DNA from: an uncultured Coriobacteriaceae bacterium
GTDB taxonomy: Bacteria; Actinomycetota; Coriobacteriia; Coriobacteriales; Coriobacteriaceae
Direction of reading: 5' to 3'
Assembly (NCBI GenBank): GCA_944322305.1
Contig: CALUOP010000002.1
Location: forward strand, 248,001 to 312,000
Length of the DNA stretch: 64,000 bases
Of this stretch, positions 1 to 64,000 are shown one piece after another. Every line of letters begins with the position of its first letter. Positions within the stretch are counted from its first letter, which is position 1. The translations under genes and the position numbers were made by a program. Below the pieces are notes generated by a model that did not search any database, was not told the origin of the DNA, and saw only the letters and a list, made by a program, of their open reading frames with translations.

Positions 1-82
1 GGCCCTGCGTCTCGCCTCGCACAAGCTGCCGGTGAAGACCAAGATCGTGTCCCGCGCCGATCAGGACGGGGAGGTTAAGTAA
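1..82 (+). CDS. rplP: 50S ribosomal protein L16, C-terminal fragment
   Basis: Only the last 26 codons are in the window; the reading frame enters at base 2 and stops with TAA at 80-82. The tail (ending in a Lys-rich stretch and DQDGEVK) and the position directly before rpmC match L16 of the S10 operon, a protein of the large subunit near the peptidyl-transferase and A-site region. The next gene begins 2 bases after the stop, so the two are cotranscribed. The identification rests mainly on synteny because so little of the gene is visible. Confidence 0.9.
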
Positions 83-84
83 CT

Positions 85-300
85 ATGAAGCCCGCAGAGA
101 TCCGTGAGCTTTCCTCCGAGGAGCTTGAGGCCAAGCTCAAGGAGTGCCGTGCCGAGCTCTTCAACCTTCGTTTCCAGATGGCTACGAGCCAGCTCGACAA
201 CACCGCCCGCGTCAAGACCGTGAAGAAGGACATCGCCCGTGTCCTTACGGAGATGCGTGCCCGTGAGATCGCGGCGGAGAAGTCCGCTGCGGCGAAGTAG
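85..300 (+). CDS. rpmC: 50S ribosomal protein L29
   Basis: 71-residue protein of normal L29 length. It starts [14 protein letters not shown], the typical L29 N-terminus, with the helical motif L-x-E-L-x-x-L-R-F-Q in the first half and [15 protein letters not shown] in the second. L29 binds 23S rRNA at the polypeptide exit tunnel and helps form the docking site for trigger factor and SRP. It sits between rplP and rpsQ as in most bacterial S10 operons. The C-terminus is slightly longer and Ala/Lys-rich (EKSAAAK). Confidence 0.98.
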
Positions 301-316
301 ATCGCGAGGAGTAAGA

Positions 317-577
317 ATGACCGAGACGCGTAACCATCGCAAGGTCCGTACGGGCGTCGTCGTTTCCAACGCCAACGATAAGACGATCGTGGTTATGACC
401 ACCGAGCGCAAGCGCCACCCCAAGTACGGCAAGATGATGACCACCACCAAGAAGTTCCACGCGCATGACGAGGAGAACACCTGTAACGTGGGCGACACCG
501 TCCGCATCATGGAGACCCGTCCTCTGTCCAAGATGAAGCGCTGGCGCCTGGTCGAGATCATCGAGCGCGCCAAGTAA
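317..577 (+). CDS. rpsQ: 30S ribosomal protein S17
   Basis: 86 residues from the ATG at 317, preceded by GAGGAG at 306-311. The frame stays open upstream to 239, but that stretch overlaps rpmC and has no ribosome-binding site. The OB-fold signature is clear: G-V-V-V-S-x-x-x-D-K-T-I-V-V, then KRHPKYGK, and the end R-P-L-S-K-x-K-R-W-R-L. S17 is a primary 16S rRNA-binding protein of the small subunit. It lies 16 bases after rpmC in the same operon. Confidence 0.98.
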
Positions 578-662
578 GACCTTTTTCTGGTAACGCTCCC
601 GGTGTATGTGCGCTGCGTGTGTGGGCGCACCTCTCACCGGAAACGAGTTCGGAGGAACGTTC

Positions 663-1031
663 ATGATTCAGATGCAAACCATGCTTACCGTCGCCGACAA
701 CTCCGGCGCGCGTAAGGTTCGCTGCTTCAAGGTTCTGGGCGGCTCCAAGCGCCGTTACGCCGGCGTGGGCGACGTGGTTATCGCCGCCGTGCAGGAGGCC
801 ACCCCGGGCGCCAACGTCAAGAAGGGCGACGTTGTGCGCTGCGTCATCGTGCGCACCAAGAAGGAGATCCGCCGCAAGGACGGCTCCTACATCAGGTTCG
901 ATCAGAACGCCTGCGCTCTGATCAACAAGGACGGCTCGCCGGTGGGCACCCGTATCTTCGGGCCCGTCGCGCGCGAGCTGCGTGACCGCAAGTACATGAA
1001 GATCGTCTCGCTTGCTCCCGAGACCCTGTAA
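663..1031 (+). CDS. rplN: 50S ribosomal protein L14
   Basis: 122 residues, exactly the usual L14 length, starting [19 protein letters not shown] at the ATG at 663 after GGAGG (651-655). The frame continues upstream to 606 but the strong ribosome-binding site decides the start. Conserved L14 blocks are visible ([42 protein letters not shown]). L14 is at the subunit interface, forms bridge B8 with 16S rRNA and is the target of the silencing factor RsfS. It is the classical first gene of the spc operon; the 85-base gap after rpsQ may hold a promoter, but none is clear. Confidence 0.98.
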
Positions 1032-1050
1032 CAGAGAGGAGAGTATACGC

Positions 1051-1374
1051 ATGGGCATGTCCATCAAGAAGGGCGACACCGTCAAGATTCTCTCCGGCAA
1101 GGATCGCGGCAAGCAGGGCACCGTTCTGCGCGCGTTCCCGGCTGAGCGCAAGATCATCGTCGAGGGCGTTGCCGTGGTGAAGAAGCACGTGCGCCCCAAC
1201 CAGCAGAACCAGCAGGGCGGCATCGTCTCCCAGGAGGCCAAGATTCACGCTTGCACCGCCCAGCTCGTCTGCCCCAAGTGCGGCCAGGCTACCCGCGTTG
1301 GCCACAAGCAGGGCGAGATCGACGGCAAGAAGACCGCCGTCCGCATCTGCAAGAAGTGCGGCGCCGAGTTCTAA
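1051..1374 (+). CDS. rplX: 50S ribosomal protein L24, zinc-finger type
   Basis: 107 residues from ATG 1051 (GAGAGGAG just upstream). The KOW motif is at residues 5-32 ([19 protein letters not shown]). The C-terminal third has two Cys pairs, CPKCG and CKKCG, about 25 residues apart, typical of the zinc-carrying L24 of Actinobacteria. L24 is an assembly initiator that binds the 5' end of 23S rRNA and lies at the tunnel exit. In most bacteria rplE follows at once; here a terminator-like hairpin follows and rplE lies 6.4 kb further on. Confidence 0.98.
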
Positions 1375-1402
1375 ACCAAGCGTCAGCCTTTGCACTTGCC
1401 TG

Positions 1403-1434
1403 AAAAAGGCCCTCGGGAAACCGGGGGCCTTTTT
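1403..1434 (+). terminator. Rho-independent terminator after rplX
   Basis: AAAAAGGCCC-type left arm, GAAA loop and GGGCCTTTTT right arm form a GC-rich hairpin with A-tract and T-tract on its two sides. It would end the rpmC-rplX transcript, consistent with the ribosomal operon being physically split here. Because of the A-tract it could also work for the convergent pseudouridine synthase transcript. Confidence 0.85.
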
Positions 1435-1452
1435 GCGTGCGGAGGTATTGCG

Positions 1453-1542
1453 CTAGTGCTTCTTGTCAATCAACAGCGCGTGCTAGCACTTCTTGTTGTC
1501 GCAGCGGGAAATAGCGGCTCTACGACGACAAGAACTGCTAGC
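1453..1542. repeat. Inverted and direct copies of a CTAGcACTTCTTGT motif
   Basis: The 20-mer at 1482-1501 and that at 1523-1542 are inverted repeats matching at 18 of 20 positions around a 21-base centre. A partial direct copy (CTAGTGCTTCTTGTC) starts at 1454. The right arm is followed by TTTTT at 1549. The element lies between two convergent genes and is separate from the rplX terminator upstream, so it may be a second terminator or a small member of the intergenic repeat class seen elsewhere in this window. Confidence 0.65.
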
Positions 1543-1616
1543 AAGGCGTTTTTGTCGGAAGAACGTGCAAGCAGAAGTGAAGGCGACGGCGCAGGTGCGC
1601 GGAGGGCCGGGCGGTG

Positions 1617-2405
1617 TTACGCGATAGTCCAGGCGGGCGTAGGGGCGGTTATCGCGACGTGCTCACCGGTGACAGGGTGAGTAAAGGTCAGGCGGTGGGC
1701 CTGTAGCATGAGCGGCTCGTTCCGGCGGACGGTGGGGTTGTAGAGCACGTCGCCCACCAGCGGGAAGCCGGCGTGGCTTAGGTGCACGCGGATCTGGTGC
1801 TTGCGCCCGGTTTCGATCACCACGGAAAGCAGCGTGCACGTACGTCCGTCCACCTGCTTCTCGGCCAAGGGGCGCACACGGGTTGCGGCTGGCTTGCCCG
1901 AGGGGCTCACGCGCATCTTGCGCGCATCGTGGCGGTCGCGTCCCAGGGGCTGGGTGAAGGTGCGCTCTGTCCAGGGCACGCGCCCCTCAACCACGGCCAG
2001 GTACTCTTTGCGCAGGCGGTGCTGGGCGATCAGCGCGTCAAAGCCGGCCTGCGTTTCTTTGCAGGTAGAGAACAGCACGATGCCGCAGGTGTCGCGGTCG
2101 AGCCGCTGCAGGGCCTGGAGCTCACGCACACAGGGGGCGCTCGCGCCGTGACGCTGGGCGAGAAGCGCCCGCACCTGGCTGGTGAGTGTGGCGGCGCCCG
2201 TGCCGTCGCCGTGGACGATGATGCCGGCGGGTTTGTTCACGGCAAGGATCCAGGCGTCTTCGTAGAGGACGGTGCTGGGGGAGAGGGGCGCGCACGCGGG
2301 GCCGGCTGCAGCGTCGCCGAGCGTCCCGGCGTCCGTCGTGTCGCACGTGCCGCTTGCGGCGCGCTGGCGCTTCTCGCGCGCGATGTCCCAGGCCTTCTTG
2401 CCCAT
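1617..2405 (-). CDS. RluA-family RNA pseudouridine synthase
   Basis: 262 residues. It isomerises uridine to pseudouridine in rRNA or tRNA. The catalytic motif is L-Q-R-L-D-R-D-T-C-G-I-V-L-F, where the family usually has H-R-L-D-x-x-T-S-G; the catalytic Asp is kept. Downstream are K-E-Y-L-A-V-V-E-G and the uracil-binding E-T-G-R-K-H-Q-I-R-V-H-L block, then F-P-L-V-G-D. There is no N-terminal S4 domain; instead there is a Lys/Arg-rich start and a variable linker of about 35 residues. The target base cannot be predicted. It is transcribed against the ribosomal operon and is one of three unrelated genes interrupting it. Confidence 0.9.
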   Translation of the reverse strand: MGKKAWDIAREKRQRAASGTCDTTDAGTLGDAAAGPACAPLSPSTVLYEDAWILAVNKPAGIIVHGDGTGAATLTSQVRALLAQRHGASAPCVRELQALQRLDRDTCGIVLFSTCKETQAGFDALIAQHRLRKEYLAVVEGRVPWTERTFTQPLGRDRHDARKMRVSPSGKPAATRVRPLAEKQVDGRTCTLLSVVIETGRKHQIRVHLSHAGFPLVGDVLYNPTVRRNEPLMLQAHRLTFTHPVTGEHVAITAPTPAWTIA

Positions 2406-2435
2406 AGCGCCCCCTCCGTGCTCTTCTCGTGTTGG

Positions 2436-5222
2436 CTACGCCACGCCGGTGAACAGGCAACCGGGGCTTGCGCCGGTGGCGCGCGGGTCCGGGCGGCGGC
2501 CAGCCTGCGCGGCGGCCAGGGCGCGCACCGCGCGGGTAACGGCGCCGGAAAGCTCCTGGGGGCTAAGCAGCGTGCCGTCTACCATGAAGCGCGTGACGCC
2601 GGCGGCGAGGAGCGTGCCGACCTGCGGCGTGTAGTCAAGCGGGAACGCGTCGTAGAGGTGCGAGCGCCCATGCACGTCGGTGCGCACCGGCAAGAGCTTG
2701 CCGTCGATGTTTTTGAGGAAGAGGCGCTGACGGCGCAGCGGGCACTTCGCGCAGTTGTGGATGCAGCGCCCCGCGGCCATGAGGATGCAATGCTCGCTGG
2801 TCATGACGCGCGGCTTGCCCCATACGTACACGCCGACGGGCGCCGGCGCATGGGGCGCGATGCGCTCGATTTCCTCCAAGGCGAGCTCGGGGGAAAGCCA
2901 GAACGCCGCCGCACCGTTGCGGGCGAGCATGTCCATGCAGGCAACGTTGTGCACCGGCAGGCAGGGGCGCACTTCGGCCCGCGCGCCGCGCTCGGCGGCC
3001 AGCGCCAGCTCGGAGACGTTGCCCACAGCCACGGCTTCGTTTGCGCACACCCACGGGTCCAGCCGCTCATGGTCGGCCAGGCGGCTCACCTCGTCCAGAT
3101 AGGGGATCAGGCCGCGCTCGGCAGCCGCGTCAGGCGTGATGCCGCAGGCGAGAAGGTCGTCCACGGCCAGGTAGACGCGCGCGGCGCCGGCCGTGCGCGC
3201 GGCCTTTGCGCCCTCAAGCGAGGTGACCAGGGCGGCGACGAAGGGCGCTTCGCGCGGGGCGACGCTGGCGGGATGGCCCGCGTGCGCATGGCCGTGCTTC
3301 TCGTCCGCCTCGGCAGCGACGCTGCGCGCCTGTACGGCTGCAGCGGCCTGCGGGGCAGAGGCGGCGGGCGCCGCTGCCCGTGCGCCGCGCGCCTGCGCCG
3401 TCAGGGCCGTCTGCGCAAAGGGCGGCAGCGCGGCGAGCTTCTCGGCCCGCGCATCGTACGGGGCCAGGATCTTCTCTTCCAGCGCGGCGCATGCGGCGGC
3501 GCGGACCTTGTGCACGGCCGAGAAGCCCATGCCGCAGTTCTCGTCCAGCGCTATCTCGAAGCTTGCCGCCTCAAAGGGGGAGGAGCCCATGCGCCCCACG
3601 TGCTCGAGCAGGTCCTCGCGGCTTACCGGACGCGTGCGCGCGGCCTCAACGGTGAACCCCTCGACGCGCGCGGAGAGCGCGGGCTCGTCAGCGCAGGTGA
3701 GCTCCACAGCAAACGGCTTGCCCAGGCGCGCCTGCACCTGCACGTGAACCGCCCGCTTGCGGGGATACGCGCGTTTGAGCGCGGCCGCCGCGGTGTCGAG
3801 CGCCTCTTGGCTGCGGATGAGGCGCACGCGCGCGCCTGCGGGCATGGGGCGCGGGACCTCCACGCCGATGACGGCGCCGGCCGGGGCGTCCTCGCGCGCG
3901 AGCGCCGTGAGGAACTGGTCGGGATCGGCGTCGTCGCGCAGCTCCAGCAGGTCGCCGGCGCCCACGGGCTCGGTGAGCTGCAGCTTGGCGGTGCCGATGG
4001 GGCCGCGCCCGTCGCGGCGCACCGCCACCACGCGCTTGCCGTCGCGGCGCGTGCGCAGCGCCGGCTCGAACCCGCATACCGCGCCCACGATTTGGCCGCG
4101 GTTGTTGGAGCGCTCGTAGCTCATCATCTCGTCGCCCGAGGTACCCTCGAAGTAGGCGCTCGTGAAGTCGCGGTTAAAGCAGCGTTTGAGCTGCCGGCGG
4201 ATGGCGGCGCACTCGGCGTCGGTGTCAGAAGCGGCGGTGGCGGAGGTGCCCGCCGCGCTCTTCTCGCCCCGGCGCGCAAGCTCGGCGTCCAGCGCGCGGC
4301 GGTAGGCGTCGGTCACGCTGTACACGTAGTCGGGCGCCTTCATGCGGCCCTCGAGCTTGAGCGAGGCCGCGCCAGCATCCACGAGCTCGCCCAAGAGGTC
4401 GACGGTGCAGTTGTCGCGCGGGCACAGCGCGCGCTCGCGCTCCGGCGCGCTGAGGTTCTCGCCCGCCTCGTTCACCAGCTCGTAGGGCAGGCGGCACGGC
4501 TGGGCGCACATGCCGCGGTTGGCCGACCGCCCCTGGCAGGCAAAGCTGGAGAGCGTGCAGAGCCCCGAGTAGCAAAAGCAGATGGAGCCGTGCGAGAAGA
4601 CCTCGAGGTCGATTCCCACGGCGCTGATCGCGCGGATTTCATCCAGGGAGAGCTCGCGCGAAAGCGTGACGCGCTCGGCGCCCTGGGCAGCGCACCAGGC
4701 GGCGCCGCGCGCGTCGTGGACGTTGGCTTGGGTGGAGACGTGCACCTCGATGTCGGGAAGCAGGCGTTTGACCTCGGAGAACAGTCCCCAGTCTTGGATG
4801 ATGAACGCGTCGGCGCCCAGGCGCGCGCAGCGGCGCACCAGCTCGAGGGCGTCGGGCATCTCGGTGTCTTTGATGGCGATGTTCACCGTCACGTACACGC
4901 GCGCGCCGGCCAGGTGCGCGGTGCGGCACGCGGCGGCGAAGCTTTCGTCGGTGAAGTTCTCGGCCTTGCGGCGCGCGTTGAAGGCGCCCATGCCGCAGTA
5001 CACGGCGTCAGCGCCGGCGGCGATGGCGGCGGCAAAGGGTCCGGGCCCGCCCGCGGGGGCGAGAAGCTCAACCGTGCGGGCGGTGGTGCGGTGCGCATGC
5101 GCCGCCGGCGCAGCCGCGGTGCGGGCGTCTGCGGCGGGGGACGCGGTTGCTGCAGCTGAAGAAGCGTTAACCGGCGTGCCTGTTCCTGCGCGCGGCGTTT
5201 GATGCTCGGTGGATGCGATCAT
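2436..5222 (-). CDS. Peptidase U32 family protein (RlhA/TrhP-like), long form
   Basis: 928 residues, starting at ATG 5222 with GAGG upstream. After a 50-residue Ala/Thr-rich leader, the U32 domain begins V-E-L-L-A-P-A-G-G. The U32 signature at about residues 207-226 is E-V-F-S-H-G-S-I-C-x-C-Y-S-G-x-C-x-x-S-S, followed by G-R-S-A-N-R-G-x-C-x-Q-P-C-R. These conserved cysteines are thought to bind an iron-sulfur cluster in the RNA-hydroxylating relatives RlhA (23S rRNA C2501) and TrhP (tRNA U34). A second Cys group (CxxxCAKC) is near the C-terminus. Despite the family name, an RNA-modification role is the better guess; the exact substrate is unknown. A shorter paralogue is at 26920-29400. Confidence 0.88.
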   Translation of the reverse strand: MIASTEHQTPRAGTGTPVNASSAAATASPAADARTAAAPAAHAHRTTARTVELLAPAGGPGPFAAAIAAGADAVYCGMGAFNARRKAENFTDESFAAACRTAHLAGARVYVTVNIAIKDTEMPDALELVRRCARLGADAFIIQDWGLFSEVKRLLPDIEVHVSTQANVHDARGAAWCAAQGAERVTLSRELSLDEIRAISAVGIDLEVFSHGSICFCYSGLCTLSSFACQGRSANRGMCAQPCRLPYELVNEAGENLSAPERERALCPRDNCTVDLLGELVDAGAASLKLEGRMKAPDYVYSVTDAYRRALDAELARRGEKSAAGTSATAASDTDAECAAIRRQLKRCFNRDFTSAYFEGTSGDEMMSYERSNNRGQIVGAVCGFEPALRTRRDGKRVVAVRRDGRGPIGTAKLQLTEPVGAGDLLELRDDADPDQFLTALAREDAPAGAVIGVEVPRPMPAGARVRLIRSQEALDTAAAALKRAYPRKRAVHVQVQARLGKPFAVELTCADEPALSARVEGFTVEAARTRPVSREDLLEHVGRMGSSPFEAASFEIALDENCGMGFSAVHKVRAAACAALEEKILAPYDARAEKLAALPPFAQTALTAQARGARAAAPAASAPQAAAAVQARSVAAEADEKHGHAHAGHPASVAPREAPFVAALVTSLEGAKAARTAGAARVYLAVDDLLACGITPDAAAERGLIPYLDEVSRLADHERLDPWVCANEAVAVGNVSELALAAERGARAEVRPCLPVHNVACMDMLARNGAAAFWLSPELALEEIERIAPHAPAPVGVYVWGKPRVMTSEHCILMAAGRCIHNCAKCPLRRQRLFLKNIDGKLLPVRTDVHGRSHLYDAFPLDYTPQVGTLLAAGVTRFMVDGTLLSPQELSGAVTRAVRALAAAQAGRRPDPRATGASPGCLFTGVA

Positions 5223-5289
5223 GGAAAACCTCGCGGAATCGTGGGTTGGTCGGCTGTATTTTAGCTGGTCAGCACCCCTGCCATGCTCT

Positions 5290-5790
5290 TCTCACACAAG
5301 TTACGTTTACGCATTGCTTGTCGCGGCGGTGAAACGACGGTTACGCATATCTTTCGGTTACGCATCCCTTTGCGGCTGCGTTTTGCATAACGGGCTTTTC
5401 TCGCACGCCTTCTACCAGCGGAAATGCGAGAAGCGACGGTTATGCCGCATAAACCTGCGAGAAAAGCCATGCGTAACCGCAGCATTGCCCTGCCCCGCGG
5501 CGGCGAGCCATGCGTAACCGTCGTTTCTTTCGCCTCCGCAGGTAGAAGGCTCGCGAGAAAAGCCCGTTATGCAAAAAGCCGCCGCGGAGAGACGCGCAAC
5601 CGGAAGCTATGCGTAACCGGCGCCACGCAGCGGCAGGGAGGGATGCGTAACCGCCTTGTCCGCGCGGGAACAGCGCCCTGCTCCTGCGAGAACGGCTTCC
5701 TACCCATGCGAGAATGGCGTCCCTTCCGTGCGAGAACAGCGGAGAACGGCTTCCCGTCCGTGCAAGATAGGCGCCCCGCCCCTGCCCGTG
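5290..5790. repeat. Intergenic repeat island A (GGTTACGCAT / TGCGAGAA words)
   Basis: The 744-base gap between the divergent U32 and aminotransferase genes is full of short repeated words. GTTACGCAT or close variants occur near 5307, 5340 and 5358; the reverse complement ATGCGTAAC occurs near 5469, 5510, 5609 and 5643. TGCGAGAA-type words are interspersed (near 5425, 5456, 5552, 5686, 5707, 5730). Forward copies lie on the left and inverted copies on the right, around a large hairpin at 5381-5576. No convincing gene is present. The promoters of the two flanking genes must lie in or next to this DNA. Confidence 0.75.
5381..5576. repeat. Long inverted repeat at centre of island A
   Basis: The 41 bases at 5381-5421 and those at 5536-5576 are inverted repeats (38 of 41 matching). 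Inside, a second pair continues the symmetry: GAAGCGACGGTTATGC near 5429 against GCGTAACCGTCGTTTC near 5512. The whole can fold into a hairpin of about 195 bases. The GACGGTTACGCAT word also occurs as a direct copy at about 5336-5348. Confidence 0.8.
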
Positions 5791-5966
5791 CGAGGCGCAC
5801 TCCGTCGCCCTGGCTACGCCTCAGCCCCGTCCCGCCCCGCCTTGCCTGCGCGCACTCCTTTCCGCCGCGAGGGGGAAAGAATCGCGCCGGACGACCTCGC
5901 GTAACGCCGCGTCCCGGCGCTATCATCAACAAGGACCAATCGCAGCACGTGCAGGAAGGGGAGCAT

Positions 5967-7175
5967 ATGACCTACGACTTTACCTCGATCATCGAGCGCG
6001 CGGGGCAGGACGCCATGGCGGTGGACGCCGTCGGCCTGCGTCCGGGCGCGCCCGAGCAGCCTGCGGAGGGCTTCGACTTCATCCCCATGTGGGTGGCCGA
6101 CATGAACTTCCCGGTGGTGCTCACCGTGCAGCAGGCCGTGGCCGCGCGCCTGGCTCAGCCGCACTTCGGCTACTTCAGCCTGCACGACGAGTACTTTGCC
6201 AAGATCATCCGCTGGCACGAGACCCGCAACCGCGTCACCGGCATCGCGCCCGAGCACATCGGCTACGAAAACGGCGTGCTCGGCGGCGTCATTTCCACGG
6301 TGAGCGCCTTCGCGGCCCCCGGTGACGCGGTGCTGGTGCACAGCCCCACCTACATCGGCTTCACCAACAGCCTCACCAACGCCGGCTTCAAGATCGTGCA
6401 CTCGCCGCTCAAGCTGGACGAGAACGGCGTCTGGCGCATGGACTTCGCCGACATGGAGGAGAAGCTCGCCCAGAACCACATCCACGTGGCGGTGTTCTGC
6501 TCGCCCCACAACCCCTGCGGCCGCGTGTGGGAGCGCGCGGAGGTCGAGCGCGCCATGGAGCTTTACCGCAAATACGACTGCGTGGTGGTCTCCGACGAGA
6601 TCTGGTCGGACATCATCCGTCCGGGCCTGCAGCATGTTCCGACGCAGTCCGTCTCCGAGGACGCGCGCATGCGCACCGTGGCCCTCTACGCGCCGAGCAA
6701 GACCTTCAACCTGGCCGGCCTGGTAGGCAGCTACCACATCATCTACAACGCCTACCTGCGCGATCGCGTGCGCGCCCAGGCGAGCAAGTGCCACTACAAC
6801 GAGCCCAACGTCCTCTCGATGCACGCCCTCATGGGCGCCTACGAGCCCGAGGGCTACGCCTGGGTCGATGAGCTCAACCAGGTCATAGCCGGCAACGTGG
6901 ACTACGCGTGCGCCTACATCGCCGAGCACTTCGACGGCGTGAGCGTCTCCAAGCCCCAGGGCACCTACATGCTCTTCCTCGACTGCACCGCGTGGTGCGA
7001 GAAGCACGGCTGCGGCGTGGAGGATCTGCTGCGCGCAGGTTGGCGCGTGGGCGTGGGCTGGCAGGACGGACGGCCCTTCCACGGCCCCTGCCACATCCGC
7101 ATGAACCTGGCGCTGCCGCTTTCCCGCGTGCAGGAGGCGTTTGCGCGTCTCGACAAGCACGTCTTCAACGCGTAA
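5967..7175 (+). CDS. PLP-dependent aminotransferase, MalY/PatB (cystathionine beta-lyase) type
   Basis: 402 residues from ATG 5967, with GGAAGGGGAG upstream; the frame is open much further back through the repeat island, which is not coding. Fold-type I aminotransferase: W-V-A-D-M-N-F near the start, E-N-G-V-L-G-G (phosphate loop), F-C-S-P-H-N-P-C-G-R, S-D-E-I-W-S-D, and the PLP lysine in S-K-T-F-N-L-A-G. These motifs are typical of MalY/PatB C-S lyases, which cleave cystathionine or cysteine to release sulfide or homocysteine, pyruvate and ammonia. It forms part of the block separating rplX from rplE and ends just before two large palindromes. Confidence 0.9.
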   Translation: MTYDFTSIIERAGQDAMAVDAVGLRPGAPEQPAEGFDFIPMWVADMNFPVVLTVQQAVAARLAQPHFGYFSLHDEYFAKIIRWHETRNRVTGIAPEHIGYENGVLGGVISTVSAFAAPGDAVLVHSPTYIGFTNSLTNAGFKIVHSPLKLDENGVWRMDFADMEEKLAQNHIHVAVFCSPHNPCGRVWERAEVERAMELYRKYDCVVVSDEIWSDIIRPGLQHVPTQSVSEDARMRTVALYAPSKTFNLAGLVGSYHIIYNAYLRDRVRAQASKCHYNEPNVLSMHALMGAYEPEGYAWVDELNQVIAGNVDYACAYIAEHFDGVSVSKPQGTYMLFLDCTAWCEKHGCGVEDLLRAGWRVGVGWQDGRPFHGPCHIRMNLALPLSRVQEAFARLDKHVFNA

Positions 7176-7188
7176 CGCCCGTCCGCCT

Positions 7189-7258
7189 GCCCGGTTCCTT
7201 GCAAGGAACCTCGATTTTGCCCGATATCAAAATCGAGAACCCTTGCAAGGGGCCGGGC
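7189..7258. repeat. Palindrome P1: stem / 3x3 internal loop / stem / CCCGATAT loop
   Basis: Outer arms 7189-7206 and 7241-7258 pair over 18 positions, apart from a 2-base mismatch. Then comes an AAC x AAC internal loop (7207-7209, 7238-7240), a perfect 10-bp inner stem CTCGATTTTG/CAAAATCGAG, and the loop CCCGATAT (7220-7227). The outer arms themselves contain small palindromes around TTGCAA. There is no T-tract, so this is not a standard terminator. Two further elements with this plan but other stem sequences lie at 17487 and 17675. Confidence 0.85.
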
Positions 7259-7270
7259 TGCGTTATCGGA

Positions 7271-7387
7271 GGCCGGGGGCGGGGCTTATCGTCCTGGCGC
7301 AGTTCTGCAGGCGAAGGAGGCCACTAAATGTGGCCTCCGTCTCGCCGAAGCTGTTTGAGCACAGGATGATAAGCCCCGCCCCCGGCC
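7271..7387. repeat. 117-base near-perfect hairpin, GGCCGGGGGCGGGG arms
   Basis: Arms 7271-7296 and 7362-7387 match at 25 of 26 positions. Inside is a second perfect stem GGAGGCCAC/GTGGCCTCC around the loop TAAAT (about 7316-7339), bordered by GGCGA/TCGCC. GGCCGGGCGGCATG follows as a direct repeat at 7384-7397 and 7420-7433. It lies between the aminotransferase gene and the rplE leader. It could be a strong bidirectional transcription barrier or a mobile palindromic element; no T-tract and no target duplication were recognised. Confidence 0.8.
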
Positions 7388-7549
7388 GGGCGGCATGAGG
7401 AGCTCGAGCAGCCCGCGCCGGCCGGGCGGCATGGGGGAGAGCCTCCTTACGCTGGGCGTGCTCGGGCCGCGTCTCCTGTCCGCCGGGCATGCCATCCCGT
7501 CCTTCTCGCCTGGCAATTATGGATTCGACCTTCACAGACGGGATTTTTG

Positions 7550-7578
7550 TGGAAATAGCCCACGGGCGCGCTTATCAT
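7550..7578 (+). promoter_or_regulatory. Possible promoter for the rplE operon
   Basis: TATCAT at 7573-7578 resembles a -10 box. The matching -35 is poor: TGGAAA with 17-base spacing, or TTGTGG with 20. A promoter is expected here because the block from rplE onward is cut off from the upstream ribosomal operon by genes and hairpins. The call rests on this need as much as on the sequence. Confidence 0.4.
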
Positions 7579-7586
7579 AGTGAACC

Positions 7587-7670
7587 GGATTGTCGGCTCC
7601 TGCCGGTACAACGCACGCCTGCGGTACGCCATCCGCAGCTCGGGCGCGGCAGGAGGCACGAGGACAACCC
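7587..7670 (+). promoter_or_regulatory. Structured 5' leader upstream of rplE
   Basis: Three nested helices can form: 7587-7594 with 7663-7670 (7 of 8 pairs), 7597-7605 CTCCTGCCG with 7647-7655 CGGCAGGAG (9 pairs), and 7619-7624 CTGCGG with 7633-7638 CCGCAG (6 pairs, 8-base loop). It starts about 9 bases after the -10-like box and ends 68 bases before the rplE start. The position suits a ribosomal-protein autoregulatory leader, but which protein would bind is not known. Confidence 0.55.
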
Positions 7671-7738
7671 GACGGTCGGCGCAGCAGCGCAGGACCCGAG
7701 CGGCCAAGCCCCGTGCGTCAAACCCCAAAGGAGTTGAA

Positions 7739-8296
7739 ATGGCAGAAGAGAAGTACGTTCCGCGCCTCAAGACCAAGTACAACGAGGTCGTCAAGGCCCA
7801 GCTGCACGATCAGTTCGGCTACAAGAACGTCATGATGATCCCCAAGATCGAGAAGATCGTCGTGAACATGGGTGTCGGCGAGGCCGCCACCGATTCCAAG
7901 GCTATCGACGGCGCTGTGCGCGACCTGCGCGCCATCACCGGCCAGCAGCCCATGATCACCCGCGCCCGCAAGTCCATCGCGAGCTTCCGCCTGCGCGCCG
8001 GCATGCCGATCGGCTGCAAGGTCACCCTGCGCGGCGACCGCATGTGGGAGTTCTTCGATCGCCTGATGGCCGTTGCCATCCCGCGTATCCGCGACTTCCG
8101 CGGCATCTCCCCCAAGAGCTTCGACGGCCGTGGCAACTTCTCCATGGGCGTCACCGAGCAGCTCATCTTCCCCGAGGTTGACTTCGACTCCGTCGACCAC
8201 ACCCGCGGTATGGACATCACCATCGTGACCACCGCCAACACCGATGAGGAGGCCAAGGCGCTTCTCGACGCGTTCGGCTTCCCGTTCAAGAAATAA
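7739..8296 (+). CDS. rplE: 50S ribosomal protein L5
   Basis: 185 residues from ATG 7739 with AAAGGAG upstream. Typical L5 blocks: [19 protein letters not shown][10 protein letters not shown], R-D-F-R-G-I-S and the C-terminal A-L-L-x-x-F-G-F-P-F. L5 binds 5S rRNA and contacts S13 across the intersubunit bridge. It is the first gene of the second ribosomal block and is preceded by its own structured leader. Upstream codons open in frame to 7580 lie in that leader and have no start signal. Confidence 0.98.
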
Positions 8297-8310
8297 CTTA
8301 GGTTCCAAGC

Positions 8311-8339
8311 GGCCCTGCGGGCATCCGGCCTGCAGGGCC
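8311..8339 (+). other. Small hairpin between rplE and rpsZ
   Basis: GGCCCTGC (8311-8318) pairs with GCAGGGCC (8332-8339) around a 13-base loop, in the 69-base gap between rplE and rpsZ. No T-tract follows, so it is unlikely to end transcription. It could protect or separate the mRNA segments. Confidence 0.5.
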
Positions 8340-8365
8340 CGTAGCACATAGGTGAGGAGGAATAC

Positions 8366-8551
8366 GTGGCTAAGACATCGATGATCGTCAAGCAGCAGCG
8401 CGAGCCGAAGTTCTCGACCCGCAAGTACACCCGTTGCCAGCGTTGCGGCCGTCCGCACTCGGTCTACCGCAAGTTCGGCATCTGCCGTGTCTGCTTCCGC
8501 GAGCTTGCGCTCAAAGGCGAACTTCCGGGCATCAAGAAGGCCAGCTGGTAG
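8366..8551 (+). CDS. rpsZ: 30S ribosomal protein S14 type Z (zinc-binding)
   Basis: 61 residues from a GTG at 8366 (GGAGGAA upstream), translated M-A-K-T-S-M-I-V-K. Short zinc-binding form of S14 with C-x-x-C-G-R-P and C-x-x-C-F-R-E-L, which hold one zinc ion. S14 is a late-assembling protein of the 30S head. It occupies the usual rpsN position between L5 and S8. Confidence 0.98.
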
Positions 8552-8662
8552 CCACTGCCAGGCCGCGCGTCCCGCGCGGTGGAAGAACGTAGGATAGGCT
8601 CTCCCGCCATGGGAGGGAGAGGACCGTCCGTACGGGTTCATCAAGAACGAAGGAGAATCTGC

Positions 8663-9061
8663 ATGAACGTTACCGACCCTATCGCAGATATGCTGACGCG
8701 CATCCGCAACGCTAACGCTGCGAATAAGGCCACGGTCTCGATGCCGAGCAGCAAGAAGCTCGTCGAGATCGTTCGCGTCATCCAGGAGGAGGGGTACATC
8801 GAGTCCTACTCCGTCGAGGACACCTACCCCGCCAAGACCCTCCACATCACCCTCAAGTACGGCCCGAAGAAGGCCAAGGTCATCCGCGGGATCAAGCGCA
8901 TCTCCAAGCCGGGTCTGCGCATCTACTCCTCCTGCGCCGACCTGCCCCGCGTGCTGGGTGGCCTCGGCACTGCCGTGATCTCCACCAGCCACGGCGTCAT
9001 GGCCGACCGCGACGCCCGCAAGCTGGGCGTTGGCGGCGAGGTCGTCGCCTACATCTGGTAA
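8663..9061 (+). CDS. rpsH: 30S ribosomal protein S8
   Basis: 132 residues, normal S8 length, from ATG 8663 with GAAGGAG upstream. The start [13 protein letters not shown] and the end S-T-S-H-G-V-M[14 protein letters not shown] are hallmark S8 sequences. S8 is a primary 16S rRNA binder. In E. coli it represses the spc operon by binding mRNA at rplE, which makes it one candidate ligand for the rplE leader here. Confidence 0.98.
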
Positions 9062-9091
9062 CTTCGGCGAGATAAAGGAAAGGAGAAAACC

Positions 9092-9628
9092 GTGTCTCGT
9101 ATCGGTAAGAAGCCTGTCCAGATTCCCGCCGGGGTCGAAGTGACAGTCAACGACAAGAACATCGCCGTCAAGGGCGCCAAGGGCCAGCTCGACTACACCT
9201 TCGCCGACGTCATCAGCGTCGCGGTGGAGGAGAACGAGATCGTCGTTACCCGCGCCAACGAGGAGCGCGCTTCCCGCGCCCTGCACGGCCTTACCCGCGC
9301 GCTCATCCACAACATGGTTGTGGGCGTGTCCGAGGGCTTCACCAAGACCCTCGAGCTCGTGGGCGTCGGCTACCGTGCCCAGCTCAAGGGCGACGAGCTC
9401 AACCTCTCGCTCGGCTTCTCCCACCCGGTGACCTACAAGGCTCCGGCCGGCATCACCTTCGAGTGCCCCGACCAGACCCACATCAAGATCTCGGGTGTTG
9501 ACAAGCAGCAGGTCGGCCAGGTGGCCGCCGAGATCCGCGGCATCCGTCCGCCGGAGCCCTACAAGGGCAAGGGCGTGCGCTACCAGGACGAGCACGTCCG
9601 TCGCAAGCTCGGCAAGGCTGCCAAGTAG
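9092..9628 (+). CDS. rplF: 50S ribosomal protein L6
   Basis: 178 residues from GTG 9092 with AAAGGAGA upstream. Begins S-R-I-G-K-K-P-V-x-I-P; C-terminal signature P-E-P-Y-K-G-K-G-V-R-Y near residue 150. L6 lies near the GTPase-associated centre and is needed for late 50S assembly. A small hairpin (CCGTCAC/GTGACGG) fills part of the gap before rplR. Confidence 0.98.
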   Translation: MSRIGKKPVQIPAGVEVTVNDKNIAVKGAKGQLDYTFADVISVAVEENEIVVTRANEERASRALHGLTRALIHNMVVGVSEGFTKTLELVGVGYRAQLKGDELNLSLGFSHPVTYKAPAGITFECPDQTHIKISGVDKQQVGQVAAEIRGIRPPEPYKGKGVRYQDEHVRRKLGKAAK

Positions 9629-9693
9629 CATTCGCTAACGGCTCGGTCAAAGACCGTCACCCCGTCAGGTGACGGCAAGATAAGGAGATCAGC

Positions 9694-10062
9694 ATGAACA
9701 AGCAGAAGGCGAAGCGGGAAGGCCTCAAGCGCCGTCAGCGTCGCATCCGCGGCAAGATCAGCGGCACCGCCGAGCGTCCGCGCCTGCGCGTGACCCGCAC
9801 CAACGCTAACATCCACGCCCAGATCATCGACGACTCCGAGGGCATGAGCAAGACGCTCGTCTCCGCTTCCTCCATCGAGTCCCAGTTCAAGGGCGAGAAC
9901 GGCGGCAACAAGGAAGCTGCTGCCAAGATCGGCAAGCTCGTTGCCGAGCGCGCGCTCGAGAAGGGCATCACCCAGGTGGTGTTCGACCGCGGCGGCCGCA
10001 TCTACCATGGCCGCGTGAAGGCCCTCGCCGAGGCTGCCCGCGAGGCCGGCCTGAAGTTCTAG
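9694..10062 (+). CDS. rplR: 50S ribosomal protein L18
   Basis: 122 residues from ATG 9694 with AAGGAG upstream. Basic N-terminus ([15 protein letters not shown]), then [10 protein letters not shown] and the C-terminal F-D-R-G-G[19 protein letters not shown], which is diagnostic for L18. It binds 5S rRNA together with L5 and L25. It lies 11 bases before rpsE. Confidence 0.98.
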
Positions 10063-10073
10063 GAGGAGAATAC

Positions 10074-10598
10074 ATGGCTCGTAATCAGAACAGGCGCCAG
10101 GAGGCCTCCGAGCTTCAGGAGCGCGTCGTTTTCATCAACCGTGTGTCCAAGACCGTCAAGGGCGGCCGTCGCATGTCGCTCGCCGCGCTGGTCGTCGTGG
10201 GTGACGGCAAGGGCAACGTCGGCATCGGCATGGGCAAGTCCGCCGAGGTTCCGCTGGCCATCAGCAAGGCCGTCGAGGACGCCAAGAAGAACATGTTCCA
10301 CGTGCCGGTGGTTGACGAGCGCACCATCCCGCACGCGGTCGAGGGCCACTTCGGTGCCGGCAACGTCATCATCCGCCCGGCTATCGAGGGTACCGGCGTC
10401 ATCGCCGGCGGCGCCCTGCGCCCGCTGTTCGAGATCTGCGGCATCAAGGACGTCATCGCCAAGTCGCTGGGCACCAGCAACGGCCTGAACGTCATCAAGG
10501 CTGCCGTTGACGGCCTCAAGCAGCTCTCCAGCGTTGAGGAGACGGCCGAGCGCCGCGGCCTCACCGTTTCCGAGATGTTCCACGGTAAGGAGAACTAA
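10074..10598 (+). CDS. rpsE: 30S ribosomal protein S5
   Basis: 174 residues from ATG 10074 with AGGAGG upstream. Double-stranded RNA-binding domain with E-R-V-V-x-I-N-R-V-x-K-x-V-K-G-G-R and G-D-G-K-G-x-V-G-x-G, then the C-terminal G-A-G-x-V-I-I-R-P-A and I-C-G-I-K-D-V-x-A-K. S5 affects decoding accuracy and mRNA unwinding at the entry channel. Confidence 0.98.
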
Positions 10599-10600
10599 CG

Positions 10601-10780
10601 ATGGCTAACATTAAAGTCACTATGGTGAAGAGCGTCATCGGTCGCCCTGAGACCCAGCGTCGCACCATGCGCGCCCTCGGCCTCCGCAAGATCGGCGACA
10701 CGAACGTGCTCCCCGACAACGAGAGCACCCGCGGCGCCATTTTCAAGGTCAAGCACCTCGTCAAGACCGAGGAGGAGTAA
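10601..10780 (+). CDS. rpmD: 50S ribosomal protein L30
   Basis: 59 residues, starting 2 bases after the rpsE stop; GTAAGGAG within the end of rpsE is its ribosome-binding site. Contains K-S-x-I-G-R-P-E-T-Q-R-R-T-M-R-A-L-G-L-R-K-I-G, the L30 core. Found between rpsE and rplO as in most bacteria. The start codon is unambiguous. Confidence 0.97.
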   Translation: MANIKVTMVKSVIGRPETQRRTMRALGLRKIGDTNVLPDNESTRGAIFKVKHLVKTEEE

Positions 10781-10783
10781 CCC

Positions 10784-11233
10784 ATGCAGATTCACGATCT
10801 TACTCCGGCAGCGGGTTCCACCCATCGCCGTAAGCGCGTCGGCCGCGGCAACGGCTCCGGCCACGGTACCACCGCTGGCCGCGGTCAGAACGGCCAGCTC
10901 TCCCGCTCCGGCGGCGGCAAGGGCGCCGGCTTCGAGGGCGGCCAGACCCCGCTGGCGATGCGCCTGCCCAAGCTCCCCGGCTTCCGCAACATCAACCGCG
11001 TCGAGTACACCGCGGTCAACGTTGCCCGCCTGGACGAGAAGTTCAACGACGGCGACACCGTCAACGCCGAGAGCCTCGCTGCTGCCGGCATCATCAAGAA
11101 CGTCAACGTCCCGGTGAAGGTGCTGGGCGACGGCGAGATCTCCAAGAAGCTCACGGTGGCTGTTGAGAAGATCTCCAAGAGCGCTCAGGCCAAGATCGAG
11201 GCGGCCGGCGGAAAGGTCGAGTTCCCGTGCTAA
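10784..11233 (+). CDS. rplO: 50S ribosomal protein L15
   Basis: 149 residues from ATG 10784 with GAGGAG upstream. The Gly-rich N-terminal extension (R-K-R-V-G-R-G-x-G-S-G-x-G-T-T-A-G-R-G), which threads into 23S rRNA, and the motif E-G-G-Q-T-P-L-x-x-R-L-P-K are typical. The last codons overlap the secY start by 7 bases, which points to translational coupling. Confidence 0.98.
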   Translation: MQIHDLTPAAGSTHRRKRVGRGNGSGHGTTAGRGQNGQLSRSGGGKGAGFEGGQTPLAMRLPKLPGFRNINRVEYTAVNVARLDEKFNDGDTVNAESLAAAGIIKNVNVPVKVLGDGEISKKLTVAVEKISKSAQAKIEAAGGKVEFPC

Positions 11234-12513
11234 ATGGTTTGAAGAATGCATTCCGCATAGACGAACTGCGCGGAAAGATTCTCTTCACCATAGCTATGCT
11301 CGTGCTGTACCGCATCGGTGCGCACGTACCTGTGCCCGGCATCCCCTTCCAGGGGATGGCGGGCCTTTTAGGAGTCGCAGGCGATTCGGTTGCCTCCGGC
11401 GCCATGGCGCTGCTGAACCTGTTCAGCGGCGGGGCCCTCAGCTATGTGTCGGTCTTTTCGCTGGGCATCATGCCCTATATCACCTCTTCCATCATCTTCC
11501 AGATGCTGCAGAGCGTGGTTCCGTCCCTCTCCGCCTTGGCGCGTGAGGGCGAGGTCGGTCAGCGCAAGATCACCCAGTACACCCGCTACCTCACCCTGGG
11601 CCTGGGTCTTCTGAACTCCATCGGCTACCTGTTCCTGTTCAAGAGCTTCGGCATCAGCTTCACCGGCGCCGGCGCTCCCGAGATCGTCTTCGACATCATG
11701 ATCGTTGGCACGCTTTTGGCGGGTGCCATGCTCATCATGTGGATCGGCGAGCTCATCACCCAGCGCGGCATCGGCAACGGCATGTCGCTCATCATCTTCG
11801 CCAACATCATGGCGGGCCTGCCCCAGGCGATCTTCTCCTCGCTTGACGGCGGCACGGCGAGCATCGTGATGACGATCGTGATCTTCGTGGTCATCATCGC
11901 CGTCATCCCGCTTATCGTCTTCATCGAGCGCGGCCAGCGCCGCATCCCGGTGCAGTACGCCAAGCGCGTGGTGGGTCGTCGCATCATGGGCGGGCAGTCC
12001 ACCTATCTGCCGATCAAGGTCAACACGGCCGGCGTCGTGCCGATCATCTTCGCCAGCGCCATCCTGTATCTGCCGGCTCAGCTCGCGGTGTTCTTCCCCG
12101 GCGTCGGCTGGGTTCAGGCTGCCGCCTCCGCGCTTTCCTCTGGTTGGCTCAACTGGGTGCTGAACGTGGTGCTCATCGTCTTCTTCGCGTACTTCTACAC
12201 CTCTATGGTGTTCAACCCTCAGGAGACGGCTGACAACCTCAAGAAGCAGGGCGGCTTCATCCCGGGCGTGCGCCCGGGCAAGGCCACGGCGGACTTCATC
12301 AAAAACGCCCTCAACAAGATCACGCTGCCCTCGGCCATCTTCATGGCGGTCATCGCCATCGTGCCGTCCATCGTGTTCTCGTTCACGGGCAACCAGCTCA
12401 TCCAGGCCTTCGGCGGCACCTCGGTGCTTATCATGGTGGGCGTGGTGCTGGACACGATCGCCAAGGTCGAGAGCCAGCTCAAGATGTACGATTACGACGG
12501 GTTCTTCAAGTAA
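11227..12513 (+). CDS. secY: Protein translocase subunit SecY
   Basis: 428 residues with about ten predicted membrane helices; forms the SecYEG channel in the cytoplasmic membrane. Signature blocks: R-I-G-A-H-V-P-V-P-G near the N-terminus, L-G-I-M-P-Y-I-T-S-S-I-I, R-G-I-G-N-G-M-S-L-I, Q-R-R-I-P-V-Q-Y-A and the end Q-L-K-M-Y-D-Y-D-G-F. The start is a GTG at 11227 inside the end of rplO; the family N-terminus M-L-x-G-L-K-N-A-F supports it. Confidence 0.97.
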   Translation: MLNGLKNAFRIDELRGKILFTIAMLVLYRIGAHVPVPGIPFQGMAGLLGVAGDSVASGAMALLNLFSGGALSYVSVFSLGIMPYITSSIIFQMLQSVVPSLSALAREGEVGQRKITQYTRYLTLGLGLLNSIGYLFLFKSFGISFTGAGAPEIVFDIMIVGTLLAGAMLIMWIGELITQRGIGNGMSLIIFANIMAGLPQAIFSSLDGGTASIVMTIVIFVVIIAVIPLIVFIERGQRRIPVQYAKRVVGRRIMGGQSTYLPIKVNTAGVVPIIFASAILYLPAQLAVFFPGVGWVQAAASALSSGWLNWVLNVVLIVFFAYFYTSMVFNPQETADNLKKQGGFIPGVRPGKATADFIKNALNKITLPSAIFMAVIAIVPSIVFSFTGNQLIQAFGGTSVLIMVGVVLDTIAKVESQLKMYDYDGFFK

Positions 12514-12538
12514 GTTCGCAAAGCGGTAAGGAGTCCAC

Positions 12539-13165
12539 ATGAACATCGTCCTGTTAGGTGCCCCGGGCGCCGGCAAGGGCACGCAGGCCCAGCGCCTCGT
12601 GGCCGACTACGGCGTAGCCCACATCTCTACCGGTGACCTGCTCCGCGCTGCCGTGAAGGGCGGCACCGAGCTCGGCGTCAAGGCTAAGAAGTACATGGAC
12701 GCCGGCGAGCTCGTCCCCGACGAGCTGGTGATCGACCTCGTCAAGGAGCGCCTGGACCAGGACGACGCTAAGAAGGGCTTCATCCTCGACGGCTTCCCGC
12801 GCAACACCACGCAGGCCGTGACGCTCGACTCCGAGCTCGCCAAGATGGAGCGCAGCCTCGACTGCGCGCTTCTGGTTGACGTTGAACCCGCGGTTATCGT
12901 CAAGCGCCTCTCTTCGCGGCGCACCTGCCGCGCCTGCGGCTACACCGGCACGGCGGCCGACGCGGTGTGCCCGTCCTGCGGCGGTGAGATGTATCAGCGC
13001 GACGACGACAAGCCCGCCACCATCCAGAACCGCCTGGACGTGTACGAGAAGTCCACGAGCCCGCTGGTTGAGTACTACCGCGGCAAGGGCATCCTCGTCT
13101 CGGTTGACGGCGACCGCCCGGTCGACGAGGTGTACGCGGACGTCAAGGAAGCGCTTGGTCTATGA
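12539..13165 (+). CDS. adk: Adenylate kinase, zinc-lid type
   Basis: 208 residues from ATG 12539 with AAGGAG upstream. Catalyses ATP + AMP to 2 ADP. P-loop G-A-P-G-A-G-K-G-T at residues 7-15; AMP-binding S-T-G-D-L-L-R; D-G-F-P-R. The lid (about residues 125-150) has four Cys in two C-x-x-C pairs (CRACG, CPSCG), the structural zinc site of Gram-positive-type enzymes. The stop overlaps the map start (ATGA). Confidence 0.98.
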   Translation: MNIVLLGAPGAGKGTQAQRLVADYGVAHISTGDLLRAAVKGGTELGVKAKKYMDAGELVPDELVIDLVKERLDQDDAKKGFILDGFPRNTTQAVTLDSELAKMERSLDCALLVDVEPAVIVKRLSSRRTCRACGYTGTAADAVCPSCGGEMYQRDDDKPATIQNRLDVYEKSTSPLVEYYRGKGILVSVDGDRPVDEVYADVKEALGL

Positions 13166-13950
13166 TCCATCTGAAGACCCCTCAGGAAATCGAAGAGTTC
13201 AAAGCTGCCGGAGCGCTGTCCAAGATGGTGCTCCGGCGCGTTGGGGCCATGGTGCGCCCCGGCGTGTCCACCTTCGAGCTCGACCAGCTGGCCGAGCAGC
13301 TCATCCGCATGCACGGCGGCACGCCCTCCTTCAAGGGCTACGGCGGCTTCCCGGGCACGATCTGCGCGAGCGTGAACGAGCAGGTCGTGCACGGGATCCC
13401 CAACCCTGACGTCATCCTGCGCGACGGCGACGTGATCTCCATCGACACCGGCGCCACCGTTGACGGCTGGGTGGGAGACAATGCCTGGACGTATTACTGC
13501 GGCGAGCCCGCGCCCGAGGTCAAGGCGCTGTGCGAGTGCACGCTCGACTGCCTGAAGGCCGGCATCGCCGAGGCCGTCCCCGGCAACCACCTGGGTGACA
13601 TCGGTCACGCCATCCAGAGTCTCGCCGAGTCCAACGGCTACGGCGTCCTGCGCGACTACGTGGGTCACGGCGTGGGTCGCTCCATGCACGAGGACCCCAA
13701 CGTGCCCAACTACGGGCGCCGCGGCAAGGGCGTCAAGCTCCAGGCGGGCATGGTCATCGCCATCGAGCCCATGATCACCCTCGGCACCAACCGCGTGAAG
13801 GTGGGCCGCGACGGCTGGGTGGTCTCCACGCTCGACGGCAAGGCGGCCGCTCATTACGAGAACACCGTCGCCATCACCAACGACGGCCCGGTGATTCTCA
13901 CCCAAGACGATCAGGGGCCCTGGTGCACCATGCAGGGCGGAGTTATGTAG
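13162..13950 (+). CDS. map: Type I methionine aminopeptidase
   Basis: 262 residues; overlaps adk by 4 bases. Removes the initiator Met from new proteins. Metal ligands are recognisable: Asp in S-I-D-T-G-A, Asp in G-D-N-A-W-T, His in G-H-G-V-G-R, Glu in I-E-P-M and Glu in H-Y-E-N-T-V-A-I-T. There is no N-terminal zinc-finger extension. The adk-map-infA order is the standard arrangement between secY and the alpha-operon genes. Confidence 0.97.
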   Translation: MIHLKTPQEIEEFKAAGALSKMVLRRVGAMVRPGVSTFELDQLAEQLIRMHGGTPSFKGYGGFPGTICASVNEQVVHGIPNPDVILRDGDVISIDTGATVDGWVGDNAWTYYCGEPAPEVKALCECTLDCLKAGIAEAVPGNHLGDIGHAIQSLAESNGYGVLRDYVGHGVGRSMHEDPNVPNYGRRGKGVKLQAGMVIAIEPMITLGTNRVKVGRDGWVVSTLDGKAAAHYENTVAITNDGPVILTQDDQGPWCTMQGGVM

Positions 13951-13987
13951 CGATTGCGTAAATCGCTCCTGACCTCGTCGTATGCGT

Positions 13988-13993
13988 TAATAT
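13988..13993 (+). promoter_or_regulatory. Possible -10 element before infA
   Basis: TAATAT lies in a short AT-rich patch 30 bases upstream of infA, in otherwise GC-rich DNA. A convincing -35 was not found at 16-18 bases. It may be an internal promoter raising expression of the infA-rplQ part of the cluster. Confidence 0.3.
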
Positions 13994-14022
13994 ACAGTAC
14001 TGCTGTCGTTCCATAGAGAAAG

Positions 14023-14250
14023 ATGATGCCTGTGAAGAAGGAAGATGCCATCGAGCTCGAAGGTACGGTTACCGATCCGTTGCCCAACGCGCAGTTCCGC
14101 GTGGAGCTTGAGAACGGTCATTCGGTTCTCTGCACGATCTCCGGCAAGATTCGCATGAACTACATCCGCATCCTGCCGGGCGACAAGGTAGTGGTGGAGC
14201 TTTCTCCCTACGACCTGTCGCGCGGGCGCATCACCTATCGCTACAAGTAA
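14023..14250 (+). CDS. infA: Translation initiation factor IF-1
   Basis: 75 residues if the first ATG is used; an in-frame ATG one codon later (14026) would give 74, and either is possible. S1-like OB fold: [12 protein letters not shown], then L-P-N-A[10 protein letters not shown], [20 protein letters not shown]-1 binds the 30S A site during initiation. Confidence 0.97.
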
Positions 14251-14346
14251 GGCAGCGCACACAGCCGGTCATTCACGTCTGCGGCTGGACGAGTAGATAA
14301 CATTCCACAAGCACCACCCGTAAGAGCACTACCGAAAGGAAGACAG

Positions 14347-14460
14347 ATGAAGGTACGTCCCTCTGTCAAGAAGATGTGCGACAAGTGCAAGATCATCAGG
14401 CGCCATGGCAAGGTTCTCGTGATCTGCGAGAACCCGCGTCACAAGCAGCGTCAGGGTTAA
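14347..14460 (+). CDS. rpmJ: 50S ribosomal protein L36
   Basis: 37-residue protein, with GAAAGGAAG just upstream. It starts [11 protein letters not shown] and contains the zinc ligands C-x-x-C, C and H in C-D-K-C and C-E-N-P-R-H, the zinc-binding form of L36. Located between infA and rpsM as in most bacteria. Confidence 0.97.
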
Positions 14461-14475
14461 GGAGAGGAGATCAAG

Positions 14476-14847
14476 TTGGCCCGTATCAGCGGCGTCGATC
14501 TGCCGCGCGAGAAGCGCGTCGAGATCGGTCTTACCTATATCTACGGCATCGGCCGCACCACTGCCTCCAAGATTTGCGCAGAGTGCAACATCAACCCCGA
14601 CACGCGCGTGCGTGACCTCACCGAGGATGAGATCACCACGATCCGCGATTACATCGACCAGCACTACATGATCGAGGGCGACCTCCGTCGTGAGCGCTCC
14701 CAGAACATCAAGCGTCTGATGGACATCGGCTGCTACCGCGGCCTCCGTCACCGCAAGGGCCTGCCTGTCCGTGGTCAGCGCACCCACACCAACGCGCGCA
14801 CCCGCAAGGGTCCGAAGCGCCAGATCGGTGCCAAGAAGAAGAAATAA
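14476..14847 (+). CDS. rpsM: 30S ribosomal protein S13
   Basis: 123 residues. The start is a TTG at 14476 (GGAGAGGAG upstream), giving [10 protein letters not shown], the exact family N-terminus; no ATG or GTG fits. Later blocks: [10 protein letters not shown], and the tail G-L-P-V-R-G-Q-R-T-x-T-N-A-R-T-R-K-G. S13 sits in the 30S head and contacts L5 and P-site tRNA. Confidence 0.97.
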
Positions 14848-14862
14848 GGAGAGGTCTAGGTC

Positions 14863-15264
14863 ATGCCTGCTGCAAAGAAGAACGCGCGTACGCGCATCAA
14901 GCGTTCCGACCGCAAGAACATCGCGGTCGGTCAGGCTCACATCAAGTCGAGCTTCAACAACACGATCGTCTCGATCACCGATCCTCAGGGCAATGTCATC
15001 GCTTGGCAGTCCGCTGGCACCGTCGGGTTCAAGGGCTCCCGCAAGTCCACCCCGTTCGCCGCGCAGATGGCCGCCGAGGCTTGCGCCAAGGTCGCCATGG
15101 AGCACGGCCTCAAGAAGGTCGCCGTGTTCGTGAAGGGCCCGGGTTCCGGCCGCGAGACCGCCATCCGCTCCCTCCAGGCTGCTGGTCTCGAGGTTTCGAG
15201 CATCCAGGACAAGACCCCCATCCCGCACAACGGCTGCCGTCCCAAGAAGCGCCGTCGCGTCTAA
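14863..15264 (+). CDS. rpsK: 30S ribosomal protein S11
   Basis: 133 residues from ATG 14863 after GGAGAGG. Conserved [11 protein letters not shown][16 protein letters not shown], and the C-terminal [13 protein letters not shown]11 forms part of the 30S platform and the mRNA exit site. Confidence 0.98.
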
Positions 15265-15284
15265 GTTGAAAGGATCGTCTAACT

Positions 15285-15878
15285 ATGGCAATCGATAGGA
15301 CTCCGGTTCTTAAGCGCTGCCGCCAGCTGGGTATCGATCCCGCCGAGCTGGGCTACAGCGGCAAGGAATCCAAGCGTCAGCCCAAGCGTCGTCGCAAGGA
15401 ATCCGAGTACGGCATGCAGCTACGCGAGAAGCAGAAGGTGAAGTTCATCTACGGCGTGCTCGAGAAGCAGTTCCATCACTACTACGAGGAGGCGCTGCGC
15501 CGCGAGGGCGTTACCGGCGAGAACCTGATGCGCCTGCTCGAGACCCGTCTCGACAGCGTTGTCTTCCGTCTGGGCTTCGCCCGCACCCGCAAGGATGCCC
15601 GCCAGTCTGTGACCCACGGCCACTTCACCGTGAACGGCCGTCGCGTCGACATCCCCTCCTACCAGGTCAAGCAGGGCGACGTTATCGCCGTGGGCGAGAA
15701 GTACCGCGACCTGCTCCCCATCAAGGAGGCCCTCGTCCAGTCCGAGCGCTTCGAGGTTCCCGGCTGGCTCGAGGTTGACATCGAGAAGCTCCAGGGCACC
15801 GTGCTGGCGCTTCCCAACCGTGACCAGATCAGCGGCGACATCAACGAGCAGCTCATCGTCGAGCTCTACTCCAAGTAA
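15285..15878 (+). CDS. rpsD: 30S ribosomal protein S4
   Basis: 197 residues; ribosome-binding site GAAAGGA upstream of ATG 15285. The S4 RNA-binding domain is seen as R-L-D-S-V-V-F-R-L-G-F-A, R-Q-S-V-T-H-G-H-F-x-V-N-G and P-S-Y-x-V-K-x-G-D. The N-terminus lacks the four-Cys zinc knuckle (zinc-free type). S4 nucleates 30S assembly. Confidence 0.98.
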   Translation: MAIDRTPVLKRCRQLGIDPAELGYSGKESKRQPKRRRKESEYGMQLREKQKVKFIYGVLEKQFHHYYEEALRREGVTGENLMRLLETRLDSVVFRLGFARTRKDARQSVTHGHFTVNGRRVDIPSYQVKQGDVIAVGEKYRDLLPIKEALVQSERFEVPGWLEVDIEKLQGTVLALPNRDQISGDINEQLIVELYSK

Positions 15879-15910
15879 CCATTTTAAGCTGCTGAGGCTG
15901 GAGGTAACAC

Positions 15911-16852
15911 ATGTCAGAATTCATCAGGCCCCAGGTTCAGGTCGAGGAGATCAGCGACACCTCAGCGCGTGTCTCCGTCGAGCCGCTTGAGCGTGGGTAC
16001 GGCGACACGCTGGGCAACTCCCTGCGCCGCGTGCTGCTGTCCTCGCTCGAGGGCGCGGCGGTGGAGGCTATCCAGATCGACGGCGCCCAGCACGAGTTCA
16101 TGGCCATCCCCAACGTCGTTGAGGATGTCACCGACATCGTCTTGAACATCAAGGGTCTTGTGTTCAAGGCGCTCGGCACCACCGAGGAGGCTACGGCCAC
16201 CATCTCGGTCGACGGCCCGTGCGAGGTCACCGGCGCGGACTTCTTCATCCCGTCGGAGTTCGAGCTCGTCAACCCCGAGCACCATATCGCCACGCTCACC
16301 GAGGGCGGTCACCTCACGATGAGCATGCGCATCGGCTATGGCCGTGGTTACGTGTCCTACGAGGGCAACAAGCGCGAGGACGATCCCATCGGCATCATCC
16401 ACGTCGACTCGCTGTTCTCGCCCGTGCGTCGCTGCGCCAAGCTCGTCGAGGCCTGCCGCGTTGGCCAGCACACCGACTACGACCGCCTGGTCTTGGAGAT
16501 CGAGACCAACGGCGCGCTCACCCCGCGCGAGGCCGTGGTGCAGGCTGCCAACATCATCAACCAGCACATGGCTGCGTTCATGAACCTCACCGAGACCCCC
16601 GAGGTGGTGGAGGAGGCGTCGATCTTCGCCCCTGAGACCACCAACGACAACGCCGAGCTCGACAAGCAGATCGAGGATCTGGACCTCTCGGTTCGTTCCT
16701 ACAACTGCCTGAAGCGCGCGAGCATCCACTCGGTGCGCCAGCTGGTTGAGTTCTCCGAGAACGACCTGCTCAACATCCGCAACTTCGGCGTCAAGTCCAT
16801 CGAGGAAGTCAAGGACAAGCTGGAGTCCATGGGCCTGAGCCTCAAGCAGTAA
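15911..16852 (+). CDS. rpoA: DNA-directed RNA polymerase subunit alpha
   Basis: 313 residues, with GGAGG just before ATG 15911. N-terminal domain: E-P-L-E-R-G-Y-G-x-T-L-G-N-S-L-R-R-V-L-L-S-S (alpha dimerisation and assembly). C-terminal domain after about residue 245: L-S-V-R-S-Y-N-C-L-K-R-A, the promoter UP-element and activator contact surface, ending I-E-E-V-K-D-K-L. An acidic linker joins the two. Confidence 0.98.
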   Translation: MSEFIRPQVQVEEISDTSARVSVEPLERGYGDTLGNSLRRVLLSSLEGAAVEAIQIDGAQHEFMAIPNVVEDVTDIVLNIKGLVFKALGTTEEATATISVDGPCEVTGADFFIPSEFELVNPEHHIATLTEGGHLTMSMRIGYGRGYVSYEGNKREDDPIGIIHVDSLFSPVRRCAKLVEACRVGQHTDYDRLVLEIETNGALTPREAVVQAANIINQHMAAFMNLTETPEVVEEASIFAPETTNDNAELDKQIEDLDLSVRSYNCLKRASIHSVRQLVEFSENDLLNIRNFGVKSIEEVKDKLESMGLSLKQ

Positions 16853-16884
16853 CGCTTGTATGACCCTTTAGAGGAGACAAGATA

Positions 16885-17379
16885 ATGAGACATTACAAGA
16901 AGAAGGGTATGAAGCTCGGCACGGACTCCGCGCATACCCGTGCGATGAAGAAGAGCCTGGTGCAGGCGCTCTTCACCAACGATCGCATCAAGACCACCGA
17001 GACCCGCGCCAAGGCCATTCGCCCGGATGTTGACCGCATCATCACCTGGGCCAAGCGCGGCGACATCCACTCCCGCCGTCTGGCCATCGCCAAGCTCGGC
17101 GACAAGGAGCTGGTGCGCGAGGTCTTCGAGAAGGTTGCCCAGGGCATGTGGGCTGACCGCAACGGCGGCTACACCCGCATCATGAAGCTCGGCAACCGCA
17201 AGGGCGACAACGCGCCGATCGTCATCATCGAGCTCGTGACCGAGCCGGTCGCCAAGAAGGCGCCCAAGGTCGAGCCGGTGAAGAAGGCTGACAAGGTCGA
17301 GCCCGTCAAGGAGGAGAAGGCCGAGGAGGCTGCTCCCGAGGTCGAGACCGAGGCCGCCGAGGAGACCACCGAGGCGTAA
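16885..17379 (+). CDS. rplQ: 50S ribosomal protein L17 with acidic/Lys-rich tail
   Basis: 164 residues. The first 115 are normal L17 (Y-K-K-K-G-M-K-L-G-T-D-S-A-H-T-R-A-M-K, then D-K-E-L-V-R-E-V-F, G-G-Y-T-R-I). The remaining 45 or so form a low-complexity tail with repeats of K-V-E-P-V-K and a Glu/Ala/Thr-rich end, as in several actinobacterial L17 proteins. L17 lies at the base of the tunnel exit. It is the last gene of the operon. Confidence 0.97.
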   Translation: MRHYKKKGMKLGTDSAHTRAMKKSLVQALFTNDRIKTTETRAKAIRPDVDRIITWAKRGDIHSRRLAIAKLGDKELVREVFEKVAQGMWADRNGGYTRIMKLGNRKGDNAPIVIIELVTEPVAKKAPKVEPVKKADKVEPVKEEKAEEAAPEVETEAAEETTEA

Positions 17380-17412
17380 GGCTTCGCGGCTTGAGCGTTA
17401 ACAGGGTACACG

Positions 17413-17441
17413 AGAAGGGGCTGCTCCGCGGCCCCTTCTTC
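17413..17441 (+). terminator. Terminator of the rpoA-rplQ operon
   Basis: GAAGGGGC (17414-17421) pairs with GCCCCTTC (17431-17438) around a 9-base loop, followed by a short T-containing stretch. It lies 34 bases after the rplQ stop. Confidence 0.75.
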
Positions 17442-17486
17442 GTATCCCGGACGGGAAAGGCGGCTTTGCGTACTTTCGGTACGCTA

Positions 17487-17554
17487 GGCCACCGGACGAT
17501 AAGAACCTGGACTTTGCCCGTTATCAAAATCCAGATCCTTATCGTCCGGTGGCC
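17487..17554. repeat. Palindrome P2, same plan as P1, CCCGTTAT loop
   Basis: Outer stem 17487-17503 with 17538-17554 (17 bp), internal loop AAC x ATC, inner 10-base stem CTGGACTTTG/CAAAATCCAG (one mismatch), loop CCCGTTAT at 17517-17524. It is unlike P1 in most stem positions but shares the loop, the internal-loop position and the stem lengths. A minor hairpin GCGTAC/GTACGC lies just before it (17468-17484). Confidence 0.85.
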
Positions 17555-17674
17555 TTCGGGTTGAGGCTTGTTACGCGGAGCTATGCCCGGGCGGAGGGCG
17601 AAGAAGGGGGCGCAGACCCTTCTCGTGGTTGGAATCATTTTGTTTGCGGTGCACTGTTCTCGTTTAATGCGAGA

Positions 17675-17742
17675 GGGCCAAAGACGATGCGGTTCCGAAA
17701 TCCGATATCGGGCGGATTTCGGGCTCGCATCGTCTTTGGCCC
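17675..17742. repeat. Palindrome P3, same plan, loop ATATCGGG (inverted orientation)
   Basis: Outer stem 17675-17691 with 17726-17742 (17 bp), 3x3 internal loop GTT x GCT, inner stem CCGAAATCCG/CGGATTTCGG (10 bp, perfect), and loop ATATCGGG at 17705-17712. The loop is the exact reverse complement of the P1 loop, so P3 reads in the opposite direction. On its minus strand the 3' side of the internal loop is AAC as in P1. It lies 34 bases upstream of the ECF ATPase gene. Confidence 0.85.
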
Positions 17743-17775
17743 GGCGGAGGAGATATACGTCGAGGGGAGGGGCTT

Positions 17776-19416
17776 GTGCTGGTTGTGGATAACGTCTCGT
17801 ACCGTTACGGGGATGGGGCCGAGGGCCTTGCGCTGCGCGGGGTGTCGCTTTCGGTGGCGCCCGGGGAGTGCGTGGCGCTTATCGGGCCCAACGGATCGGG
17901 CAAGTCCACCCTGGCGGGCCTTCTCAACGGCATGAAACGCCCTTGTGAGGGCACGGTGGAGGTGGACGGCCTTACCACGTGTGACAAGGCCTCTGCGCGC
18001 CGTGTGCGGGCGCTTGTGGGCGTGGTGCGGCAGGATCCGGCGTGCCAGCTGGTGGCGACCATCGTGGCAGACGACGTGGCCTTTGGGCCGCGCAACCTCG
18101 ACCTTGCCGAGGACGAGGTGAGGGCGCGGGTGGCCCGCGCGCTTGAGCAGGCGGGCATCGCCGATCTGGCGCAGGCCGAGACAAGTGCGCTTTCCGGCGG
18201 TCAGCAGCAGCGCGTGGCGCTGGCAGGCGTGCTTGCCATGGAGCCGTGCTACCTGGTGCTCGACGAGGCTACGGCCATGCTCGACAGCGCGGCGCGGCGT
18301 TCGTTCCGCGCGCTCGTGCGCACGCTTGCGCGCGAGAAGGGCTTGGGCGTCGTGATGGTGACGCACGATGCGCTGGAGGCGCTGGCAGCCGACCGCGTTG
18401 CAGTGCTCGAAGACGGGCAGGTGCGCTGGGAGGGTGCGCCGGCCGCGCTGGCGGCCGAGGCCTCCGCCCTGCTCGAGAAGACCTTGCGTCTGGATCGGTA
18501 CGCGCGCGCGGTGGTGAAGGCGCTGCGCGCCGGCTACGACGCCGCAGACGGCCTTGAGCCAGAGGACGTAGCGGCGTGGTGCGCGGGTACCGAGGCAGGT
18601 CGCCGCGTTGCCCGGGCGGTTGCGGGCTTGGCGCAGCGGGGGAGCGCTTCTCAGCCGCCGCACCCGGGACGCGCGGCTCTTGGCATGGAGGACGTGTCGT
18701 TCTCGTACGGGGAGCAGGCGGTGCTCAACGGCTGCACGCTCTCGCTCGGCGCAGGGGAGCGCGTGCTGGTGGCGGGCGTGTCGGGGGCCGGTAAGTCCAC
18801 GCTGTCGCTTCTGCTGGCGGGGCTCGAGGAGCCGGACGCCGGCTGTGTGCGCCTGCACGGCAAGGCGCCGCGTGCAGGCGAGGTGGGCATGGTGTTCCAG
18901 CGGCCGGAGAGCCAGCTCTTTATGGACACCGTGCGCGACGACGTTGCCTTTGGGCCGCGCAACCTCGGCCTTGCCGAGGAAGAGGTTGCGCGCCGCGTGG
19001 AGCGAGCCTGCGAGGAGCTGGGGCTTGACGCGGCGCTGTTGGAGCGCCACCCGGCAACGCTGTCGGGCGGGCAGGCGCGCCGCGCGGCGCTTGCCGGGAT
19101 CGCGGCGATGGAGCCGCGCGCCTACGTGCTGGACGAGCCCACGGCCGGGCTCGACGTGGCGGGGCGCCGCTTTCTGCATGCGCTCGTGGGGCGCCTTGCG
19201 CAGGCGGGCGCGCCGGTGGCGGTGATGAGCCACGATTTGGAGGAGTGGGCGGACGAGGTTGACGCCGTGGTGCTGCTCGGCGCCGGCCGCGTTGCCCGCG
19301 TGGGCGCGCCCGGCGCGCTCGCGGCGCACCCGGAGACCTTCGAGGCCGTGGGTCTCGAGCCGCCGGAGATCGCGCGGTTTGCGCGGGCGTGCGCCGAGAG
19401 GGGGTGCGCGCTGTGA
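17776..19416 (+). CDS. Energy-coupling factor transporter ATPase, fused EcfA-EcfA'
   Basis: 546 residues with two complete ABC ATPase domains in one chain. First half: Walker A G-P-N-G-S-G-K-S-T, signature L-S-G-G-Q-Q-Q-R, Walker B Y-L-V-L-D-E-A-T. Second half: G-V-S-G-A-G-K-S-T, L-S-G-G-Q-A-R-R, Y-V-L-D-E-P-T. Together they replace the separate EcfA1 and EcfA2 subunits that power vitamin or metal uptake through exchangeable S components. The start GTG 17776 follows GGAGGGGC. The ecfA-ecfT-truA order behind rplQ is the common place for the shared ECF module. No S component is nearby. Confidence 0.93.
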   Translation: MLVVDNVSYRYGDGAEGLALRGVSLSVAPGECVALIGPNGSGKSTLAGLLNGMKRPCEGTVEVDGLTTCDKASARRVRALVGVVRQDPACQLVATIVADDVAFGPRNLDLAEDEVRARVARALEQAGIADLAQAETSALSGGQQQRVALAGVLAMEPCYLVLDEATAMLDSAARRSFRALVRTLAREKGLGVVMVTHDALEALAADRVAVLEDGQVRWEGAPAALAAEASALLEKTLRLDRYARAVVKALRAGYDAADGLEPEDVAAWCAGTEAGRRVARAVAGLAQRGSASQPPHPGRAALGMEDVSFSYGEQAVLNGCTLSLGAGERVLVAGVSGAGKSTLSLLLAGLEEPDAGCVRLHGKAPRAGEVGMVFQRPESQLFMDTVRDDVAFGPRNLGLAEEEVARRVERACEELGLDAALLERHPATLSGGQARRAALAGIAAMEPRAYVLDEPTAGLDVAGRRFLHALVGRLAQAGAPVAVMSHDLEEWADEVDAVVLLGAGRVARVGAPGALAAHPETFEAVGLEPPEIARFARACAERGCAL

Positions 19417-20210
19417 GGATGGCGTTGCCGCTGGGGAGCTACACCGGCGCCGATACGCCGGCTGCCCAGGTAGACGCGCGTGTGAAGCTCGCGCTGCTCG
19501 TGATGCTCACCGCGCTGGCGTTTTTGGTCCCGCCGGCGGGCTTGGCGGCGCTGGCGCTGCTGCTTGCGGCGGCGGCGCGCGCGGCCCGGATGCCGGCAGC
19601 GCGCGTGCTCGCGGGCCTCAAGCCCGTGGCGGTGATTCTCGTCTTTACGCTGGCGGCCAACGCGCTCAGGCTCGACGGCAGCGGCGCGGTGGCGCTGGCA
19701 GGGCCGGTGGGCGTGAGCCCGGAGGGCGCGGCCCGCGGCGCGGCGGCCGTGGTGCGGATCTGCTTGCTCGTGGGCTTTGCGCTCACGGTTTCCGCCTCCA
19801 CCACCTCCACCGAGCTTGCCGGCGCCTGCACGGCGCTTCTCGCCCCGCTGGGGCGCTTGGGCGTGCCGGTGGGCGACGTGGGCGTGACGCTTTCGCTTGC
19901 GCTGCGCTTCGTGCCGCTGGTGGCCGAGGAGCTCGACCGCATCCGCCTGGCGCAGCGCTCGCGCGGGGTGCGCTTTGACGAGGGGGGCGTGATCGCGCGC
20001 GTGCGGGCGTGGGCGTCGGTGGTGACGCCGCTGGCCGTGGGGCTGTTCCGCCGCGCCGACGCGCTTTCCGAGGCTATGGAGGCGCGCTGCTACGAGGGCG
20101 GCTCGCGCCGGGTGCCCCCGCAGCGCCCGTTGGGGAAACGAGATGTGGTTCTTTTGGTGGCAGGGGCGGCGCTTCTCGCCCTCGGTATCATAGGGGCCCT
20201 TGCCGGGTAA
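19413..20210 (+). CDS. ecfT: Energy-coupling factor transporter transmembrane protein EcfT
   Basis: 265 residues, start GTG 19413 overlapping the ATPase stop by 4 bases (GTGA). Contains D-A-R-V-K-L near the start, several hydrophobic helices, and the two coupling motifs in the cytoplasmic region: R-S-R-G-V-R-F and E-A-M-E-A-R-C-Y, variants of the Ala-Arg-Gly boxes that touch the ATPases. It forms the membrane scaffold of the ECF module with the fused ATPase upstream. Confidence 0.9.
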   Translation: MRMALPLGSYTGADTPAAQVDARVKLALLVMLTALAFLVPPAGLAALALLLAAAARAARMPAARVLAGLKPVAVILVFTLAANALRLDGSGAVALAGPVGVSPEGAARGAAAVVRICLLVGFALTVSASTTSTELAGACTALLAPLGRLGVPVGDVGVTLSLALRFVPLVAEELDRIRLAQRSRGVRFDEGGVIARVRAWASVVTPLAVGLFRRADALSEAMEARCYEGGSRRVPPQRPLGKRDVVLLVAGAALLALGIIGALAG

Positions 20211-20267
20211 GCGTGTGACGCCCGCAACGAGAGGCGGCGTCGCCGCCGGGTAAAGGAGAGATGAGCC

Positions 20268-21113
20268 GTGCAGGAACGAATCGACGCCGCCGCGTCGGGC
20301 CCGTGGCCCGAGCGCGAGCTTCTCGACGCCACGATGGTGCTCAAGGTTGCCTACGACGGGGCCCCGTTCGCGGGCTTTGCCGAGCAGCCGGGCATCCCCA
20401 CGGTGGCCGGCGAGCTGCGCCGTGCGCTCGAGACGCTGCTGCGGCGCCCGGTTGAGATCACCTGCGCGGGGCGCACGGACGCCGGCGTGCACGCCCAGGC
20501 CCAGTACGTGAGCATCCCGGTAACCGCCGAGGAGCTCGCCATGCCGCGCCGCCGCCTGGTGCGCGGGCTCACCGCCCTGCTGCCCGACGAGGTGGCCCTG
20601 CGCGAGGCCTATCGCGCCGAGCGGGGCTTCTCGGCCCGCTTCGACGCGCGCTCGCGCTCGTACCGCTACCGCATCGTCACCGGCGACCTGCGCCCGCTTC
20701 TGCTGCGCGGCTACGCATGGTGGCAGCGCGGCGCGCTTAACGTGGACGCCATGGAGGAGGCGGCGCAGGCGCTTGTGGGCGAGCAGGACTTCAAGAGCTT
20801 CTGCAAGGCGTCCTCGGCGGTGGGCAAGCCCACGTGCCGCAACGTGATCTCGGTGGGCTTTGCGCACGAGGATGCGCTGGGCGAGAGGTGCCTGGCCTTC
20901 GACATCACGGGATCCTCGTTTCTGCACTCCATGGTGCGCACTGTCGTGGGGAGCCTGGTGGAAGTGGGCCGGGGGCACCGCGACCCGGCGTGGATAGCCG
21001 AGGTCTTGGCGGCGCGCGACCGCCGCGCGGCGGGCTCGTGCGCGCCGGCGCGCGGACTCATGTTCATGGCGGTTGACTATGCGGCGGGCTCGCTGAGCCC
21101 GTGGGAGGACTGA
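20268..21113 (+). CDS. truA: tRNA pseudouridine(38-40) synthase TruA
   Basis: 281 residues from GTG 20268 (AAAGGAGAG upstream). The catalytic Asp lies in C-A-G-R-T-D-A-G-V-H-A. Other TruA blocks: Y-D-G-A-P-F-A-G-F, R-F-D-A-R-S-R-S-Y-R-Y and S-F-L-H-x-M-V-R-x-x-V-G. Modifies the anticodon stem-loop. The first 20 residues or so precede the usual family start (V-L-K-V-A-Y-D-G), so an ATG at 20334 is an alternative. Confidence 0.93.
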   Translation: MQERIDAAASGPWPERELLDATMVLKVAYDGAPFAGFAEQPGIPTVAGELRRALETLLRRPVEITCAGRTDAGVHAQAQYVSIPVTAEELAMPRRRLVRGLTALLPDEVALREAYRAERGFSARFDARSRSYRYRIVTGDLRPLLLRGYAWWQRGALNVDAMEEAAQALVGEQDFKSFCKASSAVGKPTCRNVISVGFAHEDALGERCLAFDITGSSFLHSMVRTVVGSLVEVGRGHRDPAWIAEVLAARDRRAAGSCAPARGLMFMAVDYAAGSLSPWED

Positions 21114-21121
21114 CGCAGGCG

Positions 21122-21976
21122 ATGGAGCTTTTGACGCACGTGCTCGAGCACGCGTTTGAGGACACGGTGCACCTGGTGCCGTTTCTGTTCGTAACGTATC
21201 TGGCTATGGAGTTTCTGGAGCATCGCGCGGGCGGCGCCCTCGAGCGCTTCATGGCGCGCCGCGGCCGGGCGGGGGCGCTGGTGGGCGCGGTTGCCGGCGT
21301 GGTGCCGCAATGCGGCTTCTCCGCCGCGGCGGCCACCCTGTACGCCGCGCGCGTGATCACGCTCGGCACGCTGGTGGCGGTGTTTCTCTCCACCTCCGAC
21401 GAGCTTCTGCCCATCTTCATCGCCGAGCAGGTGCCGGCGCCGCAGATCGCCGCGATCCTCGGCCTCAAGGTGCTGGCGGCGGCGGTGAGCGGGCTTGTTC
21501 TGGACGCTGTGCTGCACGCGCGCCACCTGGAGGGCGACGAGCGCGAGCACATCCACGACCTCTGCGAGCAGGAGCACTGCGACTGCGGGCACGAGTCGAT
21601 GCTGCTCTCGGCGTTGAAGCACACCGTGATGGTGACGGTGTTCATCTTCCTCATCACCTGCGTGCTCGACGGCGCCATGGAGCTGGTGGGCGAGGACGTT
21701 ATCGCCGGCTTCTTGGCCGGCAACCCGGCGCTGTCGGTCTTTGCCTCGGCGCTCGTGGGGCTTATCCCCAACTGCGCGGCGTCGGTGCTTATCAGCCAGC
21801 TGTACCTGGCCGGCGCCCTAGGGTTCCCAGCCATGATGAGCGGGCTTCTGGTTTCGGCGGGCGTGGGGTACCTGGTGCTGTACCGCACCAACCTGCATCC
21901 GCGCGAGAACCTCGTCGTGGTGGGCCTCATATGGCTGATCGGCGTGGCGTGGGGCTTGCTGTTCTCGCTGCTGTAG
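21122..21976 (+). CDS. ArsP_2-type putative metal(loid) efflux permease
   Basis: About 284 residues. Two related membrane halves, each with a Pro/Cys motif: V-V-P-Q-C-G-F-S-A-A in the first and L-I-P-N-C-A-A-S in the second. They are separated by a cytoplasmic His/Cys-rich segment (H-D-L-C-E-Q-E-H-C-D-C-G-H). This pattern fits the ten-helix putative arsenic or heavy-metal exporter family (ArsP_2). The ATG at 21122 matches the family start; an upstream in-frame GTG at 21101 overlaps truA. The ion transported is unknown. Confidence 0.75.
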   Translation: MELLTHVLEHAFEDTVHLVPFLFVTYLAMEFLEHRAGGALERFMARRGRAGALVGAVAGVVPQCGFSAAAATLYAARVITLGTLVAVFLSTSDELLPIFIAEQVPAPQIAAILGLKVLAAAVSGLVLDAVLHARHLEGDEREHIHDLCEQEHCDCGHESMLLSALKHTVMVTVFIFLITCVLDGAMELVGEDVIAGFLAGNPALSVFASALVGLIPNCAASVLISQLYLAGALGFPAMMSGLLVSAGVGYLVLYRTNLHPRENLVVVGLIWLIGVAWGLLFSLL

Positions 21977-22134
21977 GGAGCGCGGGCAGGGGCGCGCGGG
22001 TTGTGCGCCGGGTGCGTGCCGCAACAGGTTTGTGCTAGGTTCTTTCCGGCACGGTTCTTCCACGGGGGCTACACCAAACCCGCGCGCGGGGGTGCTACCA
22101 TCAGGGCATCCGTAACGAACGCGAGAGGTGTTCC

Positions 22135-23247
22135 GTGGCCCGTTTGACCCCCCGACAGCCGGATATCACCGTCGTCATGGCGGCGCGCGACGCCGAGGCC
22201 CATGTGGCCCGCGCGTTGGAGAGCGTGCTCAACCAGAGCTTGGAGACCATCGAGCTCGTGGTGGCGGTGTGGGGCTCCTCCGACCGCACGGCCGACGTCT
22301 GCGCACGCACCGCTGAGCGCGACATCCGCGTGGAGGTGCTTGAGGACGCCGGGGCAACCAGGCTCGAGGCCTGGGCGCGCGGCGTGGCGGCGGCGCGCGG
22401 ATCCTACGTGCTGTTTGCCGATGCCGAGGACTGGCTCATGCCCGGCGTGCTGGAGCAGCTGCACATCCAGGCGCTGAACCGCAACGCCGACCTTCTGTTC
22501 TGCGGCCTTTCGGCCGAGGTGGCGGGCGGCAACGCGGACACCCCTGCCGAGGACCGCTATGTGTCGGGCATGCGCGCGGTGCGCGCCGCAGAGGCCCGCA
22601 CGCAGGCGTGGCGCCTGGTGACGGCGGGTCTTCTGTGGGGCGCCGAGGCGCACCTGGTGCGCCGCGCCACGGCGTTGGCGGCCCTCGGGGCGCTCGCGGA
22701 CGCCTCTGACGAGGAGGGCGGCGGCTCGGCGCCGTGCACGGAGGTTGCCCTGCTGGTGCGCTGCCTCGAGCGCGCCGAGCGGGTGGGCGCCTTTGAGTTC
22801 GCCCAGTACAAGCTCACGGTGCGCGGGCGCGCCAACCGGTTCTTCTCGGTTGCCGAGAACGGCGCCCAGGCCGCGCGCTGCGCGGTGCGCGTCCGTACAA
22901 GCGCCGTCGAGACGCTCTGGGACGCGTTCAAGCGCTGGGGGATAGCCGAGGAGCCCGCAGCCGCCGACGCGCTGCAGCTGTGCTTCTTGCGCGCGCTCGT
23001 GGGCTGCGTGCAGGCGGTGTGCGACCGCTCCTGCTCCCTTTCCACCGAGGAGAAGCGCGCCAGTATCGCCATGATGGTTGAGTCGCCCGCCGCGCAGGGG
23101 ATCATGGGGGCCTTTGCCCCGCGCGACCTCATGCGCCGCTACGTTGCGCGTGCCGTTCTCAAAGGCGACGTGAACCTGTGCTACCTCGAGGGCTGCCTGA
23201 TGAGCGTGGTGGGCGCCGACCGGCTTTTCCCGCTGCAGTGCGCCTGA
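22135..23247 (+). CDS. Family 2 glycosyltransferase
   Basis: 370 residues from GTG 22135 (GAGAGG upstream). The N-terminal GT-A domain shows I-T-V-V-M-A-A-R-D-A-E-x-H-V-A-R-A-L-E-S-V-L-N-Q-S, then S-S-D-R-T-A-D and the metal-binding D-x-D equivalent F-A-D-A-E-D-W. The C-terminal 200 residues are less typical. It would transfer a sugar from an activated donor to a surface polymer or lipid. No other polysaccharide genes are adjacent, so the product is unknown. Confidence 0.85.
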   Translation: MARLTPRQPDITVVMAARDAEAHVARALESVLNQSLETIELVVAVWGSSDRTADVCARTAERDIRVEVLEDAGATRLEAWARGVAAARGSYVLFADAEDWLMPGVLEQLHIQALNRNADLLFCGLSAEVAGGNADTPAEDRYVSGMRAVRAAEARTQAWRLVTAGLLWGAEAHLVRRATALAALGALADASDEEGGGSAPCTEVALLVRCLERAERVGAFEFAQYKLTVRGRANRFFSVAENGAQAARCAVRVRTSAVETLWDAFKRWGIAEEPAAADALQLCFLRALVGCVQAVCDRSCSLSTEEKRASIAMMVESPAAQGIMGAFAPRDLMRRYVARAVLKGDVNLCYLEGCLMSVVGADRLFPLQCA

Positions 23248-23322
23248 GCGCGCCATGTCAGGCTGCGCCCCATATGCTGCGCGGTGGCGCGGGGCTATGC
23301 ATGTCTCGCACGACGTAGCGAC

Positions 23323-23348
23323 ATAACCTGCGTGCGTTATGCAATAAC
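23323..23348. promoter_or_regulatory. Palindromic ATAAC/GTTAT half-sites upstream of argR
   Basis: ATAAC (23323-23327), GTTAT (23336-23340) and ATAAC (23344-23348) form two overlapping dyads in the 288-base gap before argR. A further dyad AAATG-N8-CATT lies at about 23357-23374. The gap is more AT-rich than its surroundings. This could be the argR promoter/operator; it does not closely match the classical ARG box. Confidence 0.35.
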
Positions 23349-23535
23349 ACGAGAGAAATGTCTGTAAACATTCATTTTGAGCGCTGAGGGGCGCGGCTGT
23401 TTCGGTATGCTAGTAGCCCGTTGACGCCGGCACCGCGGAGGTTCCGGCGCTCTGCGGTGCCGGCGCCGCGCTGTGAGGCGTGCGCTCGGCGCCGCGCAAC
23501 CGTTTACGTGCCAAGCCAGGGTAGAGGCGGCCTGT

Positions 23536-23967
23536 ATGAAGAAACGCAGCAAGCGACAGGAAGCGATCCGCGAGATCGTGCGCACCAAAGATATCCGCAC
23601 CCAGCGGGCGCTGGTTGAGCAGCTCAAGGCCGACGGCTTTGACTGCACGCAGGCCACGGTGTCGCGCGACATTGCCGACATGGGGCTGCGCAAGCTCCCC
23701 GAGGGCGTGTACGTGCTCGCCGAGGACCTGCACCTGCAGCACATGGTGTCCCAGCTGGTGGTGGGCGTTTCTCGCGCCAACAACCTGGTGGTGGTGAAGA
23801 CCCAGCCGGGTACGGCGCAGGGCATCGCCGCTGCGGTTGACGGCGCCGAGCTGCCGCACATCACGGGCTCCATCGCCGGCGACGACACCATCTTGGTGAT
23901 CGCTCAGACGGACGAGGACGGCATGCATTTCGAAAGCCTGGTGAACAAGCTGCGCAACGTGCACTAG
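23536..23967 (+). CDS. argR: Arginine repressor ArgR
   Basis: 143 residues from ATG 23536. The N-terminal winged helix has R-Q-E-A-I-R-E-I-V-R, the recognition segment T-Q-A-T-V-S-R-D-I and L-R-K-L-P. The C-terminal domain has the arginine-binding hexamer motif P-G-T-A-Q-G-I-A-A-A-V-D and I-A-G-D-D-T-I-L-V-I. It represses arginine synthesis and activates catabolism in the presence of arginine. No arg gene is nearby, so it acts in trans. Confidence 0.95.
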   Translation: MKKRSKRQEAIREIVRTKDIRTQRALVEQLKADGFDCTQATVSRDIADMGLRKLPEGVYVLAEDLHLQHMVSQLVVGVSRANNLVVVKTQPGTAQGIAAAVDGAELPHITGSIAGDDTILVIAQTDEDGMHFESLVNKLRNVH

Positions 23968-24035
23968 CTGCGGCGCCCGGCTGTTGACCTTCGCGTTGTA
24001 TCGCTGAACGTACGTAAGGAAAGGGACGTTTCTCC

Positions 24036-24149
24036 ATGATCGCTGTTATCCACATCGCCCTGCTCTCGCTGCTGTTGCTGCTGCCCGTGGCGCTTATCGC
24101 CCTGCTGGCGTGGTACTTCGTGCGCCTGCGTCGCAGCAAGCGCTCGTAG
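24036..24149 (+). CDS. 37-residue single-pass membrane protein
   Basis: Starts at ATG 24036 with AAGGAAAGGG 11 bases upstream. The product is one hydrophobic helix (I-H-I-A-L-L-S-L-L-L-L-L-P-V-A-L then L-L-A-W-Y-F) followed by a basic tail (R-L-R-R-S-K-R-S), i.e. N-out/C-in by the positive-inside rule. Codon choice is GC-rich like its neighbours. Function unknown; it sits alone between argR and the convergent penicillin-binding protein gene. Confidence 0.6.
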   Translation: MIAVIHIALLSLLLLLPVALIALLAWYFVRLRRSKRS

Positions 24150-24161
24150 GGAAGCGGCGGC

Positions 24162-24218
24162 CGGGGGCGGGTGCGAATGACGGGCACAGTGTGTTCTGTC
24201 ATCCACACCCGTCCCCCG
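24162..24218 (+). terminator. Long hairpin after the small ORF
   Basis: CGGGGGCGGGTG (from 24162) pairs with CACCCGTCCCCCG (to 24218), and the stem continues inward through ATGAC/GTCAT and ACA/TGT. It lacks a strong T-tract. It may end the argR-side transcript. Confidence 0.5.
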
Positions 24219-24237
24219 CGGCAGACATAGCGCCATG

Positions 24238-24268
24238 AAAAAGAGGCGGACCCGCGGGTCCGCCTCTT
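24238..24268 (-). terminator. Terminator of the penicillin-binding protein gene
   Basis: A perfect 13-bp stem (24241-24253 with 24256-24268) is followed on the minus strand by TTTTT, 36 bases after the gene's stop. Confidence 0.88.
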
Positions 24269-24303
24269 GCTGTGTTGCGGTATGTTGCTGCGTGTGCCGG
24301 CCG

Positions 24304-26616
24304 CTACTCTGCAGGCGCTTCTCCGCCGCCGGTCTCTCCGCCACTGCCGGTGTTGCCCTGGCCGGTGCTGCTATCCGTGCCGCCGGTTGTGCCGCCGGAG
24401 TTCCCGCCGGTGTTTGAGCTGTCGCCCTCACCGCCCGTGCCGGAGCCGCCGGAGGTTCCGCCGTTGCCGCCGGAGTCGCCCGTGCCGGTGTTGCCTGCGG
24501 TGCCGGAGTTGCCGGTGCCGCCCGTGGGCTCGCTCGTGTCAACGTCGGGGTCGCTCACCGCGGGCTCGTCGCCCGAGGAGGCGTTGTCCGTGCCGGCGTC
24601 GTCGCTCTCGTCGGAGCGGGACGAGCTGCTGGACTTGGAGGAGCTCGAACCGTTCAGGTGGCCCGAGAAGTCCCATGAGGAGTTGGCCTTGTACACCGGG
24701 GCCGGGGCGGTGGGGAACTCCTCGCGCGGAGCGTTGGCCAGCGCCTGCTCCATGAACTCCTTGAAGATGGGCGCGGAGGTCTGGGAGGTCTGCGCGGTGC
24801 GGCGGCCGGAGTAGATCTCGGAGTTGTCGCGATGGCCCGTCCACACGGCCACGGCGAGCTGCGGGGTGGCGCCGGCGAACCACAGGTCGGTGGGGCCGGT
24901 GGTGGTGCCGGTCTTGCCGAAGACGGGCTGGTCGATGTCGGGGCGGCCGTAGGTGCCGGTGCCGCTGGTGACCACGCCCTCGAGCACCTCGCGCGCGGCG
25001 GCGGCAACCGAGTCGTCCACGGTCTGCTCGGGCGCGTCGGTGTGCTGGTAGAGCACTTCGCCGGAGCGGGAGAGGATCTGCGTGATGGCCACCGGGTCGC
25101 GGTGCACGCCGTTGGCGGCCAGCGTGGCGTAGATCTCGGCCATGTTGAGCGGCGGCATGCCGTCGGGGCCGAGGGTCATGGTGTCGGACTCGGGGATGTC
25201 AACGTCCACGCCGAGCTTCTTGGCCATGTCGAGGATCGTGTCGTTGCCGATAACCTCGGCCACCTGCACAAAGCCGGTGTTAGAGGAAACCTCGGTGGCG
25301 CGGGCGAGCGAGATGTTGCCGTAGCTGGCGTTGTTGACGTTCTTCACGGTGGTCAGGCCGCTCTTGGTCTTATAGCCCGTGTTGCAGTTGATGATGATGC
25401 TGGGGTTCATGCCGGCGTTGATGGCGGCGGTGAGGGTGATGGTCTTGAAGGTCGAGCCGCAGCCGCGCTGGGTGCTCGTGACCATGTTCTCTTGGCCGCT
25501 GATGGGGGTGGTGCCGTTGTTGAAGGTGGCGGTGCTGTAGTAGTCCTTGCCGCCCACCATGGCCTTGATGTAGCCGGTGTCGGGATCGATGGCCACCAGC
25601 GCGCCGTCGAGCGTGTCGTCGCCGAAGTTGGCCAGGCCGTCGCGGATGGCGTTCTCGGCCGCCTGCTGGGCGGTGGGGTCGATGGTGGTCTGCACGGTGA
25701 GGCCGCCGCGGTACAGCACGTCGGTGGAGAACTCGTCGGAGAGCAGCTGCTTCACGTAGTCCACGAAGTAGGGGTAGGAGTACACGCCGTTCACCGGGGC
25801 CTCGCTCACGTTCAGCGTGATGGGCTCGGCTGCCGCCGCGTCGTGCTCCTCCTGGGTGATGTAGCCGTTGGAGAGCATGCGGTCGAGCACGAGGTTGCGA
25901 CGCTCAAGCGCGAGGTCGGGGTTGATCGTGGGGTCGTAGAGCGACGGGCCGTTGGGCAGACCCACCAGAAGCGCCGCCTCGGCCAGCGTGAGGTCGCTCG
26001 CGTTCTTGGAGAAGTACGTCTCCGAGGCGGCCTGGATGCCGTAGGCGCCGTGGCCGAAGGGCACCGTGTTGAGGTACATCATGAGGATCTCGTCTTTGGA
26101 GAAGATCTTCTCCATCTGGATGGCCAGGTAGGCCTCGCGCACCTTGCGCTCGATGGTGTTGTCGAACTGCTCCTCCGACAGGATGGTGTTGCGCACGAGC
26201 TGCTGGGTGATGGTGGAGCCGCCCTCCGAGCCGCCTGTGAGCTGCGAGACCGCGGCGCGCATGATGCCGATGATGTCCACGCCGCCGTGGTCGTAGAAGC
26301 GCTCGTCCTCGGTGGCCACGGTGCCGTCCAGCACGTACTTCGAGCACTGGTCCTTGGTGATGTTGGTGCGGTTCTCAACATAGAGGCTCGCGATCTCGTT
26401 GCCGTTGGCGTCGAGGATCGTAGTGGGCTCGCTCACCAGGTACGCGTCGGCGCTGGTGTAGTCGGGCAGGTCTTTGAGCCAGTTGGTGACGTTGGCCATC
26501 ATGCCGATGCCGAAGGCCACTCCGGCGAGGATGAGAAAGCCGAAGAACGAGACGAGCACCAACGGCACGGTGTGCGTCTTGGCACGCAGGTTTTTGCGGC
26601 GTTCACGAGGACTCAT
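24304..26616 (-). CDS. Class A penicillin-binding protein (transglycosylase/transpeptidase)
   Basis: 770 residues from ATG 26616 with GGAGG upstream; in-frame codons further upstream are not needed. One membrane helix (residues 18-42), then a GT51 transglycosylase with the catalytic Glu in T-E-D-E-R-F-Y-D-H-G-G (about 103) and G-G-S-T-I-T-Q-Q-L. The transpeptidase motifs are S-T-F-K (388-391), S-S-N (444-446) and K-T-G-T. The last 110 residues are a Ser/Gly/Thr/Asp-rich disordered tail. It polymerises and cross-links peptidoglycan outside the membrane. Confidence 0.96.
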   Translation of the reverse strand: MSPRERRKNLRAKTHTVPLVLVSFFGFLILAGVAFGIGMMANVTNWLKDLPDYTSADAYLVSEPTTILDANGNEIASLYVENRTNITKDQCSKYVLDGTVATEDERFYDHGGVDIIGIMRAAVSQLTGGSEGGSTITQQLVRNTILSEEQFDNTIERKVREAYLAIQMEKIFSKDEILMMYLNTVPFGHGAYGIQAASETYFSKNASDLTLAEAALLVGLPNGPSLYDPTINPDLALERRNLVLDRMLSNGYITQEEHDAAAAEPITLNVSEAPVNGVYSYPYFVDYVKQLLSDEFSTDVLYRGGLTVQTTIDPTAQQAAENAIRDGLANFGDDTLDGALVAIDPDTGYIKAMVGGKDYYSTATFNNGTTPISGQENMVTSTQRGCGSTFKTITLTAAINAGMNPSIIINCNTGYKTKSGLTTVKNVNNASYGNISLARATEVSSNTGFVQVAEVIGNDTILDMAKKLGVDVDIPESDTMTLGPDGMPPLNMAEIYATLAANGVHRDPVAITQILSRSGEVLYQHTDAPEQTVDDSVAAAAREVLEGVVTSGTGTYGRPDIDQPVFGKTGTTTGPTDLWFAGATPQLAVAVWTGHRDNSEIYSGRRTAQTSQTSAPIFKEFMEQALANAPREEFPTAPAPVYKANSSWDFSGHLNGSSSSKSSSSSRSDESDDAGTDNASSGDEPAVSDPDVDTSEPTGGTGNSGTAGNTGTGDSGGNGGTSGGSGTGGEGDSSNTGGNSGGTTGGTDSSTGQGNTGSGGETGGGEAPAE

Positions 26617-26919
26617 ACATGAACCTCCAAAGGCGGTGAGCAAGGCGTGCGCGCAGCCGCGGCCGCATGTGAGGTGCGCGAGGGGCGCGGGGCCCCGAAG
26701 CGCAGGCGGCGGCGCAGGCCAGCGCATGGCTTCATACGTCCTTATACTTTAGCGTATCATGCATCCCGGACACCAACCGGAGGTTGGGACGCAGGCAAAC
26801 TCCAAAGGCCCTGCAAACCTTCGATATGAAGTTGAAGCTTTTATGATGAGCCGCTGAACGGCGGCCGGCGCAGACGTGCGCTCGGGCGTGGGGCGCGGGC
26901 GCGGCAAGGGGAGAGGCAC
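26617..26919. other. Divergent intergenic region, PBP / U32
   Basis: 303 bases between two divergently transcribed genes, so both promoters should be here. Visible are a -10-like TATAAG on the minus strand near 26749, a small inverted repeat CCAACC-GGA-GGTTGG near 26772-26786 and an AT-richer patch (26825-26850) with TATGAT on the plus strand. None has a convincing -35. No gene is seen. Confidence 0.4.
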
Positions 26920-29400
26920 ATGGCGAGAGAACCGGAGAGGGGCGGGGCGGCTGCGGCGGCGGGGCCGGGTGCCGGTGCGAGCGCGCGGGCGCTGCGAGGC
27001 GCGGGGGCTTCCGCTGCCGCCGATCGCAGCTTGGGCGAGAACGGCGGGCGCGCAGATGCGCGGTACCGGCGCCTGCCCGAGCTGCTGGCGCCCGCCGGGG
27101 GCACCGACGCCCTGCTCGCCGCGGTGGCTGCCGGTGCCGACGCCGTGTACGCGGGGCTCGACGCGTTCAGCGCCCGCGTGAGCGCCGAGAACTTCTCGCC
27201 CGCCGAGCTTGAGCGCGCCGCTCGCGTGGCGCACGCCCACGGCGCGCGCGTGTACGTTGCCCTGAACGTGCAGGTGCGCGAAGACGAGCTCGAGGCGGCG
27301 ATCGAGGCCGCCCGCACGGCCGTGCGGGCCGGCGCGGATGCGCTTATCGTGGCCGACCTGGGGCTTGCCGCGCGTATCCGCGCGACGCTGCCCGGCTGCG
27401 AGCTGCATCTCTCCACCCAGGCCAACGTAGAGTCGCCGGCTGGCGCGCGGCTGGCCGCGGTGCTGGGCTTTGCGCGCGTCACCTGCGCGCGCGAGCTCTC
27501 GCTGCCCGAGATCGCCGCGCTGGCGCAGGCGGGCGTGGAGATCGAGGCGTTTTGCCACGGGGCCATCTGCATCAGCTACGCGGGGTGCTGCGAGCTTTCG
27601 GCGCAGCTGCGCGGGCGCTCGGCCAACCGCGGCGCCTGCACGCAGCCGTGCCGCTTTGACTGGGAGCTTCTGCGCGCGCCGGCGGACGCGGGTGTCGCAG
27701 GCGGCCGGGACGTGCCGTCCGACGCGTGGGAGCCGGTGGACGTGGCCGACGGTCCCAAGCTGTTATGCCCGCGCGACTTCTGCTCGATCGATCACGTGCC
27801 CGAGCTGGTGCGCGCCGGGGTGGCGGCGCTCAAGGTCGAGGGGCGGATGAAGAACCCCGACTACGTGTACAACGTGGTGCGCGCCTACCGCCGCGCGCTT
27901 GACGCGGCGGGTGAGATGGGCGCGGAGGAGGCCGGCGCTGTGGGCGCGGGGGCAGGCGCGGGCGCGCCGGCGGACGCGGACGCAGGCGAAGGCGCGGTTG
28001 CGGTTCAGGCGCCCGCGGCGCTTCCGTATGACGCGGGGGAGCTCGGCTTCGAGCTGGGGCTCTCGTTCAACCGCGGGTTCACGGACGCCTACCTGGTGGG
28101 CGCGCCCGACGACCGCATGATGAGCCGCGAGCGCGCCATCAACCAAGGCGCGCGCGTGGGCGTTCTGCGCGCGCGGGACGGCAGGGCGGCCACGATCATG
28201 CTGGAGCGGCCGGTGTCTGCGGGCGACACGCTGGAGATCCGCTTCTACCCCGACGAGTCGGCCAAGGTGCACGGTCCCAAGCGCTGGCCCATGGTGCCCT
28301 GCCCGCGCGACGCCGCGGCGGGGGAGGACCTGGCGGTTTCGGTGAAGCGCAAGGTTGAGCCGCCGTGCGAGGTGTACTGCGTGAGAAGCGCCCGCGTGCT
28401 GTCGGAGACCGAGCGCGCGCTGGCGCCGCTGCGCGCCGAGCTTGCGGATGCGGCGGCCGAGAAGGACGCGGCGCGCGGGGCGGCTGCAGGCGCGTGCGGC
28501 GAGCCGCCGGCGGCGCGGGCGGTGGCGGCGCGGGCGGATGATGCGCGCCAAGCGGCAAGCGCGCTCGGCGCGCCTGTGGAGGCGGAGCGCGCAGGGGCGA
28601 AGGCCGGCGATGAGGAGGCTGCTGCGGCATGCGGGGGCCGGCGCGTGGCAGGTGCCGGCAGCGCGGATGCGGCCAAGCGCGGCGGGGCAGCGCGGGCGGT
28701 GCTTGCCCGCACGCCCGAAGAGGCGCGCGCGGCCCGGGCGGCGGGGGCGCGCGTGTACGCGCTTTCCTGGCAGATGGCCGAGGAGCCGGACGCTTGGAAG
28801 GCGCTTGCAGGCGAGGTCGCGGTGGTTCTCGACGAGATGCTGCATCCGGGGGAGGAGAGCGCCGTGCGCGGGCTGATGGGCCGGGCGGGCGCGGTGGTGT
28901 GCCGCAACCTGGGCCAGGTGGCGCTTGCGCGCGAGGCTGGCGCGCCCTTTGAGGTCATGGCCCCGCTTGCGGCGCGCAACAGCGCGGCGGCGCTTGCGTT
29001 TGCCGAGATGGGCGCGCGGGTCGTGTGGCTTTCCCCCGAACTTTCCGCCGACGAGCTTGCGAGGCTGGCCGCGGGGTGGCGCGCCGCCGGACGCGCGCGC
29101 GGTGCGCGGCTGGGCGTGCTCGCGCTGGCGTGGGTGGAGGCCATGGTGTGCGCGCACTGCGTGCTGCGCGCCGAGGGCCCGTGCTCGGGCCGGTGCGCCT
29201 CGTGCGCGCGGCGGAGCGTGCCCCACGCGCTGCGCGGGACGGACGGCGCGCTTGCGCTGGCGGCAACTGACGCGCGCGGCCGCACCAGGTTGTTTGCGCG
29301 CCCGCGCACCTCTGTCGCCGCTGCGTGCGCAGCGCTAGAGGCGCGCGGGGTTTCCCCGGCGGTGCTGCGCGCGTGGGGCGAGGATGTGGAGGCCGTGTGA
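26920..29400 (+). CDS. Peptidase U32 family protein, second copy
   Basis: 826 residues from ATG 26920 (GAGAGG upstream). It has the same layout as the 928-residue U32 protein at 2436-5222: Arg/Ala-rich leader, U32 domain from L-P-E-L-L-A-P-A-G-G, signature E-A-F-C-H-G-A-I-C-I-S-Y-A-G-C-C-x-x-S, then R-S-A-N-R-G-A-C-T-Q-P-C-R, and a late Cys-rich cluster (C-x-x-C, C-x-x-x-C-x-x-C). It has Ala/Gly low-complexity insertions around residues 330-370 and 510-590. It is probably an RNA hydroxylase-type enzyme; the two copies may have different RNA targets. Confidence 0.85.
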   Translation: MAREPERGGAAAAAGPGAGASARALRGAGASAAADRSLGENGGRADARYRRLPELLAPAGGTDALLAAVAAGADAVYAGLDAFSARVSAENFSPAELERAARVAHAHGARVYVALNVQVREDELEAAIEAARTAVRAGADALIVADLGLAARIRATLPGCELHLSTQANVESPAGARLAAVLGFARVTCARELSLPEIAALAQAGVEIEAFCHGAICISYAGCCELSAQLRGRSANRGACTQPCRFDWELLRAPADAGVAGGRDVPSDAWEPVDVADGPKLLCPRDFCSIDHVPELVRAGVAALKVEGRMKNPDYVYNVVRAYRRALDAAGEMGAEEAGAVGAGAGAGAPADADAGEGAVAVQAPAALPYDAGELGFELGLSFNRGFTDAYLVGAPDDRMMSRERAINQGARVGVLRARDGRAATIMLERPVSAGDTLEIRFYPDESAKVHGPKRWPMVPCPRDAAAGEDLAVSVKRKVEPPCEVYCVRSARVLSETERALAPLRAELADAAAEKDAARGAAAGACGEPPAARAVAARADDARQAASALGAPVEAERAGAKAGDEEAAAACGGRRVAGAGSADAAKRGGAARAVLARTPEEARAARAAGARVYALSWQMAEEPDAWKALAGEVAVVLDEMLHPGEESAVRGLMGRAGAVVCRNLGQVALAREAGAPFEVMAPLAARNSAAALAFAEMGARVVWLSPELSADELARLAAGWRAAGRARGARLGVLALAWVEAMVCAHCVLRAEGPCSGRCASCARRSVPHALRGTDGALALAATDARGRTRLFARPRTSVAAACAALEARGVSPAVLRAWGEDVEAV

Positions 29401-29490
29401 AGGGCGCTGAAAACGTGTCCGCACGGCTTGCTAGGCTGACGGAAAACGCACGGCGGCTGTAAGGGCTTCGTGGAACGCGGGAGGTTCGGT

Positions 29491-30624
29491 ATGGATGCTC
29501 AGACGGTGGTGACGGCGCTTGCGCTCGCGGTTGCCGCGGCGGCGCTCGCGCTTGCGTTTGCGAGCCTTGCGCGCGCTCGGCGCGCGGAGAAGCACGGGCA
29601 GGCAGAGGGGGCGGCGCCCGCCCCCGGCCGCATGGACGAGCTGGTGCGCGCAACCGCCCAGATGGCCTCGGCCTTGGGCCAGGTGCAGCAGGGGCTTCAG
29701 GCGCAGGGCACCGCGCAGGCGCGCGACGGCGCGGCCACGCAGCAGTCGGTCGAGGCGGCCCGCGCCGCCCTGTCCGACGTGCAGCGCAGCCTGGCGCGCG
29801 TGCGCGAGCAGCTGGGCGCCGCCACGGCGCAGCAGAACAGCTCGGCCCGCGCAACCCAGCGCGCGCTGGAGAACATCGCCGCGGGTGTATCGCAGATGAC
29901 CGGCATCCTCTCTGACAAGAAGTCCCGCGGCGCATGGGGCGAGTACCAGCTCGAGACGCTGCTTTCGGTGTACGCCGGCTCCTCCTCGGCGGTGTACGAA
30001 GCGCAGTACACCCTCGCCCGCGGTCAGCGCGTAGACGTTGCCCTGCACCTGCCCGGCACGAGCAAGATCCTCGGCATCGACTCCAAGTTCCCGCTCGAGG
30101 GCTTCCAAGAGATCCAGGCCGCCCAAGAGCTTAGCGCGGGCCAGGCCGAGGCCCTGCGCGGGGCTGAGGCGCGCTTCCGCACGAGCGTGCGCCGCCATGT
30201 GGACGACATCGCGCGCAAGTACGTCGTGCCGCCGGAGACTGCCGACCTCGCGGTGATGTTCGTGCCCAGCGAGGCGGTGTACATCCATGTGTGCGCCGAG
30301 GAGCCCGAGCTTATCTCGTATGCGGCGGGCAAGCACGTGCTCATCTGCTCGCCCACCACGCTGGTGGGCGTGGTGTTCTCGCTCGTGGCGGCCACGCGCG
30401 ACTTCGAGCGCACGCGCAACATCGACGAGGTGGTGCGCCGCATCGGGCTTCTGCAGGACGACGTGCGCCGCCTCAACACGCGCTTGGAGGGAGCCTCCAA
30501 GGCGCTCGACACCGCGCAGCAGCGCTTTGCCGCGGTGGGCGTCTCGGGCGGCAAGGTTGTGCGCGACATCGAGCTGCTGTGCGCCGGCGCGCTCCCCGCC
30601 GAGGGCGGGGCCGATCAGGCGTAG
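29491..30624 (+). CDS. rmuC: DNA recombination protein RmuC
   Basis: 377 residues from ATG 29491, with GGGAGG upstream; an in-frame GTG at 29470 is less likely. N-terminal membrane helix, long Ala/Gln-rich coiled-coil (about residues 40-150), then the RmuC nuclease-like domain: R-G-A-W-G-E-Y-Q-L-E-T-L-L, D-V-A-L-H-L-P, I-D-S-K-F-P-L-E-G-F. RmuC limits inversion at short inverted repeats in E. coli, which is of interest in a region so rich in inverted repeats. Confidence 0.92.
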   Translation: MDAQTVVTALALAVAAAALALAFASLARARRAEKHGQAEGAAPAPGRMDELVRATAQMASALGQVQQGLQAQGTAQARDGAATQQSVEAARAALSDVQRSLARVREQLGAATAQQNSSARATQRALENIAAGVSQMTGILSDKKSRGAWGEYQLETLLSVYAGSSSAVYEAQYTLARGQRVDVALHLPGTSKILGIDSKFPLEGFQEIQAAQELSAGQAEALRGAEARFRTSVRRHVDDIARKYVVPPETADLAVMFVPSEAVYIHVCAEEPELISYAAGKHVLICSPTTLVGVVFSLVAATRDFERTRNIDEVVRRIGLLQDDVRRLNTRLEGASKALDTAQQRFAAVGVSGGKVVRDIELLCAGALPAEGGADQA

Positions 30625-30708
30625 CCCCAAAGCGCGTAAAGAACCGGTGGGCACGGCGGGGCGCCTCGCGGCTGTTTGCGGGCAGCGCGGCGCGTCCCGT
30701 TTTTCTCG

Positions 30709-30751
30709 CTCAATAAAATGACCAAAAATGAAATTTGGTCATTTTATTGAG
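30709..30751. promoter_or_regulatory. Perfect AT-rich 18-bp palindrome before the MFS gene
   Basis: CTCAATAAAATGACCAAA (30709-30726) is exactly complementary to 30734-30751, with loop AATGAAA. It is strikingly AT-rich in GC-rich DNA. It lies 84 bases after rmuC and 83 before the MFS start. It could be the rmuC terminator (TTTTATTG at its 3' side), a regulator site, or a separate palindromic element. Confidence 0.6.
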
Positions 30752-30834
30752 AATCGCCGGCGGCGCGGCGCGCGAAAGCCGCGGTGCTAGAGTTTTTTGC
30801 GGCAACCACCTACGTATATAGAGGGAGAGAGCGT

Positions 30835-32298
30835 ATGGCCCAAGCAACCGCAGCGGGCGCGCCGTCGGCGTCCGGCGACGCGCGGCAGCATCACCGCGCA
30901 CCTGTGCTTATCGTTATCCTGGCGATGACCTTCATGGAGATTCTGGACGGCACCATCGTCAACGTGGCGCTGCCCTCCATGCAGCGCGAGTTGGGGGTGG
31001 ACATGGCGTCCATTCAATGGGTGACGAGCATCTACAGCGTGGTGACCTGCGCGGCGCTTCTGGTGTTCGGCCGCTTGGGCGACATGTGCGGCAAGGTGCG
31101 CATCTTCCAGGCGGGCGTGGTGCTCTTCACGGTGGGGTCAGGGCTCTGCGCGCTTTCCGGCACCTTCGAGATGCTGGTGGTGGCGCGCGCCGTGCAGGCG
31201 CTCGGCGGCGCGGCGAGCCTGGCTAACAACCAGGGCATCATCACCGAGACCTTCCCCGAGGGACGCGGGCGCGCGCTCGGGCTCGTGGCCACCTTCACGG
31301 CGCTCGGCGCCATGTGCGGCCCCACGCTCGGCGGCCTCATCGTGGCGGCGCTGCCCTGGGAGTTCATCTTCATCATCAACCTGCCCATCGGCGCCGTGTC
31401 GTTTCTGGTGGGGCTCAAGGTGCTGCGCAACCAGCGCCCCGACCGCCGCCCCCTGTTCGACCTGGTGGGCGCGGCGCTGCTCGTGCCGGCCATCCTGCTG
31501 CTGTTCTGCGCCATCACGTTCATGGAAAGCGGCGTTACGGCGGCAAACCTCGGGATGCTGGCCGCCGGCGCGGTGCTTCTCGCCCTGTTCGTAGTGGCCG
31601 AGAACCACGTGACCTCGCCGCTGGTGACGCTGGGGATCTTCCGCGACGCGCGCTTCTGCATCGACTTGGTGAACATGGTCATCGTGTTTCTGGCCATGAG
31701 CGCCTACACGTTCATCTTCCCGTATTACCTGCAGGAGGCCCGCGGTATCAGCGTGGGCGTCTCGGGCCTCATCATGGCGTGCTACCCGCTGGTGAACTCC
31801 ATCTGCGGGCCCATCTCCGGCGCGATCTCCGACAAGGTGGGCTGCGAGCATCCCACGCTGGTGGGCCAGATCATCTATACCTGCGGCCTCACCCTTTTCG
31901 GCTTCGTGGCGCTCGACCTGCCCATTCCGCTGCTTATCGGCTGCATCATGTTCACCTCGCTGGGCAGCTCCATCTTCCAGGCGCCCAACAACTCGCTCAT
32001 CATGGGGCACGCCCCCGAGGGCGCGCTGGGCTTTGTGGGGTCGCTCGGCAACCTCATGCGCTACCTGGGGCAGGCGCTCGGCGTCACCGTGGGGTCGGCG
32101 CTGCTCTACAGCGGCATGTCCAGCTCCATCGGCTACCCGGTCACCAGCTACGTTGAAGGGCGGCCCGACGTCTTCATGGACGGCATGCACACCGCCTTCC
32201 ACGTGCTGGCGCTGCTGGTGGCGCTGAGCGTTGTGCTGGCTTTGGTGCGCGAGGTTATGAACCACCGCGACCGCGTCGCCGCGCGCGCGGCCAAGTAG
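30835..32298 (+). CDS. MFS multidrug efflux transporter, DHA2 (EmrB/QacA) type
   Basis: 487 residues from ATG 30835 with GAGGGAGAG upstream. It shows M-T-F-M-E-I-L-D-G-T-I-V-N-V-A-L-P in helix 1, W-V-T-S-I-Y and R-L-G-D-M-x-G-K-V-R between helices 2 and 3, and many hydrophobic segments suited to 14 helices. A proton-driven drug exporter in the membrane is likely. A TetR-type gene follows 10 bases later. A damaged relative is at 59999-61425. Confidence 0.92.
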   Translation: MAQATAAGAPSASGDARQHHRAPVLIVILAMTFMEILDGTIVNVALPSMQRELGVDMASIQWVTSIYSVVTCAALLVFGRLGDMCGKVRIFQAGVVLFTVGSGLCALSGTFEMLVVARAVQALGGAASLANNQGIITETFPEGRGRALGLVATFTALGAMCGPTLGGLIVAALPWEFIFIINLPIGAVSFLVGLKVLRNQRPDRRPLFDLVGAALLVPAILLLFCAITFMESGVTAANLGMLAAGAVLLALFVVAENHVTSPLVTLGIFRDARFCIDLVNMVIVFLAMSAYTFIFPYYLQEARGISVGVSGLIMACYPLVNSICGPISGAISDKVGCEHPTLVGQIIYTCGLTLFGFVALDLPIPLLIGCIMFTSLGSSIFQAPNNSLIMGHAPEGALGFVGSLGNLMRYLGQALGVTVGSALLYSGMSSSIGYPVTSYVEGRPDVFMDGMHTAFHVLALLVALSVVLALVREVMNHRDRVAARAAK

Positions 32299-32308
32299 GG
32301 GGGCGGCC

Positions 32309-32917
32309 ATGCCTGCCATCTTCACGCAGGAGAACAAAGACGAGCTGTACCGCGGCATGATCGACGCGGGCTGGGACCTGTTGGCGCGCGAGGGCGTGCG
32401 CTCGCTGCGCGTTGAGTGCGTGGCGCAGGCGGTGGGTATCGCCAAGGGCACGTTTTACAGCTTCTTCCCGTCCAAGGGCGCGTTTGTGTACGCCCTGCTC
32501 ATGGAGAACCGCCAGCGCGCGGTCGACCGGCTCGAGCGCGTGCGGCAAGAGCGCGGCGGCGCGCGCGTGGGGCGTGCGGAGGTGCGCGCGTGGCTGGTTG
32601 AGATGTGGTGCACCGACCGCAACATCTTCCGCATCGCCACCGCCGACGACTACACGTGCCTGGTGAAGAGCCTGCCGCCCGAGCGGTGTTTTGACCCTGC
32701 GGCGGACGACCGCCTCATGCGCTGGCTTGTGGAAGAGGCGGCGGCTGCGCGACCCGGGGCTGACGTGCGCGTGGTTCTCAACCTGCAGATGGCGCTTGCC
32801 TTCGCGCTGCTCAACCGGCGCTTTCTCTATGCCGAGGCGCTCGAGAAGACGGTGGCCGCCCTCATCGAGGCCATGCTCGACGAGATCTTCGGCAAGGAGC
32901 CCGCGCCCGCGGAGTGA
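32309..32917 (+). CDS. TetR/AcrR family transcriptional regulator
   Basis: 202 residues. N-terminal helix-turn-helix domain with G-V-R-S-L-R-V-E-C-V-A-Q-A-V-G-I-A-K-G-T-F-Y-S-F-F-P-S-K, the standard TetR recognition helix. The ligand-binding C-terminal part is unspecific. Cotranscribed with the MFS exporter (10-base gap), so it probably represses that operon in response to an exported compound. Confidence 0.92.
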   Translation: MPAIFTQENKDELYRGMIDAGWDLLAREGVRSLRVECVAQAVGIAKGTFYSFFPSKGAFVYALLMENRQRAVDRLERVRQERGGARVGRAEVRAWLVEMWCTDRNIFRIATADDYTCLVKSLPPERCFDPAADDRLMRWLVEEAAAARPGADVRVVLNLQMALAFALLNRRFLYAEALEKTVAALIEAMLDEIFGKEPAPAE

Positions 32918-33233
32918 GCGCGTCGGGCACACGGTCGCCGTTTGGCGCTGCTTTGCCCTTTCGTCCTCGCGCGGTTCGTGCGAGCGCCGAGTTGCCCGCG
33001 GAATCGTCGTGCAAGGCCCGCGTACCCCACGCGGTCGGCAGGTTGCCCGCAGAAGTGTCGCGTAAAGACCGGACGTGTGCCCGCGTGCGCTGGCTTACCC
33101 GCGGAAACGTCATGTAAGGGTGGCACGCGGCGAGAGTTGCCCGCGGAAGCGGCATCTAAGGTTCCTTGCGCTGCTGGTTGCCCGTGAATTTGTCGGGCAA
33201 GGGTTGCGTTAAACGCCATTGCGACAGCTAAGG

Positions 33234-33307
33234 AGCGGTTGGTCGTTGATACGTCAGCCAAATCCCGATTTCAAGCGATTTGCGTGACGTTTGGGCGACC
33301 AACCGCT
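33234..33307. repeat. Imperfect palindrome with GGTTGGTCG ends
   Basis: AGCGGTTGGTCG (33234-33245) pairs with CGACCAACCGCT (33296-33307). Further inside, ACGTCA/TGACGT and CAAATC/GATTTG pair, with short mismatched gaps, leaving the loop CCGATTTCAAGC. The multi-step stem and the CCGAT-containing loop recall P1-P3, but the dimensions differ. Confidence 0.65.
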
Positions 33308-33319
33308 TTTCTCATGTCG

Positions 33320-33364
33320 AAAGGGCGACCAACCGGGCGCGCCGCTCGCGGTTGGTCGCCCTTT
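33320..33364. terminator. Bidirectional terminator-like hairpin between tetR and ABC-F gene
   Basis: AAAGGGCGACCAACCG (33320-33335) pairs with CGGTTGGTCGCCCTTT (33349-33364), with a T after it on the plus strand. It lies between convergent genes. Its arms contain the word GGTTGGTCGC that recurs in island C at 50.4 kb. Confidence 0.7.
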
Positions 33365-33543
33365 TGTCGTCGTGTAGCTCACTGGCCGCTACGTTGCTCG
33401 CAAAAACGTTGCGCAGGAATTGCCTGCGGCGCGCCGACCGTTAGGTCGCCCGCGGTAACGCTATGCAAGGGCTGTGCGCAGCGTGCATGTCTGCGGTTGC
33501 CCGCGAGAATGGCGCGCAAGATCGCCCCACGCACCGGCCGCCG

Positions 33544-35019
33544 CTACCGCTCCCGCACCTGCCCGCCGCGCACGTCCCAGCGGCGCGTGGTTGCGGCGGA
33601 CAAGAATGCCTCGTCGTGGCTCACCAGGATGAGCGCGCCGGGATAGGCGGCCAGCGCGCGTTCGAGAGCCTGCGTCGAGTGCAGGTCGAGGTGGTTGGTG
33701 GGTTCGTCCATAACGATGAGCACCGGGTGGCGGGGGATGCCGGCGGCGAGCATGAGCTTGCGCAGCTCGCCAGGGCTTGTGCGGTCGCCCTCCAGGATAC
33801 GATCGGGGTCGGAGTTGAGCTGCGCCACGCACGAGAGCACGCGCCCCCGCTCGGCGTTTGTCAGCCCGCGCACGCTCGCAACAAGCGTCGCGGCTTCGGC
33901 CTTGCCAACCTCCTGCGGCACGGTGAGCGCGGAAAGCGCGGGATCGACAAGCTCCGCGATATGCGCGAGCAGCGTGGACTTGCCTGCGCCGTTGGGGCCC
34001 GAGATGCCTATGTGGTCGGTGTTGCCCACGAAGAGCTCGGGGATCGCAAGCTCGCCTTCTCCGCAGGGGATGCGCGCGGCGGGGATGCGCACCAGCGTCT
34101 TGCGCGGGGAGGGTGTAGCGTCGATCCACAGGTCGCCGTCGTAGCGCTTGGGCACGAAGGCGGCGGCAAGGCGCTCGCGCGCCGCGCTCACCTGCGCGTC
34201 CATCTGGGCGGACAGGCGTCCGCGCGCCCCGTCCTGCCCCGAGAAGATCGCCAGGTCTATCTTGGCCTTGGCCGACTTGTCCTTGGGATCGAGGTGCCGC
34301 TTGCTGCGGCGCGCGTCGGCACGGGCCGCCTCGTGGGCGCGTCGGTCCTTCTCGGCCGCAAGGCGTGCCAGGTTGCTTTTGGCTGCGGCGCGCTCGCGTA
34401 CGGCCGTGCCCCGCTCGAGCTCGGCTTGGGCGTGCGCCTGGGTGTAACCGCCCGGCCGCACGGTGACCGTCCCCGCCTCGAAGGAGGCGCAGCGGCTCGC
34501 CACGGCGTCTATGAGCTCGCGGTCGTGGCTCACCAGGATGCCGACGCCGCAGAAGCGCCTCAGCGCGCGGGCCAGCTCGCCGCGCGCGTCGCGGTCGATG
34601 TGGTTGGTGGGCTCGTCCAAGGCGAGCACGTCGGGCTGCCGCCACAGCGCGCAGGCAACCTGGAGCTTCTTCTGTTCGCCGCAGGAGAGCTCTCCGTAGC
34701 GCCAGGGCATGTCGTCGGCAAGCGAGAAGATCTCCCGCAGCTCGCGCGCCGCGCGGTCGTAGCTCGCGGCGAAGTCGTAGAGGTTCTCGGGCTCCTCGGC
34801 GGTCTCTTGGGCGCAGTAGGCGCACACCGGGCCGCGGGTGACCGAGCCGGCGTCGGGCTCGATAAGCCCGCAGGCGATCTTGGCGAGCGTGGTCTTGCCG
34901 CAGCCGTTGTTGCCCAAAAGGGCGGTCCAGCCTGCGGGGAAGGCGAGGGACAGGTTGTTGATGATGGGCGCGGCGGCTGAAGGGTACGCGTAGGTGACGC
35001 GCGAAAGCGCAAGCTGCAT
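33544..35019 (-). CDS. ABC-F family ATP-binding protein (ribosome protection / antibiotic resistance type)
   Basis: 491 residues from ATG 35019; AGGGAGG lies 6 bases upstream. Two ABC domains and no membrane segment. First: G-N-N-G-C-G-K-T-T, L-S-C-G-E-Q-K-K, L-A-L-D-E-P-T-N-H-I-D. Second: G-P-N-G-A-G-K-S-T, S-P-G-E-L-R-K-L, I-V-M-D-E-P-T-N-H-L-D. The charged interdomain linker (about residues 185-290) would reach the ribosomal P site. The length is that of ARE ABC-F proteins such as Msr and Lsa, which dislodge macrolides, lincosamides or pleuromutilins. The leader upstream supports antibiotic-induced expression. Confidence 0.93.
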   Translation of the reverse strand: MQLALSRVTYAYPSAAAPIINNLSLAFPAGWTALLGNNGCGKTTLAKIACGLIEPDAGSVTRGPVCAYCAQETAEEPENLYDFAASYDRAARELREIFSLADDMPWRYGELSCGEQKKLQVACALWRQPDVLALDEPTNHIDRDARGELARALRRFCGVGILVSHDRELIDAVASRCASFEAGTVTVRPGGYTQAHAQAELERGTAVRERAAAKSNLARLAAEKDRRAHEAARADARRSKRHLDPKDKSAKAKIDLAIFSGQDGARGRLSAQMDAQVSAARERLAAAFVPKRYDGDLWIDATPSPRKTLVRIPAARIPCGEGELAIPELFVGNTDHIGISGPNGAGKSTLLAHIAELVDPALSALTVPQEVGKAEAATLVASVRGLTNAERGRVLSCVAQLNSDPDRILEGDRTSPGELRKLMLAAGIPRHPVLIVMDEPTNHLDLHSTQALERALAAYPGALILVSHDEAFLSAATTRRWDVRGGQVRER

Positions 35020-35065
35020 GGCTAACCTCCCTGGTTGTGGTGCGTGCAAAAGGGATGTGGTTAGC
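35020..35065 (-). promoter_or_regulatory. Shine-Dalgarno-sequestering hairpin (translational attenuator)
   Basis: On the minus-strand RNA, GCTAACC (35065-35059) pairs perfectly with GGTTAGC (35027-35021), and after a 3-base bulge TCCCT (35055-35051) pairs with AGGGA (35032-35028). The 3' arm contains the whole Shine-Dalgarno AGGGAGG of the ABC-F gene. The 5' arm overlaps the last sense codon and stop of the leader ORF. A ribosome paused on the leader would open this stem. Confidence 0.75.
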
Positions 35066-35075
35066 GAATGCGCAC
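35061..35075 (-). CDS. Leader peptide M-R-I-R of the ABC-F gene
   Basis: Four sense codons, GTG CGC ATT CGC, then TAA. AAAGGAG lies 7 bases upstream of the GTG, as good as any ribosome-binding site in the window. The R-I-R core matches the basic-X-basic pattern of leader peptides that stall ribosomes with macrolides (R-L-R in ErmDL, R-L-K in the msr leader). It ends 41 bases before the ABC-F start codon. Confidence 0.65.
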   Translation of the reverse strand: MRIR

Positions 35076-35089
35076 GGTCGCGCTCCTTT

Positions 35090-35428
35090 CCGCCGATCCG
35101 ATGGCGCCGCCACGCGCGCTGCGGAGCTCGGTGCCCCGCTCGGCCGGCAGGTGCAGGATAGCACATCGGTGCCGGCGCGGGAACAACACGCCGCGGCGGC
35201 CGCCCAAGCCTGCGTCCACCCGTGCCGCCGCGCCCGCCCGTACCTGCCCCTTACCCTGCCGCGCCCGTCTGCCGCCCGCGCCTGCCCCGCCGCGCCCGCG
35301 CCCGTCCCGTCGCAAAATGTTTGCTTGCAAGTTTCGTATTGCGCGGCATGGGACGGTGCCGATGGGGGTATGTACGGAGAAGCAGCAAACCTAGGGTCGG
35401 CGCGCGCCGAGCCCGGAAAGGAGTCCGT
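35090..35428. other. Divergent intergenic region, ABC-F / SDR
   Basis: About 340 bases of very C-rich plus-strand DNA with no convincing gene. It must contain the promoter for the ABC-F leader transcript and, unless the SDR gene is expressed otherwise, its promoter too; neither has recognisable -10/-35 pairs. A shorter AT-richer patch lies at 35318-35345. Confidence 0.35.
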
Positions 35429-36169
35429 ATGCTTCTCGAAGGAAAGACCGCCGTCGTCACCGGAGGTACCCGCGGCATCGGCTTCGCCATCGTCCAGCGC
35501 TTCCTGGAGGAGGGCGCCAACGTTGCCCTGTGCGGCAGCCGCCCCGAGACGGCGCAGCAGGCGGTAGACAAGATCCTCGCCGAGAACCCCGACGCGCCCG
35601 TGATGGGGCTCGCCCCCAACCTGGCCGACGAGGCCGCGTTCGAGCAGGCGCTGCGCGAGGTGGCCGAGCGCTTCGGCGGCTTGGACATCGTGTGCAACAA
35701 CGCGGGCATCTCGCAGTCCACGCCGCTTGACGACTATACGCCCGAGGAGTTCGACAAGATCATCTCGCTCAACGTGAAGAGCGTGCTCAACGGCTGCCAG
35801 GCGGCCGCGCGCGTGCTGGGCGAGGGCGGTGTGATCATCAACACCAGCTCCATGGTGAGCAAGATGGGCCAGCCGTCCGGCGTGGGCTACCCCATGAGCA
35901 AGTTCGCCGTCAACGGCATCACCGTCTCGCTCGCGCGCGAGCTCGGTCCGCGCGGCATCCGCGTGAACGCGGTGGCCCCGGGCGTTACGGCCACAGACAT
36001 GGTGGCCGCGCTGCCCGAGGAGATGATCAAGCCCATCGCCGACGCCATCCCCATGAAGCGCGTGGGCCAGCCGCGCGACGTGGCCAACGCCTTCGTGTTC
36101 TTGGCGAGCGACCTTGCCAGCTACGTGACGGGCGAGGTCCTCTCGGTCGACGGCGGCATGACGGTCTAA
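35429..36169 (+). CDS. Short-chain dehydrogenase/reductase, BaiA/FabG-like
   Basis: 246 residues from ATG 35429 with GGAAAGGAG upstream. Rossmann motif T-G-G-T-R-G-I-G at 11-18, N-N-A-G, catalytic Ser in N-T-S-S-M, Tyr/Lys in G-V-G-Y-P-M-S-K, then V-A-P-G-V-x-x-T-D-M and A-S-D-L-A-S. From memory of the families, several blocks (T-G-G-T-R-G-I-G-F-A, the A-P-N-L segment, G-V-G-Y-P-x-S-K, F-L-A-S-D-L-A-S) resemble BaiA-type 3-alpha-hydroxysteroid dehydrogenase closely. A 3-oxoacyl-ACP reductase role is the alternative. Confidence 0.88.
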   Translation: MLLEGKTAVVTGGTRGIGFAIVQRFLEEGANVALCGSRPETAQQAVDKILAENPDAPVMGLAPNLADEAAFEQALREVAERFGGLDIVCNNAGISQSTPLDDYTPEEFDKIISLNVKSVLNGCQAAARVLGEGGVIINTSSMVSKMGQPSGVGYPMSKFAVNGITVSLARELGPRGIRVNAVAPGVTATDMVAALPEEMIKPIADAIPMKRVGQPRDVANAFVFLASDLASYVTGEVLSVDGGMTV

Positions 36170-36243
36170 GCGGCAGGCGTTACCAAACGCAAGCGCGCCT
36201 CGGCTTTGAGGCCGGGGCGCGTCATTGAGAGGAGGGGTGGGGC

Positions 36244-36501
36244 ATGTCCGAGAACTACCGGTTCTTCAACCACTCGGCGTGCGAGTACTACCCGTGCCAC
36301 AAGATGGAGCCCGAGAAGCTCAACTGCCTGTTCTGCTTCTGCCCGCTCTACGCCTTGGGCGACACGTGCGGCGGGAACTTCACGTACGTGGCGGGCGTGA
36401 AGGACTGCAGCGACTGCATCCTGCCGCACCGGGTCGAGAACTACGACTACCTGATGCGGCAACTCGACCGCGTCGGCTCGCTCGCCCCGCACACCGAGTA
36501 G
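36244..36501 (+). CDS. Cysteine-rich small domain protein
   Basis: 85 residues with 9 Cys: E-Y-Y-P-C-H, L-N-C-L-F-C-F-C-P-L-Y, D-T-C-G-G-N, K-D-C-S-D-C. The pattern matches the cysteine-rich small domain family (PF04071), found alone or next to cobalamin and other metal-cofactor genes; a metal-binding role is assumed. The ribosome-binding site GAGGAGGGG precedes the ATG. It follows the SDR gene by 74 bases and may share its transcript. Confidence 0.85.
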   Translation: MSENYRFFNHSACEYYPCHKMEPEKLNCLFCFCPLYALGDTCGGNFTYVAGVKDCSDCILPHRVENYDYLMRQLDRVGSLAPHTE

Positions 36502-36583
36502 CAGGCGCGGCGCCCCGGCGACAGGGCGCTCCGATACGCGAGGCGCGCTGCGGCAGCAGGGGCTCCAACGCGCGCTCGCCAGC

Positions 36584-36642
36584 AAAAAGGGGCCGGGCCC
36601 GGCTCCGTCGACGCTTCGACGGTCCGGGCCCGGCCCCTTTTT
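36584..36642. terminator. Bidirectional terminator
   Basis: AAAAAGGGGCCGGGCCCGG (36584-36602) pairs with the right arm 36624-36642 ending TTTTT, with an extra inner stem CCGTCGA/TCGACGG. It is placed between convergent genes and works in both directions. Confidence 0.9.
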
Positions 36643-36678
36643 GCGTTTATCGCCAGCGTCTGCGTTTATCGCCGGCGC

Positions 36679-37608
36679 CTACAGGTACTTGCGCCAGTCG
36701 TCGTCTTCCTCTTCGGCGGCCTCGGCCTCGCGGGCGCGCTCGGCAGCCTGCGCCGCAGCTTTGCGCTCAGCCGCAACGGCGGCGTAGCTTTCGGCCGGCG
36801 CATCGGGGAAGGCCGAGAAGGCGTGCGCGAAAACGGCGTGGTTCTCGTCGTAGCGCGTCTCGGGCACGGCGAAGATCACCTGCTTGAGGCCATGCGCGCC
36901 GCTGGCGAGCTCCTCGCGGAACGCGGCCGCCACTTCTTCGGGGTTCCAGCCGAAGGCCCCGCAGCCCCAGGCGCCGAGCACGGCCTTCTCGCGTCCCAGC
37001 TCGTCGATAAGTGCCAGCGCAAAGCGGACGCGGCTCTTGAGCGAGGCGGCGAGCGCGTCGTCCTTCACGTGGTAGTCGCGCCGTGCGCGCGCGGCGTTGG
37101 GCGCGGCGGCAACCACCACGTCGGCGTAGGCGTGCATGCGGTCGCGGTCGAAGCGCACGGCCGGCACCACGAGCGCGCGGTCGCGGTACAGCTCGCAGTT
37201 GATGTTGCGGCGGCGGTTCTCGGCATACCAGTCGCCGGCTTGCTCCAGCACGTTGTAGAGGAACGACTCGGCGCACAGGGCCTGCTCCTGGCCCCAGGCG
37301 CCACGGATGTAGCCGCCGCCGGGGTTCACGAACGAGGCGAAGTCGAGCACCGCCAGGTCGCAGAACTGCGCGTAGCCGCGCCCGTTGGCGAGGATGGCGG
37401 CCACGCTGTCCTCGGCGGTAACGGTAACGGCGGGCACGCAGGGCTCTGCCGGCGCAACGTCAGGCGCGCCCTCCACGCGGCGCATGCCCGCCGCCGCGCG
37501 TTCGATTTCCTTGCCGAAGCGCTCGGCTACCTGTTTCACGTGCTTCTCGGCCGCCTGCTTGCGCGCGTCGCGGCGCGGGTTGGCGCGTCGCTCGGTACCC
37601 TGTGCCAT
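36679..37608 (-). CDS. TIGR02452-type microbial PARG-like protein
   Basis: 309 residues from ATG 37608 with GGAAGGA upstream. The macrodomain-related fold of bacterial poly(ADP-ribose) glycohydrolases is seen: V-L-D-F-A-S-F-V-N-P-G-G-G-Y (loop at 95-100), then W-G-Q-E-Q-A-L-C, A-A-P-N, and V-L-G-A-W-G-C-G-A-F-G-W-N-P near the C-terminus. The PARG signature is GGG...QEE; here the second Glu, the catalytic one in studied enzymes, is Gln (Q109). It may therefore bind ADP-ribose without hydrolysing it. The C-terminal tail is charged (E-E-E-D-D-D). Confidence 0.85.
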   Translation of the reverse strand: MAQGTERRANPRRDARKQAAEKHVKQVAERFGKEIERAAAGMRRVEGAPDVAPAEPCVPAVTVTAEDSVAAILANGRGYAQFCDLAVLDFASFVNPGGGYIRGAWGQEQALCAESFLYNVLEQAGDWYAENRRRNINCELYRDRALVVPAVRFDRDRMHAYADVVVAAAPNAARARRDYHVKDDALAASLKSRVRFALALIDELGREKAVLGAWGCGAFGWNPEEVAAAFREELASGAHGLKQVIFAVPETRYDENHAVFAHAFSAFPDAPAESYAAVAAERKAAAQAAERAREAEAAEEEDDDWRKYL

Positions 37609-37850
37609 GATATGTCCTTCCTTTGGGTGCACCTCTCCTGTATCTTACGCGTCTTGGCGCCCCGTGTGCGCAGACATGCGTGCCGCCTGGGCGCTCCAGG
37701 TCGGCCGGCGGCAGGCAGGGCCGCCTACCTGCAGCAAAAGGGAGCGCGGCAGGTGTTTTCAGCGGCGGATGCCTTCTCATGCGGGCATGTCTAAATAAGT
37801 TACAAACACATTTCTAAAAGAGTCATAGACAACAAAAGTAATCTAAACAC

Positions 37851-37879
37851 TTTACAAGTTACGATACGTCACTTATAGT
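37851..37879 (+). promoter_or_regulatory. Strong promoter for the flavin-reductase-like gene
   Basis: TTTACA (37851-37856), 17-base spacer, TATAGT (37874-37879): each box matches the sigma-70/SigA consensus at 5 of 6 positions. It lies in a 130-base AT-rich patch unlike the surrounding DNA, 91 bases before the start codon. Confidence 0.8.
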
Positions 37880-37891
37880 ACAAGACGGTAA

Positions 37892-37911
37892 GTAACGATT
37901 TGTTACGTAAC
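37892..37911 (+). promoter_or_regulatory. Overlapping GTAAC/GTTAC operator-like palindromes
   Basis: GTAAC-GATTT-GTTAC (37892-37906) and GTTACGTAAC (37902-37911) overlap 12-30 bases downstream of the -10 box, where a repressor would block initiation. More GTTAC boxes are at about 37799 and 37858. GTCTAA (about 37788) and TTAGAC (about 37914) bracket the whole patch. The regulator is not adjacent. Confidence 0.6.
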
Positions 37912-37970
37912 CGTTAGACACGCTACAGAACGGCGCAGTTTAAGACATCACGGCAAGAGAGGAACAGGCT

Positions 37971-38531
37971 ATGAAAAAGGATCTCGGTTCGATGCTGGCG
38001 CTGTACCCGCTGCCCGCCACGCTGGTGGGCGCCATGGTTGACGGCAAGCCTACCTGGCTCGAGGTGGCGCACGTGGGCATCATCGGACACGACCGCATCA
38101 TGGTGAGCAGCATGAAGAGCCACTTCACCAACCAAGGTATCCGCGAGACGGGCGCGCTCACGGTGAGCCTGGTGGACGAGGCGCTGCTGCCGCGCGCGGC
38201 CTACGTGGGCGCCAACTCCGGCAAGAAGGTTGACAAGTCCGGTGTGTTCGCGTGGGAGGCGGCCGCAAACGGTGCGCCGGTGCCGCAGGACGCCCCGCTC
38301 ACGCTTGTCTGCAACGTTGAGGATACGTACGAAACCGAAACGTTCGACAACTTCATCTGCTCGATCGCCTCGACGCTCGTGGACGAGGACAAACTCACCG
38401 AGGACGGCAAGCCCGATTACGAGAAGATTGCGCCCGTGCTCTTTGAGTTCCCCACGTACTCCTACCTCTCCACGGGCAAGGCGCTCGGCCCTTGCCTGAG
38501 CTTCGAGGACGCCTACCAGCCCGAGGCGTAA
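37971..38531 (+). CDS. Flavin reductase-like (FMN-binding split barrel) protein
   Basis: 186 residues from ATG 37971 after AGAGAGGAAC. It begins L-Y-P-L-P-A-T-L-V-G-A, then S-S-M-K-S-H-F-T-N-Q-G-I-R-E-T-G and S-L-V-D-E-A, the flavin-binding pattern of the flavin reductase-like domain family. These proteins reduce or carry FMN, or act with unknown redox partners. It has its own strong promoter with operator-like repeats and starts a redox-enzyme cluster. Confidence 0.85.
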   Translation: MKKDLGSMLALYPLPATLVGAMVDGKPTWLEVAHVGIIGHDRIMVSSMKSHFTNQGIRETGALTVSLVDEALLPRAAYVGANSGKKVDKSGVFAWEAAANGAPVPQDAPLTLVCNVEDTYETETFDNFICSIASTLVDEDKLTEDGKPDYEKIAPVLFEFPTYSYLSTGKALGPCLSFEDAYQPEA

Positions 38532-38626
38532 GGACGGGCGTGCGGCAGCCGCACATGCCGCTTCCACGATACAAGCGGGGCGGGGAGGTTGTTTCTCCGT
38601 CCATCCCGAATGGAGCGATGCTATGA

Positions 38627-39571
38627 GTGAGATCACCTATCCTTCCGTGGCGCTTGGCGCTTGGCGCCTGGGCCTGGGGTAACGACGGCACGTTCGGCGG
38701 CGGCCTGGCGCCCGACGACGTGCGCCCCGTCTTCGACGCGGCTCGGGCCCACGGCCTCAACCTGTGGGACACCGCCTTTGCCTACGGCATGGGCACCTCT
38801 GAGCGCACGCTCGCCGGTTTCCTCGCCGACTTGCCGCGTGAGAGCTACCTGGTGTCCGATAAGTTCACCCCGCAGTGCGCTGACCCGCATTCAGATACGC
38901 CGGTGGCCGATATGATCGCCCGTCAGCTGGAGCTTATGGGGCTCGACCGCTTTGACATCTACTGGATCCACAACCCGGTGGGAGCGCCGCGCTACACCGA
39001 GGAGCTCGCCCGCATCTTCGAGGGTCGCGACGACGCGCCGGTTATCGGCGTGTCCAACCACAATCTCGCCGAGATCCGCCAGGCCGACGAGATTTTGCGC
39101 GCGCACGGCTTGCGCGTGGGCGCGGTGCAGAACCACTTCAGCCTGATCAACCGCTCGTCGGAGGATTCGGGCATCTTGGCTTGGTGCCGCGAGAACGACG
39201 CCGCGTTCTTCTCGTACATGGTGCTCGAGCAGGGCGCGCTCTCGGGGAAGTACACCACGGCCAACCCGATGCCCGCCGACTCCGCGCGCGGCGAGACGTA
39301 CAACCCGATCATGGACAAGCTCGAGGTCATCAATGCCGAGATCGCGCACGTGGCCGAGGCGCACGGCGTGAAGCCCGCGCAGGTGCCGGTTGCCTGGGCC
39401 GTGGCCAAGGGCACGCTGCCGCTGATTGGCGTGACCAAGCCCGAGCAGGTCGAGGATGCGGCCGAGGCGGCGGGCATCGAGCTTGCGGACGACGAGGTGG
39501 CCAAGCTCGAGCGCGTGGCCGACTCGCTCGGCCTCGACGTGATTCGCTTCTGGGAGAAGGTCATGGACTAG
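38627..39571 (+). CDS. Aldo/keto reductase with damaged 5' end
   Basis: 314 residues in the frame used here: G-A-W-A-W-G-N, D-T-A-F-A-Y-G-x-G-T-S-E-R, S-D-K-F, W-I-H-N-P and the C-terminal A-W-A-V-A-K-G-T-L-P-L-I-G-V-T-K, typical of NADPH-dependent aldo/keto reductases. The natural start is ATG 38623 (M-S-E-I-T-Y-P-S-V-A-L-G-A-W), but a 7-base tandem duplication at 38652-38665 shifts that frame into a stop after 19 codons. A GTG at 38627 lies in the correct downstream frame and could rescue translation with a different N-terminus. It may be a pseudogene, a phase variant, or active from the GTG. Confidence 0.8.
   Translation: MRSPILPWRLALGAWAWGNDGTFGGGLAPDDVRPVFDAARAHGLNLWDTAFAYGMGTSERTLAGFLADLPRESYLVSDKFTPQCADPHSDTPVADMIARQLELMGLDRFDIYWIHNPVGAPRYTEELARIFEGRDDAPVIGVSNHNLAEIRQADEILRAHGLRVGAVQNHFSLINRSSEDSGILAWCRENDAAFFSYMVLEQGALSGKYTTANPMPADSARGETYNPIMDKLEVINAEIAHVAEAHGVKPAQVPVAWAVAKGTLPLIGVTKPEQVEDAAEAAGIELADDEVAKLERVADSLGLDVIRFWEKVMD
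38652..38665. repeat. 7-bp tandem duplication (GCTTGGC x2) causing a frameshift
   Basis: Two adjacent copies of GCTTGGC, 38652-38658 and 38659-38665. Removing one restores an uninterrupted reading frame from the ATG at 38623, with V-A-L-G-A-W-A-W-G-N across the junction. Confidence 0.85.
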
Positions 39572-39670
39572 CCAAAGGCGGTTTGCATGCGGCGCGGTGC
39601 CCGGGATATGGCGACGCGGGCGCCGCGCCGCGGTTGGTGAGCGGAGCAGCTGGGAACGAGGGGGGCGACC

Positions 39671-40723
39671 ATGTTGAGCAGGAGAACCTTTACCGGGCTT
39701 GCCGTCGGAGTGCTTGCGGCGGCTCTCACAGGGTGTGGCGCCGAGAACGGCGGGGATGCGGGGCAGGGCTCGCGCGAGCGTGCGCAGCAGGCGGGAAGCT
39801 CCGCAGCCCAGGGTAGCGCTGGGAAAAGCGATGCCCCGGTCGCGGCTGAGGGAGCGGCTAAACCTGCCCTGGTGTATTTCACGCGCGACATTTCGCCCGA
39901 GGGGCTTGGGCGCGCGTTCGACGCGCTGGGGGCTGTGCCGCAGGGTAACGTGGCGGTGAAGCTCTCAACCGGGGAGCCGGGCGGGCACAACTTCCTCTCG
40001 CCCGATCTTATCGCCGGCTTGGTCCAGCGTCTTAACGGCACCATCGTGGAGTGCAACACCGCCTACGGCGGAGCACGCTCCTCAACCGAGAGCCATCTGC
40101 GGGCGGCCGAGGACCACGGGTTCACGGCCATCGCGGACGTGGACATCATGGACGCCGACGGCTCGGTGAGCCTGCCGGTTGAAGGCGGCCGCCACCTCGC
40201 CGAGGACCTCGTGGGATCCCATTTCGAGAACTATGACTGGTGGCTCAGCCTGGCGCACTTCAAGGGGCATGCCATGGGTGGGTTCGGCGGCGCTGTTAAG
40301 AACTGCTCCATCGGCATCGCCTCGCGCGAGGGCAAGATGAACATCCACAGCGCTGGCACCTCCACAACGAGCTGGGGCAACCCTGCGCAGGACGACTTTT
40401 TGGAGTCGATGGCCGAGGCGACCAAGGCCGTGAGCAACCGGCTGGCGGGCAATATCTGCTACATCAACGTGATGAACAACCTCTCGGTTGACTGCGACTG
40501 CGACTTCCACCCGGCCGACCCCGAGATGGCCGACATCGGCATCTTGTCCTCGCTCGACCCGGTGGCGCTTGACCGCGCCTGCGTTGACCTGGTGTACGGC
40601 GCCCCGGACGGCGCGGCGCTTATCGAGCGCATGGAGAGCCGCAACGGCGCGCACACGCCGGACTACGGCGAGGCCATCGGCCTGGGCACGCAGACCTACG
40701 AGCTGGTTGACATGGACTCGTGA
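39671..40723 (+). CDS. DUF362 domain lipoprotein
   Basis: 350 residues. The signal peptide has twin arginines and a lipobox: L-S-R-R-T-F-T-G...A-A-L-T-G-C, so it is probably exported by Tat and lipid-anchored outside the membrane. After an Ala/Ser-rich linker comes DUF362: V-A-V-K-L-S-T-G-E-P-G-G-H-N-F-L, H-F-K-G-H-A-M-G-G-F-G-G-A-V-K-N-C-S-I-G, and V-D-C-D-C-D-F-H-P-A. DUF362 proteins often carry ferredoxin domains; this one does not. The role is unknown, probably extracytoplasmic redox or cofactor-related. Confidence 0.85.
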   Translation: MLSRRTFTGLAVGVLAAALTGCGAENGGDAGQGSRERAQQAGSSAAQGSAGKSDAPVAAEGAAKPALVYFTRDISPEGLGRAFDALGAVPQGNVAVKLSTGEPGGHNFLSPDLIAGLVQRLNGTIVECNTAYGGARSSTESHLRAAEDHGFTAIADVDIMDADGSVSLPVEGGRHLAEDLVGSHFENYDWWLSLAHFKGHAMGGFGGAVKNCSIGIASREGKMNIHSAGTSTTSWGNPAQDDFLESMAEATKAVSNRLAGNICYINVMNNLSVDCDCDFHPADPEMADIGILSSLDPVALDRACVDLVYGAPDGAALIERMESRNGAHTPDYGEAIGLGTQTYELVDMDS

Positions 40724-40862
40724 GCTGGGACGGCCTCGGCGCGGGTGCTCGGCGGATGCCGGGCATCGCGCTTGGGGCTGCGGCCCTTCAGGGGCGAGAA
40801 GGGCGTCCCGCTGGTTACGGAAGCACGTGCATCGTTGAAGCGACGACGGAAAGGAAGACGAC

Positions 40863-41555
40863 ATGTCCCGACTGAGCACCTTTGAGATCTCGCGCCGCAG
40901 CCTGCTGCGCGGCGCGGCGGCGCTTGCCGCGCTGGTTCCCGCGACCGCCTCGCTGGCGGCGTGCAGCAGCGAGGAGGCGCCCGCGCCTGCTGACGAGGGG
41001 GTTGCGGGCAGCGCGGCGGCCGGCTCCGCGCCGGCGGAGGATGTTGCGGCGCCCGAGCAGGACGCGGCGCAGCCTGCGGGCGGCAGCGTGCTCGTAACGT
41101 ACTTCTCGGCAACGGGGAACACTGAGGCGGCGGCGCAGGCTATCGCGGAGCATCTGGGGGCCGACGTGTTCGAGATCATTCCGGCTGAGCCCTACACCGA
41201 CGCCGACCTCGATTACAACGACAGCGCGAGCCGCACGAGCGTTGAGCGCGCAGAGGATGCGCGCCCGGAGCTTGCGCAGCTAACGCCCGACGGGTTCGAT
41301 GCCTGCGACACGGTGTTCGTGGGTTACCCCATCTGGTGGGGTGACGCGGCTTGGCCGGTCAAGACGTTTGCCGAGAACAACGACTTCACCGGCAAAACCG
41401 TGGTGCCGTTTTGCACCTCTGCCTCCTCGGGAGTCGGGGGCTCGGGCGACGAGCTCGCAGAGCTCGCTGGCACCGGCGATTGGCTTGAGGGTCGGCGCTT
41501 TGCGGCCGGCTCCGGCGATGACGCCGCCGCCTGGGCTGACAGCCTGGGGCTGTAG
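40863..41555 (+). CDS. Exported flavodoxin-like lipoprotein
   Basis: 230 residues. Tat plus lipobox signal: I-S-R-R-S-L-L-R-G...S-L-A-A-C-S, then an Ala/Pro-rich linker. The flavodoxin domain has the phosphate loop T-Y-F-S-A-T-G-N-T-E, Y-P-I-W-W-G-D-A-A-W-P and F-C-T-S-A-S-S-G-V-G. It binds FMN and probably shuttles electrons outside the membrane, like other Coriobacteriia Tat-flavodoxins. GGAAAGGAAG precedes the ATG. Confidence 0.9.
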   Translation: MSRLSTFEISRRSLLRGAAALAALVPATASLAACSSEEAPAPADEGVAGSAAAGSAPAEDVAAPEQDAAQPAGGSVLVTYFSATGNTEAAAQAIAEHLGADVFEIIPAEPYTDADLDYNDSASRTSVERAEDARPELAQLTPDGFDACDTVFVGYPIWWGDAAWPVKTFAENNDFTGKTVVPFCTSASSGVGGSGDELAELAGTGDWLEGRRFAAGSGDDAAAWADSLGL

Positions 41556-41557
41556 TC

Positions 41558-42017
41558 GTGGGCGGCCTTGACGCGCCCCTGAGCCGTCGCGCCATGCTGG
41601 GCGCTGCGGCGGCGGGGGCCCTTGCGCTCGGCGGCTGCGCGTGGACCCCGCGCGGTGCCGCATCCGACCAGGCTTCCGGCGCGTCGGGCGGATCGGCGGC
41701 CGCGCCGACCGCCTCCGACCCGTCCCGCCGCGTGGATGACGGGCTCGTTGCCATCGAGGGCGGCACGTTCAGCATGGGGAGTCCCGAGGATGAGCTGTGG
41801 CGCGGCTCGGACGAGACGTTGCACGAGGTCTCCGTTTCGAGCTTCTTCATGGATCCTTTTGAGGTGATGCAGGGGGGGGGATTATGCCCGCCTCATGGGC
41901 GAGAATCCCAGCGTTACCCAGGGAGACGCCCTTCCGGTGGAGAACGCGGAGCATCGCCCGCGCCGGGGACGCGCGGCGTGCAGGGCCGTTGACCTGGGCC
42001 TTGCCGCGGCGGGGTGA
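41558..42017 (+). pseudogene. Formylglycine-generating-enzyme-like lipoprotein, truncated, with G9 tract
   Basis: Starts at GTG 41558, two bases after the flavodoxin stop. Tat/lipobox leader (S-R-R-A-M-L-G...L-G-G-C), then the SUMF1/FGE start I-E-G-G-T-F-S-M-G-S and F-F-M-D-P-F-E-V-M-Q. At 41872-41880 a run of nine G shifts the frame. With eight G it would continue D-Y-A-R-L-M-G-E-N-P-S-V...L-P-V-E-N, as in the family. Even so, the sequence ends about 20 codons later at 42017, without the C-terminal two-thirds and its active-site Cys. Two lesions therefore exist: slippage at the tract and a deletion. Confidence 0.75.
41872..41880. repeat. Poly-G tract (G9) inside a coding region
   Basis: Nine consecutive G. 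Loss of one G restores the frame of the FGE-like sequence for about 45 codons. Such tracts are classical slippage sites for phase variation. Confidence 0.85.
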
Positions 42018-42268
42018 AACGCGTGGTGGCGGTTGCGGCCTGCGCGGCGGGGGCGCTCGCGGGAGCGTGGCCCTTCTCGACGCTCGACGTGGAGACCTAC
42101 CTCACGTACGCGTCCCCCTTCGTGTTCGTTGATTTCGAGGCGCCGCTTGCGCTGCGCTGGGCGCAGTGGCTTGCCGTGGGCGTGCTCTACGCGCTCGCGG
42201 GCGTGGGAATCTGGGCGCTGCTCGGCTGCCTGGAGCGGGGCGGGCGCGTCTCGGGAAACAGGAGATGA
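42014..42268 (+). CDS. Small two-helix membrane protein
   Basis: 84 residues from GTG 42014, overlapping the end of the FGE remnant. It has an N-terminal hydrophobic segment (V-A-A-C-A-A-G-A-L-A-G-A), a second one (W-L-A-V-G-V-L-Y-A-L-A-G-V-G-I-W) and an Arg-rich C-terminus. No family recognised. It might be a real small gene fused to the deletion scar or the end of a lost gene. The start is weakly supported. Confidence 0.45.
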   Translation: MKRVVAVAACAAGALAGAWPFSTLDVETYLTYASPFVFVDFEAPLALRWAQWLAVGVLYALAGVGIWALLGCLERGGRVSGNRR

Positions 42269-42274
42269 CACGGT

Positions 42275-42892
42275 ATGACGAATGAGGCTCAGAAGGCCAT
42301 GACGGAGCACGAGAAGCTTCTCGCGGGGCTCGAGTACGACTATACGGGCCCCGAGATCCAGGGGATGCTCGCCCGCACACGCGAGCTCATGACGGCGTAC
42401 AACGCCGAGGCGGCGCCCGCGCGCCGCGGGGAGATCCTGTGCGAGATGCTCGGGAGCTGCGGGGACAACGTGACGATCCAGTCGCCCGTGAGTGTGCTGT
42501 ACGGAGCGCATACGCGCGTCGGGCACGACGTCTTCATCAATGGCAACTGCACGATCCAGGACAGCGCGCTCGTCACCATCGGCGACCGGGTGGTGATCGC
42601 GCCCGACGTGAAGCTCTATTGCGGGCAGCATGCCATCGACGCCCGCGAACGCTGGACGCGCACGGCGGACGGCACGCTCAAGCTCGTGACCACAACCGCT
42701 CCCATCACCATAGGAAGCGATGTGTGGATCGGCGGCAACGTGACCGTGCTGCCGGGCGTGACCATCGGCAGCAACGTGGTGGTGGGCGCTGGCGCCGTGG
42801 TGGCGCGCGACCTGCCGGATAACTGCGTGGCGGTGGGCGTGCCGGCGCATGTGGTCCGCACCCTGCCGCCGCTTGATGACGGTGAGGGCTGA
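42275..42892 (+). CDS. Maltose/galactoside O-acetyltransferase-type sugar acetyltransferase
   Basis: 205 residues. N-terminal Mac domain (M-L-A-R-T-R-E-L-M-T-A-Y-N) followed by a left-handed beta-helix of hexapeptide repeats: I-N-G-N-C-T-I-Q-D, I-A-P-D-V-K-L-Y, W-I-G-G-N-V-T-V-L-P-G-V-T-I-G. The catalytic His is in C-G-Q-H-A-I-D-A-R-E-R. It transfers acetyl from acetyl-CoA to a sugar hydroxyl. Confidence 0.93.
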   Translation: MTNEAQKAMTEHEKLLAGLEYDYTGPEIQGMLARTRELMTAYNAEAAPARRGEILCEMLGSCGDNVTIQSPVSVLYGAHTRVGHDVFINGNCTIQDSALVTIGDRVVIAPDVKLYCGQHAIDARERWTRTADGTLKLVTTTAPITIGSDVWIGGNVTVLPGVTIGSNVVVGAGAVVARDLPDNCVAVGVPAHVVRTLPPLDDGEG

Positions 42893-42998
42893 GGGCCTGG
42901 CGGCAGGGCTCGCCATCTAAACGTCAGGGGCGGGCGCCGAGGCAGCATGGGACCTCGGCGCCCACATGGGCAAGGTGCTGCGCGAGGGGGAATGCAAG

Positions 42999-43670
42999 AT
43001 GAGGAAGGTGCTGATCATCAGCTCGAGCCCGCGCAAGGACGGCAACTCGGACATGCTCTGCCATGAGTTCGCCGCTGCGGCGCGGGAGGCGGGCGCGGCC
43101 GTTGAGGAGGTGGCGCTGCGCGACCTCGCGATCAGCCCGTGCCGGGCGTGCTACGACTGCTGGAGTACGCAGCGATGCGTGCTGCGCGACGACATGGCGC
43201 CGCTGCTCGAGAAGATCACCGCGGCGGACGTGCTGTGCGTGGCGACGCCCGTGTACTTCGGCCTTCCGTGCGGGCAGCTCAAGGTCATGGTCGACCGGCT
43301 GCTGCCGCGGTGGCAGGGCCTTGGCGGCAAGGACGTCTACCTCATCGTGACCGGCCACGACGGCCGCGCCGGCTTGGCGCACGCGGCGGACGACCTGCGC
43401 CTGGTGTTCGAGAACCTCGGCGACACCGTGTGCGGTGTGGTGTGGGGTGAGCATGTGTGGCAGAAAGGCGAGGTTGCGGGCACGGCGGCCGTGGCGCTGG
43501 CCTGGCTCATGGCCAAGGGCGCCGTACCGGTGGTGGGCATGACCAAGCCGCACCACGTGGACGGCGCCGTCGAGGCCTGCGGGTTCGCGCTCACCGATGA
43601 GGAGTGCGCCTACCTGGAGGAGCCTTACGTGCCGCACGCGCTGGTGGGCGTGATGGCCGAGAACCGCTAA
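42999..43670 (+). CDS. Chimera: NADPH-dependent FMN reductase joined to an aldo/keto reductase C-terminus
   Basis: 223 residues from ATG 42999. Residues 1-165 are a flavodoxin-fold iron-sulfur-type FMN reductase: L-I-I-S-S-S-P-R-K-D-G-N-S-D, S-P-C-R-A-C-Y-D-C, A-T-P-V-Y-F-G. The last 55 are clearly the end of a different enzyme class: A-L-A-W-L-M-A-K-G-A-V-P-V-V-G-M-T-K, L-T-D-E-E-C-A-Y-L-E-E-P-Y-V-P-H, as in aldo/keto reductases. The join near A-G-T-A-A is in frame. A deletion fusing two neighbouring genes is the simplest origin. An upstream in-frame ATG at 42966 is less likely. Confidence 0.85.
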   Translation: MRKVLIISSSPRKDGNSDMLCHEFAAAAREAGAAVEEVALRDLAISPCRACYDCWSTQRCVLRDDMAPLLEKITAADVLCVATPVYFGLPCGQLKVMVDRLLPRWQGLGGKDVYLIVTGHDGRAGLAHAADDLRLVFENLGDTVCGVVWGEHVWQKGEVAGTAAVALAWLMAKGAVPVVGMTKPHHVDGAVEACGFALTDEECAYLEEPYVPHALVGVMAENR

Positions 43671-43761
43671 CGACGGCCGCGCGGTATGCTGGCGGTGCGT
43701 GATTTCGGGAATAAGAGCGGCGTCTAGGCATCTGCCCGCGCATCCGAGCAAAGGAGCAACT

Positions 43762-44094
43762 ATGGCGTTCACCATGAACCTGTACTACACCGGCACTGAC
43801 GGCGCGGCGCGCAAGTTCGCTGAGGAAATGGAGTCCTCAGGTACGGCGGGGGCCATCCGCCAGCGCCCGGGCAACTTGGCCTACCGGTACTTCCAGCCGC
43901 TCGACGACCCCGAGACCGTGCTGCTCATAGACTCCTGGGCCGACCAGGAGGCGCTCGACGCGCACCACGCCTCGCCGGCTATGGACACCATTGCCCAGCT
44001 GCGCGACAAGTACAACCTGCACATGCGCGCCGAGCGCTACGTTACCGACGACGCCGGCATGCCCGACCGCGACGCCGCCTTCATCCGCTCGTAA
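43762..44094 (+). CDS. Antibiotic biosynthesis monooxygenase (ABM)-domain protein
   Basis: 110 residues from ATG 43762 with AAAGGAG upstream. Single ferredoxin-like ABM domain: P-G-N-L-A-Y-R-Y-F-Q-P-L-D-D-P-E-T-V-L-L-I-D-S-W-A, then A-L-D-A-H-H-A-S-P, the usual signature of putative quinol monooxygenases. Substrate unknown; fits the redox theme of the preceding genes. Confidence 0.85.
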   Translation: MAFTMNLYYTGTDGAARKFAEEMESSGTAGAIRQRPGNLAYRYFQPLDDPETVLLIDSWADQEALDAHHASPAMDTIAQLRDKYNLHMRAERYVTDDAGMPDRDAAFIRS

Positions 44095-44319
44095 GCGCCT
44101 CACTTCGGGCCGCCATAGGCAGGCCGCAAGGCCAAATCCTGCCCCCGTCCAGCCTTGCGCTTGCATGCTCTTCCCCCGCCACCCCCCCTGCTTGCTACTA
44201 TTTGCTCTAACAAGCCAAAAACGCGCAGGTAGCGGAGCAAAACGCAAACAGGGCGCTGTGGCAAAGGGGAACGTGCAAGCGGAACGGCTGGGCGCGGCAA
44301 GGTATGAGGGAGGCCCCGC

Positions 44320-45198
44320 GTGTTTCTCACCCACCGCATAGAGGAAATGGTGGCGCAGGCCACGGACACGCGTCGCGCCATCGGCGCGTTTGTGCTGCGC
44401 GAGCGGGCGCACCTCTCTGACTACACCATCGCCGACATTGCGCGGGAGACCTACGCCTCAAAGGCCTCGGTCACGCGCTTTGCCAAGACGCTGGGCTTTG
44501 ACGGCTGGCGCGACTTCATTCACGACTTCATGGCCGAAGTTCACTTTGAGCAGGCGCACAGCGCCGCGGTGGACCCCAACTACCCCTTTGCCGAGGGCGA
44601 CCGCGACGAGCAGGTGGTCACGGCCATAGCCGACGCGCAGTACGACGCCGTGTCGGACACGCTGCGCACGCTCAACCGCGGCGCGCTGGCGCTGGCCGTG
44701 CGCTACCTGACGCATGCCCGCAGCGTGCATGTGTTCGGCGTGAGCCCCAACACCTATCTGGGCGAGCTGTTCTGCCGAAAGATGCTGTCCATTGGCAAGA
44801 CCGCGTGCGTGGTCCATCCGGACGAGAACGGCGTGACGGCACGCTCGCTTACGCCAGACGACTGCGCGCTCATCATCTCCTACTCGGGCAACAACGCCAG
44901 CGAGAACCCCATGCAGGTGGTGCCGGCGCTTACTGCCGGCAAGGTTCCCACCATAGCCATCACCGGCGAGGGGCAGAACTACCTACGCCGCAACGTGCGC
45001 TGCACGCTCACCATCTCATCGCGCGAGGCGCTGTACGACAAGATCGCCACCTTTGAGACCGAGGCGTCCATCTTGTTTCTGTTGAACGCGCTGTTCAGCT
45101 GCTGCTTTGCGCGGTCATACGAGAAGAACCTGGCCTACAAGCGCCATACCGCCCGCACGCTCGAGCAGAGCCGCGAGGCTGCCGGCCTGGAGCGGTAG
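44320..45198 (+). CDS. MurR/RpiR family transcriptional regulator
   Basis: 292 residues from GTG 44320 with GGGAGG upstream. N-terminal HTH_6 domain (Y-T-I-A-D-I-A-R-E-T-Y-A-S-K-A-S-V-T-R-F-A-K-T-L-G-F) and C-terminal SIS sugar-phosphate domain (V-H-V-F-G-V-S, I-S-Y-S-G-N-N-A-S-E-N). Directly upstream of a beta-glucoside PTS and GH1 gene, so it probably senses a phosphorylated glucoside and controls that operon. Confidence 0.93.
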   Translation: MFLTHRIEEMVAQATDTRRAIGAFVLRERAHLSDYTIADIARETYASKASVTRFAKTLGFDGWRDFIHDFMAEVHFEQAHSAAVDPNYPFAEGDRDEQVVTAIADAQYDAVSDTLRTLNRGALALAVRYLTHARSVHVFGVSPNTYLGELFCRKMLSIGKTACVVHPDENGVTARSLTPDDCALIISYSGNNASENPMQVVPALTAGKVPTIAITGEGQNYLRRNVRCTLTISSREALYDKIATFETEASILFLLNALFSCCFARSYEKNLAYKRHTARTLEQSREAAGLER

Positions 45199-45290
45199 GG
45201 GCGGGTGCGGCGCGGCCGCGGCTTGCCTTCGGCGTGACGGCGGCGCGGTGGCTGCCTGCGGCGCCGGCCGATTTGCCGTTCACGGGCGAA

Positions 45291-45349
45291 TTTCACCAAG
45301 TTTCACAATGCGCCCGCGCGAGCGCGCCCTGAGCTGAAACCTTGTTTCA
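45291..45349 (+). promoter_or_regulatory. TTTCAC / TGAAAC operator-like sites before the PTS gene
   Basis: TTTCAC occurs twice, 10 bases apart (45291-45296, 45301-45306). A perfect dyad TGAAAC-CTT-GTTTCA lies at 45335-45349. Dyads of the GAAA...TTTC kind fit RpiR-type regulators, and the RpiR gene ends 92 bases upstream. The rest of the 323-base gap up to 45521 shows TACTAT near 45390, a possible -10, but no clear -35. Confidence 0.6.
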
Positions 45350-45521
45350 TGCTTTCCTCTCAGCATATCCGCAGGTAGACATCCTTCCTACTATCAGTGG
45401 TGCAACGCGGCGCGGGCCAGGCCCGCCTAGACCCCGTCCGCCAAGGGCCCGCCGGCCGGGACCCAGGCGCCTTGACCGCACTCCGCACGCGCTTATGGCC
45501 CAACATCTGAGAGGAGAAAGC

Positions 45522-49071
<3,550 letters not shown>

Positions 49072-49177
49072 GGTCTGGGCCGGGCCTGGTTCGGCCCGGG
49101 TCTACGATGGGTGATGAGAACGGCCGGGTTCGCCGCGGGGCGCGCCCGGCCGCTGGTCTACGGAGGTTGTGCGACCT

Positions 49178-50152
49178 ATGGGAGAGATGGACGTTGCTGC
49201 GACGCTGGGCAGCATGCTTTCGCTTGTCATCGTCACCGCGCTGGGCTATGTTGCCGCGCGGCTCGGTTATTTGAACGACGAAGTGCGCCCGCGCCTCTCG
49301 GGGCTTATCTTCAACGTGACGCTGCCGTGCACGGTCTTGGCGTCGGTGGGGGAGGCGGACGCCTCCATGGGCGGCGACGATGTCGCCTGGTCGCTGATCC
49401 TCGGGTTCGCGCTGTTCTTCGTCATGCTCGCCGCCGCAGCGCTTGCCAGCGTCGTGGTTCGCGCGCGGAGCGAAGAGCGCGGCCTGTACCTGTTCATGGG
49501 CGTGCTCACCAACACGGGCTTCATCGGGTTCGCCGTGCTCGAGTCGATCTTCGGCGGGCCGTCGGTCTTTCTCGGCAGCATCTTCATCGCGGTGTCGAAC
49601 GTGTTTCTCTACAGCATCGGCATCGGGGTGCTGACGTCGGGCGGCCCGCGCGACGCTGCGGGCGAGGGTGGCCGCGGCGCAGGTGGGCGCGTGCGCGCCG
49701 TGCTGCGCAACATGCTGAACGCGCCGCTGGTGGCGAGCGCCGTTGCGATGGTGGTGTTCTTCGCGGGCGTAGGCCTGCCCGCGCCGGTGATGCAGGCGGC
49801 TGACATGGTGGGAGGCGCCACCTCGCCGCTTGCCATGATGCTGGTGGGCCTTTCGCTTGCAGCCGCCGACCTGCGCTCCGTCCTCGCGCAGGGCCGCCTG
49901 TGGGTCTACGCGCTTGTCCGCTTCCTGGTGGCGCCGCTTGCAGCCTACGCGTTGCTTGCGCCGGTGGTGCCGAGCCGCCTCGCGCTCGGGGTCTTCGTGG
50001 TGATGCTCGCCATGCCCACCGGCTCCATGGCCGGCCCCATTGCGGCCACCTACGGCAGGGACGCCGAGCTTCCGGCACGCGGGACCATCGTGTCCACGCT
50101 CGCCTCGTTTGCGATCGTGCCGGTGCTCATGGCGGTGATGAGCGCAGCGTAG
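49178..50152 (+). CDS. AEC (auxin efflux carrier) family transporter
   Basis: 324 residues from ATG 49178; GGAGG lies 11 bases upstream, and an in-frame GTG at 49169 is an alternative. About ten helices; typical start L-G-Y-V-A-A-R-L-G-Y-L-N, then F-N-V-T-L-P-C, T-N-T-G-F-I-G-F and the C-terminal M-P-T-G-S-M-A-G-P. AEC members export or import malate, organic acids or amino acids; the substrate is unclear. A charged Gly/Arg-rich loop lies mid-protein. Confidence 0.88.
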   Translation: MGEMDVAATLGSMLSLVIVTALGYVAARLGYLNDEVRPRLSGLIFNVTLPCTVLASVGEADASMGGDDVAWSLILGFALFFVMLAAAALASVVVRARSEERGLYLFMGVLTNTGFIGFAVLESIFGGPSVFLGSIFIAVSNVFLYSIGIGVLTSGGPRDAAGEGGRGAGGRVRAVLRNMLNAPLVASAVAMVVFFAGVGLPAPVMQAADMVGGATSPLAMMLVGLSLAAADLRSVLAQGRLWVYALVRFLVAPLAAYALLAPVVPSRLALGVFVVMLAMPTGSMAGPIAATYGRDAELPARGTIVSTLASFAIVPVLMAVMSAA

Positions 50153-50365
50153 GGCGCCGAGGCGGGCGGTGACGGACGCGGGGGCGGGCGTGCCCGACAC
50201 CTGCCACGATCAGGTGACGCTTGGCGCGGTGACGGACGCGGGGGCGGGCGGCTTGGCGCTGGCGCCCCTTCCCTTGGCAGAAGTCGGGCGTGCCCGTCGG
50301 CCGGCATGCGGGCGCGGCGGGTGCGAGAACGGCGGCTAAGCCGCCCTGCGGCACCTGCGGCGTCC

Positions 50366-50985
50366 CGGTTGGTCGCGGGGTCGACCTGTAGGGCGGGGCG
50401 CGGCCTCGGTTGGTCGCGGATATGTCAGACAAGTTGGTTCGCGGCGTGCGCGGCGCCCCGGTTAGTCGCGGGGTCGACCTGCAAGGCGGAGCGCGGCCTC
50501 GGTTGGTCGCGGATATGTCAGACAAGTTGGTTCGCGGCGTGCGCGGCGCCCCGGTTAGTCGCGAAGTTGTTCTCCAGGCTCTTGGTTGGTCGCGGGTTCG
50601 ACCTGTAAGGCGGAGCGTGCTTCCGGTTAGTCGCGGAAATGTCACGGGGCGAGTGGTTGGTCGCACAGACAGCGCGTAACTCCCGGCATTTCGGGAGTTA
50701 CGCGCACTTTCAGCGACCAAACGGAAATTACATGCGACAACCGCGTTCAACCGAAGGCTTGCCTGCGATGAATGCGACCAACTGGAAATTGCGTGCGGCA
50801 ATCGCGTCCAACCGGGAGCTCCGCTCGTCGCAATCGCGTCCAACCGGGGGCCCGCTCGTTGCAGCTGCGTTCGGCTGGAGGCTTACGTGCTGCAACCGCG
50901 TCCAACCGGGAGCTCCTCTCGTCGCAACCGCGTCCAACCGGGAGCTCCTCTCGTCGCAACCACGTCCAGCCGGGATCGTGCTCGC
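50366..50985. repeat. Intergenic repeat island C (GGTTGGTCGCGG array with inverted half)
   Basis: Most of the 1-kb gap between the AEC and TetM-like genes. Left part: GGTTGGTCGCGG-type units near 50367, 50408, 50433, 50460, 50501, 50526, 50553, 50584, 50625 and 50655, including a 93-base tandem duplication (50366-50458 and 50459-50551) that is almost identical. A hairpin is at 50672-50705. Right part: inverted units (GCGACCAA, later GTCGCAAnCGCGTCCAACCGG) at about 31-32-base spacing up to about 50980. The remaining 50153-50365 and 50986-51160 show no gene; the first has two copies of CGGTGACGGACGCGGGGGCGGGCG. Confidence 0.8.
50672..50705. repeat. Central hairpin of island C
   Basis: GCGCGTAACTCCCG and CGGGAGTTACGCGC form a perfect 14-bp stem with a GCATTT loop, exactly between the forward and inverted halves of the array. 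Confidence 0.85.
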
Positions 50986-51176
50986 GATACGTACCCTCAA
51001 CGGTAAACTTGGCAGCCGCGATCGCGGGTAACCGGAGACGCGCCTGCGCCAATCGGCTACCCTAGACAGTGCTTCGATCGGCGCTTCCCCTAGGCGCGAG
51101 ATGGGCCGGCGCGAGATGAGCCGGGGCGAGAAGCGGGCTGGGAGCGGAAAACGGGCTGGGATTTTTGGGAGGCCGT

Positions 51177-53300
51177 GTGGGTACGCAGGCGGTTGTGGGG
51201 CTGTTGGCACATGTTGACGCGGGGAAGACGACCCTTGCGGAGGCGCTGCTCTTTTGCGCGGGCGCCTTGCGCGCGCAGGGGCGCGTGGACAAGGGCAGCG
51301 CTCACATGGACACCGACCCCATGGAGCGCGAGCGCGGCATCACGATCTTCTCGCAGCAGGCGGCCTTTGACTACGCCGGCACCCACGTGATGCTGCTGGA
51401 CGCGCCGGGCCACGTGGACTTCTCGGCCGAGGCCGAGCGCACGCTCGGGGCGCTGGATTACGGGCTGGTGGTAGTGGGCGCCAACGACGGCGTGCAGGGC
51501 CACACCGAGACCATGTGGGCGCTGCTTAGGCGCTACGGCATTCCGGCCTTCGTGTTCGTGAACAAGCTGGATCTGGAGAACCCCGGCGCGCCGGCGCTCA
51601 TGGCCGAGCTGCGGCACCGCTTGAGCTCCTCGTGCGTGGACGGCGCTGCGCTGGCGGCTGCCCTGGCGGGCGAGAAGCACCCGGGCGAGAAACGCTTGGG
51701 CGAGAAGCACCCGGCCGGCGCGGACGGTGCGGCTGCGGCGGGCACCGAGGGCCTGCCCCGTCCGGACGCAGCGGCCGTCGCGCAGGCCCTCGAGGACGCG
51801 GCCGCCACCGACGAGGACGCGCTCGACGAGTACCTGGAGACGGGCGCGCTTGAGGCCCGGATCGTGCGGCGCCTGGTGGCCGAGCGCAAGGTGTTCCCGG
51901 TGTTTTCCGGCTCCGCGCTCAAGGGCGTCGGCGTGCGCGAGCTGCTCGACGGGCTCTGCGCGCTTGTCGCCCCCAAAACGTGGCCGGACGCCTTCGCCGC
52001 GCGCGTGTACAAGGTAAGCCGCTCTGCGCGCGGCGATCGGCTGGCGCACCTCAAGGTCACCGGCGGGGTGCTGCGCGCCAAGATGGTGCTTGAGGGCGTG
52101 GAGGACGGCGAGCCCTGGGCAGAGAAGGTCGACCAGGTGCGCGTCTACGACGCCGAGAGCTTTGCCACCGTGGCCGAGGTGCCGGCCGGGCGGCTGTGCA
52201 CGGTGACGGGCCTTTCGCACGTGCGACCGGGAAGCGCGCTGGGCGCCGAGCCGGCCGGCGCGCATCCGGCCTTGGCGCCGGTGCTCTCCTACCAGGTGCT
52301 CCCCGGCGAGGCCGACGTCCACGCGCTGGTGCGGGCGCTGCGCGAGCTGGCCGACGAGGACCCGCTTCTGGGCGTGACGTGGCACGAGCGGCTGCAGGAG
52401 GTGCACGTGCAGCTCATGGGCGCGGTGCAGCGCGAGGTGGTGCAGGAGCTTCTGCGCACGCGCTACGGCATGGAGGTTGGGTTCGGGCCGGGCGGCATCC
52501 TGTACCGCGAGACCGTCACAGCGCCGGTGGAGGGCGTGGGGCACTTCGAGCCGCTGCGCCACTACGCCGAGGCGCGCCTATTGCTGGAGCCGCTGCCGCG
52601 CGGCGCCGGCGTGAGGGTGGGGACGCGCTGTGCGGAGGACGACCTTGCGCGCAACTGGCAGCGGCTCATCCTCACGCACGTACTGGAGCGCGAGCACGCG
52701 GGCGTGCTCACAGGCGCGCCGCTTGCCGACGTGCGCATCACGCTGGTGGCGGGCCGCGCGCACGCCAAGCACACCGAGGGCGGCGACTTCAGGCAGGCAA
52801 CGTACCGCGCCATCCGCCAGGGGCTCATGCGCGCCCGGGCCGCGGGCGCCTGCGAGCTGCTCGAGCCGTGGTACCGCTTCAGGCTGGTGGTGCCGGCCGA
52901 CAAGGTGGGGCGCGCGCTCGCGGACCTCACACGCATGGCGGCCGAGTTCGCCGCGCCCGAGACGACAGGCGACCTCGCTGAGATAGCCGGCGCGCTGCCG
53001 GCTTCCGAGGTGGGGGAGTACGCGCTCGAGGTGAGCGGCTACACCGGCGGCCGCGGGCGGCTTTCGCTCGAGTACGAGGGCTACCGGCCGTGCCACAACG
53101 CCGAGGCGGTGATCGAGGCCGCGGCGTACGACCCGGAGGCCGACCTGCCCAACACGCCCGACTCGGTGTTCTGCAGCCACGGCGCCGGCTACACGGTGAA
53201 GTGGGACGAGGTGCCCGCGCACGCGCACACGGCGGTTGACGAGGCGCGGCTGCGCCCGTGGCGCGAGGCCGACGCCGCGTTTTTCTCGTCCGCGCGATAA
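51177..53300 (+). CDS. TetM/TetW-like translational GTPase (ribosomal protection protein family)
   Basis: 707 residues if started at GTG 51177; GGGAGG lies 4 bases upstream. A TTG at 51165 would overlap that site. EF-G-like domains: G1 A-H-V-D-A-G-K-T-T, switch I R-G-I-T-I-F, G3 D-A-P-G-H-V-D-F, G4 N-K-L-D; C-terminal domain IV with G-G-R-G-R-L-S-L. The family removes tetracycline from the ribosome, but many chromosomal Gram-positive members are of unproven function. A three-fold G-E-K-H-P-like pentapeptide repeat (51668-51712) interrupts the G domain region. Confidence 0.85.
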   Translation: MGTQAVVGLLAHVDAGKTTLAEALLFCAGALRAQGRVDKGSAHMDTDPMERERGITIFSQQAAFDYAGTHVMLLDAPGHVDFSAEAERTLGALDYGLVVVGANDGVQGHTETMWALLRRYGIPAFVFVNKLDLENPGAPALMAELRHRLSSSCVDGAALAAALAGEKHPGEKRLGEKHPAGADGAAAAGTEGLPRPDAAAVAQALEDAAATDEDALDEYLETGALEARIVRRLVAERKVFPVFSGSALKGVGVRELLDGLCALVAPKTWPDAFAARVYKVSRSARGDRLAHLKVTGGVLRAKMVLEGVEDGEPWAEKVDQVRVYDAESFATVAEVPAGRLCTVTGLSHVRPGSALGAEPAGAHPALAPVLSYQVLPGEADVHALVRALRELADEDPLLGVTWHERLQEVHVQLMGAVQREVVQELLRTRYGMEVGFGPGGILYRETVTAPVEGVGHFEPLRHYAEARLLLEPLPRGAGVRVGTRCAEDDLARNWQRLILTHVLEREHAGVLTGAPLADVRITLVAGRAHAKHTEGGDFRQATYRAIRQGLMRARAAGACELLEPWYRFRLVVPADKVGRALADLTRMAAEFAAPETTGDLAEIAGALPASEVGEYALEVSGYTGGRGRLSLEYEGYRPCHNAEAVIEAAAYDPEADLPNTPDSVFCSHGAGYTVKWDEVPAHAHTAVDEARLRPWREADAAFFSSAR

Positions 53301-53489
53301 GCGGGCCGCTCTCTGCCGGATCGCCCGCCGCATGCCGCGCGCTGGAGCGCGCCGGGCGCCGTGCGCGCCGGCTGCTTTGGCAGCCCCGCCCGAGGCTTGC
53401 CGGCTACCGCGCGTCAAACGCGCCTGCGCCGCAGCCCCCGATCGCCGACTGCCGTCGCCCCCGCTACCGGGGCAGATGCCGCTCCGTGA

Positions 53490-55073
<1,584 letters not shown>

Positions 55074-55169
55074 GCCGCAGGCGGCCGCACGCCGCCGCCC
55101 CGGCGCGAGGGGTATACTGCCTTGCGTATCTGAGGCAGGGCGTTTGAGGCAAAGGGACGGGCGAGGCAT

Positions 55170-56105
55170 ATGGCGAGCAAGCGCGTACGGGCGAGAAAGG
55201 CAACGCTGGAGCGCGTTTACACGCCGGGCCTGCCCGTCCCCGAAGTTTCCGCCGGCGCGCCGACGGTGGGCGTGGTGCTCGAGGGCGGCGGCTTCCGCGG
55301 CATGTACACGGCGGGCGTCACCGACGTGTGGATGGAGCACGGCGTCACAGCCACGGCCGCGGTGGGGGTCTCAGCCGGCGCGACGTTTGGCTGCAACTTC
55401 AAGTCGCTGCAGGTAGGGCGCGCGCTTCGCTACAACCAGCGCTTCTGCGCCGACCCGCGCTACGCCGGCGCGGGGAACTTCTTGAGGACGAGCGACCTGT
55501 TCAGCAAGGACTTCGCCTACGGGCGCCTGCCCTGGGAGCTCGACGTGTTCGACACCGCCACCTTCCAGGCCAATCCCATGCGCTTCACCGTGGTGGCAAC
55601 CGACGCCAACACCGGCGCGGCCGTCTATCACGACCTCGACCGCGGCGGCGTGGAGGACATCGAGTGGATTCGCGCCTCAGCCTCCATCCCGGCGCTTTCG
55701 CGCCCGGTGCGCCTGGAGGGACGCGAGCTCTTGGACGGCGGCGCTGCCGACTCCATTCCGTTTGCGTGGATGCTCTCCCAGGGGTATGACCGCTGCGTGG
55801 TGGTTCTCACCCAAGATGCGGCCTACCGCAAGGAGCCCAACAGCCTCATGCCGCTTCTGCGCGTAGCGCTCAGGCGCTATCCCGCCATGGTGGAGCTGCT
55901 CGCCAACCGCCACGAGCGCTATAACCGCCAGCGCGAGGAGCTGTGCGAGCTCGAGCGGACGGGCACGGTGTTCGTGGTGCGCCCGTCCGAGCCGGTGCGG
56001 CTGCCGGCCGTGGTGCGCGACCCGGCGCTTCTGGAGCGCGTGTACGAGGTGGGCCGCCGCGATGCCGAGACCACGCTCGACGCCCTGAGGGCGTATATCT
56101 CCTAA
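55170..56105 (+). CDS. Patatin-like phospholipase
   Basis: 311 residues. Oxyanion motif L-E-G-G-G-F-R-G-M-Y-T-A-G, nucleophile Ser in G-V-S-A-G-A and dyad Asp in L-D-G-G-A-A-D-S. No signal peptide, so it is cytosolic or membrane-associated. It acts as an acyl hydrolase on lipids; the substrate is unknown. A -10-like TATACT lies 50 bases upstream (55112-55117). Confidence 0.92.
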   Translation: MASKRVRARKATLERVYTPGLPVPEVSAGAPTVGVVLEGGGFRGMYTAGVTDVWMEHGVTATAAVGVSAGATFGCNFKSLQVGRALRYNQRFCADPRYAGAGNFLRTSDLFSKDFAYGRLPWELDVFDTATFQANPMRFTVVATDANTGAAVYHDLDRGGVEDIEWIRASASIPALSRPVRLEGRELLDGGAADSIPFAWMLSQGYDRCVVVLTQDAAYRKEPNSLMPLLRVALRRYPAMVELLANRHERYNRQREELCELERTGTVFVVRPSEPVRLPAVVRDPALLERVYEVGRRDAETTLDALRAYIS

Positions 56106-56142
56106 TAAGTCAACCCATCTTTTTCTAGTGCGAACATCTGTT

Positions 56143-56172
56143 TGTGTAGTATACTGTATACGCGTATACACA
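56143..56172 (+). promoter_or_regulatory. Operator/promoter of the toxin-antitoxin pair
   Basis: GTATAC occurs three times (56149-56154, 56156-56161, 56164-56169), and TGTGTA...TACACA closes a dyad around them (56143-56172). TATACT (56150-56155) inside it can serve as -10. AAGGAGG follows directly, then the antitoxin start. This is the expected place for autorepression by the antitoxin. Confidence 0.65.
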
Positions 56173-56184
56173 AGGAGGTGCACC

Positions 56185-56466
56185 ATGGCAACCGCAGTGG
56201 TTTCCGGACGTGTTGACGAGGCGGTGCGCACGCGCGCGGCCCGTTACATCCAACAGGCCGGCATGGTCCCAGGCGACGTGATCAGGATCGTGTGGGAGCA
56301 CATCGCCCGCACAGGAGAGGTGCCGCAGGAAGATGCGGACGCGGCGGCAGATGCCGACCGGTGGGACCAGTTCATGAGCTTTAGGGACCGGCTGCCCGAG
56401 GCAACCTGGCTTGCCACCATGACGGACGGGCAGATGAAGGACATGATTGCGGGCCGCTATGTCTAG
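56185..56466 (+). CDS. RelB/DinJ-type antitoxin
   Basis: 93 residues from ATG 56185 with AAGGAGG upstream. The N-terminal ribbon-helix-helix start (T-A-V-V-S-G-R-V-D-E-A-V-R-T-R-A, then M-V-P-G-D-V-I-R-I-V-W-E-H-I-A-R-T-G-E-V-P) is the RelB/DinJ pattern. The C-terminal part is acidic and would wrap the toxin. The stop overlaps the toxin start by 8 bases. Confidence 0.85.
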   Translation: MATAVVSGRVDEAVRTRAARYIQQAGMVPGDVIRIVWEHIARTGEVPQEDADAAADADRWDQFMSFRDRLPEATWLATMTDGQMKDMIAGRYV

Positions 56467-56902
56467 GGGCGCGTTGTCGTATGTGCGTCGTCGGCTGCTG
56501 TTCGACACCAACGTGGCTCTCGACGCGGTGTGCCGCGCGCGGCCCCAGTCCGAGGAGGCCTGCCGCGTGCTCAGGCGGTGCAACGGGGGCGGCGACATGG
56601 GGATCGTCGCGTCCGGGTCGCTGAAGGACGCGTACTACGTGCTCACGCGCCAATACGGCGAGCCGGCCGCGCGCGAGGCGATCGAGTGGCTTACGGGGTT
56701 GCTGGTGGTGGCGCCGCTGGGTGCTGAGGAGTGCGACCTGTCGCTGCGTTCCGACGAGCCGGACTTCGAGGACGGGCTCATCCGCGCGTGCGCAGAACTC
56801 AACGACGTCGACTTCATTCTGACGCGTGACGCTGCGGCGTTCCGTGCGTCTCCCGTGCGTGCAATGACCTGTGCGGAGTATCTGGAGATCTGCGGGGAGT
56901 AA
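56459..56902 (+). CDS. PIN-domain toxin (VapC-like ribonuclease)
   Basis: 147 residues from ATG 56459, overlapping the antitoxin. The PIN domain has the metal-binding acidic residues in L-L-F-D-T-N-V-A-L-D, the central S-L-K-D-A and F-E-D-G-L, and L-T-R-D-A-A-A-F near the end. PIN toxins cut tRNA or rRNA. Pairing with a RelB/DinJ-type rather than VapB-type antitoxin is less common. Confidence 0.85.
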   Translation: MSRGALSYVRRRLLFDTNVALDAVCRARPQSEEACRVLRRCNGGGDMGIVASGSLKDAYYVLTRQYGEPAAREAIEWLTGLLVVAPLGAEECDLSLRSDEPDFEDGLIRACAELNDVDFILTRDAAAFRASPVRAMTCAEYLEICGE

Positions 56903-56984
56903 CGCGGGCGGCTCCGGCTGAAGGGGCGGCGGGTTTTGGCTTGCGGCACAGTGGCGCGGCCCAGATGTGCAGGGGATGGAGCGC

Positions 56985-57014
56985 CTGACAGGGCGGCTGC
57001 CGGCGCGCTACAAT
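56985..57014 (+). promoter_or_regulatory. Promoter of prfC
   Basis: CTGACA (56985-56990), 18-base spacer, TACAAT (57009-57014), each 5 of 6 to consensus, 35 bases before the ATG. Confidence 0.7.
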
Positions 57015-57049
57015 ACCAAAGTTTGATCACGTTTCCTTAAAGGAGCCTC

Positions 57050-58663
57050 ATGCCAAGCATTGCCGACGAGATAGCCTCGCGCCGCACGTTCGCCATCATC
57101 TCCCACCCGGACGCGGGCAAAACCACGCTCACCGAGAAGCTTCTGCTCTACACCGGCACCATCCAGAGCGCCGGCTCGGTCAAGGGCAAGTCGTCGGCCA
57201 AGCACGCCGTCTCCGACTGGATGGAGATCGAGAAGCAGCGCGGCATCTCGGTCACCAGCTCGGTTCTGCAGTTCACCTACAACGGCTGCTGCGTGAACAT
57301 CCTCGACACCCCCGGCCACCAGGACTTCTCGGAGGACACCTACCGCACGCTCATGGCCGCCGACGCCGCCGTGATGGTCATCGACGGCGCCAAGGGCGTG
57401 GAGGCGCAGACCGTGAAGCTCTTCCGCGTGTGCGCCCTGCGCGGCATCCCCATCTTCACCTTCGTGAACAAGCTCGACCGCGAGACGCGCGACCCCTTCG
57501 ACCTCATCGAGGAGATCGAGAACGTCCTCGGCATCGACACCTACCCCATGAACTGGCCCATCGGCTGCGGCCAGAACTTCCGTGGCGTGTTCGACCGCGC
57601 GACCCGCCACGTGCTGGCCTTCGAGGGCGACGGCCACGCCAACGCCACCAAGAAGGTGGGCGAGATCGAGGCAGAGCTGGGCGACCCCGCCATGGACGAG
57701 CTTATCGGCGAGGAGAACCACCGCACCCTCATGGACGACATCGAGCTTTTGGACGGCGCGTCGGAGGCGTTCGACTTCGACGCCGTGCGCGCCGGCAAGC
57801 TCAGCCCGGTGTTCTTCGGCTCGGCGCTCACCAACTTTGGCGTGGAGCCGTTCTTGAAGGAGTTCCTGCGCCTGGCGCCCGCGCCGTCGGCCCACGTGGA
57901 TGCCGAGACGGGCGAGCAGGTCGACCCGGCCACCGAGCCGTTCTCGGGCTTCGTCTTCAAGATCCAGGCCAACATGGACAAGAACCACCGCGACCGCATC
58001 GCCTTTCTGCGCATCTGCTCGGGCAAGTTCGAGCGCGGCATGGACGCCTGGCACGTGCAGGGCGCGCGCAAGATCAAGCTCGCTACCGGCACCGCCATGA
58101 TGGCCGACGACCGCGCCATTGTGGACGAGGCCTACGCCGGCGACATCGTGGGCCTCTTCGACCCGGGCATGTTCTCCATCGGCGACACCCTCTGCGCCGG
58201 CAAGCGCCGCGTGCGCTACGCCGGCATCCCCACCTTCGCGCCGGAGCACTTCGCGCGCGTGAGCCAGGTGGACACCCTCAAGCGCAAGCAGTTCGTGAAG
58301 GGCATGGAGGAGCTGGCCCAGGAGGGCGCGATCCAGATCTTCCGCGAGCTGGGCGCCGGCATGGAGAGCGTGATCGTGGGCGTGGTGGGCACCCTGCAGT
58401 TCGAGGTTCTCGAGCAGCGCCTTAAAGCCGAGTACCGCGTGGAGGTGCGCCGCCAGCCGCTGGGCTACACCGACATCCGCTGGATCGTGAACGAGCCGGG
58501 CGAGATCGACGTGAAGGCGCTCGACCTCACGCGCGACACCCTGCGCGTGGAGGACATGCGCGGCGGCAAGCTCCTGCTGTTCACGAGCCCGTGGAACATC
58601 GACTGGGCCAACGAGCACAACCCCAAGCTCAAGCTCTCGGAGTTCGGCAACGTGACGTTTTAG
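57050..58663 (+). CDS. prfC: Peptide chain release factor 3
   Basis: 537 residues; AAAGGAG upstream of ATG 57050. G1 S-H-P-D-A-G-K-T-T-L-T-E-K-L-L, the RF3-specific S-D-W-M-E-I-E-K-Q-R-G-I-S-V-T-S-S, G3 D-T-P-G-H-Q-D-F-S-E-D-T-Y-R-T-L, G4 N-K-L-D-R. RF3 is a GTPase that recycles RF1/RF2 after termination. It is monocistronic with its own promoter and terminator. Confidence 0.97.
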   Translation: MPSIADEIASRRTFAIISHPDAGKTTLTEKLLLYTGTIQSAGSVKGKSSAKHAVSDWMEIEKQRGISVTSSVLQFTYNGCCVNILDTPGHQDFSEDTYRTLMAADAAVMVIDGAKGVEAQTVKLFRVCALRGIPIFTFVNKLDRETRDPFDLIEEIENVLGIDTYPMNWPIGCGQNFRGVFDRATRHVLAFEGDGHANATKKVGEIEAELGDPAMDELIGEENHRTLMDDIELLDGASEAFDFDAVRAGKLSPVFFGSALTNFGVEPFLKEFLRLAPAPSAHVDAETGEQVDPATEPFSGFVFKIQANMDKNHRDRIAFLRICSGKFERGMDAWHVQGARKIKLATGTAMMADDRAIVDEAYAGDIVGLFDPGMFSIGDTLCAGKRRVRYAGIPTFAPEHFARVSQVDTLKRKQFVKGMEELAQEGAIQIFRELGAGMESVIVGVVGTLQFEVLEQRLKAEYRVEVRRQPLGYTDIRWIVNEPGEIDVKALDLTRDTLRVEDMRGGKLLLFTSPWNIDWANEHNPKLKLSEFGNVTF

Positions 58664-58717
58664 GCGCGCGGGGGAGTAGCCGAGCGCGGCGGCGGCCAGG
58701 CGCGGTGCCGTGCCGGC

Positions 58718-58784
58718 AAAAGGGCGGGGCCGCCTGCGCGATCCGGGTCGGATGGCTCGGATCTCGCGGGCGGCCCCGCTTTTT
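58718..58784. terminator. Bidirectional terminator between prfC and the dehydrogenase gene
   Basis: GCGGGGCCGCC (58724-58734) pairs with GGCGGCCCCGC (58769-58779), flanked by AAAA on the left and TTTTT on the right. It serves two convergent genes. Confidence 0.82.
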
Positions 58785-58812
58785 CATGGCCCGCTCTTAT
58801 CGCCCGGCGCTT

Positions 58813-59796
58813 TTACCGCACCTCGTAAGGCGAGTTCTCGCCGCGGCTGAAGGCCAAAAGCGCCTCAACGTTGCTGCGCACCATGTGCTCTACGTCCTCG
58901 GCGGTGTAGAAGGCCATGTGCGGCGAGACGATCACGTTGGGCAGCGCCATCAGCACGGCGCGGTCGCGGTTGGGCAGCGGCTCGCCCGTGCGGTCGAGGT
59001 AGTACAGGCCCGCCTCGTTCTCGATGGTGTCAAGCGCCGCGCCGCCCAAATGCCCCGATTCCAGCGCCTCAACCATCGCAGACGTGTCCACCAGCATGCC
59101 GCGCGCGGCGTTTACCAAGATGGTGCCCGGGCGCATGCGCGCAAGCTCGGCGGCGCCGATCATGTGGTGGTTCTCGGGCAGGCCGGGCGCGTGCAGGGTC
59201 ACCACGTCGGCTTGGGCGAGCAGCTCCTCCAGGCTCACGTAGCGGGCGAGCCTTTGCACCTCGGCGCGCGGATAGGGGTCGCAGGCCAGGATCTGGCAGC
59301 CGAAGCCGGCAAGCTCCTGGATCACGCGCGAGCCGATGGCGCCCGTGCCCACCACGCCCACGGTGCACGAGGAAAGCGAGCGCCCCAGCTTGCCGGCCAG
59401 CCCGAAGTTCTGCCCGGCGGCCTGCTGGAACACCAGCTTGGCCCGGCGCAGCGCCATGAGCATGAGCATCACGGTGTAGTCGGCCACGCCGTCGGGCGGG
59501 TAGGCGGCGTGGGCCAGGCGCATGCCCAGCGCGCGGGCGTGGGCCACGTCAATGTGGTCGTAGCCGATGGAACGCGTGGCGATGGCGCGGATCCCCAGCG
59601 CGTGGTAGCGGTCGAGGAGCTCCGGCGTCATGGGGTTGGTGATGATGCAGAGCGCGTCGGCGCCAGCGGCAAGCTCGACGTTTTCCAGGGTGGGGTAGTC
59701 GGCGGTCCAGCCGTAGGTGAAGCCGAGCCGGCGGCTTAGGCTGTCCAGGTAGCCGAGCTCGTCAAAGGGGCGCAGGGCGTAGGCAAACAGGTGCAT
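58813..59796 (-). CDS. D-lactate dehydrogenase-like D-2-hydroxyacid dehydrogenase
   Basis: 327 residues from ATG 59796 with GGAGA upstream. NAD-binding V-G-V-V-G-T-G-A-I-G-S-R, catalytic Arg in N-A-A-R-G-M-L-V-D, Glu in I-E-N-E-A-G and His in S-P-H-M-A-F-Y-T. The arrangement, with A-T-R-S-I-G-Y-D-H-I-D-V, matches D-LDH/VanH-type enzymes reducing pyruvate to D-lactate. No VanA-like ligase is near, so a fermentative role is more likely. Confidence 0.9.
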   Translation of the reverse strand: MHLFAYALRPFDELGYLDSLSRRLGFTYGWTADYPTLENVELAAGADALCIITNPMTPELLDRYHALGIRAIATRSIGYDHIDVAHARALGMRLAHAAYPPDGVADYTVMLMLMALRRAKLVFQQAAGQNFGLAGKLGRSLSSCTVGVVGTGAIGSRVIQELAGFGCQILACDPYPRAEVQRLARYVSLEELLAQADVVTLHAPGLPENHHMIGAAELARMRPGTILVNAARGMLVDTSAMVEALESGHLGGAALDTIENEAGLYYLDRTGEPLPNRDRAVLMALPNVIVSPHMAFYTAEDVEHMVRSNVEALLAFSRGENSPYEVR

Positions 59797-59861
59797 GGGT
59801 ATCTCCTCTCGGCCGGATGCGGAGGCGTCGTGCGTCTTGGGCGGCCCCATGATACCGCGGC

Positions 59862-59889
59862 TTGCCACGCGCTGCGCGTTTGCTATGAT
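59862..59889 (+). promoter_or_regulatory. Promoter of the frameshifted MFS gene
   Basis: TTGCCA (59862-59867), 16-base spacer, TATGAT (59884-59889), in the gap between the divergent dehydrogenase and MFS genes. Good match, so the MFS gene may still be transcribed. Confidence 0.65.
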
Positions 59890-59998
59890 AGGCGCGCCGG
59901 TTGCGCAGGGTGTTTCCGCGCAAAAGCGCCCGGTTCGCCCGGGGAGGCGCGCTCTCAGGCGCGTGGAGGTTTCCGCGAGATCTGCCTGGGAGGTTACT

Positions 59999-61425
59999 AT
60001 GCGCAACGCGCTTTCTCGCTCCGCCGCGGCATCCGCCCCCAACAAGTGGGTGGTGCTTCTCACCGTGGTGCTCATGACCTTTATGTGACAGCAGCATCGT
60101 CAACGTGGCGCTGCCCGCCATGCAGCGCGAGCTCGCCGTGGGCGCTTCCGACATCCAGTGGGTGTCGAGCGTGTACTTGCTCGTGTGCTGTGCGGCGGTG
60201 CTCGTGTTCGGCCGGCTGGGCGACCTGTTCGGCAAGGTGCGGCTCTTCCAGCTGGGCGTGGCGCTTTTCACGCTCGGCTCGCTTTTGTGCGGGCTTTCCA
60301 CCACGCTGCCGGCGCTTATCGGCGCGCGCGTGGTGCAGGGGATCGGCGCGGCCAGCGCCACGGCCACCAACATGGGCATCGTCACCGAGGCGTTCCCGGT
60401 CACGCAGCGCGGCCGGGCGCTGGGGGATCGTGTCCACGTTCGTCTCGCTCGGCATGATGTGCGGCCCCACCATCGGCGGGGTGCTGGTGGCGGCCTACCC
60501 GTGGGAGTCGATCTTCCTCATCAACGTGCCGGTGGGCGTGGTGGCCTTCGTGGTCGGCCTCAAGACGCTGCCGCGCGACGTTGCCCCCGCCGAGCGCCAG
60601 CGCCTCGACATCGCAGGTGCCCTGCTCATTGCGCCGGCCCTTTTTGCGGCGTTCTACGCTCTCACCAACCTGGCCAACGGGGCGGATCCGGCCATGATCG
60701 CCCTGCTGGCGCTGGGCGTTGCGCTCTTCGCTGTGTTTGTGGCGGTGGAGAAGCGCGCCGCCTCGCCGCTCGTGCGGCTCGACGTGTTCCGCAACGGGTT
60801 GTTCTCGCTCAACCTCATCACCATGTTCCTGTGCTTCGCGGTGGTGGGCGGCACCGAGCTTTTGCTGCCGTTCTACCTGCAGGACGCCTGCGGGATGCCC
60901 TCCAACGTGGCGGGCCTTGCGCTTACGGCCATCCCGCTTGCCATGGCGGTGGCGGGACCGGTGGCCGGCGCGCTTTCCGACCGCATCGGCTGCGCGTTGC
61001 CGTGCCTGGTGGGCCTGGCGGTGTACGCGGCGGGTATCGCGCTGGTGGGCGGACTCACCCAGACGGCGTCGCTTGCGCTGGTGGTGGGGCTCATGGCGTT
61101 CATGGCGGCGGGTACGGGGCTTTTCCAGTCGCCCAACAACTCGCTGGTCATGGGCTCGGTTGACCGCGAGCACCTGGGGTTTGCCGGCAGCTTGGTGTCG
61201 CTGGTGCGCTACATGGGCATGTCGGCCGGCGTCACCGGCGGCACCACGCTTCTGTACGGGCGCATGAGCGCGCTGGCCGGCTACGAGGTGAGCGCGTACG
61301 TGCCCGGTCAGCCGGAGCTCTTCTTGGCGGGCTTCAGCTTTGCGTTTTACGTCTTTGCGGCGTTGGTGCTTGCCGGCGCGGTGTTCACGGTGGCAGGCAT
61401 GGTGCTCAAACGCCGCCGGAGGTAG
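59999..61425 (+). pseudogene. MFS efflux transporter (DHA2 type) with two frameshifts
   Basis: Starts at ATG 59999 (GGGAGG upstream) and reads to M-T-F-M, then hits TGA because of one extra T at about 60086. The next segment (S-S-I-V-N-V-A-L-P-A-M-Q-R-E-L to A-L-G) is in the +1 frame. A second extra base in the GGGGG at 60422-60426 shifts to the third frame, which stays intact (I-V-S-T-F-V-S-L-G-M-M-C-G-P-T-I-G-G to K-R-R-R-R). Joined, it is a full transporter resembling that at 30835. Both changes are single-base insertions, so sequencing error cannot be excluded. Confidence 0.85.
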
Positions 61426-61434
61426 GCGCGCGGC

Positions 61435-62290
61435 GGGCGAACGCGGCGTTCGTACGAGTTTCCTGGGCGGGAATGCTGCCCGTATGAGCATCGCGCGCAA
61501 AACCCGGGTTCGTACGACCGCTGCGGGCGAGCACTGCGCTTATACGGCAACTGTGGGCGAAAGCTGTGTTCATACGACTGCTGCGGGCAAAAGGTCCACT
61601 CATACGAGCGCGCTGGGCGAGAATTGCGATCATACGGCCGCTGTGGGCGAAAAGCGGACTCGTACGATCCCGTTGGGCGAAAACATCACTCATACGAATG
61701 CTGTGGGCGAAAACTGCACTCATACGAGCACGTTGGGCGAAAGAATCACTCATACGAGCGCGCTGGGCGAAAATGGCGTTGATACGAGCCGAGGTGGGCG
61801 AAAACCGTGTTCATACGAAGTTTTTGCCTCGGAAAACGACTCTGCGGCAGGCGGATAGGGCCATGTGCGACCGGTTTGCCCTTACATGACGAAAGGGCGG
61901 TTAGGGCGAGTTGCATTTTCGCGCAAAGCTTTCGTATGAGTGAGCTTTTCGCCCGTTGCGCTCGTATCGATGTAATTCTCGCCCGTTGCGCTCGTATCGA
62001 TTCAATTCTCGCCCAGACGTACTCGTACCAGCTTGGTTTTCGCCCGGCCAAGTTGTTTCGGCCTTCCTTTTCAGTTTGCGGCGACCGCATCGGCTCGGTT
62101 CACCGCCCGGCCAAATTGCATTGGCTTCTCTTTTTTCGCTCGCGGCGCTCGTGCCAGCCCGGTTTTCTGCCCGACCGACGTTGTTGCGCATCCGGAATCA
62201 CCGCTCGGGGCTGGCGTCTGATCCTGCTGCTTGGCAGCAATGGCCAGATCCGCTCATCCCCGTGGGCGAGAACAACATCCATATGAGAGC
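61435..62290. repeat. Intergenic repeat island D: 30-bp-phased GGGCGAAAA...CATACGA array, two-armed
   Basis: Thirteen forward units start at 61435 (about), 61465, 61495, 61525, 61555, 61585, 61615, 61645, 61675, 61705, 61735, 61765 and 61796. Each is GGGCGA, 10 variable bases, CATACGA, 7 variable bases. After a centre (61830-61915) the same unit runs inverted, with GCCC/GCGC cores at 61921, 61951, 61981, 62011 and 62042 and more decayed copies beyond. One forward unit (GGGCGAGAACAACATCCATATGA) recurs at 62263. The 30-base period keeps several frames open as decapeptide repeats, but no start signal supports a gene. Confidence 0.88.
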
Positions 62291-62362
62291 GCCGCCCCTG
62301 CACCGTCCCAGCGCGCCGCCCCGCCCCTCGCGTCGCACCGCCCTGCGCATTGTCCTGTGCGT

Positions 62363-63541
62363 TTACAGCTTTACGCCGGCTTTTTGCGCTTGCGTACGCC
62401 ATTGCCGTTCGGCTGCGAGCTTGTACGCAAAGCGGGGGAGGGGCGGCTTGGACAGTACGGTTCCCAGCTCGCCGCCGGTAAGCAGCGCGCCAACAAGCTC
62501 GTCAACAGCTTCCGAGACGCGGCGGCGCATCATGCCCATGCGCGGCATATGGGCGCAAGGCAGGATCATGCCTCCTCCGCCCAGGGCAACGCCGCCCATC
62601 CAGCAGACGCCCGCCGCGCGGCAGAAGCTCTCAACCACCGCAAACGAGGGTAGGATCTGCTCCGGCTCGTAAAATCCCAGGTTGGCAAGGGTGTACACGC
62701 GCGTTCCGGGCGCCAGCTCGCCTTGCGCGCGCTCGAGCAGCTCAACCAGGCCGGCCGGCAGCGCGTCCACGTACAGCGGGTAGCCCAGCACCGCGGCGTC
62801 GCAGCCGGCAAGCGCTTGCACGGCCTTCTCGGACACGCTCGGCGCGGCGGAGGGGCATCCCACAGAAACAAGCTCGGGGGCGGTGACGCCGGCCAGCTGC
62901 GCGTAGGCGCCAAACGCCTCGGCAAGGTCGGCCAGCAGGTGCGCGGTGGCGGAGCGCGGTCCCTTGGGGCTGGCGTTCACCAGGGCAATGCGCTTCGGTG
63001 CCGTGCGGGGCGCCAGCGCAACCGACCGCGCCGGAACAGCCGCGGCGCTTTCCTCCCGCCCCACGCCCGCCGCGGTTTCCGGGAACCAGGTGCCAACAAA
63101 ATCCTGACCCATGTTGAGGGCGTTTGCCCGCGCGATGCGCTCGAAGCTCTCGCGCTCGGACTCGGTCGAGGGGCCGTAGAGCCAAGCGCGCAGCGCAACC
63201 CGGTTGCCGTAGCGCAGCCGATGGTGCATCTCGTTGTTCACGATGCGGAAGTTGGGGTGCAGGTAGCCGATTGCGCGGTCGAGGGCGCGCTTGACCAGCG
63301 GACTGTATCCGCCAAAGGCGTTGCGCGCAACAACCCAGAGCTCGTCGGTGCGGGCGAGAACCTCGGGCAGCCTTTGCAGCTCGTCGCGAAACACGCAGGT
63401 GCCGGGCGTGCGCACCCAGCAGGCAAAGCAGCCGCAGCAGTCGCGTGCGGCGAGCAGGTCCTCGCGCGCAAACAGCGCGTCGCTCTCGATGCCGAGCCCT
63501 TCAAACTCGCGGCGCGGCAGGTCGCAGATGATCGTACGCAT
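62363..63541 (-). CDS. Tandem two-domain flavodoxin-fold / NADPH-FMN-reductase-like protein
   Basis: 392 residues from ATG 63541 (AAAGGA upstream); codons further upstream lie outside the gene. First half: D-C-C-G-C-F-A-C-W-x-R-T-P-G-T-C-V-F-R-D-E and L-W-V-V-A-R-N-A-F-G-G-Y-S-P-L-V-K-R-A-L-D-R. Second half: R-I-A-L-V-N-A-S-P-K-G-P-R-S-A-T and L-G-Y-P-L-Y-V-D-A-L-P. Both resemble the iron-sulfur flavoprotein/FMN reductase fold, so it looks like a fused pair, possibly a two-flavin enzyme. Exact function unknown. Confidence 0.75.
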   Translation of the reverse strand: MRTIICDLPRREFEGLGIESDALFAREDLLAARDCCGCFACWVRTPGTCVFRDELQRLPEVLARTDELWVVARNAFGGYSPLVKRALDRAIGYLHPNFRIVNNEMHHRLRYGNRVALRAWLYGPSTESERESFERIARANALNMGQDFVGTWFPETAAGVGREESAAAVPARSVALAPRTAPKRIALVNASPKGPRSATAHLLADLAEAFGAYAQLAGVTAPELVSVGCPSAAPSVSEKAVQALAGCDAAVLGYPLYVDALPAGLVELLERAQGELAPGTRVYTLANLGFYEPEQILPSFAVVESFCRAAGVCWMGGVALGGGGMILPCAHMPRMGMMRRRVSEAVDELVGALLTGGELGTVLSKPPLPRFAYKLAAERQWRTQAQKAGVKL

Positions 63542-63676
63542 GGCGTATCCTTTCGGCGCCGGCGCCTCAGGGCGGGGCGCGAGACCGGCTTGGCCCAGCT
63601 CGGCGAGAAGGTCGGCGATAACGGCTGCCGTGGAGCGGGACGACGCGTAGGGGGGCTTTCCAGTGAGCGGGGTGAT

Positions 63677-63775
63677 ATGGATGATACCCAAACCACACGC
63701 GAGTTTCTCGGCGATGCACTTGCGGGGCCGGCGTTGCGGGCGGCGTGGGCGAGCTCGCCCCTTTACCGCCTCTGA
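63677..63775 (+). CDS. Possible 32-residue ORF or gene fragment
   Basis: ATG 63677 to TGA 63775; product begins M-D-D-T-Q-T-T-R-E-F-L and ends S-S-P-L-Y-R-L. The sequence looks like the N-terminus of a larger protein, but no family was recognised. GGGGTG upstream is a weak ribosome-binding site. It could be a remnant. Confidence 0.25.
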   Translation: MDDTQTTREFLGDALAGPALRAAWASSPLYRL

Positions 63776-63903
63776 GCGCGGGCGGCTCCCCGGCGCTCGG
63801 GCCGATCGCCAGCCACCGCAGGTGCTTGTCCGCGCGATGTGCGACAATGAGCCCAACCGCCGCCGCGCGGCAGGCGCGACGGCCCGTAAAGAGGGGAGCC
63901 GCC

Positions 63904-64000
63904 ATGGCAAGACATGAGCGAGAGGTCATCGGTGTTGACGACCGGGTTTCGGTTGGACGCGCCATCCCGCTGGGGATCCAGCACATGATGAGCATGTTCG
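63904..64000 (+). CDS. NCS2 family nucleobase:cation symporter, N-terminal fragment
   Basis: The first 32 codons, cut by the window end. The start (GAGGGGAG upstream of ATG 63904) and V-D-D-R-x-x-x-G-R-A-I-P-L-G-I-Q-H-M-M-S-M-F are typical of uracil/xanthine permeases. A dyad TTGTC-N13-GACAA lies about 55 bases before the start; no purine-riboswitch-like structure was seen. Confidence 0.8.
   Translation, partial: MARHEREVIGVDDRVSVGRAIPLGIQHMMSMF

Follow-up and report, generated by a model that had tools for sequence, protein, structure and literature searches.

Dispersed two-armed arrays of a 30-bp unit in a Coriobacteriaceae genome, candidate docking arrays for a DNA-binding protein

Three published accounts (PMC3116915, PMC3733652, PMC2817692) describe REP, BIME and REPIN elements, together with the RAYT transposases, as high-copy, intergenic, species-specific palindromic composites that bind protein; the REPs are 20-40 bp palindromes with a GTAG or CGTC tag, alternate in orientation within BIMEs and are thought to spread inside genomes. 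The arrays described here are likewise dispersed, intergenic and species-specific, however their unit is a non-palindromic bipartite 30-mer with no GTAG or CGTC tag, and instead of alternating as in a BIME the units are lined up head to tail in two long arms, which oppose each other a single time. They also differ from MITEs in having no sharp terminal inverted repeats, their arms decaying outward to background. A literature search found no description of such arrays.

The window is a 64,000-nucleotide stretch from an uncultured Coriobacteriaceae bacterium, whose genome of 2.35 Mb (G000) is a draft, as are genomes it was compared with. An earlier note, made from the letters of the window alone, had reported an array with 13 forward units at a 30-bp period near the right end; this array is real and all 13 units were located, starting at 61435, 61465, 61495, 61525, 61555, 61585, 61615, 61645, 61675, 61705, 61735, 61765 and 61796, with eleven steps of 30 bp and one of 31 bp. 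At least five inverted units had also been claimed, of which four are clear (starts 61932, 61962, 61992 and 62023; steps 30, 30 and 31), a fifth being reached only if a degenerate unit is counted; the unit at 61902, like the distal one, keeps 11/16 box positions. TRF detects the array and reports periods of 30 and 60. The parts of the array, its flanking genes and two further arrays in the window are collected in Table 1.

Table 1. Positions of the arrays, their parts and the flanking genes, counted from the first letter of the window
Feature	Position	Strand	Remarks
Family III two-armed array	5304..5660 (wider extent 5304-5790)		arms CGGTTACGCAT / ATGCGTAACCG, sub-motif TGCGAGAA
Family II two-armed array	50348..50990		arms around hairpin 50657-50720 (29-bp arms)
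Flanking gene, MFS transporter (PF07690)	59791..61425	+	stop codon 10 bp ahead of first unit
Family I forward arm	61435..61818	+	13 units GGGCGARAA-N7-CATACGA-N7, period 30 bp, one 31-bp step
Family I centre separating arms	61819..61931		holds degenerate inverted unit 61902-61924
Family I reverse arm	61932..62045	-	four clear inverted units
Degenerate distal inverted unit	62149..62171	-	11/16 box positions
Lone forward unit GGGCGAGAACAACATCCATATGA	62264..62286	+	
Flanking gene, flavodoxin/FMN reductase-like (PF03358, weak)	62363..63910	-	convergent with MFS gene

The unit of this array defines family I and carries 30-32 bits, with both boxes strongly conserved, the gap between them partly so (NNGCRCT) and the linker hardly at all. 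Across the 2.35 Mb a relaxed pattern, GGGCGARAN-N5-9-CATACGA, is matched exactly 63 times and its backwards control never, the strict pattern 28 times, and the count is far above what chance would give. The matches group into 19 elements across the genome, and a further 16 elements with the family I unit were found in a sister species (G003), so the array is not unique to this assembly, uniqueness being an outcome that the earlier note had named as counting against its reading. In every family I element the forward units lie to the left and the inverted units to the right, and of the 257 same-strand steps no longer than 62 bp, 231 measure exactly 30 bp.

The 19 family I copies adjoin diverse housekeeping genes, and the genes on either side of them are in tandem at 11, divergent at 4 and convergent at 4, which makes it unlikely that the elements act as terminators or promoters of particular genes; such a role was rejected on the orientations of the neighbours. 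No common gene and no adjacent DNA-binding regulator was found among the neighbours examined. Three other candidates were set aside: an origin or terminus macrodomain, as the flanking genes are spread over the whole of complete relatives, any excess toward the origin being mild at most; targeting of tRNA genes, which only a minority of copies adjoin; and a plasmid or phage origin, as the phage, plasmid and viral collections searched contained no match to the arrays.

Most family I elements have a dyad, the palindrome TCGTACGA, by way of which the last forward unit and an inverted one share 15 bp; the window element lacks it. The centre that comes next is constrained in length, the far arm lying 113-114, 122-125 or 143-144 bp away. 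These centres fall into classes. Ten copies have a core CATAYCCCTATGCG at a distance of 18 bp from the dyad, with a motif log-likelihood of 153 against 64-70 in shuffles; another class carries a TACC(T/A)GCG-like core that is partly common to family III.

Two sibling families of two-armed arrays were found in the window in addition to family I. The box of family II is CGGTTGGTCGC (CGGTTRGTCGC), with a weaker second box near CATCTAAG, and CGGTTRGTCGCG has 47 exact matches in the source genome and no more than one in any of five relatives. For family III the corresponding figures with CGGTTACGCAT are 30 matches and none, and neither family was found in the three congeners. Ten family III elements have exactly 114 bp separating their facing boxes, and the boxes of the window copy, at 5355 and 5469, are this distance apart. 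That families I, II and III are of one kind is weakly suggested by the layout they share and by a weak shared core, TACCTGCG-AAAC, in some of the centres. Two observations were made in passing at these loci. About 14.7 kb of the window (about 36490-51186), with genes for a PTS, a GH1 glycosidase, an aldo-keto reductase and a flavin reductase and with the family II array at its right end, has mostly no equivalent in the corresponding region of the sister species, and the gap that holds a family III element in the source genome contains in the sister species a perfect hairpin pair, CGTCGAAACTCTG..CAGAGTTTCGACG (L209, 19503-19697, contig C11 of G003).

The spacing of family II sites (30/31, 41-43, 52, 61-62, 73, 83 and 104 bp) has a best period of 10.30-10.45 bp (R 0.83-0.86, P<2e-4), and at three held-out loci the phasing reaches R 0.88, against 0.07 in background. 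Sites confined to one face of B-DNA would be spaced in just this way, and no other observation speaks as strongly for the arrays being read by a protein as this helical comb does. The family I pitch does not divide exactly into helical repeats; it had been suggested that 30 bp come close to three turns and set all cores on the same side, which holds approximately, however 30 bp are 2.87 turns at 10.45 bp/turn, the cores drift by about 47 degrees per unit, and a strict one-face arrangement does not stand.

Within an arm, adjacent units are alike at 6.6/14 positions and non-adjacent ones at 5.9, and at one locus (L010) three near-identical units lie in tandem, which argues that the arms grow by tandem duplication; the suggestion that the array is the footprint of a process duplicating 30-bp units is thereby supported as the mode of arm growth. 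The quality of the boxes drops outward in both arms, from 15.5/16 to a background of 6.8 by about the ninth unit, and this decay might also mean that selection acts on the inner units only. Several elements of the sister species are orthologous to those of the source genome (L010/L052, L018/L051, L024/L053 and both elements of L026/L042). At these orthologous loci the variable bases of the units are no more alike than random, despite third codon positions of the neighbouring genes that are 70-79% identical between the two species, and units must therefore be replaced faster than they mutate. Such rapid turnover, with boxes and pitch kept, argues for selection on the boxes.

Elements have also been inserted into an operon gap. 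The gap between ftsY and ffh is 3 bp and 10 bp in two other genera (G006 and G061), whereas in the source genome it is ~0.76 kb and holds a family I and a family II element side by side; the elements are thus gained and not ancestral, the length of the gap being the sign of insertion where element boundaries are blurred. In the sister species the same gap (L211) is ~0.28 kb long and holds a different inverted repeat, GGGCGAGGCCGGCGCGAGG..CCTCGCGCCGGCCTCGCCC, and it would thus appear to be a hot gap for palindromic elements.

The exact family I unit is absent from two further congeners, G001 and G002, each of which has, at several loci, two-armed arrays with the 30-bp pitch and with boxes that have drifted (TGGCGAGAA-N6-YGATCCTA in the former and TGCGCAAAA..CGATACGG in the latter). 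Downstream of tRNA-Gln a two-armed array is found in all four species (4/4), written in a version of the unit, or password, that is particular to the species, and this password differs genome-wide between the species of one genus. A 53-position profile, built from the arrays of all four congeners, matches at many places in every one of the four species sampled from the genus. The 245 other Coriobacteriales genomes gave no array and at most one weak match each, five such single weak matches being found outside the genus, and ~400 kb from four further genera held no array, a sample expected to hold only ~3 at the local density.

In one species of genus g3 (G005), 31-bp two-armed arrays of TTGCCGGTGCACTTTCGGCC occur at three places (L096, L125 and L126), where they surround a GTACAT hairpin and decay outward; these are treated as analogous only, because their GGCCGAAA box points the opposite way to family I. 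Beside one of them, on the reverse strand of L125 at about 1525-1595, there is a long near-perfect hairpin on CATGACAGTTAGGACGGGGCCCAGTGTCATGC.

The reading that we prefer, with a probability of roughly 0.6, is that the elements are dispersed, inserted and turning-over docking arrays for a putative sequence-specific, probably cooperative DNA-binding protein. The protein would read the GGGCGARAA and TACGA boxes, would nucleate at the central dyad, which is TCGTACGA in most copies, and would then load cooperatively along both arms, these lengthening through tandem duplication and decaying at the outer end, and protein and password would co-evolve. It might be by way of the protein that the elements are spread or kept, whether they are selfish repeats of a REP-like kind or are of use as bound clusters that organise the chromosome or insulate it. 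Of the three options that had been offered for the window array, a phased protein-binding platform is the one best supported, with boxes kept, gaps that drift, inverted partners free of any pairing constraint and a phased family II, although the word phased applies exactly to the sibling family II and approximately to family I itself. It may tentatively be proposed, and we regard this as somewhat doubtful, that two-armed docking arrays of this kind, inserted and with several families per genome, form a new class of chromosomal element, each family with its own co-evolving putative protein assembling outward from the dyad, and with a password that is rewritten genome-wide between sister species.

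The arrays could also be purely selfish, REP- or MITE-like repeats whose arms and centre are recognised by a transposase or recombinase that copies them into gaps, with no other role. The insertion into the tight ftsY-ffh gap would fit this, as would the copies in all gene orientations, the conserved geometry of the centres (114 bp in family III and the three length ranges of family I) and the presence of families II and III in the source species and not in three congeners, a lineage restriction that agrees with a purely selfish reading too. However such repeats would be expected to have conserved outer ends, and here the arms fade into background; furthermore the boxes are sharp at orthologous loci where the intervening bases have turned over, which decaying copies should not show, the unit is without a GTAG- or CGTC-tagged palindrome, transposition has no need of long tandem phased arms, and the phage, plasmid and viral collections are without a match. 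A purely selfish origin is considered rather unlikely. A separate possibility, that a recombinase uses the centre as its core and the arms as arm-type sites, each element serving for integration or inversion in the manner of attP or of dif with inward-pointing guide sequences, draws on the resemblance of the layout, a core with inward-pointing arm sites, to attP or dif and on the conserved CATAYCCCTATGCG at its fixed distance from the dyad in ten copies, yet there are several unrelated classes of core and no cargo or inversion was seen between the arms, and it seems improbable.

A structural RNA or a long RNA hairpin, transcribed through both arms, was another of the options offered for the locus, and inverted arms would indeed let a transcript fold. 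Its variable positions should then covary between inverted partners, and in neither family I nor family III do they: the complementarity of the variable bases in 27 dyad units is 3.89/7, against 3.82 when they are shuffled between copies (P 0.38), and in family III the arms of one element are alike at 11.5/34 positions against 12.2 between different elements, so that the partners are under no visible pairing constraint. An Rfam search gave no match above chance and the elements are not set at any constant distance from where genes start or end, and an RNA function of this kind is thus thought quite unlikely. A period of 30 leaves reading frames open, as a coding tandem repeat of 10-residue units would require, however both strands are open simultaneously, steps of 31 and 32 bp inside the arms break the frame and the element recurs in many unrelated intergenic gaps in all orientations; the locus is accordingly not a translated gene, translation in relatives being the other outcome that the earlier note had named as counting against its reading, and we consider the coding reading very improbable. 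Local tandem duplication with neither function nor mobility would account for adjacent units being somewhat more alike than distant ones, and is hardly credible when the boxes recur at numerous unlinked places and also in a sister species, and the reversed pattern nowhere.

If the preferred reading is true, this would be a bacterial case of dozens of regularly spaced, dispersed binding arrays that are inserted, grow in tandem and change sequence in concert between sister species. Two matters would then become directly testable: how a protein and the binding code that it reads across the chromosome co-evolve, and whether the role of such repeats is selfish or nucleoid-organising. The three families in one genome make an internal comparison possible.

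Other described systems share single features with the arrays. A regular alternation of conserved and variable stretches is reminiscent of CRISPR, however the conserved part is split 9+7, the variable stretches are of 7 bp, two arms oppose each other and there are ~20 places, so the view that the array is not a CRISPR is upheld. Plasmid centromeres and iterons (parC/parS) are direct-repeat arrays, sometimes two sets around a core, and are read cooperatively; family I with its 30-bp pitch and family II with its 10.3-10.45 bp have the regular spacing of such cooperative binding arrays, whilst the arrays here differ in having opposed arms and ~20 chromosomal copies per family, and the neighbours examined include neither a par nor a rep gene, and the plasmid collection gave no match. 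The stoperators of mycobacteriophage L5 are many directional, asymmetric binding sites in intergenic gaps, and are single sites in a phage as against tandem arms in a chromosome. The neisserial NIME and streptococcal BOX elements are modular intergenic repeats in which the number of sub-units varies; their units are unrelated to those found here, and they are not known to have a fixed 30-bp pitch or comparable helical phasing. In kind the arrays belong with the dispersed intergenic repeats, and they fail the features of REP, BIME, MITE, CRISPR and structured RNA that were tested. Finally, in having a password that is proposed to be rewritten genome-wide, they would resemble the satellite centromeres and recombination-hotspot motifs of eukaryotes, which are likewise rewritten.
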